This document shows, one piece after another, positions 1 through 64,000 of a DNA stretch of 64,000 nt. Within the stretch, counting starts at the first letter, position 1, and every line of letters starts with the position of its first letter. The DNA is from Marinobacter bohaiensis. Lineage in GTDB: Bacteria > Pseudomonadota > Gammaproteobacteria > Pseudomonadales > Oleiphilaceae. The position numbers were made by a program, and so were the translations under genes. The notes below the pieces were generated by a model, which made no database searches, was not told the DNA's origin, and saw only the letters and a program-made list of their open reading frames with translations. The DNA is taken from positions 2,170,001 to 2,234,000 of the forward strand of contig NZ_QGEH01000001.1 in NCBI RefSeq assembly GCF_003258515.1, in the 5' to 3' direction.

Positions 1-20
1 AAAGTAGCCGGAGTGCAGCG

Positions 21-2027
21 ATGACGGCAGCAGTTGAGCATCAGGTAAGGACAGAAGTGCTGACGCTGGAAAAAGTCAGCAACGCTGCCATGGGCTTTGT
101 GATACCGAGCTACCAGCGTCCCTATGTGTGGAGTGATGAGGATGTGATCAAGCTCTTTGGTGACATTCGGGATGCCTTTGGCGCCAAAGAGCCGCATTAC
201 TTTATCGGCAGCGTACTGTCAGCGCAGCATGATGTGAATGGCTCGAAGGTGTACGAGCTTATTGATGGTCAGCAGCGCACCACCACCCTGATGTTGCTGT
301 CACTGGCCTTCAAAGCGGCCGATGTGCAATCGCAACTGGCCGACGCCTCCGTACTGGGTGACCAGCCGAGGCTCCGCTTCGAGATCCGTAATGCGGTGGG
401 CAATCTGCTGGGCAGCTACGCGGGCCTGGAGCGCATGGCCCGCCCCGGCCCGGATGCCATCAAGAATGATCCTTACCTTACCCATCTGGATGCGAACCTG
501 CGCGTGCTCAAACAGCAGGTAGAGAAGTTGTCCGAAAGCGATAAGTTCAGCCGTGAAGGGTTTGCCGATTACATCTTTAGGAAGGTGAGCTGGATCAACA
601 ATATTGTCCCGGAGAGCATGGACCTCAATCGCCTGTTCGCGAGCATGAACACGGCAGGTATTCAGCTGGAGCCGGTGGACCTGTTGAAAGCCAAGCTGTT
701 CCGCAAGATCACTACTGAGACGCCCCTGTACAGCGCCATCTGGCAGGCCTGCGAGCACATGGAGAACTACTTCGAACGCAATCTCCGCCAGTTGTTCCCC
801 AATGCGAACTGGAATGCGATTGAGTACAAAGACTTGAGTGCCTATGAGCGCAGGTTCTTTGAGTCCAATGTAGGTGGAAGCGTTGAAGGTGAGAGTAAAG
901 CGTCTGGAATGACACTGCTACACCTGCTCGATGAGGTCAAGGCGGGCAGGACAGCCGACAACGTTAAACCGAAAGAAGAAAACGACACCGAGGAAAGCAT
1001 TGAAGACGAAACCGTCTACTGTCGTTCAATCGTGGGTTTTGATCTGCTGTTGATTCATGCATTTCGAGTGTTCTGCGTCAGAAAAGGTTGGCCGGATATT
1101 GAAGCCCGTATCAAGGCCACCAACCTGATGGCGTGTTTTGAGCGCCTCCTCAGCAAAGACGAAGCGGATATCAAGGCGTTTATCCAGACGCTGTGGCAGG
1201 TGCGTTATCAATTCGATACCCAGGTGGTGAAGTGGGTAGAGCACGATGACAGCGAAGACCCGCAGTTGCGACTGACCAACATCAGCCGCTCGCCCTCCAG
1301 TGGGAAGTATTACATCAACCGCAGTGCTCGGGAGCTGGGAGCGCAGGCCCAGTTGCAGGCAGTGCGTAACTTCACCGGCGACCGTTCCGCCCATTACTGG
1401 CTAACGGCGCTGCTCGCTCGGCTGGTGGAACAACCCGGCATGAGCGATGAAGACGTATTGTATGTAATGGAAAAGCTGGATAACCAGCTCTCGCTGACCA
1501 CCGAAACCCAGAAAGAAGCCAGCTTCAGAATTGCCAAAGGCGAAGTGCCCGCAACAGAGAGTTGGGCTTCCATCCAAACTTATCTCAACAGTGCCCAGGG
1601 CACCGGCTTTGAGCATTACTGGTTCCAGAAACTGGAGTATTTGCTCTGGAAGCAGGGCGACAAGAGCGATGAAAAGCTCAGGCGATACCGAATTACCTCC
1701 AAGAACTCCGTGGAGCATGTGCATCCTCAGCATGAGGAATACAGAAAAGCCATATCCGAAACGGCGCTGGATGCTTTTGGCAACCTGGTACTGTTAAGTC
1801 CGGGCGAAAACTCCTCTTACAGTAACCAGACGGTTGGCAAGAAACGGGAAGATTTCCGAGGCAAGCTCCGCTATGACTCTTTGAAGCTCAAAGCCATCTT
1901 TGAGTTTTACGATCAGGCTGACGGGGTATGGGGTGAGGAGCAGATCGCCGAACATCAGGAACGCATGATTGCACTGCTGGAAAAACATTACAGGCAAGGA
2001 GGGGAGTATGGTCAGCCAAACCAATGA
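21..2027 (+). CDS. DUF262/DUF1524 (GmrSD-like) protein
   Basis: Predicted 668-residue protein with a DUF262 N-terminus (ParB/Srx-like NTPase fold) and a DUF1524 HNH-like C-terminus. Seen: IPSYQRPYVW at residues 28-37, the family signature DGQQRTT at 82-88, and near residues 562-570 VEHVHPQ followed by GNLVLLS, the usual ending of this family. Proteins with this layout include GmrSD type IV restriction enzymes and other NTP-driven defence nucleases (family knowledge). The ATG has GGAG at 10-13. Its last 20 bases overlap the start of the HsdR gene, so the two are probably translationally coupled within one restriction operon whose hsdM and hsdS would lie left of the window (inference). Base composition is visibly lower in GC than from recC onward, as expected for acquired DNA. 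Whether it helps the type I enzyme or acts alone cannot be decided here. Confidence 0.85.
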   Translation: MTAAVEHQVRTEVLTLEKVSNAAMGFVIPSYQRPYVWSDEDVIKLFGDIRDAFGAKEPHYFIGSVLSAQHDVNGSKVYELIDGQQRTTTLMLLSLAFKAADVQSQLADASVLGDQPRLRFEIRNAVGNLLGSYAGLERMARPGPDAIKNDPYLTHLDANLRVLKQQVEKLSESDKFSREGFADYIFRKVSWINNIVPESMDLNRLFASMNTAGIQLEPVDLLKAKLFRKITTETPLYSAIWQACEHMENYFERNLRQLFPNANWNAIEYKDLSAYERRFFESNVGGSVEGESKASGMTLLHLLDEVKAGRTADNVKPKEENDTEESIEDETVYCRSIVGFDLLLIHAFRVFCVRKGWPDIEARIKATNLMACFERLLSKDEADIKAFIQTLWQVRYQFDTQVVKWVEHDDSEDPQLRLTNISRSPSSGKYYINRSARELGAQAQLQAVRNFTGDRSAHYWLTALLARLVEQPGMSDEDVLYVMEKLDNQLSLTTETQKEASFRIAKGEVPATESWASIQTYLNSAQGTGFEHYWFQKLEYLLWKQGDKSDEKLRRYRITSKNSVEHVHPQHEEYRKAISETALDAFGNLVLLSPGENSSYSNQTVGKKREDFRGKLRYDSLKLKAIFEFYDQADGVWGEEQIAEHQERMIALLEKHYRQGGEYGQPNQ

Positions 2028-5000
2028 GCGGGCGTTGGAAGCTGCCATCGAGCAGGGATTAACGGGCATGACCACAGAGGCCATCATGCAGGCTGGCAAG
2101 GTAAAAGAGACCCCGGCGGATGATCTGGTAGCCAGTAATGGTTTTCGGCTTGGGCTGCCGATGGACTTCAATGCCCACTACGCCATCGATGAAAAGCAGT
2201 TCTGGCAGTTTCTCGAGCAGACTCAGCAAAAAGAGCTGGGCAAACTCAAAAAACACAATCCCACCGACTGGGATCGCAAGCTTCTTGAGCGTTATGACCG
2301 ACTCATCAAGAAACATGGCATTCTGCATCTGCTCAAAAAGGGGCTGGCGGTGGATGATGCCCATTTCCATCTAATGTACCCCGCTCCGCTCGCTAGCAGC
2401 AGTGAGAAGGTGAAACAGAACTTTTTGAGCAATATCTTCAGTTGTACCCGGCAGGTCCGCTATTCCTTAGCCAATCCGCTGCACGAAATTGACATGGTGC
2501 TGTTCGTGAATGGTATACCACTGGTGACGATGGAGCTGAAGAACGCCTGGACCGGGCAGACCGCCCGTTACCATGGCCAGAAGCAGTATCGTGAAAGCCG
2601 GGATATCCATCAGCCGCTGCTGCATTTCGCACGCTGTCTGGTCCACATGGCCGTGGATACGGACGAGGTCTACATGACCACCAAGCTGGACGGGAAAGCG
2701 ACCTATTTCCTGCCGTTCAACAAGGGCCATAACCACGGAAAGGGCAACCCGCCCAACCCCAACGGGCACAAAAGTGCGTACCTGTGGCAGGAAGTATTTA
2801 CCAAAGACAGCCTGGCCAACATTATCCAGCATTTCGTGCGTCTGGATGGCAGCAGCAAGGACCCACTGCGAAAGCGGACGCTGTTCTTCCCGCGCTATCA
2901 CCAGATGGATGTAGTGCGCAGGCTGGTTGCCCATGCAGAAGCGCATGGTGTGGGCCACACCTATCTGATTCAACATTCTGCCGGTTCGGGGAAATCCAAC
3001 TCGATTACCTGGGCCGCCTATCAGCTGATCGAGACTTACCCGGACACTGCTGAGGCTGCTGGCGGCAAAGCGATGGATCAGCCGCTGTTCGATTCCGTGA
3101 TTGTAGTGACCGATCGGCGACTTCTGGACAGGCAGATACGGGACAACATCAAGGAGTTTTCCGAGGTAAAGAACATTGTCGCGCCGGCTTTTAAATCGTC
3201 AGAGCTGAAAAGCGCGCTTGAAAGCGGTAAGAAAATCATCATTACCACCATCCAGAAATTCCCGTTCATTGTGGACGGAATCGAGGATCTGGGTGACAAG
3301 CGCTTTGCCGTGATCATTGATGAGGCACATAGCTCCCAGTCAGGTACCGCGCACGACAACATGAACCGGGCTATGGGACAGGACGATGACGAGGACGATC
3401 AGGACAAGATCCTGAAAGCCATGCGCTCGCGCAAAATGCGAGGGAATGCCTCCTATTTGGCGTTCACCGCGACGCCCAAGAACACCACCCTGGAAAAGTT
3501 CGGCGAGAAGCAGGCGGATGGTAGCTACAAAGAGTTCCACCTGTATTCCATGAAACAGGCCATTGAGGAAGGCTTTATTCTTGATGTGTTGGCCAATTAC
3601 ACCACCTATAAGGGCTACTATGAGATTGAAAAATCCATAGCCGAAAACCCCTTATTCGATACCAAGAAGGCCCAGAAGAAGCTGCGTGCCTATGTGGAAC
3701 GTAGCCAGCAGACCATTGATACCAAAGCGGAGATTATGCTTGAGCACTTCATTCCACAGGTGGTGAATGCAAAGAAGCTCAAGGCCAAGGGCATGGTGGT
3801 GACTCAGAATATCGAGACCGCGATTCGCTATCACAAGGCCATCAGTCGGCTGTTAGAAAAGAATGGCAACCCGTTCAAGGCTCTTGTGGCTTTCTCGGGC
3901 ACGAAGGAAGTGGATGGTATCGAGTATACCGAAGCCGAGATCAACGGCTTCTCAGATAACGATACTAAAGACAAGTTTGATACGGACGAATATCGCCTGC
4001 TGGTGGTAGCCAACAAGTACCTCACCGGTTTTGATCAGCCAAAGCTCTGTGCCATGTATGTGGACAAGAAGCTGGCCTCAGTGATGTGTGTGCAGACCCT
4101 GTCACGCCTTAATCGTTCCGCGCCCAAGTTGGGTAAGAAAACGGAAGATCTGTTCATTCTTGATTTCTTCAATTCCACGGACGATATCAAAACCGCTTTT
4201 GATCCGTTTTATACCGCCACATCCCTGTCTGGCGCCACGGATGTGAATGTACTCCATGAGCTCAAGGATGCGATGGATGAGGCGGGCGTCTATGAATGGT
4301 ACGAAGTCGAGGATTTCGTAAAGCGCTATTTCAATGGTGAGGACGCCCAGACCCTGAGCCCAATTATTGATGTGGCGGCATCGCGGTTCGAGCATGAGCT
4401 GGATCTGGACGATGATGAGAAAGTTGATTTCAAGATCAAGGCTAAGCAGTACGTGAAGATATACGGGCAGATGGCATCAATCCTGCCGTACGAGATTGTG
4501 GCTTGGGAAAAGCTATTCTGGTTTCTGAAATTCCTCGTACCTAAGCTGAAGGTGAAAGACCCGGATTCCGATTCAATTGATGAGCTTCTGGAGTCAGTAG
4601 ACCTTAGTTCCTACGGTCTGCAGAGGGTCAAACTGAATCAGGCGATTAACTTGGATCAGGAAGATACAGAGTTGGATCCTCAGAATCCCAATCCGCGAGG
4701 CGCGTATGACGGGGAGAAACAGCTGGACCCTCTGGACGATATTGTCCGCTCGTTTAATGAGCGCTGGTTTCAAGGTTGGAGCGCCACACCTGAAGAGCAG
4801 AAGGTCAAATTCATAAACATTGCCGAAAGTATCAAACAACATCCTGATTTTGAGAGCAAATATCAAAACAATCCTGACCCCCATAATAGGGAGTTGGCAT
4901 TCGAGAAAATTCTAAAAGAAGTCATGCTACGTAGAAGGAAGGACGAGCTGGAATTGTATAAATTGTTTGCCGGGGATGGGGCTTTCAAAGCTGCGTGGAT

Positions 5001-5031
5001 GCAGAGTATGCAGCGAATGATAGATAAGTAG
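2008..5031 (+). CDS. hsdR: Type I restriction enzyme R subunit (HsdR)
   Basis: Motor and nuclease subunit of a type I restriction-modification complex: it translocates DNA with ATP and cuts unmodified DNA when bound to HsdM/HsdS. Seen in order: an N-terminal PD-(D/E)xK nuclease (EIDMVLF near residue 162, then MELKNAW near 176), Walker A HSAGSGKS near 323-331, the DEAH box IIDEAHSSQ near 437, motif III FTATPK and motif VI LSRLNR, then a long C-terminal region. Length 1007 residues is typical. The frame is open upstream, but the ATG at 2008 is preceded by a strong AAGGAGGGG at 1996-2004, so this start is chosen over one at 1969. It overlaps the DUF262 gene by 20 bases. No hsdM or hsdS is in the window; they should lie to the left. 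It is the last gene before the tRNA-Cys remnant. Confidence 0.95.
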   Translation: MVSQTNERALEAAIEQGLTGMTTEAIMQAGKVKETPADDLVASNGFRLGLPMDFNAHYAIDEKQFWQFLEQTQQKELGKLKKHNPTDWDRKLLERYDRLIKKHGILHLLKKGLAVDDAHFHLMYPAPLASSSEKVKQNFLSNIFSCTRQVRYSLANPLHEIDMVLFVNGIPLVTMELKNAWTGQTARYHGQKQYRESRDIHQPLLHFARCLVHMAVDTDEVYMTTKLDGKATYFLPFNKGHNHGKGNPPNPNGHKSAYLWQEVFTKDSLANIIQHFVRLDGSSKDPLRKRTLFFPRYHQMDVVRRLVAHAEAHGVGHTYLIQHSAGSGKSNSITWAAYQLIETYPDTAEAAGGKAMDQPLFDSVIVVTDRRLLDRQIRDNIKEFSEVKNIVAPAFKSSELKSALESGKKIIITTIQKFPFIVDGIEDLGDKRFAVIIDEAHSSQSGTAHDNMNRAMGQDDDEDDQDKILKAMRSRKMRGNASYLAFTATPKNTTLEKFGEKQADGSYKEFHLYSMKQAIEEGFILDVLANYTTYKGYYEIEKSIAENPLFDTKKAQKKLRAYVERSQQTIDTKAEIMLEHFIPQVVNAKKLKAKGMVVTQNIETAIRYHKAISRLLEKNGNPFKALVAFSGTKEVDGIEYTEAEINGFSDNDTKDKFDTDEYRLLVVANKYLTGFDQPKLCAMYVDKKLASVMCVQTLSRLNRSAPKLGKKTEDLFILDFFNSTDDIKTAFDPFYTATSLSGATDVNVLHELKDAMDEAGVYEWYEVEDFVKRYFNGEDAQTLSPIIDVAASRFEHELDLDDDEKVDFKIKAKQYVKIYGQMASILPYEIVAWEKLFWFLKFLVPKLKVKDPDSDSIDELLESVDLSSYGLQRVKLNQAINLDQEDTELDPQNPNPRGAYDGEKQLDPLDDIVRSFNERWFQGWSATPEEQKVKFINIAESIKQHPDFESKYQNNPDPHNRELAFEKILKEVMLRRRKDELELYKLFAGDGAFKAAWMQSMQRMIDK

Positions 5032-5098
5032 ATTGGTATGCGATTCCGAATTTAAGAAGTGCACGGAGTCGGTCTGTTTCGTCAAAAATGCGAACCAA

Positions 5099-5149
<51 letters not shown>

Positions 5150-5250
5150 CCTGAAGATCCCGAAGACATCGCTCCCGACTGTTGATCCTTGTCGATCTCC
5201 CGGTTGCTGCCGTCATTGAGGCGAGGCGCAGGCCGTTCGCTTCTCGCAAT

Positions 5251-5427
5251 TTATGGCCTTGGCCCGCGACCCCGAAACAGGTTCGCCAACACCGAAATCA
5301 CCAGCAGCACCAGGAAAATAAAGAACAGGATCTTGGCGAAGCCAGCCGCGGTTCCGGCAATCCCGCCAAATCCCAGCACGCCGGCGATGATCGCGATCAC
5401 CAAACAAACCAGTGCCCAATACAACAT
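5251..5427 (-). CDS. DUF1328 (YtjA-type) small membrane protein
   Basis: Small inner-membrane protein of 58 residues, beginning [16 protein letters not shown] and ending [12 protein letters not shown]. It has two hydrophobic segments, at about 3-25 and 32-50, and the [13 protein letters not shown] linker typical of the DUF1328/UPF0391 family (YtjA in E. coli). Function is unknown; family members are often linked to envelope stress or stationary phase. The start codon is well fixed by an AAGGAGGAACC ribosome site just upstream (complement of 5431-5441). It lies between the tRNA-Cys remnant and recC, on the opposite strand, and has the high GC of the core genome, so I place it outside the island. 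Confidence 0.85.
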
Positions 5428-5700
5428 AACGGTTCCTCCTTGCTGTCCGATGCGATATCCGGACGGCGCTGAACGTCATTAACGTTCTTTCAACGTTGCA
5501 CAGGAATTCAGTAACCACAAACCGTGAGTGCCGTTGCCACGTGAACTATGATGGCCAAGCAGTTGATTTGCAGGCGCATGACGGCTTTATTATGGTTTCT
5601 TCAGTTTGTGCTGGCGCGACAGATTTCCGACAATGGGCGACGCTTTCAGAAACCACTCCGCCCGGCTGATTCGGTAGCGCGCGGATTCCAGGGAATGACG

Positions 5701-8700
5701 ATGCAGGCAGTTAACCGTTCAGCGTTGCCCACCGGCTTTCAGGTGATTCACGCCAATAAGCTCGAAGACTTGCGGGCGGTCACCGTGGAGCTGATTCGGA
5801 AGTTCCCCCTGGCGCCCCTGGAAAACGAAGTGTTCCTGGTTCACTCCAACGGCATCGCCCAGTGGCTCAAGCTGGCCCTGGCGCGGGATGCGGACGACCC
5901 GGAACTGCCGGGCAACGGCATCGCCGCCGCCATGGAGTTTTCCCTGCCGTCGCGCTTCCTCTGGAACGTCTACCGGACGGTGCTGGGCGAAGACCAGGTG
6001 CCCGAGCAGTCGCCGTTCGACAAGGATCGGATGACCTGGCGCCTGCTGCGCCTGATCCCCGAGCTGGCCGACGAGCCGGTGTTCGAGCCCCTGCAGCGAT
6101 TCCTGCAGGGCAGTGAGGCGGAGCGGCGCCAGTACCAGCTCGCCGAGCGAGTGGCCGACCTGCTCGACCAGTACCAGGTGTATCGGGCCGACTGGCTGGA
6201 CGACTGGGCGAGCGGCGAGGACCTGATTCGCGTGCCCGGTAACGACACCAAGCCGGTGCCCGACGAACAGCGCTGGCAACCGGCGCTCTGGCGGCATCTG
6301 ATCGACGACATCGAGGCCAGCGTCGCCAACACCAGTCGCGCCGAAGTCCACACCCGGTTCCTGGAAACCGCTCGCACCCTGAATGACAGCAACCGGCCCC
6401 GGGGCCTGCCGCGCCGGGTGATCGTGTTCGGGCTGTCCTCGCTGCCGCAACAGACCCTGGACGTGCTCAGCGCCCTGGGGCAGTGCTGTCAGGTGATCCT
6501 CTGTGTCCATAACCCGTGCCAGTACCACTGGGCGGACATCATCGAGGACAAGGACCTGCTGCGCGCCGAGCGCCGCCGTCGGGACCGCAAACCCGGGACG
6601 CCGTCCACCCTCGACGACCACAACCTGCACCTCCACGCCCAGCCGCTGTTGGCCGCCTGGGGCAAGCAGGGGCGCGACTACATCCGCCTGCTGGACGGCT
6701 ACGACGCGCCCGAGCATTACGCCCACTGGCTGGACCGGGTGGACCTGTTCCGCCCCAGCGACGGCGATAGCCTGCTCAACCAGCTGCAGAACGACATTCT
6801 CGACCTGAACCCGGTTCACGAGGCAACGCGCAGCGCTGAGAGCAACAGCAACGACACCTCCATCGTGTTCCACAGCACCCACAGCCCGTTGCGCGAAGTG
6901 GAAGTGCTGCACGATCAGCTGCTCGCCGCGTTCAGCGCCGACGACAGCCTCAAGCCCCAGGACATCATCGTCATGGTGCCGGACATCAACGCCTACGCGC
7001 CGCACATCGAGGCGGTGTTCGGCCAGTTGGATCCGGACGACGACCGCTACATCCCATACACGATTTCCGACCAGGGCCAGCGTCACCAGAGCCCGGTCCT
7101 GGTGGCGCTGGAGGCGCTCATGTCGCTGCCGGAGTCCCGGCTGGGTGTCAGCGACGTGCTGGACCTGCTCGACGTCGCGCCCCTGCGCCACCGCTTCGGC
7201 CTGACCGAGGACGACCTGCCGCAGTTGCACGACTGGATCCGCGGCGCCAACATTCGCTGGGGTCTGGACGATGCGCACCGGGCGTCGCTGGATCTCCCCG
7301 AGGGCCTGTTCCGCAACAGCTGGCTGTTCGGCCTGCAGCGCATGTTGCTGGGATACGCCACCGGTGACGGCGGCGCCTGGCAGGGCATTGAACCGTTCAG
7401 CGAAGTGGGCGGTCTGGAAAGCCGCCTGGCCGGCCAGCTCAACCTGTTCCTCGAGCAGTTGCAGCAATACTGGGCGCGCCTGCGGGAAGCGCGCACGCCG
7501 GACGAGTGGGCGGGCATCCTCAACCAGCTGCTGCGGGATTTCTTCGAGGAGCCGGAAGGCGACGACGTACTGCTGTTCACCCAACTGGAAACCGCCGTCG
7601 AACAATGGCTCGACGCCTGCCACGAGGCGCAACTGGATACGCCGCTGCCGCTGCACGTGGTGCGCGACGTGCTGCTGGAACAGCTCGACCAGGGCGGCCT
7701 GAGCCAGCGCTTCCTGGCGGGCAAGGTCAATTTCGCCACGCTGCTGCCGATGCGGGCCATCCCGTTTCGGCGCGTGTGCCTGCTGGGCATGAACGACGGC
7801 GACTACCCGCGCACCCAGCCGCCCATGGATTTCGACCTGATGGCCCGGGATTACCGCCCCGGCGACCGGTCCCGGCGCGAGGACGACCGCTTCCTGTTCC
7901 TGGAGGCATTCCTGTCGGCGCGGGACCAGTTCTACATCAGTTGGATCGGCCGCAGCATCCACGATAATTCCGAACGCCCGCCATCCGTGCTGGTCGCGCA
8001 GCTCCGCGACCACATCGACACGATCCGGCCGGTGCCTGAAGGCGGGCCGGCTCTGACCCACGCCCTGACCACCGAGCACCCGCTGCAACCGTTCAGCACT
8101 CATTACTTCCGGGACGACGCATCGTTGTTCACCTTCGCCCGGGAATGGCGCGCGGCGCTGGACCGGGACGCACCGATCGAACAGGCCTCGCTGCCCAGTC
8201 TCGACAGTCTGCCGGCCAGCGTGTTCGAGCAGCCTTTAAGCCTGGTGCAGCTGAGCCAGTGTCTGCGCCAGCCCGTCGCGGTGTTCTTCCAGCAGCGCCT
8301 GGGGGTCTATTTCGAGCGCAGTGAACTGGAGAGCGAGGACGAGGAGCCCATCGTGCTGGACGGCCTGGCCCGCTGGAAACTGACCGATACCCTGATCCAG
8401 GGCGTGCTGCGCCAGACCGACGACCGCGAGAACCTGCCGGCCCGGTTGCTGGAGACGGCCCAGCGGGCCATCGGTCGCGGCGAGCTGGCGCTGTCGGAGA
8501 GTCTGGCGGATCTGCAGGTGCGCCAGGCCATCGCGCCGCTGCCGGAACTGTTCGACCGCTACCAGGCGAAGCTCGCAGCCTTCCCGGAGGTCGAAGCGCT
8601 GACGCCGCTGCGCCTGTCCCTCGAGGTGAGCGACGACACGCTCTGGCTGGAAGACTGGGTCCGTGACCTGCGGGTGGACGGGCAGGGCGAGCGCATCCAG

Positions 8701-9207
8701 GTGCACCTGAGCAGCAGCAACCTGACCAGCCCGGATCGACGCTACCGCTGGCACCAGCTGTTGCGCCCCTGGGTGACCCATCTGGCAGCCAACGCGGTGC
8801 GCGGACCGGTGACGACCCACGTACTGAGCCAGGCCGGCGACGTGGCCTTTACCGGTTTGGATGCCTCGGCCGCCGAGGCCCGCCTGCAGAGTCTGATGCA
8901 GCTGTGGCTCGACGCCCATCGCACGCCGCTGCCGGTCGCGCCGAAGACGGCCTTTGCCTGGCTGGGCGCGGAAAACAAGGGCGAGGACGCCATGCAGCGG
9001 GCCGCGCGGGGCGCCTACGAATCCCAGTTCAAGTCCACCGGCGAGGCGGACGAAAGCGCCTACCTGCAACGCCTGTATCCCGATTTTGACGGCCTCTCGC
9101 AGAGCGGCGAATTCGCACGACTGGTAGACCGCCTGTATCGCCCCATCCGCGACAACGTCCACGGCGCCTCCAGTGCGAGTGCGCGCGCGGCCAAGGACAC
9201 GCCATGA
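5701..9207 (+). CDS. recC: Exodeoxyribonuclease V subunit gamma (RecC)
   Basis: Subunit of the RecBCD helicase-nuclease, which processes double-strand ends, reads Chi and loads RecA. RecC holds the complex together, splits the duplex and recognises Chi in its inactivated helicase-like channel. Seen: the N-terminal region FQVIHANKLEDL and VHSNGIAQWLKLALA, typical of RecC, and CLLGMNDGDYPR in the second half. No Walker motif is present, as expected. The frame is open from 5548, but the ATG at 5701 has AGGGA at 5690-5694 with good spacing and gives 1168 residues, close to the family length; another ATG at 5695 is too near that site. Its stop overlaps the recB start by four bases (ATGA), and recB overlaps recD the same way, so the three form one operon. 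Unlike in E. coli, no ptrA lies between recC and recB. Confidence 0.95.
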   Translation: MQAVNRSALPTGFQVIHANKLEDLRAVTVELIRKFPLAPLENEVFLVHSNGIAQWLKLALARDADDPELPGNGIAAAMEFSLPSRFLWNVYRTVLGEDQVPEQSPFDKDRMTWRLLRLIPELADEPVFEPLQRFLQGSEAERRQYQLAERVADLLDQYQVYRADWLDDWASGEDLIRVPGNDTKPVPDEQRWQPALWRHLIDDIEASVANTSRAEVHTRFLETARTLNDSNRPRGLPRRVIVFGLSSLPQQTLDVLSALGQCCQVILCVHNPCQYHWADIIEDKDLLRAERRRRDRKPGTPSTLDDHNLHLHAQPLLAAWGKQGRDYIRLLDGYDAPEHYAHWLDRVDLFRPSDGDSLLNQLQNDILDLNPVHEATRSAESNSNDTSIVFHSTHSPLREVEVLHDQLLAAFSADDSLKPQDIIVMVPDINAYAPHIEAVFGQLDPDDDRYIPYTISDQGQRHQSPVLVALEALMSLPESRLGVSDVLDLLDVAPLRHRFGLTEDDLPQLHDWIRGANIRWGLDDAHRASLDLPEGLFRNSWLFGLQRMLLGYATGDGGAWQGIEPFSEVGGLESRLAGQLNLFLEQLQQYWARLREARTPDEWAGILNQLLRDFFEEPEGDDVLLFTQLETAVEQWLDACHEAQLDTPLPLHVVRDVLLEQLDQGGLSQRFLAGKVNFATLLPMRAIPFRRVCLLGMNDGDYPRTQPPMDFDLMARDYRPGDRSRREDDRFLFLEAFLSARDQFYISWIGRSIHDNSERPPSVLVAQLRDHIDTIRPVPEGGPALTHALTTEHPLQPFSTHYFRDDASLFTFAREWRAALDRDAPIEQASLPSLDSLPASVFEQPLSLVQLSQCLRQPVAVFFQQRLGVYFERSELESEDEEPIVLDGLARWKLTDTLIQGVLRQTDDRENLPARLLETAQRAIGRGELALSESLADLQVRQAIAPLPELFDRYQAKLAAFPEVEALTPLRLSLEVSDDTLWLEDWVRDLRVDGQGERIQVHLSSSNLTSPDRRYRWHQLLRPWVTHLAANAVRGPVTTHVLSQAGDVAFTGLDASAAEARLQSLMQLWLDAHRTPLPVAPKTAFAWLGAENKGEDAMQRAARGAYESQFKSTGEADESAYLQRLYPDFDGLSQSGEFARLVDRLYRPIRDNVHGASSASARAAKDTP

Positions 9208-12200
9208 CCGACAACCGCCTGGACCCGTTAACCTTTCCGCTGCACGGCAGCCGCCTGATCGAGGCCAGCGCCGGCACCGGCAAGACCTTCACCATCGCGC
9301 TGCTGTACGTGCGCGCGGTGCTCGGCCATGGGCCCATCGCCGAGGTGGGGCACAGCCTGACGCCCCGCGACATCCTGGTGGTGACTTTCACCGAAGCCGC
9401 CACCAAGGAACTGCGGGACCGGATCCGCGCCCGGCTGGCCGAAGCGGCGCAGTTGTTCCGCGTGGACCCGGTTGGCATCGATGCGACGACGCGGGCCAAT
9501 GAGACCGACCCACTCAAGCGCCTGCGTAACGCCTGCGACGACGCCCTGTGGGCCTCTAACGCGCGCTTGTTGGAACTCGCTGCGGAATCCATGGACGAAG
9601 CCGCCGTGCACACCATCCACAGCTGGTGCTACCGGATGCTGCGCGAACACGCCTTCGACAGCGGCGGCCTGTTCCACCAGAGCCTGGAGACCGACCACTC
9701 GGAGCTCCAGGCCGATGTAGTTCGCGACTACTGGCGCACCTTCGTCAATCCGCTGTCTGTGGCGGGCGTGGAGACCTATCTGCAACAGCTGCGCACGCCG
9801 GACGACCTGCACGACGCCGTGCGCCCGTTGCTGTCGGCGCCGGACGACGGGGAGGCCATCTACGCCTCGCCGGAAGCCCTGATCGAGCCGGCCATGGCGG
9901 AACGGGCGAGCCTGTTCCAGCGGCTGCGCGGCGAGCTGAGCGAGGCGATCGAGGATTTTCGCGAGCGATTCCAGCAGGCCAAGACCGCCGGGCATATCAA
10001 CGGTCGCCAGCTGCGTGCCGACTGGCTGGAAGGCTGGCTGGCCGGGCTCGCGGAATGGGCCCAGGCCGACGGCATGGCGTTGCCCAGCGTCAGCGACAAG
10101 GTCTGGGAAAAGCTGACCCCGGCCGGCGTCGAAGCCTGCTGGAAGAAAGGCGCGCCGCCGGTGGAGGCGCCGCTGGTGGCCATCGTTGAGGCCCTGGCGG
10201 CCGAACGCGAAAAGGAGATCCCCCGGGAAGCGCTGATCCGCCACGCTGCCCAGTGGAGCCGTCAGCGCCTGGAGCGTGAGAAACAGCGCCGCGCCGAGAT
10301 GGGCTTCGACGATCTGCTCAGCCGCCTGGACGCGGCATTGCAGGGGCAGGGCGGTGAGCGCCTGGCGCGGGCGATCCGGCAGCAGTTCCCGCTGGCGCTG
10401 ATCGACGAATTCCAGGACACCGACCCGGTGCAGTACCGCATCTTCGACGCCGTCTACACCGTAGCCGACAACGTCGCGGAAACCGGTTTCTTCATGATCG
10501 GCGACCCCAAGCAGGCCATCTACGCGTTCCGGGGCGCCGACATCCACACCTACCTGAAGGCGCGCCTGGCCACCGCCGGCCGCCACTACACGTTAGCGCG
10601 CAACTTCCGTTCGGCCCGGGCGATGGTCGAGGCGAGCAACCGCGTGTTCGAGCACGCCGACGCCACGTCCCCGCGCGGCGCCTTCCTGTTCCGCTCGGCG
10701 GACGGCAACAACCCGCTGCCGTTCAACCCGGTGGAGGCCCAGGGGCGCAAGGAGGATTTCGTGGTCGACGGTGAGGCGCCGCCGGCCCTGACGGTCTGGC
10801 ACAGCGATCCCGAAGGCAACAAGGCCGATGCCACCGCCCGATCCGCCCAGGCCTGCGCCAGCGAGATCGTGCGCCTGCTCAATCTGGGTCGCGACGGCCT
10901 GGCGGGGTTCCGCGACGCCTCGGGCGACATCCAGCCGCTCGCGGCCGGTGATATCGCGGTGCTGGTCAACACCGGTCGCGAGGCGGATGCGGTGCGAACG
11001 GCGCTGGGCGAGCGTCAGGTGAAGAGCGTTTACCTGTCGGATCGTGCCTCAGTGCTGGACACCGTCCAGGCTCAGGACGTATTGCTCTGGCTGGAGGCTT
11101 GCGCCGAGCCCGAACGAGAGCGCCCGGTGCGGGCGGCGCTGGCCAGCTCAACCCTGGATCTGGACTGGGCCGAGCTGGATCGCCTGCGTCAGGACGAACT
11201 GGCCTGGGAGGCCGAGATCGAACGTTTCCGCACGTTTGGCCGCATCTGGCAGCAGAAGGGCGTGCTGGCCATGATCCGGCGCATGCTGAGCGCGTTCGAG
11301 GTGCCGGCCCGGCTGCTCCGCGAACCCAACGGCGAGCGCGCGCTGACCGACGTGCTGCACATCGCCGAGCTGCTGCAGCAGGCCAGCCAGCAGGTGGACG
11401 GCGAACAGGCGCTGATCCGGCATTTTGCCGAAATGATCGCTGACCCGTCCGCCGATGCCGACACCCGCCAGGTGCGGCTGGAGAGCGACGCCGACCTGGT
11501 GCAGGTGGTCACCGTCCATAAATCCAAGGGCCTGGAATACCCGCTGGTGTTCCTGCCGTTCGCCTCCGCCGCCCGGCCGGTCAATCCGTCGCGGCTGCCG
11601 ATCCGCTGGCACGACGAGCATGGCCACATCCGGCTCACCTTCAAGCCTGACGCGGAGGTCATTGCCGCCGCCGACGAGGAGCGCCTGGGCGAGGACATCC
11701 GTAAGCTCTACGTGGCCCTGACCCGCGCGCGCTACGCCACCTGGATGGGCGCGCCGCTGCTGGGCAAGGAAACGCCCCAGAGCGCGCTGGCCGTGCTGAG
11801 CGGCTACGATGGCGACGCCGGCGACTGGGGCAGTGCCCTGCAGGTCCTGGCCGGCGACCACGCGGCCATCCGTGTGGAAGCAGAACCCGAGCCGGTTGAT
11901 ACCCGCTATACGCCACCGACCGCGCCCATACCGGGCCCGGCGCGGGTGCCGGCACGCCAGCCGGGCGAGCACTGGTGGATCGCCAGTTACTCCGCCATCC
12001 GCTACCAGCAGCCCAGCACGGTTGAGCCGGAGGCAGACATCAGCGCGCCCGGCCCCGAACCGGAAACCGCCGACGCCGAGCGTCTGGCCGAGGAGCGCGA
12101 CCTGGCCCTGGCAGGGTGGCGCCCGCTGCGTCAGCCCAGTGCCAGCGAGCGGCGGCTGCATCGCTTCTACCGCGGGGCGGGGCCCGGTACTTTCCTGCAC

Positions 12201-12920
12201 GGCCTGCTGGAGTGGGCGGCCGACAGTGGTTTCAGTAGCGTAGTGAACGCGCCCGAAGCGCTGCAGGAGATGCTGGTACGGCGCTGCGACATCCGCGGCT
12301 GGGGCCCCTGGGCGCAACCGCTGGGCCATTGGCTGACCGACCTGGTCCAGGCGGATCTGCCGCTGCCGGCGCAGCCCGATGGCAGCCAGGGCACGCTGAC
12401 GCTGACCGACGAGCCCCTGATGGTGCCGGAGATGGAGTTCTGGATGGCCAGCCGCGATCTGGATATCCCGCGACTGGACGCGCTGGTGCGCCAGCACACC
12501 CTGGACGGACGCTCGCGTCCGCAAGCCTCGCCCATGACCGTCAACGGCATGCTCAAGGGCTTTATCGACCTGGTGTTCGAGCACGACGGTCGCTACTACG
12601 TGGCCGACTACAAGTCCAACTTCATCGGCACCCGGGACGAGGACTACCACGAGGCGGCCCTGGCGGAGGTGATCGCCGAGCACCGCTACGACCTGCAGTT
12701 CTGCCTCTACCTGCTGGCCCTGCATCGTCTGTTGCGCTCCCGGCTGCCGGATTACGACTACGACGCCCACATCGGCGGTGCTGTCTACCTGTTCCTGCGT
12801 GGTAATGGCGCCGAGTCCCGGGGCGTCTACAGCGAGCGCCCACCCAAAGCATTGATTGAGGCGCTGGATCGACTGTTCCGGGGCGAGACCCTCAACACGG
12901 AGACGGCGGACAGCCTATGA
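9204..12920 (+). CDS. recB: Exodeoxyribonuclease V subunit beta (RecB)
   Basis: 3'-5' SF1 helicase and the only nuclease of the RecBCD complex. Seen: Walker A EASAGTGKT at residues 20-28, TFTEAATKELRDRIR (motif Ia), LIDEFQDTDPVQYRIF (motif II), GDPKQAIYAFRGAD (motif III), VVTVHKSKGLEYPLVFLPF (motif V), LYVALTRAR (motif VI), and the C-terminal nuclease core with GFIDLVF near 1119 and DYKSN near 1135, which hold the metal-binding Asp and catalytic Lys. Length 1238 residues is slightly above E. coli RecB (about 1180). The start ATG overlaps the recC stop and the stop overlaps the recD start, so translation is coupled throughout. Nothing essential appears to be missing. Confidence 0.97.
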   Translation: MTDNRLDPLTFPLHGSRLIEASAGTGKTFTIALLYVRAVLGHGPIAEVGHSLTPRDILVVTFTEAATKELRDRIRARLAEAAQLFRVDPVGIDATTRANETDPLKRLRNACDDALWASNARLLELAAESMDEAAVHTIHSWCYRMLREHAFDSGGLFHQSLETDHSELQADVVRDYWRTFVNPLSVAGVETYLQQLRTPDDLHDAVRPLLSAPDDGEAIYASPEALIEPAMAERASLFQRLRGELSEAIEDFRERFQQAKTAGHINGRQLRADWLEGWLAGLAEWAQADGMALPSVSDKVWEKLTPAGVEACWKKGAPPVEAPLVAIVEALAAEREKEIPREALIRHAAQWSRQRLEREKQRRAEMGFDDLLSRLDAALQGQGGERLARAIRQQFPLALIDEFQDTDPVQYRIFDAVYTVADNVAETGFFMIGDPKQAIYAFRGADIHTYLKARLATAGRHYTLARNFRSARAMVEASNRVFEHADATSPRGAFLFRSADGNNPLPFNPVEAQGRKEDFVVDGEAPPALTVWHSDPEGNKADATARSAQACASEIVRLLNLGRDGLAGFRDASGDIQPLAAGDIAVLVNTGREADAVRTALGERQVKSVYLSDRASVLDTVQAQDVLLWLEACAEPERERPVRAALASSTLDLDWAELDRLRQDELAWEAEIERFRTFGRIWQQKGVLAMIRRMLSAFEVPARLLREPNGERALTDVLHIAELLQQASQQVDGEQALIRHFAEMIADPSADADTRQVRLESDADLVQVVTVHKSKGLEYPLVFLPFASAARPVNPSRLPIRWHDEHGHIRLTFKPDAEVIAAADEERLGEDIRKLYVALTRARYATWMGAPLLGKETPQSALAVLSGYDGDAGDWGSALQVLAGDHAAIRVEAEPEPVDTRYTPPTAPIPGPARVPARQPGEHWWIASYSAIRYQQPSTVEPEADISAPGPEPETADAERLAEERDLALAGWRPLRQPSASERRLHRFYRGAGPGTFLHGLLEWAADSGFSSVVNAPEALQEMLVRRCDIRGWGPWAQPLGHWLTDLVQADLPLPAQPDGSQGTLTLTDEPLMVPEMEFWMASRDLDIPRLDALVRQHTLDGRSRPQASPMTVNGMLKGFIDLVFEHDGRYYVADYKSNFIGTRDEDYHEAALAEVIAEHRYDLQFCLYLLALHRLLRSRLPDYDYDAHIGGAVYLFLRGNGAESRGVYSERPPKALIEALDRLFRGETLNTETADSL

Positions 12921-15079
12921 CCGACGAACGCCCGCAACAGACCTTCGCCTTCGACGCGTCGCCGCTGGCCGATGCTGACACGGTGCTGGGGATTCTGCAG
13001 CAATGGGTCGACATGGAGTGGCTGCGACCGCTCGATCTGTCGCTGGTCCAGCTGCTGGCCCGCGAGGCGCAACAGGCCGGGCAACCGGCGGATCCGCTGC
13101 TGCTGATGGCGGTGGCGCTGGCCTCGCACCAGCTGGGCCGGGGGCATGTGTGCCTGGATCTGGCGACGCTGAACCGCCAGGGCTACGACGCCTTGCTGTC
13201 GCTGCCACCGGAAAACGAAGAGGCGCCGGAGAACCGGCTGCTGCCATCGGAAGTCCTGCTGGGCGTGGCCGAGGCGGAATGGGATCGGGCACTTGAACAC
13301 CCGCTGCTCGTGGCCAAAGGGGAAGCGGCGGACGAGGACGACAGCCGACCGCTGGTGCGGGACGGCCTGCGCCTGTACCTGCGGCGCTACTGGCAGTACG
13401 AACGGACCATCGCTCGCCATATCGCGGCCCGCCTGCAGCGGCAAACGGCCCTGCAAGCGGCGGATTCCCCGCAAGCCGGCCACCTGAGCGACGCGCTGAC
13501 GCGGCTGTTCGGCCCGGCCAACTCGGGGGAGACGACCGACTGGCAGCGCGTGGCCTGCGCCAACGCCGCCCGGCGCGGCTTCAGCGTGATTACCGGTGGG
13601 CCCGGGACCGGCAAGACCACCACCGTGGTGCGCATGCTGGCCGCGTTGCAACACGTGGCGCTGCGCCAGGGCGAGGGTGCCCGGGAGCGGATCATCCGCC
13701 TGGCGGCACCCACCGGCAAGGCCGCGGCCCGGCTCAACGAATCCATCGCCGGCGCGGTGGACAGCCTCGACCTGGAGGCCTTCGGCGACGCCGAACGCCT
13801 GCGCCGCGCGATCCTCACCGAAGTCACCACCTTGCACCGGCTGATGGGCAGCACTCCCGGCTCGCGGCATTTCCGGCACAACCGCCAGAACCCACTGCTG
13901 TTGGATGTACTGGTGATCGACGAGGCGTCCATGGTGGACGTGGAGATGATGGCCCAGGTGCTGGATGCGCTGCCCGAGGACGCCCAGTTGATCCTGCTGG
14001 GGGATAAAGACCAGCTCGCTTCGGTGGATGCCGGCGCGGTGCTGGGCGATCTGTGCCAGCGCGCGGGCGAGGGCGGCTACTGGCCGCAAACCGCGGACTG
14101 GCTCAACCGTGTGGCCGGCGAGCGCATCGACGCACAATATGTGGATGCCGCCGGCGGCGATCTGGAGCAGGGCATTACGCTGCTGCGCCACAGCTACCGC
14201 TTCGATGCCCACAGTGGTATTGGCCAACTGGCGACGGCGGTCAACCGGGCCGGGCAGAGCACCGCGCCGGCGGACGTGTCGCGGCTGTTCGACGCGGGCT
14301 ACCCGGACATCGCGCGGGTACCGGTACCCCGGGACCCGGCCGCGACCATTCGCCGCCAGGGCGTGACCGGCAGCCCCGAGGCGTTTCCCAACGCCGGCGA
14401 AGGTCGACAGGACCGTGGCCAGGACATGCCACCACCGGTCGGGTACGCCCATTACCTGACGCGGATGCGGGAAACGCGCCCGGCGTTCGGGGCCGAGCAG
14501 GCCGCGCTCGACGCCTGGGCCCGCGAGGTGCTGCGAGCCCACAATCAATTCCAGATGCTGTGCGCCCTCCGGCGCGGTACCTATGGCGTGGAAGGGTTGA
14601 ACGAACAGGTGGCCGGCGCCCTGCACGAGGCGGGACTGATTCCCGCGACGGAGGGCTGGTATGCCGGCCGACCGGTGCTGGTCACGCGCAACGACTACAG
14701 CGTGGGCCTGATGAATGGCGATATCGGCATTACCCTGGCACTGCCCACCGCGCCCGGTGAACGGCCGCTGCTACGGGTGGCTTTCCCCGCCAACGACGGC
14801 AGCGGTCGCATCAAGTGGGTGCTGCCCAGCCGCCTGCACGCCTTGGAGACGGTCTACGCCATGACCGTGCACAAATCCCAGGGCTCCGAGTTCGTGCACA
14901 CCTGCCTGGTCCTGCCCGAGCGCAGCAACCCGGTACTGACCCGCGAGCTGGTCTATACCGGCATCACCCGGGCGCGGCACTGGTTCAGCCTGCTGGTGCC
15001 GGACGACGGTGTCTTCCGGGAAGCGATCGGTCGGGGCGTGACGCGGACATCGGGATTGCGGGCGGCACTGGAGAAATAG
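12917..15079 (+). CDS. recD: Exodeoxyribonuclease V subunit alpha (RecD)
   Basis: 5'-3' SF1 helicase subunit of RecBCD that drives the fast motor and controls nuclease activity before Chi. Seen: Walker A TGGPGTGKTTT near residues 225-235, the Walker B region LVIDEASMVDVEMM, GDKDQLASVDAGAVLGDL, and the C-terminal UvrD-like motif TVHKSQGSEF with YTGITRAR. Length is 720 residues, above E. coli RecD (608); extra sequence lies around 460-520, where an RQDRGQD stretch and Pro-rich linker interrupt the core. The start overlaps the recB stop by four bases. The gene ends eight bases before the convergent RES toxin gene, leaving no room for a separate terminator. Confidence 0.96.
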   Translation: MTDERPQQTFAFDASPLADADTVLGILQQWVDMEWLRPLDLSLVQLLAREAQQAGQPADPLLLMAVALASHQLGRGHVCLDLATLNRQGYDALLSLPPENEEAPENRLLPSEVLLGVAEAEWDRALEHPLLVAKGEAADEDDSRPLVRDGLRLYLRRYWQYERTIARHIAARLQRQTALQAADSPQAGHLSDALTRLFGPANSGETTDWQRVACANAARRGFSVITGGPGTGKTTTVVRMLAALQHVALRQGEGARERIIRLAAPTGKAAARLNESIAGAVDSLDLEAFGDAERLRRAILTEVTTLHRLMGSTPGSRHFRHNRQNPLLLDVLVIDEASMVDVEMMAQVLDALPEDAQLILLGDKDQLASVDAGAVLGDLCQRAGEGGYWPQTADWLNRVAGERIDAQYVDAAGGDLEQGITLLRHSYRFDAHSGIGQLATAVNRAGQSTAPADVSRLFDAGYPDIARVPVPRDPAATIRRQGVTGSPEAFPNAGEGRQDRGQDMPPPVGYAHYLTRMRETRPAFGAEQAALDAWAREVLRAHNQFQMLCALRRGTYGVEGLNEQVAGALHEAGLIPATEGWYAGRPVLVTRNDYSVGLMNGDIGITLALPTAPGERPLLRVAFPANDGSGRIKWVLPSRLHALETVYAMTVHKSQGSEFVHTCLVLPERSNPVLTRELVYTGITRARHWFSLLVPDDGVFREAIGRGVTRTSGLRAALEK

Positions 15080-15087
15080 CCGGCGGA

Positions 15088-15561
15088 TCAGTCGCTGTCG
15101 CGTGGGACCAGGCGCGGATCAAAATCCATCGGTATGGCCCGGGCGGCGGCGCTGACGGCTTTTGCCTCAGGGTGCTCGGGATTGAACAGGGCGTTGAACT
15201 GCTGCGGCACGACGCTGGAGCGAATGACCAGGGCTACAGCCGACTGCTGCTCAAGAAACGCGGTGCCGATGTCCTTCGTCGACGCCTGGGGTTCCAGGTC
15301 ATTCCAGTCCTGCGGGTAGTCCTCGTCGTCGAGGTACGCGATGAGCGTGTCCGGCACATCCACTTCGAGCAGGACGTAGTCCTTGAGCGAATCCTCGGAC
15401 TTGAGGTGGACCAGGATTTCAAGCTGGGCGAGGGCGATGCTGTCCGCCAGATAGACGGCGGGATGCCCCTTGTCGTTCCACCGGCCCCCATAGAGCCGCG
15501 CACCTTCGCCGGAAAAGGCGGTGTCCCGGTGCCGGCTCTTGGTGATCCGGACGAACTTCAT
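15088..15561 (-). CDS. RES-domain toxin of a type II toxin-antitoxin pair
   Basis: A 157-residue RES-domain protein. Seen: MKFVRITKSRH at the start, then ARLYGGRWNDKGHPAVYLADS, which carries the Arg-Gly-Gly-Arg-Trp block, and ALAQLEILVHL; the conserved Arg, Tyr and Glu of this ADP-ribosyltransferase-like fold are present. Characterised RES toxins (MbcT, ParT, Res) consume NAD+ or ADP-ribosylate a target (family knowledge). Its start overlaps the end of the partner gene by four bases, the usual antitoxin-toxin order. It ends eight bases from the end of recD on the opposite strand. Confidence 0.9.
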   Translation of the reverse strand: MKFVRITKSRHRDTAFSGEGARLYGGRWNDKGHPAVYLADSIALAQLEILVHLKSEDSLKDYVLLEVDVPDTLIAYLDDEDYPQDWNDLEPQASTKDIGTAFLEQQSAVALVIRSSVVPQQFNALFNPEHPEAKAVSAAARAIPMDFDPRLVPRDSD

Positions 15562-16082
15562 GAAAAGATGCCGTGCTCCAGGCGGCCGATCAGGTCCTTG
15601 ACGACGTTGCGGCCGGCCTCCAGTTCGATCAGCTCCATCGGCATTTTATTACCCAGCGCCCGCTCCGGGGACTTGAGCCAGCGCCGGGCGGCGGCCTCGT
15701 TGCCTTCAAACAGCTTTAACGTGGCCGAGAAGATGTCCAGCAGCGCCACCGTGTGATCGGACAGGTCGGTGTCGAGCTTGCGCTCCTGCCGGCGGCGGTC
15801 CAGGGTCCGCTCGGACACCCGCAGCAGCCGCGCCAGCTCCCGGTCGGAAATCGCCAGTTTGGCTTTCAGGCGCTCCAGGGTGGCGACGCCGACGCCCTTG
15901 CGAACCCGCGCGATGGAAGCCACGCCGCCCTTGGCCGCACTCTTGCCGGAGCACGTCGACGGCTTGATCACGAACTTGCCGGCGTTGGGGGCAAATTCCT
16001 CGGGCGAGACCCCGGCGGTCCCGCTTGCCTGTTTGCCGCCCGATGCGACGTTGCTTTCTTCCAGTTGCGCTTTACCCGTCAT
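15558..16082 (-). CDS. Xre/MbcA/ParS-type antitoxin
   Basis: Antitoxin partner of the RES protein, 174 residues from the chosen start. The N-terminal 55 residues are low in complexity and probably flexible. The middle holds a helix-turn-helix of Xre type (KLAISDRELARLLRVSERTL), and the C-terminal DUF2384-like toxin-binding part contains HTVALLDIFSATLKLFEGN and ARRWLKSPERALGNKMPMELI. The frame opens at 16097 (MAEAD), but that codon lacks a ribosome site, while the ATG at 16082 follows GGAGG at five bases. It is expected to bind the toxin and to repress the shared promoter at 16125-16153. Confidence 0.88.
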   Translation of the reverse strand: MTGKAQLEESNVASGGKQASGTAGVSPEEFAPNAGKFVIKPSTCSGKSAAKGGVASIARVRKGVGVATLERLKAKLAISDRELARLLRVSERTLDRRRQERKLDTDLSDHTVALLDIFSATLKLFEGNEAAARRWLKSPERALGNKMPMELIELEAGRNVVKDLIGRLEHGIFS

Positions 16083-16124
16083 GTCAGCCTCCGCCATATG
16101 GCGAACTTGATATCGTCATTTGTC

Positions 16125-16153
16125 ATTGTACGCCGCTGCCGAGCGGTTAACAA
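16125..16153 (-). promoter_or_regulatory. Sigma70-type promoter of the toxin-antitoxin operon
   Basis: On the minus strand TTGTTA (16153-16148) and TACAAT (16130-16125) are separated by exactly 17 bases, ending 42 bases before the antitoxin ATG at 16082. Just downstream the direct repeat ATGACAAATGAC could be the antitoxin operator (inference). Confidence 0.6.
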
Positions 16154-16180
16154 TTGAGCGGCTGCGCAAAAGCGCAGGCG

Positions 16181-17038
16181 TCAGCCCCGATGGCGTTGTT
16201 CGCCGCCAGGATCGGCGGGCAGTCGGTTGTTCAGCATCTCCGTGAGACCATTCAACTGCTGCTGCACGTCGTCCAGCTTGCGGGCCATGTCGTCCCGTTC
16301 GCGGTGCGCCTGCTCGGCCTCGCGGCTGTTGTGCTCGGCGCTCATCACTTCCAGGATCACGCCGATCATCATGTTCAGGAACACGAACGCGGTCAGGAAG
16401 ATGAACGTCAGGTAGAACAGCCAGCTCAGCGGGTAGGCCGACATGGTTTCGTACATGACGTCGGTCCAGTCCTCGAACGTCGCTACCCGGAACAGCGTCA
16501 GCATGGCTACCGCCACATCGCCCCAGAGTTCCTCGTTGATCCTGGCGAAGAACAGCGAACCCATCGCGGCGTAGATGTAGAAGATGATGAACATCAGCAG
16601 GGCGATGTAGCCCATGCGCGGGATGGCCTTGAGCAGGGAATTGATCAGGAAACGCAGCTCCGGCACTACCGACACCAAACGCAACACGCGGAACACCCGC
16701 AGCAGCCGGCCCAGCAATACGGCGTCGGAATTGTCCAGCGGCACCAGGCTGCCGACGACGACGATGGTGTCGAACAGGTTCCAGCCGTCCAGCAGGAAGC
16801 GCTTCTTGTCCGGGTAGACGATGAACCGAAACACGATCTCCAGCAGGAAGAACACGGTGATCGCGCTGTCCAGGAACAGCAGCGACTGTTCGACCAGTTC
16901 CGGCAGATCATAGGTCTTGGCGCCGATGGTCAGTGCCGAGAGGATGATGATGGCAATGACCGACGTCTGGAACACTTTACTGGATTCGATGCGGCGCAGG
17001 CTTCCCAGCACCGATCGCAACTCCGTCGGGTACGGCAT
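16181..17038 (-). CDS. Single-domain voltage-gated cation channel (ion transport protein)
   Basis: Six-transmembrane channel subunit of the NaChBac/NavAb type, 285 residues, expected to form a homotetramer in the inner membrane. Seen: S1-S3 hydrophobic segments from about residue 25, an S4 voltage sensor with arginines at every third position (GRLLRVFRVLRLV), S5, a pore loop with the filter TFEDWTD, S6 (AFVFLNMMIGVILEVM), and a C-terminal coiled coil rich in Glu, Arg and Gln. The filter aligns with TLESWSM of NavAb but has Asp at the positions of Ser178 and Met181. A GTG at 17062 would add eight residues; the ATG at 17038 is preferred, with GGAG ten bases upstream. It stands alone between the toxin-antitoxin operon and two small membrane proteins. 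Confidence 0.9.
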   Translation of the reverse strand: MPYPTELRSVLGSLRRIESSKVFQTSVIAIIILSALTIGAKTYDLPELVEQSLLFLDSAITVFFLLEIVFRFIVYPDKKRFLLDGWNLFDTIVVVGSLVPLDNSDAVLLGRLLRVFRVLRLVSVVPELRFLINSLLKAIPRMGYIALLMFIIFYIYAAMGSLFFARINEELWGDVAVAMLTLFRVATFEDWTDVMYETMSAYPLSWLFYLTFIFLTAFVFLNMMIGVILEVMSAEHNSREAEQAHRERDDMARKLDDVQQQLNGLTEMLNNRLPADPGGEQRHRG

Positions 17039-17108
17039 GGCGGACTGTCTCCGAAAAAACACGATGGTGCGGAATTCTAGGCAGTTCGTCGCCGAAGGAG
17101 AAGCCCGA

Positions 17109-17555
17109 TCAGCGTTTGTCGCGGGGACGGCGCGGGCGGCCGCGGTTCATGCCGATGATGACGTTGGCCAGGGCGTGGACGTGGCGGTTGGCCACGCGGA
17201 TGGAGCGGTAGACGGTGCGGGAGGTGCCGTCGTGGATTTCCCGGGCGCGCTGGCTGCGCTGGCGGACCACGTCGTTGGGGGCAAGCCGGTCGATGGCTTC
17301 GAACGTGGTGGTGGTGACCAGACGGTGCACGACCTCCACGGCGCTGGCGCCTTCTTCCACCGACTGTCGCAGCAGCCGGCGGCGGTTATCGGCCTCGATC
17401 CAGTCGAAGCGCCGGCGTTTGACGGGGGATTCGGCGGCCACCAGCGAGCGGCTGAGTCTGCCCAGCGCGCGTTCCTGCCGGTGCGCCTCACGCACGGCCA
17501 GGGCCAGTATCAGGGCCGTGGTCAGAACCAGGATCATCGTCGCCAGAGTCATCAT
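17109..17555 (-). CDS. Hypothetical membrane-anchored protein
   Basis: A 148-residue protein that I do not recognise. It has one N-terminal hydrophobic segment (about residues 2-22, TLATMILVLTTALILALAV), then a basic, charged and mostly helical cytoplasmic region with EAHRQERALGRLSRSL and HDGTSRTVYRSIRVAN, ending in an Arg-rich tail GRPRRPRDKR. It begins 16 bases after the end of the next gene on the same strand, with GGAG upstream, so the two are likely co-transcribed and their products may act together at the membrane (inference). Core-like GC content. Confidence 0.7.
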   Translation of the reverse strand: MMTLATMILVLTTALILALAVREAHRQERALGRLSRSLVAAESPVKRRRFDWIEADNRRRLLRQSVEEGASAVEVVHRLVTTTTFEAIDRLAPNDVVRQRSQRAREIHDGTSRTVYRSIRVANRHVHALANVIIGMNRGRPRRPRDKR

Positions 17556-17571
17556 CGATCGCGGGCTCCTG

Positions 17572-17931
17572 TCACCGGTATTCCACGTTCATTTCCGCCT
17601 CGATGCCCCGGGAGGTCAGCTCGGCACCCACTTCGCGCATGACTTCCTGATAGACCCGGCGGCTGATCATGTTGGGCATGTGGTCGGCCATGATGCGCGC
17701 CGAACGGGATTCCCGCCGGGCCACACCCAGCGGGTCCAGCACCCGTACGGTCAGCACCAGGTAGGGCTCTTCCAGGCTCTCGTCCAGCGGCTGCCCCAGG
17801 GCGGCGATGCGCTCCCGGGCGTCTTCGAGCAGGCGCGCCTGTTGGCGCAGCCGGAAAAACAGCAGGGCTGCGACGACTGTGAGCGCCAGGACACACAGGA
17901 AGAGAAAGACCGTCAAACCGTGATCCTCCAT
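17572..17931 (-). CDS. Hypothetical single-pass membrane protein
   Basis: A 119-residue protein without a family that I recognise. The N-terminus carries one transmembrane segment (about residues 6-27, GLTVFLFLCVLALTVVAALL), followed by a basic juxtamembrane helix (RLRQQARLLEDARERI) and a soluble part containing LVLTVRVLDPLG and NMISRRVYQEVMREVG. The frame extends upstream to 17970, but the ATG at 17931 follows a GGGGGGAAT stretch and starts directly before the membrane segment, so it is preferred. It is the first gene of a two-gene unit with the 148-residue protein downstream. Confidence 0.7.
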   Translation of the reverse strand: MEDHGLTVFLFLCVLALTVVAALLFFRLRQQARLLEDARERIAALGQPLDESLEEPYLVLTVRVLDPLGVARRESRSARIMADHMPNMISRRVYQEVMREVGAELTSRGIEAEMNVEYR

Positions 17932-18099
17932 GCTGTTATTCCCCCCACATTCATGGCTTGCTGTGTTCACTCCGCCCCCGTTACATGACAGGGTACGCAG
18001 GCACAGTGTGAGTTACCGGGGCGGCCTTGCGATTGGCCGAACTGCCGTTTCACCCCTGCATTCCCGGAAATCCAACAGGCCGTTGAGAAGGAACCCGAC

Positions 18100-18879
18100 A
18101 TGGCCCGAACCGCTCTCGTCACCGGCGCCTCCGCCGGAATCGGCGAACGCTTTGCCCACCGCCTCGCGGAGGCCGGATACGACCTGATTCTCACCGCCCG
18201 CCGGGAAGACCGGCTCAACGCGCTGGCGCAAACGCTCAGCGAGCGGTTTGCGGCCCGGTGCACGGTCATTCCGACAGACCTGGCCGAGCCCGCCCAGGTG
18301 CAGTCGCTGCTGGACAGGCTGGATCGGGACGACTTGCAGGTCGATTTCCTAGTCAACAACGCTGGCTTCGCCGCCCGCACCAGTCTGGTGGCCAGTGATT
18401 GGGCGACGCTGCAGCGGGAAATCCAGGTCATGGTGTCCGCGCCGACAGAGCTTATGATACGCCTGGGCCAACGCATGGTGGAACGTGGTTATGGAAACAT
18501 TGTCAATGTAGCGTCACTGGCCGCGTTTGCACCGCCACCGTCGGGCATGCTTTATACCGGGATCAAACGCTACCTGCTGGACGTCTCGCAAAGCGCCGAC
18601 ATGGAATTCCGGCGTTCGGGCGTCCGCGTCACGGCGTTGTGCCCGGGCTTCACATACACTGAGTTCCACGATGTCCAGGGAACCCGGGAGCAGGTGAGCC
18701 GCCTGCCGGGTATTTTCTGGCAGGATGCGGACGCCGTGGCCCGGATCGGATTGCAGGCCGCGCTGGCGGGTAAGGCCGTGTGTGTGCCGGGGCGCTTCAA
18801 TCGTGTGCTGGCCGCCGTATGCGATGCGTTGCCGGCCTTTGCCCGGTATCAGTTGGGCCGGCGCGGCCGGATATACTGA
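18100..18879 (+). CDS. Short-chain dehydrogenase/reductase
   Basis: NAD(P)-dependent oxidoreductase of the classical SDR family, 259 residues. Seen: the cofactor motif TGASAGIG at residues 8-15, NNAG at 86-89, catalytic Ser139 in NVASLAA, and Tyr152-x3-Lys156 (YTGIK). The Arg pair in LTARREDRL after beta-2 suggests NADP(H) preference. The substrate cannot be predicted; the layout resembles DltE/YqjQ-like SDRs. AAGGA lies upstream of the ATG. The next two genes on this strand (a small membrane protein and a saccharopine-dehydrogenase-like enzyme) follow closely and could share transcription. Confidence 0.9.
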   Translation: MARTALVTGASAGIGERFAHRLAEAGYDLILTARREDRLNALAQTLSERFAARCTVIPTDLAEPAQVQSLLDRLDRDDLQVDFLVNNAGFAARTSLVASDWATLQREIQVMVSAPTELMIRLGQRMVERGYGNIVNVASLAAFAPPPSGMLYTGIKRYLLDVSQSADMEFRRSGVRVTALCPGFTYTEFHDVQGTREQVSRLPGIFWQDADAVARIGLQAALAGKAVCVPGRFNRVLAAVCDALPAFARYQLGRRGRIY

Positions 18880-18983
18880 GCCACTTGTGCTGCTCAAGCG
18901 TACGTGCAGCCGTGAGTGCTCTGAGAACACACTGAATGGATAACGCACCGAAAACCGGGAACCATCAACAGAGGAAAGCAGGC

Positions 18984-19391
18984 ATGGAATGGATCAAGGC
19001 CTTTATCGCGGGCGTACTGGCAACGCTGATCTTTCACCAGGGGTTGTTCAGCGTCTTTTACCTCGCGGGTGTGGTGCCGGCAGAACCCTATAACCTGGCG
19101 CCGGTGCCGCCGCTGGGCGTGCCGTCGGTCCTGTCGCTGGCCTTCTTCGGCGGGCTGTGGGCGATTCCGATCTGGGCGCTGATCCGTCACCTCAAGCCCT
19201 GGCCGCACTGGAGCCTCGCCGTGCTGCTTGGCGCCATCGGCCCGACGGCGGTCGCCATGCTGGTCGTCTTCCCCCTCAAAGGCATTCCCGTGACGCCCCA
19301 GACCTGGGTCGGCGGCCTCATCCTGAACGGTTTCTGGGGGCTGGGCGTGGCGCTGTTCATGAAGATCATGGTGGTCCGCAAGATTTGGTGA
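18984..19391 (+). CDS. Small multi-pass membrane protein
   Basis: A 135-residue hydrophobic protein with about four transmembrane segments (around residues 3-24, 45-63, 71-91 and 105-130), for example FIAGVLATLIFHQGLFSVFY and GLILNGFWGLGVALFMKIMV. No catalytic motif is visible and I cannot assign it to a named family with certainty. The frame is open from 18936, but the ATG at 18984 has GAGGA at 18971-18975 and opens directly into a membrane helix. It lies 104 bases after the dehydrogenase and 78 bases before the reductase on the same strand. Confidence 0.75.
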   Translation: MEWIKAFIAGVLATLIFHQGLFSVFYLAGVVPAEPYNLAPVPPLGVPSVLSLAFFGGLWAIPIWALIRHLKPWPHWSLAVLLGAIGPTAVAMLVVFPLKGIPVTPQTWVGGLILNGFWGLGVALFMKIMVVRKIW

Positions 19392-19469
19392 GGAAGGTCT
19401 GAAAAAATGGTTAAAACAGCAAGATAAAAGAATAACTTCAAGTCATAGATGACAGGAGATGAACGCATT

Positions 19470-20711
19470 ATGAGCGAGAAAGCTTTCGACATCGTGGTCT
19501 TCGGGGCCACCAGTTTCGTCGGCCAGATCCTGAGCCGTTACCTGATGCAGCAGTACGGCGTGGACGGCGAACTGAAATGGGCCATTGCCGGTCGTTCCGA
19601 ACCCAAGCTGGTGACGCTGAAATCGAGCCTGGGCGACGCCGCCAAGGAGCTGCCGGTGGTCGTGGCCGACGCCTCGGACGAAGCCTCCCTGGCCAACATG
19701 TGCGCCCGCACCCGGGTGGTGATTTCCACCGTCGGTCCGTACGCGCTATACGGCGAGCCCCTGGTACGGGCGTGCGTCGAGGCCGGCGTGGACTATTGCG
19801 ACCTGACCGGCGAAGTGCAGTGGATCCGCCGTATGGTGCAGACGTACGAAGCCCGGGCCAAGGAAACCGGTGCCCGCATCGTGCATTGCTGCGGTTTTGA
19901 TTCGATTCCCTCGGACCTGGGCGTGTATTTCCTGCAGCAACAGGCGCAGCAGCGGTTCGGTACGCCGTGCAACACCGTGAAGATGCGGGTCAAGGTGGCC
20001 AAGGGCGGGATGTCCGGCGGCACCGTGGCCAGCCTGGTCAACGTCACCAAGGAAGCGCTGGCCGATCCAGCACTGCGCAAGGAACTGGCCAACCCGTATT
20101 CGATCTGCCCGCCCGAGTTTCGCCCGAAGCGTCGTCAGCACAACGTCAAGGCCGCGGAATACGACGAGGATTACGGCGCCTGGACCGCGCCGTTCATCAT
20201 GAGCGCCATCAATACACGGGTGGTGCATCGCAGCAACGCGCTGACCGGCGCCGCCTACGGTCGCGAATTCGGCTACGACGAAGCCATGCTGACCGGGCGC
20301 GGCCTGAAAGGGCGGGCAACGGCGCTGGGCATCGCCGCCGGCCTGGGCGGCTTCATGGCGGCCACGGCGATCAAGCCGGCCCGCTGGGCCCTGGAGAAGT
20401 TCGTGTTGCCCAAACCGGGCGAAGGACCCAGCCCCAAGGCCCAGGAAGAAGGGTTCTACGATCTGCGCTTCGTTGGTATTTCCGAGAAAGGCGAGCTGAT
20501 CCGCACCAAGGTGACTGGCGATCGCGACCCCGGCTACGGCTCCACCGGTAAGATGCTGGGTGAGGCGGCCATGTGCCTGGCTTTCGACATTGACGCCAGC
20601 GAGCGCCAGGCGGGCGGTTTCTGGACACCGGCATCGCTGCTCGGCCAACCGCTGCTCGATCGCCTGACCGCCAAGGCCGGGCTGACGTTCGAGGTCATCG
20701 ACGGCAAATAG
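19470..20711 (+). CDS. Saccharopine dehydrogenase-like (trans-acting enoyl reductase type) protein
   Basis: A 413-residue Rossmann-fold oxidoreductase of the saccharopine dehydrogenase NADP-binding family. Seen: VVFGATSFVGQILSRYL at the N-terminus (G-x-T-x-x-x-G dinucleotide motif), STVGPYALYGEPLVRAC and YCDLTGEVQWIRRM, then HCCGFDSIPSDLGVYFLQ, the block typical of the group that includes mycobacterial trans-acting enoyl reductases and eukaryotic SCCPDH. These act on lipids rather than saccharopine (family knowledge), so the lysine-pathway name should not be taken literally. The ATG at 19470 follows AGGAGAT; an in-frame ATG at 19449 lies upstream. The gene converges with cydC, 15 bases away. 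Confidence 0.88.
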   Translation: MSEKAFDIVVFGATSFVGQILSRYLMQQYGVDGELKWAIAGRSEPKLVTLKSSLGDAAKELPVVVADASDEASLANMCARTRVVISTVGPYALYGEPLVRACVEAGVDYCDLTGEVQWIRRMVQTYEARAKETGARIVHCCGFDSIPSDLGVYFLQQQAQQRFGTPCNTVKMRVKVAKGGMSGGTVASLVNVTKEALADPALRKELANPYSICPPEFRPKRRQHNVKAAEYDEDYGAWTAPFIMSAINTRVVHRSNALTGAAYGREFGYDEAMLTGRGLKGRATALGIAAGLGGFMAATAIKPARWALEKFVLPKPGEGPSPKAQEEGFYDLRFVGISEKGELIRTKVTGDRDPGYGSTGKMLGEAAMCLAFDIDASERQAGGFWTPASLLGQPLLDRLTAKAGLTFEVIDGK

Positions 20712-20717
20712 TCCACG

Positions 20718-20739
20718 GCCGGGCGTTCACGCGCCCGGC
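20718..20739. terminator. Hairpin between convergent genes
   Basis: GCCGGGCG (20718-20725) pairs with CGCCCGGC (20732-20739) over a six-base loop, between the reductase gene and the end of cydC, overlapping the cydC stop codon. No T-tract follows on either strand, so it is at best a weak or Rho-assisted terminator. Confidence 0.4.
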
Positions 20740-22388
20740 GGATTCACCGGGATCGTCCGGTGCATGGGCGGCAGGGCGTTGGCATCGTGGGCGAGTCCGA
20801 CCACGGTCCTGCCGCTCAGCTCAATGGCCAGGGCGGCGGAGACTTTCTCCGCGGTGCCGCGATCCAGCCCGGTGAAGGGCTCATCCAGAATCACGATTGG
20901 CGCCTCCAACAGCAAGGTGCGCGCCAGGGCCACTCGGCGGGCCTCGCCGCCGGAGAGTTGCCGCCCGGCTTCACCCACCCAGGTCATCAGCCCCAACGGC
21001 CAGCTGTCCACCGCTTCAGCCAGATGCACCACTTCCAGCACATGCCAGATCTCGCCCGCGGTAACGTCCGGGCGAGCCATCTTCAGGTTATCCAGTAAGG
21101 TCCCGTTGAACAGGTGGGTTTTCTGGGTCAGGTAGGCCACGCCACGCCGGGATCCCAGTCCGTCCATAGGCCAGCAGACCTGGCCGTTCACCAGGATCTC
21201 GCCGTCGTCCGGCGTCAGCAGGCCCGCCGCCAGATCCGCCAGGGTGGACTTGCCGCTGCCAGAGGTGCCGATCAGCCCCACGTGATCGCCGGGTTCGAGC
21301 GCCAGATCGAACTGGCGGAAAAGCGGCCGGCTTTCGCCGTGGGCGTAGGACACCTGGCGCCAGGCCAGCTCGCCGGGGTGCTCGAACAGCAGCGAACGCG
21401 ACGTTTCCGGTGTTTCATTCTTCACTTCATTGTTGAGGCGCCGGGCCGACGCCACCGTGCCCCCAAAGTCCGCGTACGCCGGCGGCAGGGCGGTGAAGAC
21501 TTCTCCCAGCCCGAGCACGGCCAGCGCCATCAGAACCGCCACGGGCCCGGTGACCGTTTGCGCCTCGAAGGCAATCAAACCCATCACCAGTGCGAGCAAT
21601 GAGGCACCCTGCAGCACCCAGGTCACCAGGCCCTGGGCGCGCGCCACTGAGCGCTCGGACGCGTACTGCGGCCCCATCATGCGATCGTCGTCGGCCATCA
21701 GTCGACTGTGCTGCACGCCCAGCAGGCCGGCGGCCCGCAGCTCGGCCTGGCCTTCGACGGTGTCGATCAGGTGGCCGCGCAGGGCTTCCAGGTCGTCGAC
21801 ACGTCGCGCGCTGCGCCGTCGGTTGGACAGCGCCAGGAAGGCCGTCACGGTCACGCCCAGCGCGAGCAGGATCAGCGCCAGATACAGCGCCAGGGCCTGG
21901 CTGACCAGCAATGCCAGCGCCGCGACGCCGGCTATCGCCACGACGCCCACGCCCACCGGTGCCAGCAGCCGGAGGTAGAGGTTGTCGAGGGCGTCGATGT
22001 CCTGAACCATCCGGCTGAGCCGGTCCGAGGCGCGGCTGAACCGGTGTTCGTGGGGCAACTGCCGGGACAGGGTGGCGAACAGTCGCACGCGCAGATCGGC
22101 CAGCAGCCGCAGCACCGTATCGTGGTTGAACACCCGCTCCACGTAGCGGGCGACCGTGCGGGTGATCGCGAAGGCGCGAATACCGCCGCCGGGCGCGTAA
22201 ATGTCCAGCGTTGCCTTGATACCCAGCGCCAGCAGGCCGCCGGTAATGGCCGACGCCGTCAGGAACCAGCCCGACAGGGCCAGCAGGCCGATGGCGGACA
22301 GCACCGTCAGCAGGATCAGCAGACCGCCCACCAACAGTCGCCCGCGCCGTTTCAGGACCAGCTTGAGCCAGGGCCAGAGATCACGCAT
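20727..22388 (-). CDS. cydC: CydC, ABC exporter subunit for cytochrome bd assembly
   Basis: Half of the heterodimeric CydDC ABC transporter, which exports glutathione/cysteine or haem-linked reductant to the periplasm and is needed for cytochrome bd assembly. 553 residues: six transmembrane segments from about residue 15 (LVGGLLILLTVLSAIGLLALSGWF), then the ATPase domain with Walker A GTSGSGKST, signature LSGGEARRVALAR and Walker B IVILDEPFTGLD. Its start overlaps the end of cydD by eight bases. It is the last gene of cydABDC and should follow the Anr-type control at 26753-26793. Confidence 0.93.
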   Translation of the reverse strand: MRDLWPWLKLVLKRRGRLLVGGLLILLTVLSAIGLLALSGWFLTASAITGGLLALGIKATLDIYAPGGGIRAFAITRTVARYVERVFNHDTVLRLLADLRVRLFATLSRQLPHEHRFSRASDRLSRMVQDIDALDNLYLRLLAPVGVGVVAIAGVAALALLVSQALALYLALILLALGVTVTAFLALSNRRRSARRVDDLEALRGHLIDTVEGQAELRAAGLLGVQHSRLMADDDRMMGPQYASERSVARAQGLVTWVLQGASLLALVMGLIAFEAQTVTGPVAVLMALAVLGLGEVFTALPPAYADFGGTVASARRLNNEVKNETPETSRSLLFEHPGELAWRQVSYAHGESRPLFRQFDLALEPGDHVGLIGTSGSGKSTLADLAAGLLTPDDGEILVNGQVCWPMDGLGSRRGVAYLTQKTHLFNGTLLDNLKMARPDVTAGEIWHVLEVVHLAEAVDSWPLGLMTWVGEAGRQLSGGEARRVALARTLLLEAPIVILDEPFTGLDRGTAEKVSAALAIELSGRTVVGLAHDANALPPMHRTIPVNPPGA

Positions 22389-24135
22389 CGGCCACGCCTC
22401 CCTTCTCGACGCGGATCACCCGATCCGCCATCGCCAGCAGGGCCGGGTGGTGGCTGGCCATGACCAGGGTGCGGCCATCCTGCGCCAGTGTTTTGAGGGC
22501 ATCGATCACTTCGGCTTCACTCTCCTCGTCGAGGCCGGCGGTGGGTTCGTCCAGGATCACCAGCGGGTAATCCGCCAGGAAAATACGCGCCAATGCCAGA
22601 CGCCGCCGCTGACCGCCGGACAGACCCGCGCCGCCTTCGGAGACCGGGGCGTTCAGTCCCTGCGGGTGGTCGTCCACCAGGGGCCGCAGGCCGGCCCGGT
22701 TCAGGGCGTCCAACAGCGCGCTGTCGTCGGCCTTGGGGGCCACGATGCGCAGGTTGTCTGCCCAGCTCCCGGTCATCAGGAAGGGCGACTGCCCAAGCCA
22801 GCCGAACGGCCGGGCCCCGGGCGCTTCGTCAAAAACCCGCACATCGCCCGCGTCCGGTTCGACGAAACCGGCGATCAGGTGGAGCAGGGTGGACTTGCCG
22901 CTGCCGGAAGGGCCTTCCAGCCCGATCACCGAACCGGCGTCCAGCGTCAGCGACAGGTTGCGGAACAGCGGCGGGCGATCCGGGAAGGCCAGGGACACGT
23001 GGTCCAGCCTGATGCCCGCCGCCGCGACCGGCTGGCTCTGGCTGGGCCGCACGGGCTTCGGAGCGACGCCTTCCTGCGCGTTCAGGCGTTGCAGCAGGCT
23101 GTCCGCCGCGCCCAGGGCCGAGGCGCGATCGTGATAATGCTGGGACAGCTGGCGCAACGGCTGAAAGAACTCGGGCGCCAGCAGCAGAATGAACAGTCCG
23201 GTGAACAGGGTCAGCTCGGCGGCGCCGCCGAAGTCGATGTAACCCAGCAGGCCGAAGCCGATGTACATGGCGATCACCGCGATGGCGACCGAGGAAAAGA
23301 ACTCGAGCACTGCGGAGGACAGGAAGGCGATCCGCAGGGTCTTCATGTTCACGCGGCGATACCGGTCGCTGACCTCGGCCACCTCGTGGGTGGCGTTCTC
23401 GGTCTGGCCGAACAGCTGCAGCGTGGTGAGCCCGCGCAGGCGATCCAGGAAATGCGCAGACAGCCGGCCCAGTGTCTCGAAATGCTGGCGGTTCAGGTGT
23501 TCCGCGCCCATGCCCACGAGTGCCATGAACAGCGGAATCAGCGGTGCGGACAGCAACAGGAAGCTGGCGGCAATGCCATCCATCGACACCACCACCAGCA
23601 GGATCAGCAGTGGCACCAGCACCGAAAGCACCATCTGCGGCAGGAACCGGGCGAAATAGCCGTGCAGCGCTTCCACTTGCTCCAGCCACTCGCTGGCCAG
23701 GGTGGCGGCGCTGGTCCGGGACAGGCTGACCGGCCCCAGCGACTGCCAGCGGCGTAGCAGATCCTGCCGCACGCGCTGACGGATGATGCGGCTGGAGGCC
23801 GCCGCGGCGTTGTCCCGCAGAATCTGGAAGCCGCCGCGCAGGGCTATGGCCAGCAGGATGCCGCCGACAATGGGGAAAGCGGTTTCCAGGGGAACGTGGT
23901 CGGTGATGACCTGGGCCGCGAGCCAGGCGGTCAGGCCCAACTGCACGACCATGGAGATGGCCGAGGCCATCCCGCCAATCACTGCCAAACGTACCTGGGG
24001 TCGGGCGTCGGCGGCCAGCTCGTTCAACCAGCGCCGGGCCGCACGCTGCCGTTCCCGAGGTATCGAAGCATCACCCCCGGCGCGGGCGCCGGAGGTGGTC
24101 TGAGTGTCCGCCGTTGCCTCAGTGGTAGCCGACAC
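22381..24135 (-). CDS. cydD: CydD, ABC exporter subunit for cytochrome bd assembly
   Basis: Partner of CydC, 584 residues. An Ala/Thr-rich N-terminal stretch of about 30 residues is followed by a transmembrane domain (VRLAVIGGMASAISMVVQL onward) and an ATPase with Walker A GPSGSGKST, signature LSGGQRRRLALAR and Walker B LVILDEPTAGLDEE. The assigned start is a GTG at 24135, inside the cydB reading frame and 17 bases before its stop, with AAGG/GAAGG sequence upstream; such overlap implies translational coupling. No cydX-like small ORF fits between cydB and cydD because the genes overlap. Confidence 0.93.
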   Translation of the reverse strand: MSATTEATADTQTTSGARAGGDASIPRERQRAARRWLNELAADARPQVRLAVIGGMASAISMVVQLGLTAWLAAQVITDHVPLETAFPIVGGILLAIALRGGFQILRDNAAAASSRIIRQRVRQDLLRRWQSLGPVSLSRTSAATLASEWLEQVEALHGYFARFLPQMVLSVLVPLLILLVVVSMDGIAASFLLLSAPLIPLFMALVGMGAEHLNRQHFETLGRLSAHFLDRLRGLTTLQLFGQTENATHEVAEVSDRYRRVNMKTLRIAFLSSAVLEFFSSVAIAVIAMYIGFGLLGYIDFGGAAELTLFTGLFILLLAPEFFQPLRQLSQHYHDRASALGAADSLLQRLNAQEGVAPKPVRPSQSQPVAAAGIRLDHVSLAFPDRPPLFRNLSLTLDAGSVIGLEGPSGSGKSTLLHLIAGFVEPDAGDVRVFDEAPGARPFGWLGQSPFLMTGSWADNLRIVAPKADDSALLDALNRAGLRPLVDDHPQGLNAPVSEGGAGLSGGQRRRLALARIFLADYPLVILDEPTAGLDEESEAEVIDALKTLAQDGRTLVMASHHPALLAMADRVIRVEKGGVADA

Positions 24136-25120
24136 CGGCCTTCACCTTGCCGCGGAATACCCAGTAGGACCATGCCGTGTACATCAGCACGATGGGAATG
24201 ACGAACAGCACACCCAGTAGCAGGAAGAGCTGGGATTCCGGCGCGGAGGCGGCGTCCCACAGGGTGTACTCGGGCGGCACCACGTAGGGCCAGCGGCTGG
24301 CCAGCAGGCCCAGGTAGGTGAAGCCGAACATTCCCATGGTGGCGACGAACGGCATGCCTTCGCTGCGTTTGCCCACGTGGCGGAAGATCTGGAAAGCGCA
24401 GAACAGGGCCAGCGCCGGGAAGATCCAGATCACCTCGATGGTGGAGAACCAGCGATCACGCACCAGCTCGTCGACGAACGGAGTCCACACGCTGACGATC
24501 GCGAACACCACCAGCACCGCCAACAGCAGCGGGCGGGTGATCTTGTAGGCCCATTCCTGGATATAGCCCTCGGACTTGAGGATCAGCCAGGTGCTGCCCA
24601 GCAGCGCGTAGCCGGCCATCAGCCCCAGGCCGGTGAGCACGGTGAACGGCGTGAGCCAGTCCAGCGCGCCGCCCACGTAGACGCCGTTCTGGGTCTCAAA
24701 CCCCTGGATGTAGGCGCCCACGACGCAGCCCTGGGCGAACGACGCGACCATGGAACCGCCGGCGAACGCCCAGTTCCAAAGGTAGCGGGACGTGCGCGCC
24801 TTGAATCGGAACTCGAACGCCACACCCCGGAAGATCAGCCCCGCCAACAGCAGGAACACGCCGATGTAGAGCGCCGGCAGGAAGATCGAGTAGACCAGCG
24901 GGAAGGCGGCCAGTAGGCCGGCACCGCCGAGCACCAGCCAGGTCTCGTTGCCGTCCCACACCGGGGCAACCGAGTTCATCATCACGTCCCGTGCCTGCTC
25001 GTCCGGCGCGAACGGGAAGAGGATGCCGAGGCCCAGGTCGAAGCCGTCCATGAGCACGTACATGATCACACCAAAGCCGATAATCACGGCCCAGATCAGG
25101 GGCAGGTCCAACATTGCCAT
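24119..25120 (-). CDS. cydB: Cytochrome bd quinol oxidase subunit II (CydB)
   Basis: Integral membrane subunit II of the bd-type quinol oxidase, 333 residues. Seen: LIWAVIIGFGVIMYVLMDGFDLGLGILFPF at the N-terminus, where the GFDLG block is diagnostic, then NSVAPVWDGNETWLVLGGAG, and further hydrophobic segments to the VGYH end. Length is shorter than E. coli CydB (379) and typical of the CioB branch. GGAGG precedes the ATG. It starts two bases after the cydA stop. Confidence 0.95.
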   Translation of the reverse strand: MAMLDLPLIWAVIIGFGVIMYVLMDGFDLGLGILFPFAPDEQARDVMMNSVAPVWDGNETWLVLGGAGLLAAFPLVYSIFLPALYIGVFLLLAGLIFRGVAFEFRFKARTSRYLWNWAFAGGSMVASFAQGCVVGAYIQGFETQNGVYVGGALDWLTPFTVLTGLGLMAGYALLGSTWLILKSEGYIQEWAYKITRPLLLAVLVVFAIVSVWTPFVDELVRDRWFSTIEVIWIFPALALFCAFQIFRHVGKRSEGMPFVATMGMFGFTYLGLLASRWPYVVPPEYTLWDAASAPESQLFLLLGVLFVIPIVLMYTAWSYWVFRGKVKAGVGYH

Positions 25121-25122
25121 GA

Positions 25123-26598
25123 TTAGTGGCCTCCTTTGTTCAGGGGAGTGGCGTCAAAATCGCTGTCTTTGCCGGGGTTATCCTTGCCCGGCCCGTCTTT
25201 GCCAGGATAGTCACCGGACTCGAAGGTAACGTGCGCGGCGGACAACGGACGCATGGGCCGGTCGTGTTCCTCGTCGACCTGATCCTCGTCCTCCAGCCCC
25301 ATCTGCAGCACCCGGAACAGGTAATAGACGCCCGCAGTGAACACCATCGCGTAGACCACGATGTAGCCGATCAGCGTGAACAGGGCCATGCCGCCGGTCA
25401 GCGACGGGGTGACCGCTTCGGCCTGGGTCATCATGCCGTAGACCAGCCAGGGCGCGCGGCCCACTTCGGTTACGAACCAGCCGGATAGCACCGCCAGAAA
25501 GGGCGCCACACTCATGAACCGCAGCCCCTGCAGGTACCAGCGGGTGCTGTAGAGCTTGCCGGTGATCCGCAGCGCCAGACCGCCGAGACCGAACAGGATC
25601 ATCAGCATGCCCATGGCCACCATGACCCGGAAGCTCCAGAACACGATCCACACCGGCGGCTGCTCGTCAGGGGGCGATTCCTTGAGGCCGGGCACCACGC
25701 CGTTCCAGTCGTGGGTCAGGATCAGGCTCGCCATATGGGGGATGCCGATTTCCACCAGGTTGCTCTGGGTGTCGTTATCCGGCCAGGCGAACAGCAGCAG
25801 GGGCACGTCGGCTTGGGTTTCCCAGTTGGCTTCCATGGCCGCCACCTTGGTGGGCTGGTGCTCCAGCGTGTTGAGGCCGTGGAAGTCGCCCACGACGGCC
25901 TGAGCCGGCGCCAGGAACAGGATCAGCCACAGACACATGGACAGCGCCTTGCGGTTGGCTTCCACCTCGCGCTTGAGCAGCAGGTACCAGGCGCTGACGC
26001 CGGCGACCACGAAGCTGCCGGTGAGGAACGACGCCATCACCATGTGAGTAAAGCGGTACGGGAAAGACGGATTAAAGATTGCCTCGGACCAGGACAGCAC
26101 GTGGAACATGCCATCGCGGAACTCCACGCCCTGCGGCGTCTGCATCCAGCTGTTGGCCACCAGGATCCAGAAGGCCGAGATGAAGGTCCCCAGCGCCACC
26201 ATCAGGGCCGAAAACAGGTGCACGCCGGGCGGCACCTTGTCGCGCCCGAACAGCAGCACCCCAAGGAAGCCCGCCTCCAGGAAGAAGGCCGTGACCACCT
26301 CATAACTCAGCAGCGGCCCGATGAAGTTGGCCGACGCCTGGGAGAAGTTGCTCCAGTTGGTACCGAACTGGAACGACATCACGATGCCGGAGACCACCCC
26401 CATGCCGAACACCACGGCGAAGACTTTCGTCCAGAACGCGGAAAGCTTTTCCCAGGCGGGATTCTGGGTGCGGTAGAACAGTCCTTCCAGGACCGCTATG
26501 TACGACGCCAGACCGATCGTGAAAACCGGGAATATGGCGTGAAACGAGACGACGAATGCAAACTGGATTCTCGACAGGAGTATCGGATCAAGATCCAC
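25123..26598 (-). CDS. cydA: Cytochrome bd quinol oxidase subunit I (CydA/CioA)
   Basis: Haem-bearing subunit that oxidises quinol and reduces O2 to water without pumping protons, giving high-affinity respiration. 491 residues. Seen: His20 in VVSFHAIFP (high-spin haem ligand), His in the THMVMASF helix and Met in FRVMVAMG (haem b558 ligands), FQFGTNWSNFS, and GWFVTEVGRAPW. The short Q-loop and total length fit the cyanide-insensitive CioA branch. The tail carries a repeated GKD motif (YPGKDGPGKDNPGKD). A GTG at 26613 would add five residues; the GTG at 26598 is chosen because GGAGG lies five bases before it. Confidence 0.94.
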   Translation of the reverse strand: MDLDPILLSRIQFAFVVSFHAIFPVFTIGLASYIAVLEGLFYRTQNPAWEKLSAFWTKVFAVVFGMGVVSGIVMSFQFGTNWSNFSQASANFIGPLLSYEVVTAFFLEAGFLGVLLFGRDKVPPGVHLFSALMVALGTFISAFWILVANSWMQTPQGVEFRDGMFHVLSWSEAIFNPSFPYRFTHMVMASFLTGSFVVAGVSAWYLLLKREVEANRKALSMCLWLILFLAPAQAVVGDFHGLNTLEHQPTKVAAMEANWETQADVPLLLFAWPDNDTQSNLVEIGIPHMASLILTHDWNGVVPGLKESPPDEQPPVWIVFWSFRVMVAMGMLMILFGLGGLALRITGKLYSTRWYLQGLRFMSVAPFLAVLSGWFVTEVGRAPWLVYGMMTQAEAVTPSLTGGMALFTLIGYIVVYAMVFTAGVYYLFRVLQMGLEDEDQVDEEHDRPMRPLSAAHVTFESGDYPGKDGPGKDNPGKDSDFDATPLNKGGH

Positions 26599-26752
26599 GG
26601 GGACCTCCGGCACAATGGGTAGTTATGGCAAACCAGGACGGGCTGGAACTGCCGCTCAAACGAATACAAAATGCCATCTGAGGAGTTGTTGTAACCGGCA
26701 TTGGATAGGATCGAAGCAGGGCACATTCCCCCGGCTTCTGAAGAGCTCGTTC

Positions 26753-26793
26753 AGCCTACCTGTCGTGTTGTCTTACGCATTGATACAAATCAA
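26753..26793 (-). promoter_or_regulatory. Anr/FNR-dependent promoter of cydABDC
   Basis: The sequence TTGATACAAATCAA at 26780-26793 is a perfect match to the FNR/Anr consensus (TTGAT-N4-ATCAA). On the minus strand a -10-like TAGGCT (26758-26753) puts the box centre about 41 bases before the implied start near 26745, the class II activation geometry. Leader to the cydA GTG is about 147 bases. The box is also 64 bases before the methyltransferase ATG on the other strand, so it could affect both genes. Confidence 0.75.
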
Positions 26794-26856
26794 GAACATG
26801 AACTTCAATGAGGTCAAAGACATCCTCAATATTAGTGTGCAATTTGGAGGCGTCCA

Positions 26857-27477
26857 ATGTCGCTCTACGAATCTCATGTCCTGCCTCATCTGATCAACTG
26901 TGCCTGCAGCATCGGGCCCATCATGAAACTGCGTCAGCAGGTGGTGCCCCAGTGCCGCGGCACGGTGCTCGAAGTGGGCATGGGATCGGGGGTAAATCTC
27001 CCGTACTACCATCCCGACAGGGTGGACCGAGTATGGGGCCTGGAGCCGTCCGAAGGGATGCGACGGATTGCCGCAGAGAACGTCGCGCGGGCGCCGGTCG
27101 ACGTGCAATGGCTGGATCTGCCGGGCGAACGGATTCCGTTGGCGGACAACAGCGTCGACACCGTGCTGCTGACCTTCACCCTGTGCACCATTCCCGACTG
27201 GCACCGTGCGCTGCACCAGATGGCCCGCGTCCTCAAACCTGACGGCCAGCTCCTGTTCTGCGAACACGGCCGCGCCCCGGACCCCGGCGTACGCCGCTGG
27301 CAGGACCGCATCAACCCAATCTGGATGCCCGTCGCCGGCGGCTGCCACCTGAACCGGCCCATTAACCGCCTGATCGAGCAGGCCGGCTTCCGGATCGAGC
27401 GTATGAACACCCAATACCTCAAGAAGGCGCCGCGCATTGCGGGCTATGTCTATGACGGCGTGGCAGTGACGCGCTAG
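26857..27477 (+). CDS. Class I SAM-dependent methyltransferase
   Basis: A 206-residue Rossmann-type methyltransferase of the Methyltransf_11/UbiE-like group. Seen: motif I VLEVGMGSGVNLPYY, the acidic end of beta-2 in WGLEPSEGMRR, DNSVDTVLLTFTLCTIPD (motif II/post-II), and MARVLKPDGQLLFCEHGRA. The substrate is unknown; similar proteins are annotated as phospholipid or menaquinone-type methyltransferases without proof. GGAGG lies seven bases before the ATG. It is divergent from cydA and shares the intergenic region with the Anr/FNR box. Confidence 0.88.
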   Translation: MSLYESHVLPHLINCACSIGPIMKLRQQVVPQCRGTVLEVGMGSGVNLPYYHPDRVDRVWGLEPSEGMRRIAAENVARAPVDVQWLDLPGERIPLADNSVDTVLLTFTLCTIPDWHRALHQMARVLKPDGQLLFCEHGRAPDPGVRRWQDRINPIWMPVAGGCHLNRPINRLIEQAGFRIERMNTQYLKKAPRIAGYVYDGVAVTR

Positions 27478-27553
27478 GGTAGGGAATAAGGCAGAAGAAG
27501 AGGCGAAAACCGAGGGGGAAGCGTGCAGAAAATGCTCAATTTTGACGGTAAGA

Positions 27554-27582
27554 TTGCGATCCCAGACAGCTACTTATACAAT
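27554..27582 (+). promoter_or_regulatory. Promoter of tRNA-Leu
   Basis: TTGCGA (27554-27559) and TACAAT (27577-27582) are 17 bases apart, and the expected start lies about 20 bases before the mature tRNA 5' end, a normal distance for a tRNA promoter. The discriminator region after the -10 is C-rich. Confidence 0.5.
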
Positions 27583-27608
27583 CCCCGCCTCCTTCCAGCA
27601 CTCCCTCT

Positions 27609-27695
27609 GCCCGGGTGGTGAAATTGGTAGACACTGGAGACTTAAAATCTCTTGACCGCTAGGTCGTGCCGGTTCGAGTCCGGCCCCGGGCACCA
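27609..27695 (+). tRNA. tRNA-Leu (anticodon UAA)
   Basis: 87-base type II tRNA with a long variable arm. The acceptor stem GCCCGGG pairs with CCCGGGC before ACCA; the D loop contains AAATTGGTAGAC; the anticodon loop is CTTAAAA with anticodon TAA, reading UUA; the T arm is CCGGTTCGAGTCCGG. CCA is encoded. The variable arm falls around CTTGACCGCTAGGTCGTG. It is followed by AAATCAAG and an 8-base direct repeat (27747-27754 and 27758-27765) that may be a relic of element integration. Confidence 0.97.
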
Positions 27696-27785
27696 CTTTT
27701 AAATCAAGTCTTTACGCACAACTAAGGCAAGCCCGTTGTTGGGACGTGGTCGCAAAATGGTCGCAGTGTATCCGTGACGCGTCGA

Positions 27786-28307
27786 TCATGCAGCCTCAGG
27801 CAACTGAACCGGGCAAATCTCATCACTGGCGATCTGGATCACTCGATCCCCAACCAAAACCTGCTTCTCCCGGAAGAATCCCTGGTTCATTTCCAGCGCC
27901 CAGACGTGTTCCGCGCCGGCCGGGTAGGTTGGGCAGCGGCTGGGGTTGTCGGCGGTGCAGGGGAGCATTTTGCGGATGGCTTTGATTTCGCCGGTCTGGT
28001 CGATGTAGGCGATGTCCAGCGGGATGAAGGTGCGGTACATCCAGAAGGTGGCGTCGGCGGCGCGCGGCTGTTTGTAGACGAACAGCATGCCGTGGTCGGC
28101 GGGGAGGGACTCGCGGCCCATCAGGCCGCGTTCGCGTTGGGACGGGGTAACCGCCAATTCCACCGTAATGGGCACCACGCCCTTGCGGGATTCGAGGCAC
28201 AGGCGTGCGGTTTCCAACGCCTGCTCGGTTTCGGCGGTGGCGCGGCAGCCGACGAGGGCGATTTGGGTGGCCACCAGAAAACCCGTCCAGACAAACAGTC
28301 GCTTCAT
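27786..28307 (-). CDS. DUF192 lipoprotein
   Basis: A 173-residue secreted protein of the DUF192 family. It has a lipoprotein signal peptide with lipobox ALVGC (acylated Cys near residue 21) and the family core ELAVTPSQRERGLMGRESL, HGMLFVY, TFWMYRTFIPLDIAYID and KMLPC. Molecular function of DUF192 is unknown; its small barrel fold is found in envelope proteins of marine bacteria and archaea. The same frame runs open far upstream, but that part is only the non-coding frame of the ABC permease gene; the ATG at 28307 lies two bases after that gene's stop, so the lipoprotein is the third gene of the exporter operon. Its own ribosome site is weak, suggesting coupling. Confidence 0.9.
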   Translation of the reverse strand: MKRLFVWTGFLVATQIALVGCRATAETEQALETARLCLESRKGVVPITVELAVTPSQRERGLMGRESLPADHGMLFVYKQPRAADATFWMYRTFIPLDIAYIDQTGEIKAIRKMLPCTADNPSRCPTYPAGAEHVWALEMNQGFFREKQVLVGDRVIQIASDEICPVQLPEAA

Positions 28308-28309
28308 CG

Positions 28310-29071
28310 TCAGCTTCTCAGGCGGTAGCCGGTCTTGAAGATGTAGGCGATGATGCCGATGCAGATGATCAGGAACAGGAAGGTCATGCCCGCGCTGACC
28401 ACCACGTTCACGTCGGATATGCCATAGAACGCCCAGCGGAATCCGCTGATCAGGTACACCACCGGGTTGAACAGGGTGATGGTCTGCCAGATCGACGGCA
28501 GCATGCTGATGGAGTAGAAGGTGCCGCCCAGGAACACCAGCGGCGTGACGATCATCAGCGGGACGATCTGCAGCTTCTCGAAGCTGTCCGCCCAGATGCC
28601 GATGATGAACCCGAGCAGGCTGAAGGTGATGGCCGTCAAAACCAGGAACAGGAACATCCAGACCGGGTGGTCGATGTTGTAATCCACGAACAGGCGGGCG
28701 GTGGCGAGGATGATCAGCCCCAGTATCACGGACTTGGTGGCCGCCGCGCCCACGTAGCCGACTACCACCTCCACGTACGACACCGGTGCTGACAGCACCT
28801 CGTAGATGGTGCCGGAGAATTTGGGCATGTAGATGCCGAAGGAAGCGTTGGAGATGCTCTGCATCAGCAGCGACAGCATGATCAGGCCGGGGATGATGAA
28901 GGCGCCGTAACTGACGCCGTCGATGTCGCCCATGCGGGAGCCGATGGCGGAGCCGAACACCACAAAGTAGAGCGAGGTGGAGATGACCGGCGACAGCACG
29001 CTCTGCATGAGGGTGCGCCACATGCGGGCCATTTCGAATTTGTAGATTGCGCGTATGCCGTGGGTGTTCAT
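28310..29071 (-). CDS. ABC-2 type exporter permease
   Basis: A 253-residue inner-membrane permease of the ABC-2 (YadH/NodJ-like) family with six predicted transmembrane segments. Seen: the N-terminal amphipathic stretch, then [35 protein letters not shown], and the family signature region [15 protein letters not shown] followed by [16 protein letters not shown]. It overlaps the ATPase gene upstream by four bases (ATGA), so one ATPase and one permease gene form a homodimeric exporter. In E. coli the related YadGH pair has no firm substrate (family knowledge). Confidence 0.92.
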
Positions 29072-29994
29072 GAGTTCGCCTTCACCAGGTTGACGAAAAT
29101 ATCTTCCAGGGAGCTTTCCCGGGTGCGCAGGTCCTTGAAGTCCATGCCCTGTTCGGCGAGCCGGCGGAGCAGGGTGGCGATGCCGGTGCGTTCTTCGGCG
29201 GTATCGAAGGTGTAGACCAGCTCGCTGCCGTCGTCGGACAGTTCCAGGTCCAGATCCGACAGCCCCTCGGGCACGGCCTCCAGCGGTGCCTGCAGATGCA
29301 GCCGCAGCTCCTTCTTGCCGAGCTGGCGCATCAGGGCGTTCTTTTCTTCCACCAGGATCAGCTGGCCCTGGCTGATGACGCCGATGCGATCGGCCATTTC
29401 CTCGGCTTCTTCGATGTAGTGCGTGGTCAGGATGATGGTCACGCCGTTCTCACGCAGGCCGCGCACCATTTCCCACATTTCCCGGCGCAGTTCCACGTCG
29501 ACCCCGGCGGTGGGCTCGTCCAGGAACAGTATCTGCGGCTCGTGGGACAGGGCCTTGGCGATCATCACCCGGCGTTTCATGCCGCCGGACAGCGCCATGA
29601 TGCGGGAGTCGCGCTTGTCCCACAGGGACAGGTCCTTGAGCACCTTCTCGATGTGCGCGTCGTTGGGCGCCTTGCCGAACAGGCCGCGGCTGAAGCAGAC
29701 GGTGTCCCACACGGTCTCGAAGGCGTCTGTGTTGAGTTCCTGGGGCACCAGGCCGATTTTGGAACGGGCCGCGCGGTAGTCGCGCACGATGTCGTGGCCG
29801 TCGGCCAGCACGGTGCCGCTGGTGTGGTTGACCAGGCCGCAGATGATGCTGATCAGCGTGGTTTTGCCCGCGCCATTGGGGCCCAGCAGGGCAAAGATCT
29901 CACCCCGGTTGATGTCCAGGTTGATGTCCTTCAGGGCCTGATGGCCCGAGGCGTAGGTCTTGTAGACGTTCCTGACGGAAATATCCGGATGCAC
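29068..29994 (-). CDS. ABC-2 type exporter ATP-binding protein
   Basis: A 308-residue ATPase partner of the ABC-2 permease (YadG-like). Seen: Walker [11 protein letters not shown]-loop LVPQELN, signature [15 protein letters not shown], Walker [13 protein letters not shown], switch His in [10 protein letters not shown], and an extra C-terminal domain of about 70 residues usual in this group. The frame extends upstream to 30144, but the GTG at 29994 has AGGAG six bases before it and starts just before the conserved VRNVYKTY strand. An Anr-like palindrome lies upstream at 30156-30169. Confidence 0.92.
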
Positions 29995-30397
29995 GCGCGC
30001 TCCTGTCTCGGCTGGGGCAACCGTCAACGCTCGTTGCCTGACTGGAATGGAAAGGGTGACCGGCCCTTGGCGGGCAGTCGGCCATTCTAAACGATTCGTA
30101 AGCCATCGCGCACGGTTCCTGATCCCAACAGAGTACAGCGACAAGGCGTGCCGGGATGATACAAATCATGGATCTACGGGAAACCACGTACCCGGAGAGC
30201 GTAGTTCAGGACGCCGGTTCCAGTTATTGGCGATTTTTGAGGAGCTTTGGCGTCGAACGTTTGGCGTTTTTGTGCAAAGAATTGTGAAAAATACGCTTTT
30301 TCGGAAAAATTCCACGTTCGTGCAAGGATTGGCTTGATAAGGTCCGCTAAAAATGACGATGTCCGGGAAACGGAACGGCACAACCAGGCAGGACGGC
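29995..30397. other. Divergent intergenic region with no gene
   Basis: About 400 bases between the ABC exporter (minus) and the PilZ gene (plus). It holds the Anr-like palindrome at 30156-30169 and an A/T-rich run around 30255-30320 with T5 and A5 blocks that probably contains the promoter of the PilZ gene; no clean -35/-10 pair could be fixed. I see no coding potential beyond the 5' extensions of the two flanking frames. Confidence 0.5.
30156..30169. promoter_or_regulatory. Anr/FNR-like palindrome
   Basis: ATGATACAAATCAT is a 14-base sequence with two inverted 5-base arms. It matches the FNR/Anr core TGAT-N4-ATCA exactly, differs from the full consensus only at the outer base of each arm, and has the same ACAA spacer as the perfect box at cydA. 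On the minus strand TACTCT (30135-30130) would place a start near 30123, putting the box about 40 bases upstream, suitable for activating the ABC exporter/DUF192 operon. Confidence 0.45.
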
Positions 30398-30775
30398 ATG
30401 ACCGAACGACGACGGCGAGAACGGCTTCCTTTTATCCGGATGGGTGCGCGCATCCGGGTGCGTCGACACCTGTTTACCAACCGTTGGCTGGACGTCGCCG
30501 TGCGTGATTTCAGTCGCATGGGGATGGCCATCATTGCGGAACAGGAATTCGAGGAAGGAGACATCATCCAGTTCAGCCTGCGGCTGGATACGGAAGTGGG
30601 CGACATCACCGTGAAGCAGGCGTTGGGTGTGGTGCGCAACGCCCGGGTGGACGACGAAGGCACGATCTACGGCATCGAGTTTGCCGGCGACCAGCGCCCC
30701 TCGGTCACGGAGTCCCTGTCCCGCATCGAAAGCGTGTTGTCTCGGTTCCGCGCCGTCTCCGAACGCATGCGCTGA
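30398..30775 (+). CDS. PilZ domain protein
   Basis: A 125-residue stand-alone PilZ protein, predicted to bind cyclic di-GMP and act as a cytoplasmic effector. Both ligand-binding motifs are intact: an Arg-rich RxxxR region at the N-terminus (RRRRERLPFIR) and the DFSRMG motif of type (D/N)xSxxG about 40 residues on, followed by beta strands GDIIQFSLRL and ALGVVRNARVDD. The C-terminus is an amphipathic helix (SLSRIESVLSRFRAVSERMR). The chosen ATG at 30398 has AGGA close upstream; an in-frame ATG at 30353 would add 15 non-conserved residues and remains possible. No enzyme gene for cyclic di-GMP is nearby. Confidence 0.85.
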   Translation: MTERRRRERLPFIRMGARIRVRRHLFTNRWLDVAVRDFSRMGMAIIAEQEFEEGDIIQFSLRLDTEVGDITVKQALGVVRNARVDDEGTIYGIEFAGDQRPSVTESLSRIESVLSRFRAVSERMR

Positions 30776-30888
30776 TCCGCGCTGCCGCAGCGGAAGCTTT
30801 GACCGCCGTAGCCAGGCCCCGTTTTTTCGGCGAAAATGCCCGCCCAATGGGTCGATGCCGATCATCGCGTCGCCGTGAATCTGTCGAG

Positions 30889-31377
30889 ATGGGGAGTCTC
30901 ATTGCCGTGCTGCGGGCTTTACTGGTTATTATCATTATTGTTGGGGCGGTGAGCCTGATGGTGTTCGGGCCGCAGTATCTGCGGACGCTGCAATCCGAGC
31001 CCGCCGCATCGGCACAAGACACGGCGGCCGATGTCTGCGACCTGTCGGGCGGGCCGTGCCAGTGGTCCGGCTCCGGTGACGGCTGGCAGGTCAGCCTCGA
31101 ACGCCGCAATCCGGATGCCCCCGAACAGCTGGCGCTGCGCGTGAAGGCTCCGGCTGACGCCTTGCCCGAGGGAGCGCTGGTCGCGGTGTTGTCCGGTCAC
31201 AGCATGTACATGGGGGAATACCCGGTGCCGCTGCAAGCCAATGGCGGTGCCTACGTCGCTGAGTTCGAAGCGCCCCTGTGCAGCCAGGACCCGGACATGG
31301 CCTGGACGCTCGCGCTCCAGTCCGGCCAGCAAGCTCTGCCCCTGCCAATGAATCCCGTCTTCCGGACCCGCCACTGA
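30889..31377 (+). CDS. Hypothetical membrane-anchored protein
   Basis: A 162-residue protein with one N-terminal transmembrane helix (about residues 5-25, AVLRALLVIIIIVGAVSLMV) and a periplasmic domain that has several Cys (VCDLSGGPC and PLCSQD) and beta-rich segments such as GWQVSLERR and ALVAVLSGHSMYMGEYPVPL. I do not recognise the family. The frame is open from 30799, but the ATG at 30889 starts directly before the membrane helix; its ribosome site is weak. It follows the PilZ gene by 113 bases on the same strand and converges with the fused permease gene. Confidence 0.7.
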   Translation: MGSLIAVLRALLVIIIIVGAVSLMVFGPQYLRTLQSEPAASAQDTAADVCDLSGGPCQWSGSGDGWQVSLERRNPDAPEQLALRVKAPADALPEGALVAVLSGHSMYMGEYPVPLQANGGAYVAEFEAPLCSQDPDMAWTLALQSGQQALPLPMNPVFRTRH

Positions 31378-31398
31378 CACCGTCGCGATTCGGCTCCC

Positions 31399-32874
31399 TC
31401 AATGGCCTTCGCAGGTGAGTGACACCCTCAGCTTGAGATAACGCCGCACCCGGCGGGAAATGCCGTCGATGCCGATGTTGAGGGCCGCCGTCACCAGAAT
31501 CAGGAGCAGGGCCTTGTCGAACTGGATGTTCTGGATGGCGCTGTCCACATAGAATCCGAGGGTGTAGATCCCCAGGATGCCGAGAATGGCGGTCTCGCGC
31601 ATGATGATTTCCCAGCGATAGAACAGGAACGCCAGAAACGGGCTGTACAGCCGCGGCAGCAATTCGTAGCCGTAACGCTCGAGGCCTTGGGGCGCGTCCG
31701 GGCGCAGGGTCAGTTCATTGCTGCGCCGGCCGATCAGGTGGCCGATGATGCCGCCGTTGTGGATCGCCAGCGCCACGATCGCCGGTAGCATGGACGGTCC
31801 CCACAGCTGCAGCAGGATGTACGCCAGCATGTATTCCGGCGTGGAACGGGCGATCACCAGCAACACGTGGCCGAAGCCGCGCCGGATGGGCCCGCCGAAG
31901 TGATTCGAGATCAGCGGGAAGGCGAGCAGCGTGACAATCCCGGTCAGCGCCAGCGCCACCTGGGTCAGTATCAGCGTGTGCCAGATCCCGGGCAGCGCCT
32001 GGTCGATGGCCAGATCCGATAGCCACTGGCCGAATGCGGCCATTCCGTCACCGTCACGCAACGGGGACGGCACGATGTCCTGGGTGAAGAAGCGCACCAC
32101 GTTGCCCCAGACGATGGGCAGTCCGTCGCCCAGGAAGAACGGGGCGGCGATCACGTAGAGCGGAATCAGTCGCGGCCGCGCCCAGAGCCGCAGCGAGGCA
32201 ATCAGCACGTAGAACAGCAGGAGCAGGGCGCCAACTTCGGAGTAGTACCCCTGGGAGAACGAGGATTCCAGGTAGTAGCCCAGCGTGGGCAGCCCGACGA
32301 AGCCCAGCACCGCACTGGAACGCAGGCCGCACTCCAGCCGGTAGGAGGTGTAGCTGATCAGGTGCGGCAGGGCGTCGGGAATCCGTGCATAGACAAAGGC
32401 GGACAGGGCGTTCACGCCGCGTGGCAGAACCTTGTGCGGGGTTGGGTCCGTCTCGTCCAGGATCTCTGAGTAGACCTTGGCGAAGATGCCGGCGTAGGGA
32501 ATGGCGATGGCCAGCACGCCGGTGAGCGGGTGGAACCCGAAGAACTGCAGAAAAATCAGTGCCCAGAAAAGTTCGTGAATCGCGCGGATGAAGGCGCAGA
32601 AGACGCGCACGGTGCGAAAGCGGAAGGCCAGCGCCAGCGCGAAACCCGCCACACTGCCCAGGGCTACGCCGGTAAAGGCAAAGGCCAGGGTGCGCAGCAA
32701 GGCGGTGCCAATGGCCTCAAGGGAGAAGAAATCCGGCGTGACGATGCCGAAGAACAAGTGCGCCAGATCTTCCCATGGATTGACCGTGGTGATTGCCAGG
32801 TCGGCAGCAAACAGGCACAGGATCGCGACGGCGAGGAACGCGAGGGTGATTCTGACGGAAGGCGCCCGCAACAT
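31399..32874 (-). CDS. Fused double PhnE-like ABC permease
   Basis: A 491-residue inner-membrane protein made of two PhnE-like permease domains in one chain, roughly 1-245 and 260-491, each with about six transmembrane segments. In each half an EAA-like loop is seen (GLRSSAVLGFVGLPTLGYYL in the first; IMRETAILGILGIYTLGFYV in the second), where the Gly-rich core contacts the ATPase. Most phosphonate-type systems use a single PhnE that dimerises, so this fusion supplies both halves. It starts 13 bases after the ATPase gene and is the last gene of the SelD-linked transporter. I infer a selenium oxyanion as cargo from the neighbourhood; phosphonate or phosphite remain possible. Confidence 0.88.
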   Translation of the reverse strand: MLRAPSVRITLAFLAVAILCLFAADLAITTVNPWEDLAHLFFGIVTPDFFSLEAIGTALLRTLAFAFTGVALGSVAGFALALAFRFRTVRVFCAFIRAIHELFWALIFLQFFGFHPLTGVLAIAIPYAGIFAKVYSEILDETDPTPHKVLPRGVNALSAFVYARIPDALPHLISYTSYRLECGLRSSAVLGFVGLPTLGYYLESSFSQGYYSEVGALLLLFYVLIASLRLWARPRLIPLYVIAAPFFLGDGLPIVWGNVVRFFTQDIVPSPLRDGDGMAAFGQWLSDLAIDQALPGIWHTLILTQVALALTGIVTLLAFPLISNHFGGPIRRGFGHVLLVIARSTPEYMLAYILLQLWGPSMLPAIVALAIHNGGIIGHLIGRRSNELTLRPDAPQGLERYGYELLPRLYSPFLAFLFYRWEIIMRETAILGILGIYTLGFYVDSAIQNIQFDKALLLILVTAALNIGIDGISRRVRRYLKLRVSLTCEGH

Positions 32875-32887
32875 ATCCGTTGAACGA

Positions 32888-33538
32888 TCAGTAAAGCGGG
32901 AGGATGTCGCCGGCGCTGAGCCGGTCGCTGGCGTCGTCCAGCACGATCTGGCCGCCTTGCAGGCCGACGATGCGATTACAGTAGCGCAGCGCCAGGTCGA
33001 TGTCGTGCAGGGCGATGACGCTGGTGGGGTAATGCTCGGTCATGCAGCCCATGACCACGTGCGCCAGCGGGCCATCGAGGGCGGATACCGGCTCGTCGGC
33101 CAACAGGATGTCCGACTGCTGGTACAGCGCCCGGGCCACCGCGGTGCGCTGCTTCTGGCCACCGGAGAGGGCTTCGACCGGTGATTTGAGCTTGTCGGCC
33201 ATACCCAGCTTGTCCAGCAGCGGCTCGATCTGCGCCACTTCGGCCGAGCGCGGCCAGACCAGGTTCATCAGGTTGTACCAGCGCGAGTGGCGGTTCAGCC
33301 GCCCCATGTAGACGTTATGGAAAACGGACAGGGACTGCACCAGCCCCTGTTCCTGCGGCACCAGCGCGGCGCGGTCGCGGACCTGCTCGTACAGCAGATT
33401 GAGCAGGGTCGACTTGCCCACCCCGCTGCCACCGACCAGGGCGACGTGTTCGCCCGGCCGGAGGTCCAGCGAGATGGGGCCGAGAACCTGGCGTCCGCCA
33501 TAGGCGGCGCTCAGGTTGCGCAGGTGCACGGCATCCAT
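32888..33538 (-). CDS. PhnC-like ABC transporter ATP-binding protein
   Basis: A 216-residue importer ATPase. Seen: Walker A GGSGVGKS at residues 36-43, Q-loop LVPQEQGLVQ, signature LSGGQKQRTAVARAL, Walker B ILLADEPVSALD and switch His in IALHDIDLAL. It is closest in style to PhnC. The ATG shares its T with the first base of the stop codon of the binding-protein gene (TAATG arrangement), so the two are translationally coupled. It would energise the fused permease downstream. Confidence 0.92.
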   Translation of the reverse strand: MDAVHLRNLSAAYGGRQVLGPISLDLRPGEHVALVGGSGVGKSTLLNLLYEQVRDRAALVPQEQGLVQSLSVFHNVYMGRLNRHSRWYNLMNLVWPRSAEVAQIEPLLDKLGMADKLKSPVEALSGGQKQRTAVARALYQQSDILLADEPVSALDGPLAHVVMGCMTEHYPTSVIALHDIDLALRYCNRIVGLQGGQIVLDDASDRLSAGDILPLY

Positions 33539-34395
33539 TAGTCGATGATGCCGATCTTCTCGGCGGTGGCGCGGATGGAGTCGTAATCCGCGTTGCTGGC
33601 CGGGATGAACGCCGAGCGCGGGAACTTGTTGAGCAGCTCCGGATCGTCCATGTTGACCAGCGCTTCCTGAACCCGCGCCTGGAAGCCATCACCGAAGCGC
33701 TCGTTGACGTCGCCGCGGATGGTCCACTGGTAATCCTGGTAGTGCGGGGTTTCCCAGATCACGTGGACGGCGTCGGTATCGATCTTGCCCGCTTCCAGCT
33801 CGCTTTCCCACACGGAGTAGTTCACCGCGCCCACCTGGTAGGTCCCGGACTCGACCAGGCGAATGGTGCGTGAATGATTGCCGCTGAAGCCGACGCGGCT
33901 GAACACATCTTCCGGCGCTTCGCCGAAGGCCTCACGAATGTAGTATTCCGGCATCAGGCGGCCGGACGTGGAGCCCTTGGAACCGAAGGTGAAGGTCTTG
34001 TCCTCGATGGCGGACGGGAAGTCATCGGACTTCTCCAGGCCGGTGCTCTCGTGGGCAATGAAGTAGGTGACGAACTGGGTGTCTTCCTGACCCTGGGCGA
34101 TGGCTTCGGAGCCGGGCACCAGCGCGCGTGCCTGGACGCCGGACAGACCGCCGAACCACGCCAGCTGCACCTGGTTGTTGCGGAACGCGGATACCGCCGC
34201 GGCGTAGCTCTTGACCGGCACGTAGCGCACGTCCACGTCCAGCTGCTCCGACAGGTAGTCCGCCACGCTCTGGAAGCGTTCGCGCAGCTTGGTTTCGTCG
34301 TTGTCCGGAATCGCCGTAAAGACAAACGTGTCGGCCATCACCGGCGCCACCAGGGCCGCCGACAGCAGCAGGGCGCGTCGAATCTGTTTCAGCAT
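33538..34395 (-). CDS. PhnD-like periplasmic binding protein, putative selenium-oxyanion ABC transporter
   Basis: A 285-residue exported protein with a Sec signal peptide (LLLSAALVAPVMA, cleavage near residue 21) and a PhnD-like fold: FTAIPDNDETKLRERF at the mature N-terminus, YVPVKSYAAAVSAFRNNQVQLAWFG, FGSKGSTSGRLMPEYY (the oxyanion-contacting Ser/Thr loop) and VGAVNYSVWE. It is 135 bases downstream of the selD fusion on the same strand. A recognised PhnD-like subfamily encoded beside selD is annotated as a putative selenate-binding protein, which is the basis of the call. The ATG at 34395 follows GGAGA; an upstream frame to 34476 is not needed. Confidence 0.85.
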   Translation of the reverse strand: MLKQIRRALLLSAALVAPVMADTFVFTAIPDNDETKLRERFQSVADYLSEQLDVDVRYVPVKSYAAAVSAFRNNQVQLAWFGGLSGVQARALVPGSEAIAQGQEDTQFVTYFIAHESTGLEKSDDFPSAIEDKTFTFGSKGSTSGRLMPEYYIREAFGEAPEDVFSRVGFSGNHSRTIRLVESGTYQVGAVNYSVWESELEAGKIDTDAVHVIWETPHYQDYQWTIRGDVNERFGDGFQARVQEALVNMDDPELLNKFPRSAFIPASNADYDSIRATAEKIGIID

Positions 34396-34530
34396 CAGCA
34401 AGTCTCCGTTGTTTTCATTGAGCCGTTCCACGGCGCTGGAATCGTCGGGCGGTTCCCCGGCCAGAGATTGGCGCAAGAATACCGCCTATAGGTTGCTAAA
34501 TGAAGCCGGGCGGGCAGGCGACTCCGCGCC

Positions 34531-36807
34531 TCAAGCGCTGGCCACGAGCCCCACCGGCGCCAGGTCGTCGCCGGATTCGGTCACCGTGCCGATGATCGCG
34601 GCCTGCGGGTAGCCCCGTTCGCGCAGGGCTTCGACGCAGGCCTCCGCCTGGTCAGCCGGTACGCCAGCCAGCAGCCCGCCGGCTGTCTGGGGGTCGAACA
34701 GGATCGGGTAGCGCGGGTGTGCGGCCATTGCCTGCTGGTTCCGGAGCGCGCGCCGCAGTCGCACGTTGGCCGGTTGCAGGGAGCTGAGGATGCCCTCGGC
34801 GAGCGTCTCTTCCGCACCGTCCAGTAGCGGCAGGGCGGACAGGTCCAGTGTGACGTCCACGCCCGACGGCCGGGTCATCTCCACCAGGTGGCCCAGCAGG
34901 CCGAAACCGGTCACGTCGGTGCAGGCGTGGGCGCCGTGTTCGATGAGGCATCGCGCGCCGCGCTGGTTGGACAGCTGCATCTGCTCAAGGGCGTTATCGA
35001 TCCACCGGCCCCGGGTCTTCAGGCGCGGGTAAGCCGCAAACAGCGTTCCGGTACCGAGCGGTTTGGTGAGGATCAGCGCGTCGCCCGGGCGCAGCCCGTC
35101 CTTGCGCAGCGCCTGTGCCGGATCCACCAGGCCGTTCACGGCAAAACCCAGCGCCAGCTCACGCCCTTCGCCGGTGTGGCCGCCGACCAGGGCGCAGCCC
35201 GCCGCGTTCAGCACATCCACCGCACCGCTCATCATCTGGTAAACCAGCTCTTCCACCTTGGACTCCACGCCGCTGGGCACGGTGGCGACGGCCGTGGCGG
35301 TCTGCGCATCGGCGCCCATGGCGAAAATATCGCCGAGGCTGTGGTTGGCGGCGATGCGGCCAAACACATAGGGGTCGTCGACGAACGCCCGGAAGAAATC
35401 GATGGTCTGGACGCTGGCCTTGCCGGGCGGTACCGCGACGATGGCGGCGTCGTCCGGCGAGTGTAGGCCGACCAGGACATCGTCGCGATCCACCGGCCGA
35501 ATCCTGTCCAGCGCGCGGGACAGGACGGTGCTGCCCACCTTGGCGCCGCAGCCGCCGCAGCGCATGGCCACCGCCGAGATGGCCTGGGCCGCGTCTTCCT
35601 CGCTGGCCGCCGCCCGGGTGTCCGCCGCACCGGATTCTTCCGCCATCGCCGGCAGGTCGTTGAATCGGGCCATGAACGTGCGGTCGATACGATCCTTCCA
35701 ACGCCAGACCCAGCGCCCCGCCAGGCTGACGTTGCCGCGGGAGGCGATCGCGTACTGATCGCCGGTGCTGATCAACGCCAGCCAGCGTGCCTGCGGCCGG
35801 AAGGGTCGCAACGGCTCGCCGAGGGCGGCGCGGGCCAGGTTGCGCGCCAACGGCATGCCCTGGCGCACCGCGAAGACGCCGGCTTTTTCCCGGGGGTAGT
35901 GGGTCATGTCGGCGATGTCGCCGGCGGCGAAGATGCGATCGTCGGATTCGGTCTGGAGCGTGTCGCGGGTCCGAATGAAGCCGTCATTGTTCAAAGCCAG
36001 CCCGGTGCTAGCCAGCCATGCGGGACCGCCGGCCTGGGTGACCCAGAGGGTTTCGTCCACCGCCTGGGACGAACCGCCGGCGGTGTGCAACTGACTGGCG
36101 GAGACGCGCACAACCGGGTCGCCGAAGTGGCACTGGATCTGGCGATCGTCCAGCACGTCAGCCATGCGCTGGCGCACTCGACGGTTGTGGGTCGGCAGCA
36201 GGGTGGATTCGGCGTCGAACAGATGGAACTGGAGCTGCCGCGGGTCCTTGCCCTGGGCCCGTAACTCGTTGCGCAGCCGGTACTGCAGCGCCAGCATCAG
36301 CTCGACGCCGCCGGCGCCCGCTCCGACGACGGCGATACTCATCGGCCCGCGGTGCTGCCGGACGCGTTCAAGCAGAGCCAGCCAGCGAGCGTTGAAATCC
36401 CGGATCGGCTTGACCGGCAGCGCGTGCTGGTCGGCGCCCTCCACATCCGCCAGACGGGGCGCGGAACCGATGTTGATTGACAGTAGGTCGTAGGCCACCG
36501 GTGGGCGGTTGCGGCACAGGACCCGCTGTGAATCCCGATCGATGCCGACGGCTTCGTCGTGGAAAAAGCGCGCCCCGGCAAACTCGGCCAGACGCCGCAG
36601 GTCGATGTGGACCTCATCGTAGCTGTAGTGGCCCGCCACATAGCCGGGCAGCATGCCGGAATAGGGCGTGTGGGTGTCGCGCGCAATCAGCGTGAGGCGC
36701 ACGCCCGGCACCGGTTTCATCGCGAAGCGTTTGAGCACGCCAACATGGCTGTGGCCGCCGCCGACCAGGACGATATCGCGCAGGACGGGTTGTTCGGGCG
36801 TTTGCAT
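34531..36807 (-). CDS. selD: FAD-dependent oxidoreductase fused to selenophosphate synthase (SelD)
   Basis: A 758-residue two-domain protein. Residues 1 to about 380 form an NDH2-like pyridine nucleotide-disulfide oxidoreductase, with the FAD motif IVLVGGGHSHVGVLKRF, VVGAGAGGVELMLAL and the second FAD contact FAAGDIADM. Residues from about 410 to the end are SelD, which makes selenophosphate from selenide and ATP. The nucleophile region reads RCGGCGAKVG, with Cys420 and Lys423 aligning to Cys17 and Lys20 of E. coli SelD, followed by DDAAI, RIAANHSLGDIFAMGA and VGGHTGEG. No Sec codon is used. AAGGA precedes the ATG. The fusion suggests that electrons from NAD(P)H are used to keep or make selenide beside the synthase (inference). 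Downstream genes encode a PhnDCE-like importer. Confidence 0.93.
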   Translation of the reverse strand: MQTPEQPVLRDIVLVGGGHSHVGVLKRFAMKPVPGVRLTLIARDTHTPYSGMLPGYVAGHYSYDEVHIDLRRLAEFAGARFFHDEAVGIDRDSQRVLCRNRPPVAYDLLSINIGSAPRLADVEGADQHALPVKPIRDFNARWLALLERVRQHRGPMSIAVVGAGAGGVELMLALQYRLRNELRAQGKDPRQLQFHLFDAESTLLPTHNRRVRQRMADVLDDRQIQCHFGDPVVRVSASQLHTAGGSSQAVDETLWVTQAGGPAWLASTGLALNNDGFIRTRDTLQTESDDRIFAAGDIADMTHYPREKAGVFAVRQGMPLARNLARAALGEPLRPFRPQARWLALISTGDQYAIASRGNVSLAGRWVWRWKDRIDRTFMARFNDLPAMAEESGAADTRAAASEEDAAQAISAVAMRCGGCGAKVGSTVLSRALDRIRPVDRDDVLVGLHSPDDAAIVAVPPGKASVQTIDFFRAFVDDPYVFGRIAANHSLGDIFAMGADAQTATAVATVPSGVESKVEELVYQMMSGAVDVLNAAGCALVGGHTGEGRELALGFAVNGLVDPAQALRKDGLRPGDALILTKPLGTGTLFAAYPRLKTRGRWIDNALEQMQLSNQRGARCLIEHGAHACTDVTGFGLLGHLVEMTRPSGVDVTLDLSALPLLDGAEETLAEGILSSLQPANVRLRRALRNQQAMAAHPRYPILFDPQTAGGLLAGVPADQAEACVEALRERGYPQAAIIGTVTESGDDLAPVGLVASA

Positions 36808-36838
36808 CCGTGTTCCTTAACAGCTCGGGAGGCGACGT

Positions 36839-36867
36839 ATGATACGCGTTGCAGCGCCGGACGGCAG
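36839..36867 (-). promoter_or_regulatory. Possible promoter of selD
   Basis: On the minus strand TATCAT (36844-36839) is 17 bases from CTGCCG (36867-36862), ending 32 bases before the selD ATG. The -10 is good and the -35 is weak, so confidence is low. Confidence 0.35.
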
Positions 36868-36931
36868 CCGCCTGGCATGCCGGGCATAACACCGCACGTT
36901 CATGGACGCTGGAATAACCGGATCGAACAGG

Positions 36932-36951
36932 GGCGGCCCGGGCGGGCCGCC
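36932..36951 (-). terminator. GC-rich hairpin after the histone-like gene
   Basis: GGCGGCCCG and CGGGCCGCC form an almost loop-less nine-base inverted repeat 15 bases beyond the stop of the histone-like gene. No U-tract follows, so termination here is inferred from position only. Confidence 0.4.
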
Positions 36952-36965
36952 ACCAGGGAAGGGGA

Positions 36966-37676
36966 TCAGGCGAGCAGTTTCTTGGCCTCGGCCGACCAGC
37001 TGTCGTAGCCGCGCATGCTGGAGAACTGCTTCATCTTCTCCTTCTCGTCGGCGGAGGGCTCCGCGATCTGACGGATCGTGGTGATCCCCATCGCCTGCAT
37101 CTTCTTTGCCGTGGCCGGCCCGATGCCCTTGACCTTGGTGAGGTCGGTTTGACTCACCGCGTTGGTCTTGGCTGCCGCTGGCTTCTTCGCAGCCGGCGCT
37201 TTGGCTGAGGATTTGGCGGGGGCCTTGGAGGAAGGCTTGGCTGAAGACTTGGCGGGCGCCTTCTTGCTCGCGCTCTTCGCGGTCTTCCCGGAGCCGTTAC
37301 TGGCCTTCTTGGCGGTCTTGGCCTTGGCCGGAGTCGCTTGCTCGACCTTCTCGGATGCGGACTCGATGGCCTTGGTGGCACTCTTCTCGACTTCCTTGCT
37401 GGCCAGCCCGACCCGCTCAAGCAGGTGGTGCTGCAGATCGTGGAAGTCCTGCAGGCGACGGTCGAGTTCGTCGTTGAAGCGCTTCATCTCGCGCTCACGC
37501 AGTTTCTCGATTTCATCGAGTAGTTTCTTGATGGGTTCCTGGACCTGATTCTGCAGGGCGTCGAACTGCTTGAAAGCGTCGTTGATCAGTTTCTCGATCT
37601 GGTTGGAGGTCTTGTCGAATTCCTTGTTGACCTTCTTGACCAGCTTGTCCACACCGGCCTTTTCTTTCTTTGCCAT
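36966..37676 (-). CDS. Histone H1-like protein with coiled-coil N-terminus and helix-hairpin-helix tail
   Basis: A 236-residue, very basic protein in three parts. Residues 1-110 are helical with heptad character (FDKTSNQIEKLINDAFKQF, IKKLLDEIEKLREREMKRF), resembling phasin/PhaF-like segments. Residues 112-175 are a Lys/Ala/Pro-rich histone H1-like linker with repeated APAKSSAK and KKAP units. Residues 178-236 contain a helix-hairpin-helix-like domain (LTKVKGIGPATAKKMQAMG) followed by IRQIAEPSADEKEKM. This points to a nucleoid-associated or granule-and-DNA-bridging protein, as for PhaF and AlgP-type proteins (inference). A potential ribosome site (GGGGAA) lies before the ATG. No PHA synthesis gene is in the window. 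Confidence 0.85.
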   Translation of the reverse strand: MAKKEKAGVDKLVKKVNKEFDKTSNQIEKLINDAFKQFDALQNQVQEPIKKLLDEIEKLREREMKRFNDELDRRLQDFHDLQHHLLERVGLASKEVEKSATKAIESASEKVEQATPAKAKTAKKASNGSGKTAKSASKKAPAKSSAKPSSKAPAKSSAKAPAAKKPAAAKTNAVSQTDLTKVKGIGPATAKKMQAMGITTIRQIAEPSADEKEKMKQFSSMRGYDSWSAEAKKLLA

Positions 37677-37890
37677 GGCTTGGTTCCCCGTTTGCTATGG
37701 TTTTCAGACTGCGGCATTACACGGTTCTGGACGGCCGCCGACGCGTGGGTCGGTGCCTGCACAATCGATAGCGTCATTACCGACGGTCAACGAATCACCC
37801 GCGGTAACAACATCTGGGGAAGGGGATTCCGGCCCCGTCCCTGTGACCATTCAACAACCGGCCGAGCCTGGCTCGACGGGCGCAGGCGAC

Positions 37891-38301
37891 TCAGGCGGTC
37901 TGGGTGGCGCCTGTCGTGCCCGGCTGCTCCCGGCGGGACTTCAGGGTCTGCTTGCGCGCCAGTACTTCCTGGATACGCTCGAGCTTCCCCCGCACGTCCG
38001 CGTCGGTTTTTTCGGCTGTATTAAGAAAATCAAGCGAGTAGAAGAAGTTGCTACAGTGTTTTCGCACTTCTACAACGAGCCCTTCGAGGCCTTCGGCGCG
38101 GATGTTTTCGAACGGCATCTTCATCACCAGATCGAACTGGATGGTGTCTCCAGGCTCGAAAACCTTGTCCGTCTTGAGAATGCATCCGTACTGGTCCAGC
38201 CCGAACAGGCGGGTCTCGACCATTTCTTTTCTGAACAGGCTCTTCTTGTAGCGGAAGCGCGCTGTCAGGTCGGGCAGGGGCTGTCTATCTGTAAGATCCA
38301 T
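37891..38301 (-). CDS. PilZ-like protein with degenerate ligand motifs
   Basis: A 136-residue protein with a PilZ-type fold judged by its pattern: LTARFRYKKSLFRKEMVETRLFGLDQYGCIL, FEPGDTIQFDLVMKM, and a C-terminal part resembling the other PilZ protein (FFYSLDFLN followed by a helix with RIQEVLARKQ). The cyclic di-GMP motifs are poor: the second reads LDQYGC, lacking the Ser of (D/N)xSxxG, so binding may be lost or altered. The frame is open to 38400; the ATG at 38301 is chosen because it starts at MDLTDRQPLPDL, although no clear ribosome site is seen. It stands alone between the histone-like gene and the GNAT-nitrilase gene, same strand. Confidence 0.7.
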   Translation of the reverse strand: MDLTDRQPLPDLTARFRYKKSLFRKEMVETRLFGLDQYGCILKTDKVFEPGDTIQFDLVMKMPFENIRAEGLEGLVVEVRKHCSNFFYSLDFLNTAEKTDADVRGKLERIQEVLARKQTLKSRREQPGTTGATQTA

Positions 38302-38621
38302 TGGATTAAGACCGTCGTCACGGCTCGCTTGGTTCTTGGTTCGGGACAGGGTGCTTCCGCTAAAGTCAGGTGGCGAAGTCGTTCGCCGGGCGGTCAGCAC
38401 GTCTTCAGTCCGAAAGGCGTTGATCTGTCAATATTGCTCAAACTCTAGTCAGGCTTGCCCAATACCGCAATCCAGTCCCTTCGGAACAATAAGCGTTTTG
38501 AATCACCGTTCAAGTCTAACGGGTGTCGATCCAGGCCAAAAGTAGACCCAGAGTAACCATTTGTGACGTTTTGTGCCACGCCAGGCGAATGATCCTTCGC
38601 CCTAGCGTGGCAACGGTGCTG
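38302..38621. other. Intergenic region with no gene
   Basis: About 320 bases between the PilZ-like gene and the end of the GNAT-nitrilase gene. It holds the hairpin at 38574-38612 and, on the minus strand, a possible promoter with TTGCGG (38470-38465) and TAGAGT (38447-38442) 17 bases apart, about 140 bases before the PilZ-like ATG. I see no coding sequence in it. Confidence 0.4.
38574..38612 (-). terminator. Hairpin after the GNAT-nitrilase gene
   Basis: TGCCACGC (38574-38581) pairs with GCGTGGCA (38605-38612), and inside it GGCGAA (38584-38589) pairs with TTCGCC (38596-38601). It begins ten bases after the gene's stop. No T-tract follows on the minus strand, so it may stabilise the mRNA end or act with Rho. 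Confidence 0.5.
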
Positions 38622-40148
38622 CTAATCGTCGTTCATACCCACGCTGTACATGTCGGTACGGCGGTCTTTCAGGTTGGTGACGGAGCCTTCGTTGCGGACC
38701 AGTTTGAGCTTCTCCAGGTCCATGTCCGAGAACATGATCATCTCGGTGTTGGGCGTGGTCTCCGCCATCACCGCATCGTGCGGGAAGGCAAAGTCCGACG
38801 GCGAGAACACGGACGACTGGGCGTACTGGACGTCCAGGTTCTCGACCTTGGGCAGGTTGCCGACGCTGCCGGTGATCACCACGTAGCACTCGTTCTCGAT
38901 CGCACGGGCCTGGCCACAGTGGCGGACGCGCAGGTAGCCGTTCTTGGTGTCGGTCCAGAAGGGCACGCAGATGATGTCCACGTCCTGACTGGCGGCGATC
39001 CGCCCCAGCTCCGGGAACTCGATGTCGTAGCAGATCATGATGGCCACGCGCCCAGCGTCGGTATCGAACACCTGGAACTGGTTGCCGCCTTCGATGACCC
39101 AGTCGCGACGCTCGTGGGGCGTGATGTGGATCTTGCGCTGCTCGTCGACGCGCCCGTCCCGGTGACACAGGTAGGACACGTTATAGAGACGGTCGTTATC
39201 GAGCAGCGGCATGGAGCCGGTGATGATGTTGATGTTGTAGCTGACCGCCATCTCCGACATCTGGTCACGGAACTGTTCGGTGAATCCGGCCAGGAAACGA
39301 ATCGCGCGGGTCTGGTCCAACTGGTCTGTCAGGCCCATCAGCGGCGCGTTGAAGAATTCCGGGAACAGGGCGAAGTCACTCTTGTAGTCGGACAGCGCGT
39401 CGACAAAGTACTCCACCTGCTTGAGCACTTCCTCCACGGAGGTGAACTCCCGCATCTGCCATTGCACGGCACCCATCCGCACCTGGGTCTTGCGCGTCTG
39501 CAGCACCGGCTGCGGCGGCGTGAACAGGATGTTGTTCCACTCGAGGAGCGTTGCGTAACCCATTGATTTTTCGTCCTCCGGCAGATACTTGTGCATCAAC
39601 CGGGTGACCTGGAAATCGTTTGACAGCTGGAAGGTGAGGATCGGATCGTAGATCTCCTTGCGGTCCACGCGCTCGATGTATTCGGCCGGCGTGAACTGGT
39701 CGGAGAACTTGTGGTAATTGGGGATGCGCCCGCCAGCGAGGATCGCGCGGAAGTTGCGCGACCGGCACAGTTCCTTGCGCGCTTCGTAGAGCCGGCGACC
39801 GAGCCGGTAGCCGCGATAGTCCGGGTGGATAAACACGTCGAGACCGTAGAGCGCATCGCCCTTGGCGTTATGGCGGATGCGTTCGTTCTTGAGGATCAGG
39901 TCGTCGTAGGTATGCGGGTTACTGAAGCGCTCGTAGTTGACGCACACGGTCAGGGCCACGGCGATCAACTCGCCACTGTCCTCGATGCAGATCTGGCCGT
40001 CCGGGAACTGTTCCACCAGCCCCTGGATCGTGTCCTCCGGCCAGGCCCCGCCGATGTCGTCGTAGATCAGATCCATCAGCCCCTTGAGCTGCGGATAGTC
40101 GTCTGGAGTCAGATTGCGAAGATTGAGGTGCAGTTCTTCGTGGGCCAT
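38622..40148 (-). CDS. GNAT acetyltransferase-nitrilase superfamily fusion
   Basis: A 508-residue two-domain protein. Residues 1 to about 210 form a GNAT-type N-acetyltransferase (FIHPDYRGYRLGRRLYEARKEL holds the acetyl-CoA loop). Residues 225-508 form a carbon-nitrogen hydrolase with the Glu-Lys-Cys triad: Glu in LFPEFF, Lys in EQRKIHITPHE and Cys in IMICYDIEFPELG. The two-domain arrangement is a known proteobacterial family whose substrate is not established; amide release from an acylated amine is plausible. The ATG start lies on a well conserved MAHEELHLNLRNL opening. It is transcribed away from MCP1, with about 235 bases between them. Confidence 0.9.
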   Translation of the reverse strand: MAHEELHLNLRNLTPDDYPQLKGLMDLIYDDIGGAWPEDTIQGLVEQFPDGQICIEDSGELIAVALTVCVNYERFSNPHTYDDLILKNERIRHNAKGDALYGLDVFIHPDYRGYRLGRRLYEARKELCRSRNFRAILAGGRIPNYHKFSDQFTPAEYIERVDRKEIYDPILTFQLSNDFQVTRLMHKYLPEDEKSMGYATLLEWNNILFTPPQPVLQTRKTQVRMGAVQWQMREFTSVEEVLKQVEYFVDALSDYKSDFALFPEFFNAPLMGLTDQLDQTRAIRFLAGFTEQFRDQMSEMAVSYNINIITGSMPLLDNDRLYNVSYLCHRDGRVDEQRKIHITPHERRDWVIEGGNQFQVFDTDAGRVAIMICYDIEFPELGRIAASQDVDIICVPFWTDTKNGYLRVRHCGQARAIENECYVVITGSVGNLPKVENLDVQYAQSSVFSPSDFAFPHDAVMAETTPNTEMIMFSDMDLEKLKLVRNEGSVTNLKDRRTDMYSVGMNDD

Positions 40149-40383
40149 TCAGGCGTCTCCCGGGCAGGTTGGAGGCTGTTGCAGAGCGTTACAAAAAAGG
40201 CTGTTCAATAAGGGTTTAGCATAACAGATCCCAAGATGACCTTGCGGTAACATTCGCGCATCCATCACAGGGATGCTCGTCGTTCCCGGCTTGTCGCCGG
40301 AGTTGCCGCGGTCACCGCCGGCGGTTTCACGCCAGCATCCAACCCCCTTGATGCCAACCCCTGATGCTTGAGGAACGCTCCCC

Positions 40384-42273
40384 ATGAGCAGTATGTCATT
40401 CGGCCAGAAGTTGCTGACCGCCGTGGCCATTCTTCTGATTATCGTTGTCAGCCTGTACGCGTTGACCGGCGACCGTCGTCTGGTCACCACAACCGAAACC
40501 TACGTAGAAGCCATGGTTGAGGATTCCGTCAACCAGAGCACCGCCAGCATTGCCGAATGGCTCAATGCCAAGATGGATATGACCGAGTCCACCGCCGCGG
40601 CCCTGGCGAAAGTGGACTCCAGGGCCCAGGCCCGCGTGCTGCTGCAGGCGGCCACGCGCGGTGGCGGCTTCAACGATGTCTACATCGGCCGCGCCGACGG
40701 CTTCATGATGATGCCCACCGAAGCCCGGGACGCCACACTGCCGGCTGACTTCGACCCACGCACGCGCCCCTGGTACAAGCTGGCCCGCCAGAAGGGCAGC
40801 GGCACCTTCACCGAGCCGTTCGTCAACGTCACCGACGGCGGCATCATCCTGTCCGCCGCGGCGCCGGTGAAATCCGGCACCTTCGAAGGCGTGGTCGGGG
40901 CCGACATCACCCTGAAGACGATCGACCAACTGCTGTCGTCCGTGACTCTGGCGGACACCGGCTACACCACGCTGATCAACCGTCAGGGCACCATTCTCTA
41001 CCACCCGGACGCTGAGCTGGTGGGCAAGAACATCAAGAGCCTGCTGGGCAAAGCGCCGGAGCTGGATGGTGAGTCCCGGAGCTACACCATCGACGGAGAA
41101 GACTGGCGGGTAAGCTTCAACCACATCGACGATGCGCGCGCGGTCGACTGGTACCTGGGTACTGTCGCCAACGAAAACCTGATCATGGCACCGGTTCACG
41201 ATGCGCGGGTCACCGGTTCGATCATTGCCGTTGTGGGCATTCTGCTGACCCTGGTGGTGCTGCACTTCATGCTGCGCAGCCTGATGGCGCCGGTACGCAA
41301 CCTGCAGGGTGCCATGCAGGATATCGCCAGCGGCGAAGCGGACCTGACCAAGCGCCTGGAAATCAGTAGTCGCGACGAGTTCGGCCAGACCGCCGAGAAC
41401 TTCAACGCGTTTGTCAGCAACGTACAGGCGGTCGTGCGGGACGTGCAGCGTGGCGCTATCGAACTGCGCGACGCCGTCGGCTCCCTGAAGCAGACCGCCA
41501 GCGCCAGCCGTGGCAGCGTCGAGAATCAGCAGGGCGAAATCGACATGGTGGCCACGGCCATCAACGAGATGTCCGCCGCCGCCAACGAGATCGCCCAGTC
41601 GGCCCAGCAGACGGCGGATGCCGCCAACACCGCCGACACCGATGCCCAGGAAACCCGCCAGACAGTGACCGCGTCCCGCGATGCCGTCGAGCGCCTGGCG
41701 TCCGAGATCGGTTCCGCGTCTGAAGTCATCGAGCGCCTGGGCCAGGACGTCACCCAGATCAACACCATCCTGGAGGTCATCCAGGATGTGGCGGAACAGA
41801 CCAACCTGCTGGCCCTGAATGCCGCCATCGAGGCGGCCCGGGCGGGCGAAGCCGGTCGTGGCTTCGCGGTGGTGGCCGATGAAGTCCGCAGCCTGGCCCG
41901 TCGCACCCACGACAGCACCGAAGAGATCAACAGCATGATCGAACGGCTGCAAAAGGGCGCCGACGATGCCGTCAAGGTGATGCAGGATTCCCGCGCCATC
42001 TCCAATGTGTCCATGGAAAAAGCCCAGGACGCCATGGACGCCCTGAACCGTATTGCCGAGGCGATCACCTCGATCAGCAACATGACCACCCAGATCGCCA
42101 CGGCGTCGGAAGAGCAGACGTCCGTCACCGAGGAACTCAACGCGTCCATCACGCGCATTTCCGAGCAAGGTCAGGAGGCCGCCCGCGCCGCCAGCGACAA
42201 CGACCACTACAGCGGCAAGATCGACGAAATCGGCAGCCACCTGCACGACAACGTCGACCGCTTTATCGTCTGA
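40384..42273 (+). CDS. Methyl-accepting chemotaxis protein with dCache domain (paralogue 1)
   Basis: A 629-residue transmembrane chemoreceptor. Layout: TM1 at about 9-27, a periplasmic dCache_1 sensor at about 33-270, TM2 at about 277-297, HAMP at about 298-350, and an MA signalling domain with the conserved tip [24 protein letters not shown] reading into [15 protein letters not shown]. The distal ligand module has Arg128 and Trp130 (RPWY) but Phe146 and Asn148 where amino-acid sensors have Tyr and Asp; Asp174 is kept. No C-terminal CheR/CheB tether pentapeptide is present (ends VDRFIV). GAGGAA precedes the ATG. It is followed by a long hairpin and the convergent arginase-like gene. No FliA promoter was found upstream, unlike for its two paralogues. 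Confidence 0.93.
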
Positions 42274-42288
42274 GGTTTCCCTTCCAAC

Positions 42289-42327
42289 TCCCTGTCCGGC
42301 CGATATTTTCTTTCGGCCGGACAGGGA
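42289..42327. terminator. 15-bp stem hairpin between MCP1 and the arginase-family gene
   Basis: The inverted repeat at 42289-42303 and 42313-42327 is perfect over 15 base pairs (arms beginning TCCCTGTCCGGCCGA) with a nine-base loop. It lies 15 bases after the MCP1 stop and 45 bases from the convergent gene's stop, so it can end transcripts from both sides. A T-tract is lacking. Confidence 0.6.
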
Positions 42328-42372
42328 ATGGGCGAAGGCCGGAGTGTTCCCGCCAACGCTTCTTGCACGGCA

Positions 42373-43260
42373 CTAGCTTTCGCGCTGTCCAATCAAGGGC
42401 AGTGCGTCCAGCATCGTCTTGAGCGCCTGCGCGTCCCATGGCAGGTGTTCGGCGATTCCAAGTCCGACGACATCCGCTTCCTTCGCCACATCGCATAGCA
42501 CCTTGACGGTTTCAGCCATGCCAAGCTTGCCCTGGGCAATGCCCTCAAAGGTCTCAGCCGTGGCGTCCGGTTTGGCAAAGAGCAGGGCGCGGAACAAGGT
42601 CGGATCCAGGGCATCCAGATCGAAGTGAATCGCCAGATGTTTCGCGCCGGTCGAGCGGAACCATTCCAGGACCGGCTCGGCACCCCGCTCGGCGACGGTT
42701 TCGGGGGCAACGTTGTTCAGCCCGTGACGCGCCATTTCCTGCTGTTCCCACGGCGAGGCGTCATTGACGCCGAGATAGCAGACGTTTGCAGGCCTGACGG
42801 GCTTGCGAACGTGATCGCGAAATTCATCGTCGCCGTGCCCCAGCAGGTTGCCGAGTACCATCGCATGCCCGTTCTCGAACTGCTCCGGCGTCATGATGTC
42901 CGGGTGCGCATCTACCCAGAGTACCGCCAGGTCATCCTCGTAGCGCTCGTTCAGGTAGGCAAAGGGGGCGAGGTCCACCAGACAATCGCCGCCGATCACC
43001 ACGACGCGGTCCGGGCTGTGTTTGTCGATCTTCCGGCGCGCGTCCCGCAGCTGTTCCAGCAGCGTGGTTCGCGCGAGGATACCTTGCTCATTCCGCAGCT
43101 CACGGCCATCCGGCAACCCCACGTCCACCTCTTCGGTCGGCCCGTCGTGAACGGGAGCCAGCCAGTTCAGAAGCCGGGCACCGAGGTGGTAGAGGCCGTT
43201 GTTGCCGCCCTGCCATTGCGGGAAGATCAAGCGCAAGGTGTTGTCAGTGTGCTGAGTCAT
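42373..43260 (-). CDS. Arginase/ureohydrolase-family protein with altered first metal motif
   Basis: A 295-residue protein of the arginase-agmatinase-formiminoglutamase superfamily. Metal motifs in order: IGGDCLVDLAPF in place of GGDHS, so the first metal-binding His is Cys; WVDAHPDIM with the canonical Asp-His-Asp; and HFDLDALDP with both Asp. The fold and second metal site look intact, so it may be an amidinohydrolase of unusual metal use, or a non-arginase member. GGAG precedes the ATG at 43260; the frame is open to 43320. It starts 11 bases after the quinone oxidoreductase gene ends on the same strand, the likely third gene behind an AraC regulator. Confidence 0.85.
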   Translation of the reverse strand: MTQHTDNTLRLIFPQWQGGNNGLYHLGARLLNWLAPVHDGPTEEVDVGLPDGRELRNEQGILARTTLLEQLRDARRKIDKHSPDRVVVIGGDCLVDLAPFAYLNERYEDDLAVLWVDAHPDIMTPEQFENGHAMVLGNLLGHGDDEFRDHVRKPVRPANVCYLGVNDASPWEQQEMARHGLNNVAPETVAERGAEPVLEWFRSTGAKHLAIHFDLDALDPTLFRALLFAKPDATAETFEGIAQGKLGMAETVKVLCDVAKEADVVGLGIAEHLPWDAQALKTMLDALPLIGQRES

Positions 43261-43271
43261 TGGGTCACTCC

Positions 43272-44243
43272 TCAAAGATGCAAAAGAATGGTGCCGGTTG
43301 CCTGGCGCGATTCGAGCCATTGATAAGCGTCGTTCGCCCGTTCCAGCGAAAAGCAGCGATCGACGGACGGATTCACCAGGCCCTCGGCCACAAGTTGCGA
43401 AAGAGCGCTCATGGCGGCATCGACGTCGGCGTTAGTTTCCAGGTGGGCGTCGTAGCCCAGCAGGCGTTTCTCGTAGACAACTAGGTCAACCACATCGACG
43501 CTGGCCAGCTCGCCCCCGGCGAAGCCGATCGACACAACGGCTCCGCGGGTTCGTAGGGTTGACAGCAATGGGCCGAGGAGGTCGCCGCCGATCGTGTCGA
43601 AGGCGATGTCCGCACCCTGGCCATAGGTCAGTTCGCGGACGCGCTGAGGCAGATCGTCTTTTGAAAGGTCGATGACGGTCTCGGCCCCGGCATTTCGCGC
43701 CGTTTCCACCTTTTGCGTTGACGACACAATCGCGATGGGTCGGATGCCTTTAGTGATCATCAATTGGATAAGCGCCTGCCCCACAGCGCCCGAAGCACCG
43801 GATACCAGCGCAACCTGACCGCTCTCTGCCTCTCCCACGCGATCGAGGGCCTGCCAGGCGGTCACGAAATTGATCGGCAAGGCAGCGGCCGCATCCAGCG
43901 AAAAATCATCGGGAACTGGCATGAGCCGATTGTCCTTCACGGCCACCCATTGCTGTTGCAGGCCATCCTCGGTGATACCAAGGCTGGCGCCTCCGTAGAT
44001 GGCGACGCGGGTTCCCGGCTTGAAACGCGCACTCTGTTCGACAATGCCAGAGCCGTCGTTGCTCAGCACGAGGGGAGCGGGGCCCGCTGGTACCTTGCCG
44101 CTGCGAATGTAGTTGGACAACGGGTTCACCGTCGCCGCATGCATCCGTACCAGTGAATAACCTTCGCGGGGTTCGGGTATGGGACGTTCTTCGACCGCCA
44201 AAGGCGCCGCTTCGCCAAATTCTGCAACGACAATTGCTTTCAT
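43272..44243 (-). CDS. Quinone oxidoreductase-type MDR enzyme
   Basis: A 323-residue medium-chain dehydrogenase/reductase of the zinc-free quinone oxidoreductase branch. Seen: the N-terminal GroES-like domain (MKAIVVAEFGEAAPL, HAATVNPLSNYIRSGK), no catalytic Cys at the usual zinc position (LSNDGSGIV), and the NADPH motif VSGASGAVGQALIQL with a downstream AIVSSTQKVETARNAGA. It is expected to reduce quinones or enones with NADPH. AAGGAGAACTC precedes the ATG at 44243; the open frame to 44300 is dropped. It lies between the AraC regulator and the arginase-family gene, probably in one transcript. Confidence 0.9.
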   Translation of the reverse strand: MKAIVVAEFGEAAPLAVEERPIPEPREGYSLVRMHAATVNPLSNYIRSGKVPAGPAPLVLSNDGSGIVEQSARFKPGTRVAIYGGASLGITEDGLQQQWVAVKDNRLMPVPDDFSLDAAAALPINFVTAWQALDRVGEAESGQVALVSGASGAVGQALIQLMITKGIRPIAIVSSTQKVETARNAGAETVIDLSKDDLPQRVRELTYGQGADIAFDTIGGDLLGPLLSTLRTRGAVVSIGFAGGELASVDVVDLVVYEKRLLGYDAHLETNADVDAAMSALSQLVAEGLVNPSVDRCFSLERANDAYQWLESRQATGTILLHL

Positions 44244-44368
44244 GAGTTCTCCTTCGCGTTCCCGTGGAAACAGGACTTTGGTCGGCCCTGTTGAATTCAC
44301 GCGAAGATGATGCGACGGATGGGTGCCGGCTGCTGTGCTGACGGCGCCAACCGCTTTGCTCGGACCGC

Positions 44369-45283
44369 CTAGTTGCGGGAAATAAGGGTTTGCGGAGAGA
44401 AACCGTAGGCTTTTTTGAACGCCCGGCTGAAATGGGAAAGATTGATAAAGCCACAGCTCATGGCGGCTTCGCTGACACTGGAGAACTGATTCCGTTGCAG
44501 ACCACGGTAGCTGGCTTCAAGTCGTCGTTCCAGTAGCCAGCGCATCACGGTCGTGCCCTGACGGGCAAAGAGCCGGTTCAGGGAGCGGGGCGATAGGTGG
44601 GTTTCCCTGGCGATTGTGGCGATCGTCAGCGTGCTATCTTCGAGGCTACCTTGCAGGAAGTGCTGAACGCGCTCAAGCGGGACCCTGTCCCGGCGCAGCG
44701 TATCACCGCTACTGGCGCCATCAAGCGCGGTAGAAAGCACGTCCAGAACCGAGGGCAGGAGGCGTCCGCCGGACCGCTGCAAGGCGTCCTCAAGGTTCCA
44801 GGCCTCAGCCAGCATGCTTCCGGACAGGCGCCCCAGCGGCGTCTGTCCACTGAGTGGCTGCCCCAGCAGATCCTCGATATGCGGAATGTGGTGCCTCATC
44901 ACGCCCCGGGGAACCGTGAGCACCACCTGATCATCACCGGCTGGAAACTGATAGTGGTAGGGCTGGGCGCTGTCCAGAACCACGAGATCGCCGGCGTTCT
45001 GGATGGCGTCGAGGCCGCGCTGGCTGACCAGAGCCTTATCGCAGAACGACAGGGAAACGAAGTACTGTCCATCACCGGCATCATCCAGGTGATTGGAGTA
45101 GTCAACGGGCCGGGACTGGATTCGTGTGATTGAGCCCGGGCCGAAATCTCGCGCCTCGAGATAGCCATCAAACGGACCGTGACTTAACTGCTGATTGATG
45201 GTTTGCCGATACGTGCGACCAACCGCATCCTGCCAGTAGTCGAAGCGTTCATGCTCTCGAACGGCCTGTGTGGAATAACGCAT
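44369..45283 (-). CDS. AraC-family transcriptional regulator
   Basis: A 304-residue regulator with an AraC_binding_2-type N-terminal domain (residues to about 190, with YFVSLSFCDKALVSQ and LVVLDSAQPYHYQFP) and a C-terminal AraC DNA-binding domain containing two helix-turn-helix units (TIATIARETHLSPRSLNRLFARQG and VSEAAMSCGFINLSHFSRAFKKAYG). The ATG at 45283 has GGGA upstream; another ATG at 45295 has none. It is the first gene of a minus-strand block with the quinone oxidoreductase and arginase-family genes and is likely to control them and possibly itself (inference). The inducer is unknown. Confidence 0.9.
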   Translation of the reverse strand: MRYSTQAVREHERFDYWQDAVGRTYRQTINQQLSHGPFDGYLEARDFGPGSITRIQSRPVDYSNHLDDAGDGQYFVSLSFCDKALVSQRGLDAIQNAGDLVVLDSAQPYHYQFPAGDDQVVLTVPRGVMRHHIPHIEDLLGQPLSGQTPLGRLSGSMLAEAWNLEDALQRSGGRLLPSVLDVLSTALDGASSGDTLRRDRVPLERVQHFLQGSLEDSTLTIATIARETHLSPRSLNRLFARQGTTVMRWLLERRLEASYRGLQRNQFSSVSEAAMSCGFINLSHFSRAFKKAYGFSPQTLISRN

Positions 45284-45426
45284 TCTATGTCCCATGCCGG
45301 ATGGCTTGCCTGGACTCTATTTTAGGGGCTGGGACGCTGCCTCTCCAGTCTCCCGACTCTCTGGCTGGGAGGCATCCGACAGCCTGCGGTCTGCAGCCCG
45401 TTACATTCTGTCACTACTGTGATCGC

Positions 45427-45453
45427 TAAAGTTCTCATCCATTCGGCCGATCT
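45427..45453 (+). promoter_or_regulatory. FliA (sigma28) promoter of MCP2
   Basis: TAAA (45427-45430), 15 bases, then GCCGATCT (45446-45453). The FliA consensus is TAAA-N15-GCCGATAA, so the -35 is perfect and the -10 matches at six of eight positions. It lies 111 bases before the MCP2 ATG. Confidence 0.7.
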
Positions 45454-45564
45454 TAACGGGTAACACCTATAACACCTGTTGCAGGCTGGGCCGTCCTATA
45501 ACTCCCGATAAAGAACAAACGACGGCGTGCGACCCACTCGATAGTCCATGGGAGAACCCCGTTC

Positions 45565-47457
45565 ATGCGCAGTATGTCATTCGGGCAAAAGCTGTTAGCC
45601 GCCGTCGCGGTCCTTTTCATCCTGGTGATCAGTGTTTACGCCGTCATGGGCGACCGGCGTCTGATCGGTACCACGGAAACCTACGTTGATGCCCTGGTCG
45701 ACGACTCGGTGGCCCAGAGCACGGCCAGTATCGCGGAATGGCTGAACAGCCGTCTGGATATCACCGAGGGTGCGGCCCGCGGCCTGGCTCCCATGAGTCA
45801 GGAAAACCAGGCGCGTGCGGTCTTGCAGGCGGCCACGCAGGGCGGCGGGTTCGAGAACGTCTACGTGGGCCGGGCCGACGGTTACATGCTGATGCCCACC
45901 GCCAAGGCGCAGGCGACGCTGCCCGACGACTACGATCCCCGTGTCCGCCCCTGGTACAAGCTGGCCAATTCCACCGGCGGGCGGGCCACGTTCACCGAGC
46001 CGTACCAGGACGCCAGCAGCGGTAACCTCATCATTTCCACTGTGGCGCCGGTGACATCGGGCACCTATCAGGGCGTGGTCGGCGGTGACATCACCCTGGC
46101 CACCATCGACCGCCTGCTGTCCACGCTAACCCTGGCCGATACCGGCTATGCCACCCTGATCACGCGGGAAGGCAAGATTCTCTACCATCCGGATCGCGAG
46201 CTGGTCGGCAAGAACATCGAGGAACTGATCGGCGATCGGCCCCAACTCGACGGGTCCACCCATCACTACGAATTCAATGACGCGGAATGGCGCACCAGTT
46301 TCCACGCCATCGACGACGCCCGCGGCGTGGAGTGGTACCTGGGCACCCTGGCCAACGAAGACAAGATCATGGCGCCGGTGCAGGAAGCGCGCATCGCCGG
46401 CTCCATCGTCGCGGTGATCGGCATCATCGTGACGCTGATCCTGCTTAATGTGGCGGTGCGCCTGCTGATGAAGCCGGTGCGCAACCTGCGCGATGCCATG
46501 CAGGACATCGCCAGCGGCGACGCGGACCTGACCCGTCGGCTGGAGGTGAGCAGCCAGGACGAGTTCGGCCAGACCGCCGAGAACTTCAACGCCTTTATCA
46601 GCAACGTGCAGGACGTTGTCCGGGACGTGCAACGTGGCGCGATCGAACTGCGCGATGCCGTGGGGTCGCTGAAGCAGACCGCCGGCGCCAGTCGCTCGAG
46701 CGTGGAAGGTCAGCAGACGGAAATCGACATGGTGGCCACGGCCATCAACGAGATGTCCGCCGCCGCCAACGAAATCGCTCAGAACGCGCAACAGACCGCC
46801 GACGCCTCGACCACCGCCGACCAGGACGCCCAGGCGACCCAGGAAACCGTCAAGGCCTCCCGCGATGCGGTGGAACGCCTGGCCACGGAGATCGCCTCGG
46901 CAGCCGAAGCCGTGGAAACCCTCGGTAAGGACGTCACCCAGATCAACACCATTCTGGAGGTAATCCAGGACGTCGCCGAGCAAACCAACCTGCTGGCGCT
47001 CAACGCGGCCATCGAAGCGGCCCGGGCGGGCGACGCCGGCCGCGGTTTCGCGGTGGTGGCCGACGAAGTGCGCAACCTGGCGCGCCGGACCCACGACAGC
47101 ACCGAAGAGATCAACAGCATGATCGAGCGGCTGCAGAAGGGCGCGGATAACGCCGTCAACGTGATGCAGGAATCCCGCGCGGTGTCCAACGTGTCCATGG
47201 AGAAGGCCCAGGACGCCATGGATTCCCTCAACCGCATCGCCGAGGCCATCACCGCGATCAGCAACATGACCACCCAGATCGCCACCGCTTCGGAAGAGCA
47301 GACATCGGTCACCGAGGAGCTGAACGCCTCGATCAACCGCATCGCGGACCAGGGCCAGGAGGCCGCGGCGGCAGCCTCCGAGAACGACGTCTACAGCGGC
47401 AAGATCGATGACATCGGCCAGCACTTGCACGGCAACGTCGAGCGCTTCAACGTCTAG
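45565..47457 (+). CDS. Methyl-accepting chemotaxis protein with dCache domain (paralogue 2)
   Basis: A 630-residue chemoreceptor closely related to the other two in this cluster, with the same order TM1, dCache_1, TM2, HAMP, MA domain. Of the three, only this one keeps all the residues I can check for an amino-acid-binding dCache: Arg128 and Trp130 in RPWYK, Tyr147 and Asp149 in EPYQD, and Asp175 in VVGGD. By the known PctA-type motif (family knowledge) it should sense amino acids. It ends VERFNV without a CheR/CheB tether. GGGAGAA precedes the ATG. The FliA promoter at 45427-45453 puts it under flagellar late-gene control. The signalling half is nearly identical to that of paralogue 3. Confidence 0.94.
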
Positions 47458-47476
47458 AGCAATGCGCAGGGCATCG

Positions 47477-47514
47477 GACGACCGGCGCGAGGTTCATGCC
47501 TCCTGCCGGTCGTC
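47477..47514 (+). terminator. Hairpin after MCP2
   Basis: GACGACCGGC (47477-47486) pairs with GCCGGTCGTC (47505-47514) over an 18-base loop, followed by GCTTT. It starts 19 bases after the MCP2 stop and separates it from the FliA promoter of MCP3. Confidence 0.45.
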
Positions 47515-47552
47515 GCTTTGACAGGCCGGGAAACAATCCAACCAGACTGGGC

Positions 47553-47579
47553 TTAAGTCCCGGGCCCTCAGGCCGATAA
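47553..47579 (+). promoter_or_regulatory. FliA (sigma28) promoter of MCP3
   Basis: TTAA (47553-47556), 15 bases, then a perfect GCCGATAA (47572-47579). It lies 107 bases before the MCP3 ATG, almost the same distance as the FliA promoter of MCP2. Confidence 0.75.
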
Positions 47580-47686
47580 GTACCACAGGGCCTGCCGAGC
47601 CCACCGACAACCACAATGATTCCGGAAAGCCCCTCCGCGCGACCGTTCGGTGCGGGCCGGTTACTTCGACCAGGAGAGTTCAATCG

Positions 47687-49576
47687 ATGCGCAGTATGTC
47701 ATTCGGGCAAAAGCTGCTGACGGCTGTCGCCGTTCTGTTCATCCTCGTTATCAGCGTGTACGCCATTCTCGGCGATCGACGCCTGAGTTCGACGACGGAA
47801 ACCTATGTCGACGCCCTGGTGGATGACTCCATCGCCCAGACCCAGGCCAGCATTTCCGAATGGCTCAACAGCCGCCTCGCGATGGTCGAAGGGGCCGCGC
47901 GTAACCTGTCCGGCGCGGACACCGAGGAACAGGCCCGGGCAATCCTGCACACCGCGTCCCTCGGCGGTGGCTTCAAGGACATCTCCATTGGCCGTGCGGA
48001 CGGCTACAGCCTGCAGGCCACCAGGGAATTGTCCGCCATGCTGCCGGACGGCTACGATCCGCGTACGCGCCCCTGGTACAAGGCCGGCATGAGCGCCAGC
48101 GGCCCGACGTTCACCGAAGTCTTCCTGGACGCCGGTACCGGCAAGGGCATCATCTCCCCGGTGGCGCCCATCAAATCCGGCCCCTACAAAGGCGTCGCCG
48201 CCGGCATCATCACCCTGGAAACGGTGGATGAGCTGCTGTCCGCCGTGACCCTGGCGGACACCGGTTACGCCGTTCTGATCAATGCCGACGGCAAGGTGCT
48301 CTACCACCCGAACCGCGAGCGGGTCGGCAAGAACGTCCAGGCATTGATCGGCGAAAAACCGCGCCTGGACGGATCCACGCATCTTTACCACTTCAACGAC
48401 GCCGACTGGCGAGTGAGTTTCCATTCCATCGCCGACGCCAAGGGCGTCGACTGGTACCTGGGCACGGTGGCCAATGAGGACAAGATCATGGCGCCGGTAC
48501 ACAGCGCACGGATCACCGGGATTATCGTCGCCGTGGTCGGGATCGTGGTGACCCTGATCCTGCTCAACGTGGCGGTACGCCTGCTGATGAAGCCGGTGCG
48601 CAATCTGCGCGATGCCATGCAGGATATCGCCAGCGGGGAGGCGGACCTGACCCGTCGGCTGGAGGTAAGCAGCCAGGACGAGTTCGGGCAGACCGCCGAG
48701 AATTTCAACGCCTTTATCAGCAACGTGCAGGACGTCGTCCGGGATGTGCAACGTGGCGCCGTCGAACTCCGGGACGCGGTGGGCTCGCTGAAGCAGACCG
48801 CCGGCGCCAGCCGCTCGAGCGTGGAAGGGCAGCAGACGGAAATCGACATGGTGGCCACGGCCATCAACGAGATGTCTGCCGCCGCCAACGAGATCGCCCA
48901 GAACGCCCAGCAAACGGCGGATGCGTCCGGCAATGCCGACCGGGACGCGCAGGAAACCCAGGAAACCGTCAAGGCGTCCCGCGACGCGGTGGAGCGCCTG
49001 GCCACGGAAATCGGTTCCGCGGCCGAAGCGGTGGAGACCCTGGGCCAGGACGTTACCCAGATCAACACGATCCTGGAAGTGATTCAGGACGTGGCGGAAC
49101 AGACCAACCTGCTGGCGCTCAACGCCGCCATTGAGGCGGCCAGGGCGGGCGAGGCCGGTCGTGGCTTCGCGGTGGTGGCCGACGAGGTACGCAATCTGGC
49201 GCGCCGGACCCACGACAGCACCGAAGAGATCAATAGTATGATCGAGCGGCTGCAGAGGGGCGCCAGCAACGCGGTCAACGTGATGCAGGAATCCCGTGCG
49301 GTTTCCAACGTGTCCATGGAGAAGGCCCAGGACGCCATGGATTCCCTCAACCGCATCGCCGAGGCGATTACCGCCATCAGCAACATGACGACCCAGATCG
49401 CCACCGCTTCGGAAGAGCAGACATCGGTCACTGAGGAACTGAACGCCTCGATCAACCGCATCGCCGATCAGGGCCAGGAGGCCGCCGCCGCAGCCTCGGA
49501 GAACGATGTCTACAGCGGCAAGATCGACGACATCGGCGGCAAGCTCCACGACAACGTGGCGCGTTTCGTCGTGTGA
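47687..49576 (+). CDS. Methyl-accepting chemotaxis protein with dCache domain (paralogue 3)
   Basis: A 629-residue chemoreceptor with TM1, periplasmic dCache_1, TM2, HAMP and MA domain as in the two upstream paralogues. In the ligand module Arg128, Trp130 and Asp148 are kept, but position 146 is Phe (VFLD) and the position of the amine-binding Asp near 174 is Ile (VAAGIIT). It therefore probably does not bind a standard amino acid in the PctA way and may recognise another ligand (inference). The C-terminus ends VARFVV. AGGAGAG precedes the ATG. Its own FliA promoter lies at 47553-47579. The gene is followed by a convergent solute-binding protein gene. Confidence 0.94.
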
Positions 49577-49613
49577 ACGTGAACCTGCCCGGGTGGTCGC
49601 GCAACGGCGGCCA

Positions 49614-50600
49614 TCAGGGCTCCAGATCCGGCGACCGGGTGTCACCCAGCTGGATCTGGACCTTCATTTTCTGCAGCACGTCCTTGCTGATGCCGTAGGT
49701 GCCACCTGGCAGCCAGGGATTCCCCAGGTGAAAGACCCGCCGCCCGGTCAGGTTGAGGGCCTCCAGGGGTTCGGTGAAGTAGCGGTTGAGGTATTCCACG
49801 AAGCTGCCGTCGGCAATGGAGCGTTCCAGGCCGAGCTGAATGCGCACCGCCAGGGGATAATCGCCGCTGCCGACAAAGAAATAGGACGGCATGGTGTAGG
49901 TGAACATCAGGGTCGGCTCTACGACGAAGCGCGGGTCTTTCTGGAGCTTCAGGTCGTAGACCACTTCGCTGACACCCCGCGCGAAGCACTCAAACCGACC
50001 GCTGTCGAGCATCTCGAACAGGGTCTCGAAGCGGGTGTGGGTGACCACGTCGAGGCCGTTCGCTTCCAGCACACGGATATCCGGCCAATGACGCCCCTGG
50101 CCGAAGCGGATGTGGCGCTCGCGGACATCCGCCAGCCGTTCCACGCCCTCGAAGCGATCCAGCATCTGCGGTGTGGTGACGCAGACGCGGTATCCCAACA
50201 GGCCGCCATCAATAGGGATCTGAACCGCGAGCATGTTGTCCTCGCGGTCCGGCGTCGTGGCGACATTGGCCACCTGGACGGCCTTCCGGTTGTCGCGCGC
50301 CATCTCTCTCAGGGCGCGCCCCTGGTTCATTTCCTGGCTGCGGACAAGGTAATAGGGGCCGTACTCCGGCGTTTTGTTCAACGCCAGTTCCAGCAGGCCT
50401 CGAATCGCCGGGCTGTCGTAATTGCGGTACCAGAGGAGAACGTCCTGAGCGTCTTCGTCTGCGGTGGGAGAGGGCGATCCGGAGGCGTATAGGGCACCGC
50501 TTACCCAACACAGGACAACAAACGCCCCCGCCTGCTTCAGAGCGTGTCTGACGACGTCGGTTCGACCGGCGACTGATCCGAATCGCAACACACGGCACAT
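49614..50600 (-). CDS. Periplasmic solute-binding protein (family 3-like), orphan
   Basis: A 328-residue exported protein with an N-terminal signal (VRHALKQAGAFVVLCWVSGALYASG) and a type II periplasmic-binding-protein pattern: LWYRNYDSPAIRGLLELAL near the mature start, NQGRALREMARDNRKAVQVANVATTPDRE in the hinge region, and LDVVTHTRFETLFEMLDSGRFECFARG. It fits SBP_bac_3-like proteins without transport genes. No permease or ATPase lies nearby; its neighbour is chemoreceptor paralogue 3, so it might deliver a ligand to a receptor or serve a remote transporter (inference). The start is uncertain: the ATG at 50600 has AGG directly before it, and a GTG three codons on has better spacing from AGGA. 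Confidence 0.75.
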   Translation of the reverse strand: MCRVLRFGSVAGRTDVVRHALKQAGAFVVLCWVSGALYASGSPSPTADEDAQDVLLWYRNYDSPAIRGLLELALNKTPEYGPYYLVRSQEMNQGRALREMARDNRKAVQVANVATTPDREDNMLAVQIPIDGGLLGYRVCVTTPQMLDRFEGVERLADVRERHIRFGQGRHWPDIRVLEANGLDVVTHTRFETLFEMLDSGRFECFARGVSEVVYDLKLQKDPRFVVEPTLMFTYTMPSYFFVGSGDYPLAVRIQLGLERSIADGSFVEYLNRYFTEPLEALNLTGRRVFHLGNPWLPGGTYGISKDVLQKMKVQIQLGDTRSPDLEP

Positions 50601-50736
50601 CCTATGCTGTACGACATGTCCCAGTGTAGACCCTGACGCGCCCGGGAAGGGGCGGGAAACATAAAATCCTGACAAATCTTGCCGAGCAACCAACAATCTG
50701 TGACGCTTTCCCCGGATACGCTGAAAGGATACCGAC

Positions 50737-51294
50737 ATGAGTCTGAAAGACCGCCTGATTGGCCTGACCGGAGACTGGTTGGCCGGACTGGACCCCGAAG
50801 CAGGCTGGGACCAGCCTTTGACGCGGCTGCAACGGGAGGGCGGCTTCCGGCTCGTGAACCGGCTGGTCGGCATGGCCATTCCGTTCGCCCCACGCAATCG
50901 ATTCCGGGTGGAAGAGGTGCGCCCCGGTTATGTGCGCGCTTCCATTGCCATCAAGGGCAACCGCAACCACTTCGGTTCCCTCTATGCGGGTGCCTATTTC
51001 CTGGTGGCGGAAATTCCCGGCGGTGTGCTGACCCTGTTCGACCTGGGGCCGGACTACGTTCCCATCCTCAAGGAGATGACGCTGGAATTCCTGGAGCCGG
51101 CCAATTCGGACGTGACCATCGAATTGCACATGGACGGGAAAACCCGCGAGCGGATTCGGCAGGAAGCCGACGAAACGGGCAGGGCGGCGTTTACCCTGGA
51201 AGGCATCATGCGTGACCGTACCGGCAGCGACGTGGCGCGTTCGCTGGCGCAGTACCGGTTGCGGAAGAAGGGATTCGAGGCTCCGGCCTCATAG
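50737..51294 (+). CDS. DUF4442 hotdog-fold thioesterase-like protein
   Basis: A 185-residue cytoplasmic protein of the DUF4442 family (hotdog/PaaI-like thioesterase fold). Seen: PFAPRNRFRVEEVRPGYVRASI, then IKGNRNHFGSLYAGAYFLVAEIPGG, where the NHFGSLYAGA helix corresponds to the catalytic region of PaaI-type enzymes, and PILKEMTLEFLEPANSDV. Substrate unknown; acyl-CoA or acyl-ACP is plausible. AAAGGAT precedes the ATG. It is divergent from the solute-binding protein gene. Confidence 0.85.
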   Translation: MSLKDRLIGLTGDWLAGLDPEAGWDQPLTRLQREGGFRLVNRLVGMAIPFAPRNRFRVEEVRPGYVRASIAIKGNRNHFGSLYAGAYFLVAEIPGGVLTLFDLGPDYVPILKEMTLEFLEPANSDVTIELHMDGKTRERIRQEADETGRAAFTLEGIMRDRTGSDVARSLAQYRLRKKGFEAPAS

Positions 51295-51317
51295 GTGTAA
51301 GGGCCAAATGAGCGCCA

Positions 51318-51336
51318 GGCCGCCCTCTGGGCGGCT
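51318..51336 (+). terminator. Hairpin after the DUF4442 gene
   Basis: GCCGCCC and GGGCGGC pair over a three-base TCT loop, extended by a G-T pair, 23 bases after the stop. No T-tract follows. Confidence 0.35.
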
Positions 51337-51425
51337 CGGAAGCGAAAGCGTCCGCTACATGACTGAAACCACCTTCACATCCGCCGCCACCTTCGCCACC
51401 TTCACACTCCGGGCGCGCAGCGCGC

Positions 51426-53267
51426 TTAGTCCAGCGTTCTGATCACTTCCAGGAACGCCTGCCCGTACTTCTCCAGCTTGGCGGCGCCGACGCCGTTGAT
51501 CTCGCCCATGGCTTCAATGTCCCTGGGCTTGTGCTCCAGCATGGCCAGCAGCGTGGCGTCGTGGAAGATCACGTAGGGCGGCACGCCCTGCTGGTCCGCC
51601 AGCTCCTTGCGGCGGGCGCGCAGTGCGTCCCAGCCGGCCGGGTCACTGACCGCGACTTCACGCCGGCTGCCACCGCCGCTCTTGCTGCGGCGCTTGCGCT
51701 CGGGGTCCTTGCGCAGCCAGACGGTCTCTTCGCCACGCAGCAGGGGGCGGGCGGACTCGGTGAGGCTGAGCGCGCCGTAGCCTTCCGGGTCCGCCTGCAG
51801 CGAACCGTTGGCGACCAGCTGCCGGAAGACGCTCTTCCATTGCTGCGCGGACAGATCTTCGCCGATGCCGAAGGTGCTGACCCTGTCATGGCCCTGGCTG
51901 CGGATGCGCTCGTTGTCCGCGCCGCGCAGCACGTCGATCAGGTAGTTGACTCCGTACCGCTGGCCAGTGCGGAAGACACAGGACAGGGCCTTCTGGACGG
52001 CGACCGTGCCATCCCAGGTCTGGGGCGGCTCCAGGCAGGTATCGCAATTGCCGCAGGGCTGCTCCAGCTCGTCGCCAAAGTAACGCAACAGCGATTGACG
52101 CCGGCAACTGGTGACTTCGCACAGGCCGAGCATCGCGTCGAGCTTCTGGCGTTCGACGCGCTTGAACTGGTCGCTGCCGGGGGAGCCCTCCAGCATCTGG
52201 CGCAACTTGATCACGTCCTGCAGGCCGTACACCATCCAGGCATTGGACGGCGCGCCGTCGCGACCGGCCCGACCGGTTTCCTGATAGTAGGCCTCGATGC
52301 TCTTGGGCAAATCCAGGTGGGCGACGAATCGCACGTCCGGCTTGTCGATCCCCATCCCGAAAGCGATGGTGGCCACCACGATCACGCCGTCCTCACGCAG
52401 GAAGCGTTCCTGATGCGAGGCGCGCGTATCCGCGGGCAAACCGGCGTGGTAGGGCAGAGCCATGTAGCCCTTGTCGCTCAGCATCTTCGCCGTCGCTTCC
52501 ACTTTATTGCGCGACAGGCAGTAGACGATGCCGGAGTCGCCTTTATGCTCCTCCTCAATAAACGCCAGCAACTGTTTGTTGGCGTTATCTTTCTGCGCGA
52601 TTCGGTATTGGATGTTGGGACGATCGAAACTGCTGATGAAGCGCTGTGCACCGGTCAGGTGAAGGCGTTCGGCAATCTCACGACGGGTGCGCTCGTCGGC
52701 CGTGGCCGTCAGCGCGATGCGGGGAATGGAGGGGTATTCCCGCTCCAGCATGTCCAGGCTGAGGTAATCTTCCCGGAAATCATGCCCCCATTGCGACACG
52801 CAGTGGGCTTCATCGATGGCGAACAGTGAGATCGGCGCCTCGTGCAGCAGCTGTTGCATACGCGGCTGCATCAGGCGCTCGGGCGCGCAATAGAGCAGAT
52901 CCAGTTCACCGCGCACCAACGCATTCTCGATGTCGCGGGCCTCGTCCGGCCATTGTGTGGAGTTGAGAAACGCCGCGCGCACGCCCAGCTGGTTGAGCGC
53001 CGCCACTTGGTCCTGCATGAGGGCAATCAGCGGCGAGATCACCACGCCGACGCCAGGCCGGACAATCGCCGGCACCTGATAGCACAGGGATTTGCCGCCG
53101 CCGGTCGGCATCAGGACCAGTGCGTCTTCGCCACCTACGAGCGCTTCCACCACGTCGCCCTGCAGCGGACGGAACGTTTCGAAGCCGAAGATGTCATGCA
53201 ACACCTCACGGGCTCGATCCATCAGGTTGTGGGTGTCGGTGGTGGGCGGCGTGTCCGTGAGGGTCAT
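51426..53267 (-). CDS. recQ: ATP-dependent DNA helicase RecQ
   Basis: 3'-5' SF2 helicase used in recombination and replication-fork repair, 613 residues against 609 in E. coli. Seen: Walker A TGGGKS at residues 55-60, DEAH at 152-155 in [15 protein letters not shown], the motif VI region [12 protein letters not shown], the RQC zinc cluster ([12 protein letters not shown] with CGNCDTC), and a C-terminal HRDC domain ([34 protein letters not shown]). All key motifs are intact. The first ATG is used although its ribosome site is weak. It stands alone, convergent with the DUF4442 gene and divergent from the acyltransferase gene. Confidence 0.96.
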
Positions 53268-53448
53268 AGAGGCGCTTCGGGGCGGATGAATTCAGCGGGC
53301 AAGGATACCAGAGTCGTGACCTTTTTCTTAGCCGCGAGCAAGGTACAATGCGCCCCGCGTCATGACGCGCTACAATGCCGCGTTAAACGCCAATAACATT
53401 CGGCAGCGCCGACACCCGCCCAGTAAAGGCTTCCAAGTTAAGGACACC

Positions 53449-54639
53449 ATGCAGGATTTTGATTCAATTCGGCCCTACCGGGATGAAGAGACCCGGAGCG
53501 CTCTGGACCGTTTGGTCAATGACCGGGAATTCCTGGAACTGATCGGCCGCCTCAAGGCGCCCACATTCAACCGGATCGCACCGGGCCTGATGCGCCAATG
53601 GATCCGCCGCTGGCTGCTGCGTCACTTCGGCGATGCCGACACCATCGATGGCGTGCAGAACCGGCTTTATCCGTTCGCCGAGCAACTGGTGGAGAAAACC
53701 ACCACCCACGTCACCCAGACCGGCCTGGACAAACTGGAGTGGGACAAGGCGTACCTGTTTATCTCCAATCACCGGGACATCGTGTTCGACCCGATGATCG
53801 TCAACTACCTGCTGCACGGAAACGGCATGCGCACCACGCGCATCGCCATCGGCGACAACCTGCTGCAAAACCGCCTGTTCGCCGAGATGATGCGGTTGAA
53901 CAAGAGTTTCGTGGTCAAGCGCAACATGTCGAGCCCGAGGGAGATGCGTGATACCTACCAGACGCTGTCGGCGTTCATCCATCACTCGATCGAGGACAAC
54001 CAGAGCATCTGGATCGCCCAGCGCGAGGGGCGCGCCAAGGATGGACTGGACCTGACCGACCCGGCGATCGTCAAAATGTTCTACATGAGCCAGAAGAAAA
54101 CCGGCAAGAGCTTCGCCGAGTGCATGAACGAGCTACGCATCGTGCCGGTGTCCATCGCCTACGAATACGACCCCTGCGACGTGCCCAAGGCCCACGAGCT
54201 GGAGGAACGCGCCCGCACCGGCGCCTACCAGAAGCACGCGAACGAGGACACCGACCAGATCATGCTGGGGCTGACCGGATTCAAGGGGCACGTCCACGTG
54301 CACTTCGGCACCCCGATTACCGACGCCGCAGACACGCCCAAGGAGCTGGCCGAGCGCATCGATGCCGAAATGCACCGGCACTATCACCTGCACGCGTCTA
54401 ACCTCATCGCATACGAGATGAGCCAGACCCATCGTCTGAGCCATCAGACGGAACCGGCGATGCCGGAAACGATCGAAACCGCAGAAGCCTATTCACCGGC
54501 CGACATCGAAGCCGCCCGTGCCGAGCTGGAGCGCCGGCTGGAGAGCGCCGATGCGGCCCTGCATCCGTTCCTGCTGGCAATGTACGCGAACCCGGTCACG
54601 AGTATGCTCAAAGCCACCACCGAATCCGAGCGGTCGTAA
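53449..54639 (+). CDS. Glycerolipid acyltransferase (PlsC-like) protein
   Basis: A 396-residue acyltransferase-family protein. Seen: SNHRDIVFDPMI near residues 105-116, the His-containing acyl-transfer motif in its HRD variant, then GDNLLQNRLFAEMMRLNKSFVVKRN, a substrate block, QSIWIAQREGRAKDG in the position of the FPEGT motif, and IVPVSIAYEYDPCD. This longer, cytoplasmic variant is common in marine gammaproteobacteria and is annotated as 1-acyl-sn-glycerol-3-phosphate acyltransferase without proof. The C-terminal 60 residues are Glu/Ala-rich and helical. The ATG at 53449 follows AGGA; the upstream frame to 53362 is not used. It lies seven bases before the ACP phosphodiesterase gene, a likely operon of acyl metabolism. 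Confidence 0.88.
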   Translation: MQDFDSIRPYRDEETRSALDRLVNDREFLELIGRLKAPTFNRIAPGLMRQWIRRWLLRHFGDADTIDGVQNRLYPFAEQLVEKTTTHVTQTGLDKLEWDKAYLFISNHRDIVFDPMIVNYLLHGNGMRTTRIAIGDNLLQNRLFAEMMRLNKSFVVKRNMSSPREMRDTYQTLSAFIHHSIEDNQSIWIAQREGRAKDGLDLTDPAIVKMFYMSQKKTGKSFAECMNELRIVPVSIAYEYDPCDVPKAHELEERARTGAYQKHANEDTDQIMLGLTGFKGHVHVHFGTPITDAADTPKELAERIDAEMHRHYHLHASNLIAYEMSQTHRLSHQTEPAMPETIETAEAYSPADIEAARAELERRLESADAALHPFLLAMYANPVTSMLKATTESERS

Positions 54640-54645
54640 CGCACC

Positions 54646-55287
54646 ATGAATCATCTGTCGCACCTGTTCCTGGCCCAGCCCACCGTGCCGTCACGCGTTG
54701 GCAACCTCCTGGGGGACTTCGCCCGCGGGGTTTCCTTCGATGCGTTGCCGGAGCCCGTGCACCAGGGGCTGCGGAACCACTGGAGCGTCGATCGCTTCAC
54801 CGACCAGCATCCGGAAGTGCGCGCTTCCAAGGCGCTGTTCTCCGCCAAACGGCGGCGCTTTGCGGGGATTGCCCTCGATGTGCTCTATGATCATTTCCTG
54901 ATCCGCCACTGGTCGGCGTTCGCGGCCATCCCGTTCGATCAGTTTGTCGATGACGCCTACGATGACCTTGAGGACGGCCTGGAGATGATGCCCGAGCCCA
55001 TGGCGGATGTGGTTGAGCGCATCGTCGATCAGGACTGGTTCGGCGCCTACGCGGATCTGGAGCAGGTCGGTTTTGCCCTGGACCGGATTGCCCAGCGGGT
55101 GCGCTTCAAGAACGAATTCGCCGGCGTCATCGAGGAAATCCGGGCGCATCATGATGCCCTGGAAATCCACTTCCTGATGTTCCTGCCGGCCCTGATCCGC
55201 CACGTCCGGGAAAGTCGACTGGAACACCCGGTTCCCAACGAGGCGGATGAGACCTGGCACTGGATCCGTTACAATCCCGGCCATTGA
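54646..55287 (+). CDS. acpH: Acyl carrier protein phosphodiesterase
   Basis: A 213-residue AcpH/DUF479 protein, which removes the phosphopantetheine arm from acyl carrier protein. Seen: MNHLSHLFLAQPT at the start, GNLLGDFARG, LRNHWSVDRFTDQHPEV, FAGIALDVLYDHFLIRHW (the metal-binding Asp and His of this HD-like fold), and DRIAQRVRFKN. It follows the acyltransferase gene by six bases. Its stop codon overlaps the first base of a 20-base perfect palindrome at 55287-55306. Confidence 0.92.
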   Translation: MNHLSHLFLAQPTVPSRVGNLLGDFARGVSFDALPEPVHQGLRNHWSVDRFTDQHPEVRASKALFSAKRRRFAGIALDVLYDHFLIRHWSAFAAIPFDQFVDDAYDDLEDGLEMMPEPMADVVERIVDQDWFGAYADLEQVGFALDRIAQRVRFKNEFAGVIEEIRAHHDALEIHFLMFLPALIRHVRESRLEHPVPNEADETWHWIRYNPGH

Positions 55288-55306
55288 ACGGCATCCGGAT
55301 GCCGTT
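55287..55306. repeat. 20-bp perfect palindrome
   Basis: AACGGCATCC followed by its exact reverse complement, starting on the last base of the acpH stop codon and lying 48 bases before the esterase start. It can fold into a hairpin of about eight pairs with a CCGG-centred turn. It may end the acpH transcript, stabilise mRNA or bind a dimeric regulator; I cannot tell which. Confidence 0.6.
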
Positions 55307-55353
55307 GCGCATCGGGGATGTGCGCTTGCTGACCCAACAACGCTGAGGTGCCT

Positions 55354-56019
55354 GTGACCACACTGAAGACCATCGAACTCGAAACCCAATCCAATCCCGA
55401 TGCGGCCGTCATCTGGCTGCATGGCCTGGGCGCCAGCGGTCACGATTTCGAGCCGGTGGTGCCGGAGCTGCGTTTGCCCGAAAACGCCCGGATCCGCTTC
55501 ATTTTCCCCCACGCGCCCAACCTGCCGGTCACCATCAACGGCGGCATGAGCATGCCCGCGTGGTACGACATCATGGCCATGGACATCGAGCGGACCGTGG
55601 ACGAGAAGCAGCTGCGCCAGTCCGCCGAGGCGATTGTGGAGCTGATCGAGCAGGAAAAAGACCGGGGCATCGACAGCCAGCGCATCATCGTGGCCGGCTT
55701 CTCCCAGGGTGGCGCGGTGGCCTACGAAGTGGGGCTGACTTACGCGGAGCGCCTGGGCGGCATCCTGGCGCTGTCCACCTACTTCGCGACCGCCTCATCG
55801 ATCCAGCCATCCGAGGCCAATCGCGCCACCCCGATCCGCATTTACCACGGCACCCACGACCCGATGGTACCGGAGAGCCTGGGGCGCAAGAGCTACGAGA
55901 CCTTGCAGGCGATGGGGTACGGCGCCAGCTATGAGACCTATCCGATGGACCACAGCGTCTGCCTGGAGGAAATCCTCGATATCGGCCAGTTCATCACCCG
56001 ACAACTGCAACTGGGCTGA
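55354..56019 (+). CDS. Carboxylesterase/phospholipase (alpha/beta hydrolase)
   Basis: A 221-residue serine hydrolase of the Abhydrolase_2 family (carboxylesterase II, EstB-like). Seen: the oxyanion region VIWLHGLGASGHDF, FPHAPNLPVTINGGMSMPAWYD, nucleophile Ser in AGFSQGGAVAY, the Asp in YHGTHDPMVP and the His in YPMDHSVCLEEI. It hydrolyses short acyl esters; the natural substrate is unknown. A GTG at 55348 is in frame, but the GTG at 55354 is preferred because GAGG ends five bases before it. The stop overlaps the next small ORF (TGATG). Confidence 0.94.
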   Translation: MTTLKTIELETQSNPDAAVIWLHGLGASGHDFEPVVPELRLPENARIRFIFPHAPNLPVTINGGMSMPAWYDIMAMDIERTVDEKQLRQSAEAIVELIEQEKDRGIDSQRIIVAGFSQGGAVAYEVGLTYAERLGGILALSTYFATASSIQPSEANRATPIRIYHGTHDPMVPESLGRKSYETLQAMGYGASYETYPMDHSVCLEEILDIGQFITRQLQLG

Positions 56020-56216
56020 TGTTCTTCGGTCGCCGCAGGCGGGGGCGGCGCATCACGACACAGACGTTGATCGTCCGCGTCACCATTGCCGCCCTGGCCA
56101 TCATGGCCGTCTCCGCCCTGATGCGGGTGGGCGACGGGGCCTCTCCCGAATCCTCCCCGCCCAGCGCAACCAGCCCGGCCGCGTCGTCGGGCTCAGGTGC
56201 GCCAGAAGGCGGGTGA
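56019..56216 (+). CDS. Small putative membrane protein
   Basis: A 65-residue ORF. The N-terminus is very basic (FFGRRRRGRR), followed by one hydrophobic segment (about residues 17-35, LIVRVTIAALAIMAVSALM) and a Ser/Pro/Ala-rich tail. Its ATG overlaps the esterase stop as TGATG, suggesting coupled translation. Its end overlaps the 3' end of convergent trkH by 24 bases. I do not recognise it; positive-inside topology supports a membrane protein with a short periplasmic tail. Confidence 0.5.
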   Translation: MFFGRRRRGRRITTQTLIVRVTIAALAIMAVSALMRVGDGASPESSPPSATSPAASSGSGAPEGG

Positions 56217-57641
56217 GAACAGGATAATCACGCTCAGCAGTTCCAGCCGCCCCAGAATCATCCCCGCACTGAGAATCCACTTGGCCGCATCCGGCAGACT
56301 GGCAAAATTACCCGCCGGGCCGATCAGCGTGCCCAGCCCCGGACCGACGTTGGTTAACGCGGTAATCGACGCCGTCAGACTGGTGGTCAGATCAATGTTC
56401 ATCAGTGACAGGCTCAGCGTCATGATCGCCATGCACACCAGGAACACGAACACGTAGGCGATCATCGAGGCGATGATCTCGTCGCTGACCGCCCGGCCGT
56501 TGAAGTTGCGGGTCAGCACCGCACGCGGATGCAACAACCGGCGAAACTGTTCACGCAGCACCATGAACGACAACTGGAAGCGGAAGATCTTCATCCCGCC
56601 ACTGGTGGAACCGGAACAGCCCCCGACGAACGTCAGGAAGAAAAACGCCACGCTGGTGAACGGCCCCCACAGCAGGTAGTCCTCCGAGGCGTAGCCGGTG
56701 GTGGTGACGATGGACGTCACGTTGAACAGCGCCGAGACGAACAGGTCCAGCGGATGATCTTCGTGCAGCCACAGCCGGTAGAGCGTCATGATCAGGGCGG
56801 CCGCCACCAGCAACCCCACGAACGCGCGAACCTGCTGGTCTTTCAGCAACACCCCGTGCTGACCGTGCAGCTCGCGCACGAACAGGAAAAAGGGCATGGC
56901 GCCCAGGGCCATGAACAGCGACGATTCCAGCAGGATGAGGTTGGAATCAAACTGTCCCATGGAGCTGTCCGACGTGGAGTAACCGCCGGTGGAGATGGTG
57001 GTGAAGGCGTGGTTGATGGCGTTGAACAGATCCATGCCCGACGACCAGTAAACCAGTGCGCAGACAACCGTCAGCGCGCAGTAAACGAACAGCAGGCCGC
57101 GACTCAGGCTCTTCATGCGCGGCAGGGCTTTCTCGGTCCACTCCGACGACTCGGTGGCAAACAGCCGCATCCCGCCGATCCCCAGGAACGGCAGGACCGC
57201 GACGAACATGCCGATGATGCCGATGCCGCCAATCCACTGGATGATCGACCGCCACAGCAGAATGTCCGGCGCCATAGCGTCGAGGCCGCTGAGAACGGTC
57301 GAGCCGGTGGTGGTGATCCCGGAGAAGCTCTCGAATACCGCGTCGGTCATGGAAAGACGCAGATCGCTCAGGTACAGGGGCAGGGCGCACAGCAGGGAAA
57401 TGATCAGCCAGCTGCTGACCGTCAGCAGGAACATATAGCGCGGCTGCAGACGATGGGACTGGCGTCGGGTGGCAAGCAGGCCGAGCAGGGCGGCCGCGAA
57501 GATACCAGCCGCGGGATAGCTGAAGGCTTCGGCGTTGGAAGAGGCGCTATTTCCAAAGGCGATCGCCGGAATGCTCATGAAGATGCTCAGAAGCACCAGC
57601 ATGATGCTGACAATGAACGTAACGGGCGCTAGGTTTTTCAT
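56193..57641 (-). CDS. trkH: Potassium uptake protein TrkH
   Basis: Inner-membrane K+ translocating subunit of the Trk/Ktr system, 482 residues. Four membrane-pore-membrane repeats are seen through their pore loops: SGITTTGSTVL, TTISTGGYS, VTTTGYA and TNVGPGLG, each with the Gly that selects K+. GCSGSTSGGMKIFRFQ lies in the loop between repeats three and four, as usual. It normally works with the TrkA NAD-binding gate, which is not in the window. It is divergent from the DUF1223 gene, with about 200 bases between them. Confidence 0.95.
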   Translation of the reverse strand: MKNLAPVTFIVSIMLVLLSIFMSIPAIAFGNSASSNAEAFSYPAAGIFAAALLGLLATRRQSHRLQPRYMFLLTVSSWLIISLLCALPLYLSDLRLSMTDAVFESFSGITTTGSTVLSGLDAMAPDILLWRSIIQWIGGIGIIGMFVAVLPFLGIGGMRLFATESSEWTEKALPRMKSLSRGLLFVYCALTVVCALVYWSSGMDLFNAINHAFTTISTGGYSTSDSSMGQFDSNLILLESSLFMALGAMPFFLFVRELHGQHGVLLKDQQVRAFVGLLVAAALIMTLYRLWLHEDHPLDLFVSALFNVTSIVTTTGYASEDYLLWGPFTSVAFFFLTFVGGCSGSTSGGMKIFRFQLSFMVLREQFRRLLHPRAVLTRNFNGRAVSDEIIASMIAYVFVFLVCMAIMTLSLSLMNIDLTTSLTASITALTNVGPGLGTLIGPAGNFASLPDAAKWILSAGMILGRLELLSVIILFSPAFWRT

Positions 57642-57840
57642 TCAGGACAACGTCATTCCTGTGACATCGGGCGTGCTGCGCGCAAGGGTACCCGGGTCTC
57701 CGTAAAAAGGCGAATACAGCGATAATCCTAAGCAAGGAATGCCGGACTTGCCTGCAGAATTTGCTCACCGGACCGATGGCCTGCGGAACCCAGCGGCTCC
57801 GAGGCGTTCCAACGCTCAAAAAGCAGCGGGAGAATCGAGC

Positions 57841-58566
57841 ATGTTCCGACAATCCCTGTACGGGTTGCTTCTCGTCGCCATGGCCGGGGACGCCTTTGCC
57901 GAGGCGACCCGATCCTGGCAGAGCCGGGCCACCGCCACCGATACGGTGGAGCTGTTCACGTCGGAAGGCTGCAGCAGCTGTCCGCCGGCCGACCTTTGGC
58001 TGCGATCTCTCGCAGAGCGCCCGGGCCTGTTTTCCGATTTCATTCCGCTGGCTTTCCACGTCGACTACTGGGATCAGCTCGGATGGAAAGACCGACTGGC
58101 GGATGCCGCCTTCTCCGAACGTCAACGCACTTATGTGCGCAGCGGCGCCGTCAGCCAGGTCTATACCCCGGGCATCGTGATCAACAGCCGCGAGTGGCGC
58201 GCCTGGTTCCGCGGCGCCGAGAACTGGAGCTCTGAGCCCGGGCGCGTGGGCATCCTCCAGGCGTCACTCGACGCGGACCGGCGACTGACGGCGTCTTTCG
58301 ACGGCAACGGTAAGGCGCTGACCCTGCATGCGGCGTATCTGGGAATGGGTATCGAAACCCCGGTGAAGGCGGGAGAGAACGAAGGTCGCACACTGACCCA
58401 CGACTTCGTTGTGCTGGAGCTGTTGACGGCCGACGGAATGGCTCCCTGGACACTGCGCCTGCCGGAAGTTCCTGACGCGGGACAGACCCGGACGGCGTTG
58501 GCCGTCTGGGTCTCTGAAGCCGGAAGTCCGGCTATTATTCAGTCGGTCGGTGGCTTCCTTGATTGA
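57841..58566 (+). CDS. DUF1223 exported thioredoxin-like protein
   Basis: A 241-residue DUF1223 protein with a signal peptide (LYGLLLVAMAGDAFA, cleavage near residue 20). The fold begins with VELFTSEGCSSCPPADLWL, a CxxC pair at the position of a thioredoxin active site, then LAFHVDYWDQLGWKDRLAD and YTPGIVINSREW with a cis-Pro-like step. A secreted or periplasmic disulfide-related role is likely, but DUF1223 has no proven function. The frame is open from 57739; the ATG at 57841 has GGGAGAA upstream and starts the signal peptide. It converges with the downstream lipoprotein gene, two bases apart. Confidence 0.88.
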   Translation: MFRQSLYGLLLVAMAGDAFAEATRSWQSRATATDTVELFTSEGCSSCPPADLWLRSLAERPGLFSDFIPLAFHVDYWDQLGWKDRLADAAFSERQRTYVRSGAVSQVYTPGIVINSREWRAWFRGAENWSSEPGRVGILQASLDADRRLTASFDGNGKALTLHAAYLGMGIETPVKAGENEGRTLTHDFVVLELLTADGMAPWTLRLPEVPDAGQTRTALAVWVSEAGSPAIIQSVGGFLD

Positions 58567-58568
58567 AA

Positions 58569-59105
58569 CTAAATCGGCAGCTGATCGGTTTCCTTGAGAA
58601 ACGCCTGGGCCTCCCGCGGATTGACTTCCAGCGTCAGGGTGTCGTCGATCCGGGATGAACGCATCACCAGCTTGACCGGCTCGGACTGGCCGGCAATGTA
58701 GCGCAGGGTCGGTTCATCGATACCGGCCACGCCGAGTTCGGCATAGGCACAGCCGTAGTCGTTGCAGGTCATGTCCTGATTTTGCCAGTTCACAGGCAGC
58801 GTGACGGTCTGGCCGTCGCGACTGAACTGCACCTCATCCCAGCGGCGCCAATTCTCGGCATTCACCGCCAGTTGCAGGACGTAGAGCTTGTCACCGGACT
58901 GCTTGTCGATGGCCGCCTGGAAATAGTAATCCGTCGGTGACGGGAAGCCGGTATACGGCTCGTCGTAGAGTTGCGAGGTCACCAGCACCCGGTCTTCCAG
59001 GTCATCGGTGGCCCCTTTGACGGTAATGCCGTCTGTGCTTGCACAGCCTGCCAGCAGCAGTGAAACGGCCGCGCCAATCAGCAGACGGTCCCTGTTTTTC
59101 ATCAT
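58569..59105 (-). CDS. Hypothetical outer-membrane lipoprotein
   Basis: A 178-residue protein with a lipoprotein signal (LLIGAAVSLLLAGCAS; acylated Cys near residue 21), followed by a beta-rich domain with DYYFQAAIDKQSGDKLYVLQLAV, WRRWDEVQFSRDGQTV and TCNDYGCAYAELGVA, the last holding two Cys that may bond. I do not assign a family. Two adjacent ATG codons (59105 and 59102) follow GGAGGAACGG; the first is used. The frame extends to 59192 but without support. Confidence 0.75.
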   Translation of the reverse strand: MMKNRDRLLIGAAVSLLLAGCASTDGITVKGATDDLEDRVLVTSQLYDEPYTGFPSPTDYYFQAAIDKQSGDKLYVLQLAVNAENWRRWDEVQFSRDGQTVTLPVNWQNQDMTCNDYGCAYAELGVAGIDEPTLRYIAGQSEPVKLVMRSSRIDDTLTLEVNPREAQAFLKETDQLPI

Positions 59106-59136
59106 CCGTTCCTCCATCCAGCAGGGGTTCAAATTC

Positions 59137-59142
59137 ATTATA
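59137..59142 (-). promoter_or_regulatory. -10 element before the lipoprotein gene
   Basis: A perfect TATAAT on the minus strand, 31 bases before the ATG, within an A/T-rich stretch unlike its surroundings. No matching -35 at normal spacing is convincing. Confidence 0.35.
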
Positions 59143-59267
59143 CGGCGGTCAAACTTTAACCGACGACTCGTAAAGCCGCCTGAGTCTAGCAAATTTGAGA
59201 CTGGAAGGCCTTTCGTTTCAATTTGTTGCGCTCTGCGTGGGCGATCGGCCTGCTCACACCGGGGCGC

Positions 59268-60140
59268 TCAGGTGTGAACCACCTGATGACAGCAGACCCG
59301 CAGACAGGACGGCCGGCAGCGGATCGACAGCGGCGTCTTGCCCACGACTTCCCCGTCTGCGGTGACGGTCTTGGGCTTGCGCGTGCGCAGCTCGCACCAG
59401 GGGCTCTTGAGGTGGACGATGGTTTCGGTCTGGTTGGGAGAGCGTCTTAACAGGCGCACGCAGAGGAAGGCCAGGAACAGTTTCCAGAGCGAGCGGGGTT
59501 TGACCGCGACGATATCCAGTTGGCCATCGTCCGCCGACGCATCCGGAATACTCGAACCTCCGCCGAAGAACGCGCCGGTGGCGATGGCGACGGACAACCA
59601 GCGCCCCATGACCTTGCCGCTCTCGCACTCGATCACGGCGCGAAAACCGCGCTTGTCCATGGCTCGTCCCAGCAACGTGGCGGCGTAGCTGAAACGACCC
59701 AGGAAACGTTTGGCCTGCTTTGAGGAATCCCGCACCGGCCAGGTTCCCAGCCCGACGTGGGCCACGTTCAGAAAGATTCCCGAGCGCGCCATTTCGGCCG
59801 CGTCCACCAGCCGGGTTTCGCCGCTGGCGATCAATTCGCACTGGGCCTCCGGCGATTCCGGCAGTTGCAGGTTGCGGGCGAAGTCGTTGGCCGTGCCGGA
59901 CGGCAGGATGCCCAGACTCGCACCGGTGCGGAGACAGATCTGCGCGGCGGCGTTCACCGAGCCATCGCCGCCGGCGGCCAGGACGCGGTCATCGGCGCTG
60001 ACCCGTTCGACCCACGCCTGGTTATCCAGGTCACATACCTCGGGCTGTTCAATGCCGACCCGTGCCAGGTGCTCGCACCAGAAATCGGCGCCGCGCTGGC
60101 CATCGCCAGCCGCGGGGTTCGCAATCAGCCAGTCCGTCAT
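59268..60140 (-). CDS. Diacylglycerol/lipid kinase family protein
   Basis: A 290-residue cytoplasmic protein of the DAGK-catalytic family (YegS/DgkB-like). Seen: LIANPAAGDGQRG near the start, the nucleotide-binding GGDGSVN at residues 57-63, GILPSGTANDFARNL, and in the second domain VAIATGAFFGGGSSIPDA, ADDGQLDIVAVKP and VTADGEVVGKTPLSI. It is expected to phosphorylate a lipid such as diacylglycerol or phosphatidylglycerol. The C-terminal RPSCLRVCCHQ is short and Cys-rich. It lies 53 bases after the adenosine deaminase gene's stop on the same strand. Confidence 0.9.
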   Translation of the reverse strand: MTDWLIANPAAGDGQRGADFWCEHLARVGIEQPEVCDLDNQAWVERVSADDRVLAAGGDGSVNAAAQICLRTGASLGILPSGTANDFARNLQLPESPEAQCELIASGETRLVDAAEMARSGIFLNVAHVGLGTWPVRDSSKQAKRFLGRFSYAATLLGRAMDKRGFRAVIECESGKVMGRWLSVAIATGAFFGGGSSIPDASADDGQLDIVAVKPRSLWKLFLAFLCVRLLRRSPNQTETIVHLKSPWCELRTRKPKTVTADGEVVGKTPLSIRCRPSCLRVCCHQVVHT

Positions 60141-60193
60141 GTGCGTCCGTTCCCTGGTATGGCGCCGGAATCACCGGCGCACTGTCGTGGGCG

Positions 60194-61207
60194 TCAGGCT
60201 TCGGCGCAGACGCTATCGATACGGGTGAGGGCGGCCCGTTTGTCAGCGTCGTCCAGCCAACTGCCTTCGATGCTGTTGCGCGCCAGGGTAATGACCTGGT
60301 CGCGGGTCAGGCCCGCCTGCTCGATCATCGCCCGGAAATTGGCGTTGACGTAGCCACCAAAGTAAGCGGGATCATCTGAATTCAAGGTGACGTGGAGGCC
60401 TTTTTCAAACATGGTCGGCAGCGGATGGTCGGCCAGGTCGTCCACCACACACAGGCGCAGGTTGGAGAGCGGACACACGGTCAGCGTCAGGCCTTTCTCC
60501 GCGATCAGCTGCGTCAGCGCCTCGTCTTCCAGGGCCCGGTTGCCGTGGTCGATGCGCTGGATTTCCAGCTGTCGGATCGCCTGCCACACGTAATCCGGCG
60601 GGCCTTCCTCGCCCGCGTGGGCGGTGATGCGCAGGCCCAGCTCACGGCACTTGCGGAAAACCCGTTCGAATTTCTCCGGCGGGTGGCCCATTTCCGAGGA
60701 ATCCAGCCCCACGCCGTCGATCCGGTCCAGGTAGGGCGTGGCGAGTTCCAGGGTCTCGAACGCGCTGTCTTCGCTCAAATGGCGCAGGAACGACAGAATC
60801 AACCGGAACGTGATGCCCAGTTTGTCGCGGCCATCGCACAAGGCCCGGTAGATGCCGTTGAACTGGGTGTCGAAATCGACGCCACGCTCCAGGTGAGCCT
60901 GGGGATCGAAGAAGATTTCGGTGTGGATCACGTTGTCCTGGTGACAGTGTTCCAGGTAGGCCCAGGTCAGGTCGTAGAAATCCTGCTCCTTGAGCAGTAC
61001 GGACATGCCCGCGTAGTAAAGGTCCAGGAACTCCTGCAGGTTATTGAACTGGTAGGCCTGTCGCACGGCCTCGACGTCGGCGTAGGGGAGCGTCACGCCA
61101 TTGCGTTCGGCCAGGGCAAACATCATTTCCGGTTCCAGGCTGCCCTCGATGTGCAGATGGAGTTCCGCCTTGGGCAATTTCTCGGCAAGTTCGATCGTCG
61201 ACTGCAT
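60194..61207 (-). CDS. add: Adenosine deaminase
   Basis: Zinc hydrolase converting adenosine to inosine in purine salvage, 337 residues. Seen: HLH at residues 17-19 in [31 protein letters not shown] with zinc-linked His and catalytic Glu, RIDHGNRAL and [14 protein letters not shown] with the catalytic Asp pair. A related branch deaminates adenine; Add-like proteins with this sequence style are sometimes annotated as adenine deaminases. The ATG at 61207 has GGAAAGGAAC upstream; a TTG at 61222 in frame is rejected. It is divergent from the peptidase gene and upstream of the lipid kinase gene. Confidence 0.92.
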
Positions 61208-61444
61208 GTTCCTTTCCTTCAAAGACTATGGCGGAGACAGTACCACAGCCGTCAAACCGCGTCCCCGCGCGATGGCCCTGGCATCGCCCTGAGACACGAT
61301 GCTCATCAATTCCTGAACATTTTTTACGCATTTCGAATCCCGGTCTACGCTTTTATCGACACCGAAGGACGCAGTGGTGTTGGCACGGCAGGGCGGCCGT
61401 GTGCTGTCCCGCCAGACAAAACTCCCAGGATTGGAGGCATAACA

Positions 61445-63070
61445 ATGACTTCGGCATTATCAAAGCTGGCCCCTGGCATTGGGGCTCTGGCCATATCCTT
61501 ATCCGTTTCCGCTGCACCGACGACACAGACATCGACCGACGATCTCCTTGACCGCTTCTGGAGTCCCGACCACCTGAGCCCCTTTGAATGCCGTGCGGGC
61601 ATCCTGAACAGCACGCCTTTGGGGCTGCCGCGCTGCATGCGGGTTGAGAACATGATGCACCACCAGGACATGTTCTACGCCATCGCCCAGGCCAACGACG
61701 GCAATCGGGCCGCCGGCCTGCCAGGCTACGACGCGACGGTGGACTACGTGCGGACGACCCTGGAAAGCGCCGGCTATGACGTCACGGTACAGACCTTCCC
61801 GTTCACCGCCTTTTATCCGGTTGCCGAAGGCGAACTGGCCGCGCTGGCTCCAGCGCCACAGACTTACGTCTGGAACGAGGACTTCACCTATCTATCCCAG
61901 ACCGAGCCCGGTGACGTCAGCGGAACCGTCGTCCCCGTGGACCTGATGCTCGTGGACGGGAATGCGTCGACCAGCGGCTGCGAGGCGGAAGACTTCGCAG
62001 GCTTCCCGGCCGGATCCATCGCCCTGGTGCAACGGGGCGCCTGCAACTTCGGCCTCAAGGCCGAAAACGCTGCGGCCGCCGGTGCCACCGGCGTCATCAT
62101 CTTCAACCAGGGCAACACGGAGGACCGGACTGGTCTGATCAACGCCACTTTGGGCGAAGCGTATTCCGGCAACGTCCCGGTGTTCTTCGCCACCTATGAC
62201 AACGGGGTTAGCTGGTCCCAGACCGCCGACCTGCAGCTCAATATGGTGTCGAACGTTGTGCGCGAGCAGACCGAGACCTACAACGTCATCACCGAAACCC
62301 GGCGCGGTGACGGGGATAACGTCGTGATGGTCGGCGCGCACCTGGACTCCGTGTTCGAGGGCGCCGGCATCAACGACAACGGCTCGGGCAGCGCTGCGCT
62401 GCTGGAGATGGCCCTGCAGATGAAGCGGGCGTATCCACGCAACAAGGTGCGGTTCGCCTGGTGGGGCGCGGAAGAGGCCGGTCTGGTCGGCTCGACCTGG
62501 TACGTCAATCAGCTGTCGGATGAGGCCAAGGAACAAATCAAGGTCTACCTCAATTTCGACATGATCGCCTCGCCGAACTTCGGCTACTTCATCTACGACG
62601 GGGACGGCTCGGATTTCGGCCTCGAAGGCCCTCCAGGATCCGCCGCCACCGAGGCGCTGTTCGAGAAATACTTTGAGCTGCGCGGCCTGCCATCCGAAGG
62701 TACGGAGATCAGCTTCCGTTCGGACTATGCCCAGTTCTTCACCGACGGCATCCCGTTTGGCGGCCTGTTCACCGGCGCCGAAGTCCTGAAAACGGAAGAG
62801 CAGGCCGCGAAGTTCGGCGGCGACGTGGACGTCGCGTTCGACCCCTGTTATCACGCCGAATGCGACGACATCACCAACCTGGACGAACGCGCCTTCGAAG
62901 TGAACGCCGATGCGACCGCTTTCGTGACCAGTTGGCTGTCCCTGTCCACGCGCCTGATCGACGACGAAATCGCGGCCGCCGAGGAAGCGGAACCCACCGC
63001 CGGCGCCCGCGCATTGAGTCTTGAGCAGGGCTACGACATCACTCACTGGGGCAAACACTGGATCAAGTAA
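61445..63070 (+). CDS. Secreted M28 zinc aminopeptidase with PA domain
   Basis: A 541-residue exported metallopeptidase. Layout: signal peptide (LAPGIGALAISLSVSAAP), an N-terminal segment, an inserted PA domain (FPAGSIALVQRGACNFGLK to VIIFNQGN), then the M28 catalytic domain. All metal and catalytic residues can be seen: His299 and Asp301 (GAHLDS), bridging Asp311 (NDNGSG), Glu343-Glu344 (WGAEEAG), Asp372 (NFDMIA) and a C-terminal His in CYHAECDD. It is predicted to release N-terminal residues from extracellular peptides, as LAP-type aminopeptidases of marine bacteria do. The frame is open from 60392, but that is antisense to add; the ATG at 61445 follows GGAGG and starts the signal peptide. 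A strong terminator follows at 63099-63130. Confidence 0.94.
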   Translation: MTSALSKLAPGIGALAISLSVSAAPTTQTSTDDLLDRFWSPDHLSPFECRAGILNSTPLGLPRCMRVENMMHHQDMFYAIAQANDGNRAAGLPGYDATVDYVRTTLESAGYDVTVQTFPFTAFYPVAEGELAALAPAPQTYVWNEDFTYLSQTEPGDVSGTVVPVDLMLVDGNASTSGCEAEDFAGFPAGSIALVQRGACNFGLKAENAAAAGATGVIIFNQGNTEDRTGLINATLGEAYSGNVPVFFATYDNGVSWSQTADLQLNMVSNVVREQTETYNVITETRRGDGDNVVMVGAHLDSVFEGAGINDNGSGSAALLEMALQMKRAYPRNKVRFAWWGAEEAGLVGSTWYVNQLSDEAKEQIKVYLNFDMIASPNFGYFIYDGDGSDFGLEGPPGSAATEALFEKYFELRGLPSEGTEISFRSDYAQFFTDGIPFGGLFTGAEVLKTEEQAAKFGGDVDVAFDPCYHAECDDITNLDERAFEVNADATAFVTSWLSLSTRLIDDEIAAAEEAEPTAGARALSLEQGYDITHWGKHWIK

Positions 63071-63098
63071 ACACGAGGATCACGCAGAACTCCAAGAA

Positions 63099-63130
63099 AG
63101 CCGCTCGGTGTTGTGCCGGGCGGCTTTTTT
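63099..63130 (+). terminator. Intrinsic terminator after the M28 peptidase gene
   Basis: AGCCGCTCGG (63099-63108) pairs with CCGGGCGGCT (63116-63125), ten pairs with one T-G, over a seven-base loop, followed directly by TTTTTT (63125-63130). It begins 28 bases after the stop and is the clearest intrinsic terminator in the window. Confidence 0.9.
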
Positions 63131-63311
63131 GTCGATCCCGCGTTATGGGCCGGCCAGACCCACAGGAACGACTGTAAAACACTGAAAAATATGCATCTGA
63201 AAACTATCCATCCGGATACATCCTGTTACATTGATCGGTAATTGAACAGCGGAACGCAGAGCGACCATGGGTGATCGCGCCTTCGCCCGCCGATACGTAG
63301 GGATCATTCAG

Positions 63312-64000
63312 ATGAACCGGCTATGGCAAGTTTTCGGCGTCAGTCTCGTCCTGACTCAGGTTGGGTGTGGCGGTAGCAGCGGCAGCGATTACCGCTCGTC
63401 ATTGCAGGATTCGGCGTTATCCAGCGCGGGCGGGCAGGGCGATTCGGAAGATGGAGCGGTATGCCTTTCCCCCGGCGACCTGTCGCCAGGCGTTGCCCGG
63501 GCGGCGGGCATCTACGCCGGTTCCCTGGACGATGGCAGCGAGACGTCCGGCACACTGTTCCTGATCGGCACGGACGGGCGTGTCCGAGCGCTGCTCGATA
63601 GCGGCCCGGATTACATCGCGGGTGATCTGGCCGCAAGCGGTTCGACCGTGACAGGCGGCGCCACGCTTTACTCCGCAACGGACCCCGCCGAGTCGCTTGA
63701 CCTGGCCGGCAGCTTCACGCCGGAAAGCGGCATGAACCTGACAGTCACAGGGCCTTTCAACGGCACCCTTGAGCTCAATTACAGCGATACCGACGACGAT
63801 GCCGTTTTGCGGCCTTACTGCATGGAAACGTCCGACTTTGCAGGCACATACGACAATGCCGACCAGGGCACAGAAACCACGTCCTTCACCATCACGGAAG
63901 CGGGCGATGTCACGGGGTCAGACACCGACGGCTGCACCTACAACGGCCAGATCGAAAGCTTCAATCTCGAGTACGGGCTGTTTGGCGTCACGCTGAATGC
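63312..64000 (+). CDS. Hypothetical lipoprotein, cut by the window end
   Basis: Open frame of 229 codons running off the right edge, so the C-terminus is missing. The N-terminus is a lipoprotein signal (VSLVLTQVGCGG, acylated Cys near residue 19) followed by a Ser/Gly/Asp-rich linker and beta-rich, Thr/Asp/Gly-rich sequence such as GTLFLIGTDGRVRALLDSG and YAGSLDDGSETSG. A second similar strand set appears from about residue 185 (FAGTYDNADQG, FTITEAGDVTGSDTDG), suggesting two related beta modules. AGGGATC lies before the ATG. Likely an outer-membrane or surface lipoprotein; I do not recognise a family. Confidence 0.75.
   Translation, partial: MNRLWQVFGVSLVLTQVGCGGSSGSDYRSSLQDSALSSAGGQGDSEDGAVCLSPGDLSPGVARAAGIYAGSLDDGSETSGTLFLIGTDGRVRALLDSGPDYIAGDLAASGSTVTGGATLYSATDPAESLDLAGSFTPESGMNLTVTGPFNGTLELNYSDTDDDAVLRPYCMETSDFAGTYDNADQGTETTSFTITEAGDVTGSDTDGCTYNGQIESFNLEYGLFGVTLN

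Follow-up and report, generated by a model that had tools for sequence, protein, structure and literature searches.

A probable selenium uptake and activation operon with a flavoprotein-SelD fusion in Marinobacter bohaiensis

According to reviews of 2022 and 2026, prokaryotes have no identified (specific) high-affinity system for selenium transport (PMC9312934, PMC13188914). YedE was named as a possible selenium-related transporter in the 2022 review, likewise proposed from selenium-gene neighbourhoods (PMC9312934), and is not known to be an ABC importer of the TIGR04553 kind. In a 2016 survey, some organisms with an orphan SelD were noted to have an ABC ATPase close to selD (PMC5029168). TIGR04553 is the NCBIfam model 'putative selenate ABC transporter substrate-binding protein', a hypothetical equivalog; the selenium link of this family has already been predicted by NCBIfam, and the family itself is a prediction. 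No use of its accession was found in the literature searched, nor any report of the importer described here, the selenoneine and ovoselenol biosynthesis papers not being covered.

Among solved proteins, the nearest are picocyanobacterial PhnD1 (PDB 7s6g, 5lq5) of the transporter PhnD1C1E1, whose published role is that of a phosphate transporter. In one database, every one of the 97 sequenced picocyanobacteria is reported to have PhnDCE1. PhnD1 binds phosphite with a KD of 0.05-4.3 uM and phosphate with 7-182 uM (PMC10284923, PMC5700983), phosphite being held about 6- to 50-fold tighter by four proteins of Synechococcus and by a larger factor in Prochlorococcus (PMC10284923 Table 1); methylphosphonate is also bound in vitro (PMC10284923 Table 1, PMC5700983 Table 1). 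In most strains with PhnD1, known phosphite-use genes are lacking and phosphate stress does not induce the transporter; two strains that were tested failed to grow on phosphite (PMC10284923). The conserved picocyanobacterial neighbour of the transporter is reported as tesA, not a selenium gene (PMC10284923), and neither study mentions selenium in its main text, supplements excluded (PMC10284923, PMC5700983). More distant relatives are the PhnDCE phosphonate importers of the E. coli type and the PtxABC phosphite importers (PDB 5o2j, 5jvb, 5lv1). Fusions of an NADH oxidoreductase to SelD (COG1252-SelD) have been described in cyanobacteria (PMC2432076, PMC1273633), and the picocyanobacterial SelD bears an NADH-dehydrogenase-like N-terminal extension (PMC1273633).

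Gene identities and importer family

As seen in Table 1, four linked genes lie within the stretch of 64,000 nucleotides of Marinobacter bohaiensis that was analysed (the window). A sequence-only reading had claimed a SelD fusion followed on the same strand by a complete binding-protein-dependent importer; this held, all four genes being confirmed with coordinates and order unchanged. One base is shared by the genes for the binding protein and the ATPase, and 13 bases separate the latter from the permease gene. The array is not a chance arrangement, since the order binding protein-ATPase-permease is kept in 30 of 30 family loci and SelD lies upstream in 25 of them, with only about 1.5 kb of upstream sequence examined. 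Promoter and terminator scans gave nothing above chance. In many family relatives, senB on the opposite strand occupies the gap between the fusion and the binding protein.

Table 1. Features of the locus, in positions of the window
Feature	Position	Strand	Basis
Flavoprotein-SelD fusion, bifunctional, 758 aa	34531..36807	-	TIGR03169 and TIGR00476 profile matches
N-terminal FAD/pyridine-nucleotide oxidoreductase domain, NDH-2-like, residues 11-382	35662..36777	-	TIGR03169 'Nterm_to_SelD', 511.8 bits (cut-off 310)
SelD (selenophosphate synthase) domain, residues 415-720	34648..35565	-	TIGR00476 SelD, 302.4 bits (cut-off 125)
Gap between selD and the binding-protein gene, 135 bp	34396..34530	-	Intergenic
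Periplasmic binding protein, 285 aa, TIGR04553 family, PhnD1-type pocket	33538..34395	-	TIGR04553, 418.9 bits (cut-off 250; residues 23-285, profile 1-266 of 266); pocket residues
ABC ATPase, PhnC-like, 216 aa	32888..33538	-	TIGR02315 (PhnC), 171.8 bits (cut-off 266.1); PF00005
Permease, two fused PhnE-like halves, 491 aa	31399..32874	-	TIGR01097 (PhnE), two stretches, 214.3 bits (cut-off 216.7)

Within the fusion, Cys98 of the N-terminal domain is invariant in all 18 fusions compared, and the best solved relative of this domain is 4nwz (78.8 bits). Aligned to 3u0o and 2yye, the SelD domain has a Cys and a Lys where E. coli SelD has its active-site Cys and Lys, and we take them to be active-site residues. 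The domain order is that of the cyanobacterial COG1252-SelD fusion, but the fusion in the window is linked to an importer. The identity TIGR04369 'fusion_not_SelD' was rejected, as its 497.5 bits fall below the cut-off of 700.

The importer shares its gene set of binding protein, ATPase and permease with the E. coli-type PhnDCE, yet all three of its proteins score under the PhnD, PhnC and PhnE cut-offs and its permease is fused. The binding protein reaches only 130.6 bits with the PhnD equivalog TIGR03431 (cut-off 261.1); PhnC is the best model of the ATPase, and the permease misses its PhnE cut-off slightly. A second, ordinary PhnDCE set exists elsewhere in the same genome and, unlike the ATPase and permease of the window, is not under the PhnC and PhnE cut-offs. 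The PtxABC binding proteins share the fold family, the STS motif, a His and the capping Tyr with the window protein, but the two tested (165.0 and 152.4 bits) do not reach the TIGR04553 cut-off. PtxB and PhnD2 both fall below this cut-off, whereas PhnD1 lies above it, its partial chains scoring 333.6 and 297.0 bits. The window protein is 42% identical to 7s6g over 257 columns, and the ligand-contacting side chains are the same. In a quick tree without bootstrap, the TIGR04553 binding proteins form one branch apart from PtxB/PhnD2 (branch length 1.67, SH-aLRT 89, not starred).

Association with selenium genes

According to the genome search that the sequence-only reading had proposed, mnmH, the gene for tRNA 2-selenouridine synthase, is present on another contig of the same genome (343.1 bits, G000:C2:124366-125361), and the genome as a whole gave no selA match. 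Within the window, no tRNA-Sec was detected by ARAGORN (the sole tRNA there is a tRNA-Leu) and no MnmH by tblastn, so that the earlier claim that selA, tRNA-Sec and mnmH are absent from the window was upheld. The end use of selenium, which had been left open, is at least partly answered. The selenouridine trait is met by the presence of both mnmH and selD in the genome; the selenocysteine trait is not met without selA, the one selenocysteine gene searched genome-wide, and selenocysteine as the end use was rejected on this ground. With mnmH present and selA missing, an end use of at least selenouridine is supported. A tblastn search of the 64-kb window and of further stretches of the genome, the rest of the genome being excluded, found neither SenA nor SenB.

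The importer and the selenium genes also occur together across genomes. Among 349 Pseudomonadota, the importer was found in 26 and SelD in 107. SelD is present in 24 of the 26 importer genomes against 83 of the 323 without the importer (Fisher 1.2e-11), mnmH in 23 against 69, and selA in 14 against 28. The cyanobacterial sample (n=175), in which mnmH was counted and SelD was not among the genes searched, holds 20 genomes with the importer and 23 with mnmH; both occur in 20 and the importer alone in none (Fisher 1.8e-23). These Fisher values overstate the independent evidence because the genomes are related. Of 30 genomes of PhnD1 bearers that were searched, 25 have an mnmH match above the cut-off of that family. 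As exceptions, one genome (G613, 78% complete) has the importer with SelD, mnmH and selA all absent, and another (G494) has a protein of the importer family but no SelD, mnmH or selA match; the latter protein is an orphan, no transporter genes accompanying it, and its Asp203-Tyr204 pair is lost.

In 9 of the 24 genomes having both, across 5 family labels, the binding protein lies within 10 kb of SelD; the other 15 have it far off on the same contig (9) or on another contig (6). None of the 8 sub-cut-off PhnD-like places in the same search is within 10 kb of SelD, although only 4 of these are in SelD-bearing genomes and 3 of the 4 are on another contig. The order mnmH-binding protein-ATPase-permease-SelD fusion is found in two loci (L240, L242), and SelD and mnmH are neighbours of the importer in three others (L201, L203, L241). 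SelD fusion-senB-importer is the order of L223-L231 and L239, SenA-like-selD-importer-egtD-senB that of L202, and in L237 SenA, SenB, an OvoA-type methyltransferase and the SelD fusion stand beside the importer. It can be seen that relatives place the importer in selenouridine and selenoneine clusters and in what is probably an ovoselenol cluster. The linkage is not universal: SelD is not nearby in 2 of 5 same-genus stretches (L235, L236), and no SelD, MnmH or SenB is near the importer in 8 of 13 stretches outside the family (L198, L199, L205-L210). Also, the PhnD1 loci differ from the window locus, as SelD was not found in the 80 loci examined and MnmH is near in 6 of the 80.

Pocket, proposed function and rival explanations

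Position 88 of the binding-protein pocket is Phe in 156 of 156 member rows and Tyr in all 8 non-members. Position 203 is Asp in 133 members and Asn in 23 (7/31, 9/80, 2/20 and 5/25 rows in the four groups), as against Gln in 7 non-members and Thr in the eighth. Members thus combine Phe88 with Asp or Asn203, whereas the PtxABC pocket has Tyr88 and Gln203; the window protein, with Phe88 and Asp203, does not meet the PtxB type. All member rows but L191 keep the capping Tyr204 (155 of 156). The pocket chemistry is inferred to point to hydrogen selenite over selenate, without ligand-binding data.

Regarding phosphate control, no Pho-box-like site within 3 mismatches was found upstream of the operon near 36808-36965, and the whole window holds 3 such sites against 3.75 expected; Pho regulation of the operon was rejected on the absence of an upstream site. 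Two overlapping Pho-box-like sites do lie upstream of the second, ordinary PhnDCE of this genome. The sequence-only reading had named a preference for phosphonate or phosphite, together with phosphate regulation, as what would refute it. The former is touched, as the nearest characterised relatives bind phosphite in vitro (PMC10284923, PMC5700983); the latter was not seen, and the picocyanobacterial relatives are reportedly unresponsive to phosphate starvation (PMC10284923).

The TIGR04553 match, the co-occurrence with SelD and mnmH and the siting of the importer inside selenium-gene clusters make an operon dedicated to selenium uptake and activation the best-supported reading, and a likely one, with ligand and transport inferred in the absence of binding or uptake data. 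In this view, the binding protein would capture a selenium oxyanion in the periplasm, with hydrogen selenite the likeliest form, and the ATPase and double permease would move it into the cell. Reduction to selenide would follow, to which the fused flavoprotein domain, a reductase only by inference, may contribute. The SelD domain would then make selenophosphate from selenide and ATP, and MnmH, at least, would use it for tRNA 2-selenouridine. The earlier claim of selenium import, reduction and conversion to selenophosphate is supported to this extent, the family having already been predicted as selenium-related and selenite fitting the pocket better than selenate. Compared to the TIGR04553 prediction, what is new is the favouring of selenite over selenate and the addition of the selenoneine and selenouridine clusters and of picocyanobacterial PhnD1.

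That selenate is carried instead, as the family name 'putative selenate' suggests, is unlikely. Selenate bears no proton at neutral pH. Asp203 is an acceptor, and its counterpart in Prochlorococcus PhnD1 was read by Bisson et al. as binding the protonated phosphite monoanion at pH 8 (PMC5700983). This protonation argument is weakened because 23 of the 156 rows have Asn instead of Asp203, and Asn would be compatible with a ligand that carries no proton; Asp203 alone cannot be held to decide the ligand. Further points against selenate come from PhnD1, in which sulphate, the close shape twin of selenate, was excluded from the pocket in the crystal study, stabilisation was seen with P-source cocktails only, and pyramidal phosphite is preferred over tetrahedral phosphate (PMC10284923). 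An organic selenium compound such as methylseleninate or a selenosugar is a very unlikely candidate as the selenium source. The linkage of senB and senA to the importer in relatives speaks for it, as does the methyl group that PhnD1 tolerates at R1 (methylphosphonate). However, Tyr204 caps the small pocket and is read in PhnD1 structures as a steric barrier to bulky groups (PMC10284923), and a SelD-linked importer would be expected to feed SelD, which needs inorganic selenide.

The remaining explanation, that a phosphite, phosphate or simple phosphonate importer stands beside selD by chance and that the picocyanobacterial reading of a constitutive medium-affinity phosphate transporter is right, is likewise very improbable. 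In its favour are the in vitro ligands of PhnD1 (PMC10284923, PMC5700983), the PhnDCE-like architecture and the tesA neighbour. It leaves unexplained SelD in 24/26 and mnmH in 20/20 importer genomes, the recurrent siting within selenouridine and selenoneine clusters, the distinct pocket, and the findings that P starvation elicits no response and that two tested strains could not grow on phosphite (PMC10284923); moreover, the genome already has its ordinary PhnDCE with Pho-box-like sites.

With selenium uptake and activation as the preferred reading, the same importer type in ocean cyanobacteria, for which phosphate transport has so far been the explanation, probably imports selenium as well. 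A bolder, joint claim, towards which the balance leans moderately, is that the missing dedicated high-affinity bacterial selenium importer carries selenite, is the picocyanobacterial PhnDCE1, and binds phosphite by mimicry. Phosphite would resemble hydrogen selenite in its pyramidal three-oxygen shape, one proton and capped fourth face. If true, mimicry would resolve a paradox of the published work, in which a transporter that binds phosphite is constitutive in cells without known phosphite use, and some of the sea's most abundant photosynthetic cells would take up selenite through a PhnD1-type importer. One PhnD-like subfamily with a recognisable pocket would then supply users of selenouridine, selenoneine, ovoselenol and selenocysteine, and caution would be needed in equating phnD genes with phosphonate use in ocean surveys. 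PhnD1 proteins have already been purified and crystallised (PMC10284923, PMC5700983).

The window operon and the wider genome

As listed in the table, the operon consists of a flavoprotein-SelD fusion followed on the same strand by a binding protein (SBP), an ATPase and a permease, and this gene observation of the sequence-only reading was right. The fusion is separated from the SBP gene by 135 bp, the SBP and ATPase genes overlap by 1 base, and 13 bases lie between ATPase and permease. Because the next downstream open frames run in the opposite direction, the permease is probably the last gene.

Features of the window and of the other stretches discussed
Feature	Position	Strand	Match or remark
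Flavoprotein-SelD fusion, 758 aa	window 36807-34531	minus	TIGR03169 + TIGR00476
Binding protein, 285 aa	window 34395-33538	minus	TIGR04553; N-terminus signal-peptide-like by eye
ATPase, 216 aa	window 33538-32888	minus	third gene of operon
Permease, 491 aa	window 32874-31399	minus	fourth gene of operon
Open frame	window 30799-31377	plus	downstream of permease
PilZ-domain gene	window 30353-30775	plus	downstream of permease
Phasin and helix-hairpin-helix similarity	window 36966-37676	minus	weak, sub-cut-off; 158 bp upstream of fusion, same strand
GNAT acetyltransferase fused to nitrilase-type carbon-nitrogen hydrolase	window 38622-40148	minus
mnmH, own genome	G000:C2:124366-125361		343.1 bits, cut-off 219.75
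Second PhnD-PhnC-PhnE-PhnE set, own genome	L196:7001-10523 = C1 about 191000-194520		SBP at C1:193472-194245; HAD-type hydrolase downstream
SenB query	L012:269-1252		TIGR04348, 399.2 bits, cut-off 300
SelD fusion, OvoA-type methyltransferase, SenA, SenB, importer	L237:7322-16173
SenA-like, SelD, SBP, ATPase, two permeases, EgtD, SenB	L202:5450-13069
Two tandem SBP copies beside SelD (G621)	L200:about 7500-9345
Orphan TIGR04553 protein (G494)	L198:7999-9048
Cyanobacterial mnmH match	G319:C1:1236013-1236921		one in-frame TGA

The fusion scored 511.8 bits against TIGR03169 ('Nterm_to_SelD') and 302.4 bits against TIGR00476 (SelD). Assignment to TIGR04369 ('fusion_not_SelD') was rejected at 497.5 bits, below the cut-off of 700. 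A Cys and a Lys are active-site residues of E. coli SelD; both are aligned with a Cys and a Lys in the window SelD, and the stretches TDVTGFGLLGH and DPQT also align. The N-terminal domain of the fusion is similar to flavoproteins of the NDH-2 type (4nwz, 78.8 bits), and one cysteine, Cys98, is invariant in all 18 fusions compared. This domain was proposed in 2008 as the maker of SelD's substrate (PMC2432076); under that proposal the fused flavoprotein would supply SelD with what it uses.

The SBP reached 418.9 bits against TIGR04553 ('putative selenate ABC transporter substrate-binding protein', cut-off 250), far above its 158.6 bits against the general phosphonate model. As PhnD proper it was rejected (130.6 bits, cut-off 261.1). 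The selenium link is therefore a prediction already made by the curators of the family, and no paper using the accession TIGR04553 was found in the literature searched.

The sequence-only reading had left the end use of the selenium undecided and suggested looking for selA and mnmH elsewhere in the genome. The gene mnmH, for tRNA 2-selenouridine synthase, is present on another contig, and selA gave no match in the genome. A tblastn search of the window and of further stretches of this genome, short of the whole genome, gave no match to SenA or SenB. The genome also carries a second, ordinary PhnDCE set. Its SBP scores 89.5 bits against TIGR04553, below the cut-off; after it come PhnC (330.4 bits, cut-off 266.1) and PhnE, here as two separate genes (271.8 and 279.2 bits, cut-off 216.7). 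Two overlapping Pho-box-like sites, with 2 and 3 mismatches, lie roughly 95-125 bp upstream of where this SBP gene starts. The scan around the set gave 2 sites in 19 kb versus 1.0 expected, a count so close to chance that only their position supports them. No such site was found upstream of the window operon. Phosphorus and selenium import thus appear to be separate, and the genome likely runs a distinct importer for each, the selenium cargo being inferred.

Selenium genes around importer relatives

At the taxonomic family level, 151 genomes were searched and 131 were over the cut-off, the best 30 by score providing the loci L007-L036. The order SBP-ATPase-permease is kept in all 30, and the end of SelD appears upstream, within the about 1.5 kb covered, in 25. 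In 20 family stretches of 19 kb searched by tblastn, SelD was near the importer in 18, SenB in 11 and mnmH in 3. SenB makes the selenosugar in selenoneine biosynthesis; in 10 of the 11 SenB stretches (L223-L231, L239) its gene lies between SelD fusion and SBP on the opposite strand. No senB occupies this place in the window or in three of five same-genus stretches (L232-L234), which share the window's gene order; the other two (L235, L236) have the importer but no SelD within the stretch. The order in L240 and L242 is mnmH-SBP-ATPase-permease-SelD fusion, with the L240 MnmH at 535.1 bits against NF008751 (cut-off 361). The L237 cluster, with its methyltransferase (TIGR04345, 278.2 bits, cut-off 170), SenA (437.6, cut-off 420) and SenB (413.1, cut-off 300), is probably an ovoselenol cluster, the name coming from review text; it probably has its own selenium supply, again with inferred cargo.

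Outside the family, SelD was near the importer in 5 of 13 stretches (L198-L210), and in the other 8 none of SelD, MnmH and SenB was found near it by tblastn. L202 is inferred, from sequence alone, to be a selenoneine-type operon enclosing the importer (SenA-like 379.4 bits, below the cut-off of 420; EgtD 340.7, cut-off 290.9; SenB 374.2). In L204 an EgtD-like gene adjoins the SBP, with SenA-like, SenB-like and SelD matches within about 9 kb (tblastn), and in L201 and L203 SelD and mnmH are divergent from the importer. The genome with tandem SBP copies, G621, has selA and lacks mnmH. Since linkage is seen in such varied selenium clusters, these neighbourhoods suggest that the importer, where linked, goes with SelD whatever product receives the selenium. 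That the importer is linked with selenoneine and selenouridine clusters is seemingly new as far as the searched literature reaches, papers on selenoneine and ovoselenol lying outside it.

Co-occurrence across two phyla

Profile searches with curated cut-offs were made in 349 genomes spread over the Pseudomonadota; the number of candidates scored per genome was limited, and a few misses are possible. A TIGR04553 protein was over the cut-off in 26 genomes, SelD in 107, mnmH in 92 and selA in 42. SelD was present in 24/26 importer genomes vs 83/323 others (Fisher P 1.2e-11), mnmH in 23/26 vs 69/323 (P 6.6e-12) and selA in 14/26 vs 28/323 (P 5.4e-8). These values overstate the independent evidence because the genomes are related, but the 26 are spread over ten family labels. 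Where both were present, the SBP lay within 10 kb of SelD in 9 of 24 genomes (five family labels), far away on the same contig in 9 and on another contig in 6. None of the 8 sub-cut-off PhnD-like places in the same search lay within 10 kb of SelD; four were in SelD genomes, three of them on another contig than SelD. Of the two importer genomes that lack SelD, G613 is only 78% complete. The other, G494, is a true exception: SelD, mnmH and selA have no match in it, and neither an ATPase nor a permease resembling those of the window was found beside its orphan protein.

In 175 genomes spread over the cyanobacteria, the importer was compared with mnmH, and SelD was left out. The importer was over the cut-off in 20, with a clear gap between the lowest member (298.0 bits) and the next protein (171.7), and mnmH in 23. 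All 20 importer genomes have mnmH, 152 genomes have neither, and mnmH stands alone in 3 (G285, G349, G326; Fisher P 1.8e-23, uncorrected for relatedness). To the extent of the literature searched, this match also appears to be new. The selenium uptake and activation proposed in the sequence-only reading is supported and sharpened, with the cargo still an inference. In G285 (L221) a sub-cut-off SBP is adjoined by an ATPase, a permease and a gene of the D-2-hydroxyacid-dehydrogenase type; phosphite dehydrogenase is of that type, so the set may possibly be a phosphite system. The in-frame TGA in the G319 mnmH match could reflect a pseudogene, a sequencing error or something else.

Picocyanobacterial PhnD1 and the expected ligand

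The solved proteins closest to the window SBP are 7s6g (225.8 bits, 42% identity over 257 columns) and 5lq5 (203.7 bits), with PtxB at 101.6. These are the PhnD1 proteins from Synechococcus MITS9220 and Prochlorococcus MIT9301 (PMC8786288, PMC10284923), and their partial chains exceed the TIGR04553 cut-off at 333.6 and 297.0 bits; P. stutzeri PtxB (165.0) and Prochlorococcus PhnD2 (152.4) remain below it. PhnD1 is thus a member like the window SBP, an identification for which no precedent was seen within the literature searched; its published role is phosphate transport (PMC10284923). The data of that study pose a puzzle: phnD1 occurs in each of the 97 picocyanobacterial strains in Cyanorak, most strains lack known phosphite- or phosphonate-use genes, neither phosphite nor phosphonate supported growth of the two strains tested, and the transporter genes were not upregulated under phosphate starvation. 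A constitutive phosphate transporter was proposed, and tesA was named as the conserved neighbour (PMC10284923). The stem 'selen' is absent from the main texts of this paper and of the 2017 structural paper (PMC5700983).

Among 80 picocyanobacterial loci, 59 with at least 6 kb covered downstream, 6 have mnmH 2.4-4.5 kb downstream of the SBP gene on the other strand (five titled Cyanobium), and none has SelD. Picocyanobacterial SelD bears an NADH-dehydrogenase-like N-terminal extension (PMC1273633). Genomes were searched for 30 of these loci, and mnmH was over the cut-off in 25. In the remaining five, all from Prochlorococcus sp. AG-... loci, which we take to be incomplete single-cell genomes, the match was only partial or weak in four and absent in one. 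In a tree of 69 proteins, made by a quick method without bootstrap and displayed with the PtxB-type proteins at the far end, the cyanobacterial clade joins the window's clade (SH-aLRT 98), and a second proteobacterial clade, including SelD-linked proteins of G407, G552 and G557, falls outside that pair. PhnD1 is therefore bracketed by SelD-linked relatives.

The window SBP and PhnD1 share the ligand-side residues Asp11, Tyr44, Ser124-Thr125-Ser126, His156, Asn174, Asp203 and Tyr204 (MITS9220 numbering); the window SBP has Ser where PhnD1 has Thr65, and Gly in place of Ser123. All 156 member rows, representing 152 distinct sequences, carry Phe88, and 155 carry Tyr204; position 203 holds Asp in 133 rows and Asn in 23. 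The 8 non-members all have Tyr88, with Gln203 in 7 and Thr203 in 1. Bisson et al. described how replacing the PtxB tyrosine by Phe recruits the aspartate, which suggested to them that the protonated phosphite monoanion is bound even at pH 8 (PMC5700983). Hydrogen selenite at such pH is likewise a protonated, pyramidal three-oxygen anion (pKa about 8); selenate is tetrahedral and unprotonated. Ligand protonation can decide binding in this fold, as HtxB shows (PMC6629693). Taken together, the PhnD1-like pocket, the protonated-ligand reading and the HtxB precedent lead us to expect selenite rather than selenate, a likely inference made without binding data. The rival reading, selenate, is what the family name states, and it gains some support from the Asn203 variants, which mean that some members can do without the proton contact; it is considered unlikely, and selenite remains the preferred ligand. 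In the orphan protein of G494, the pocket has Asn-Thr in place of Asp/Asn-Tyr at 203-204, and this protein may perhaps have taken on a new role.
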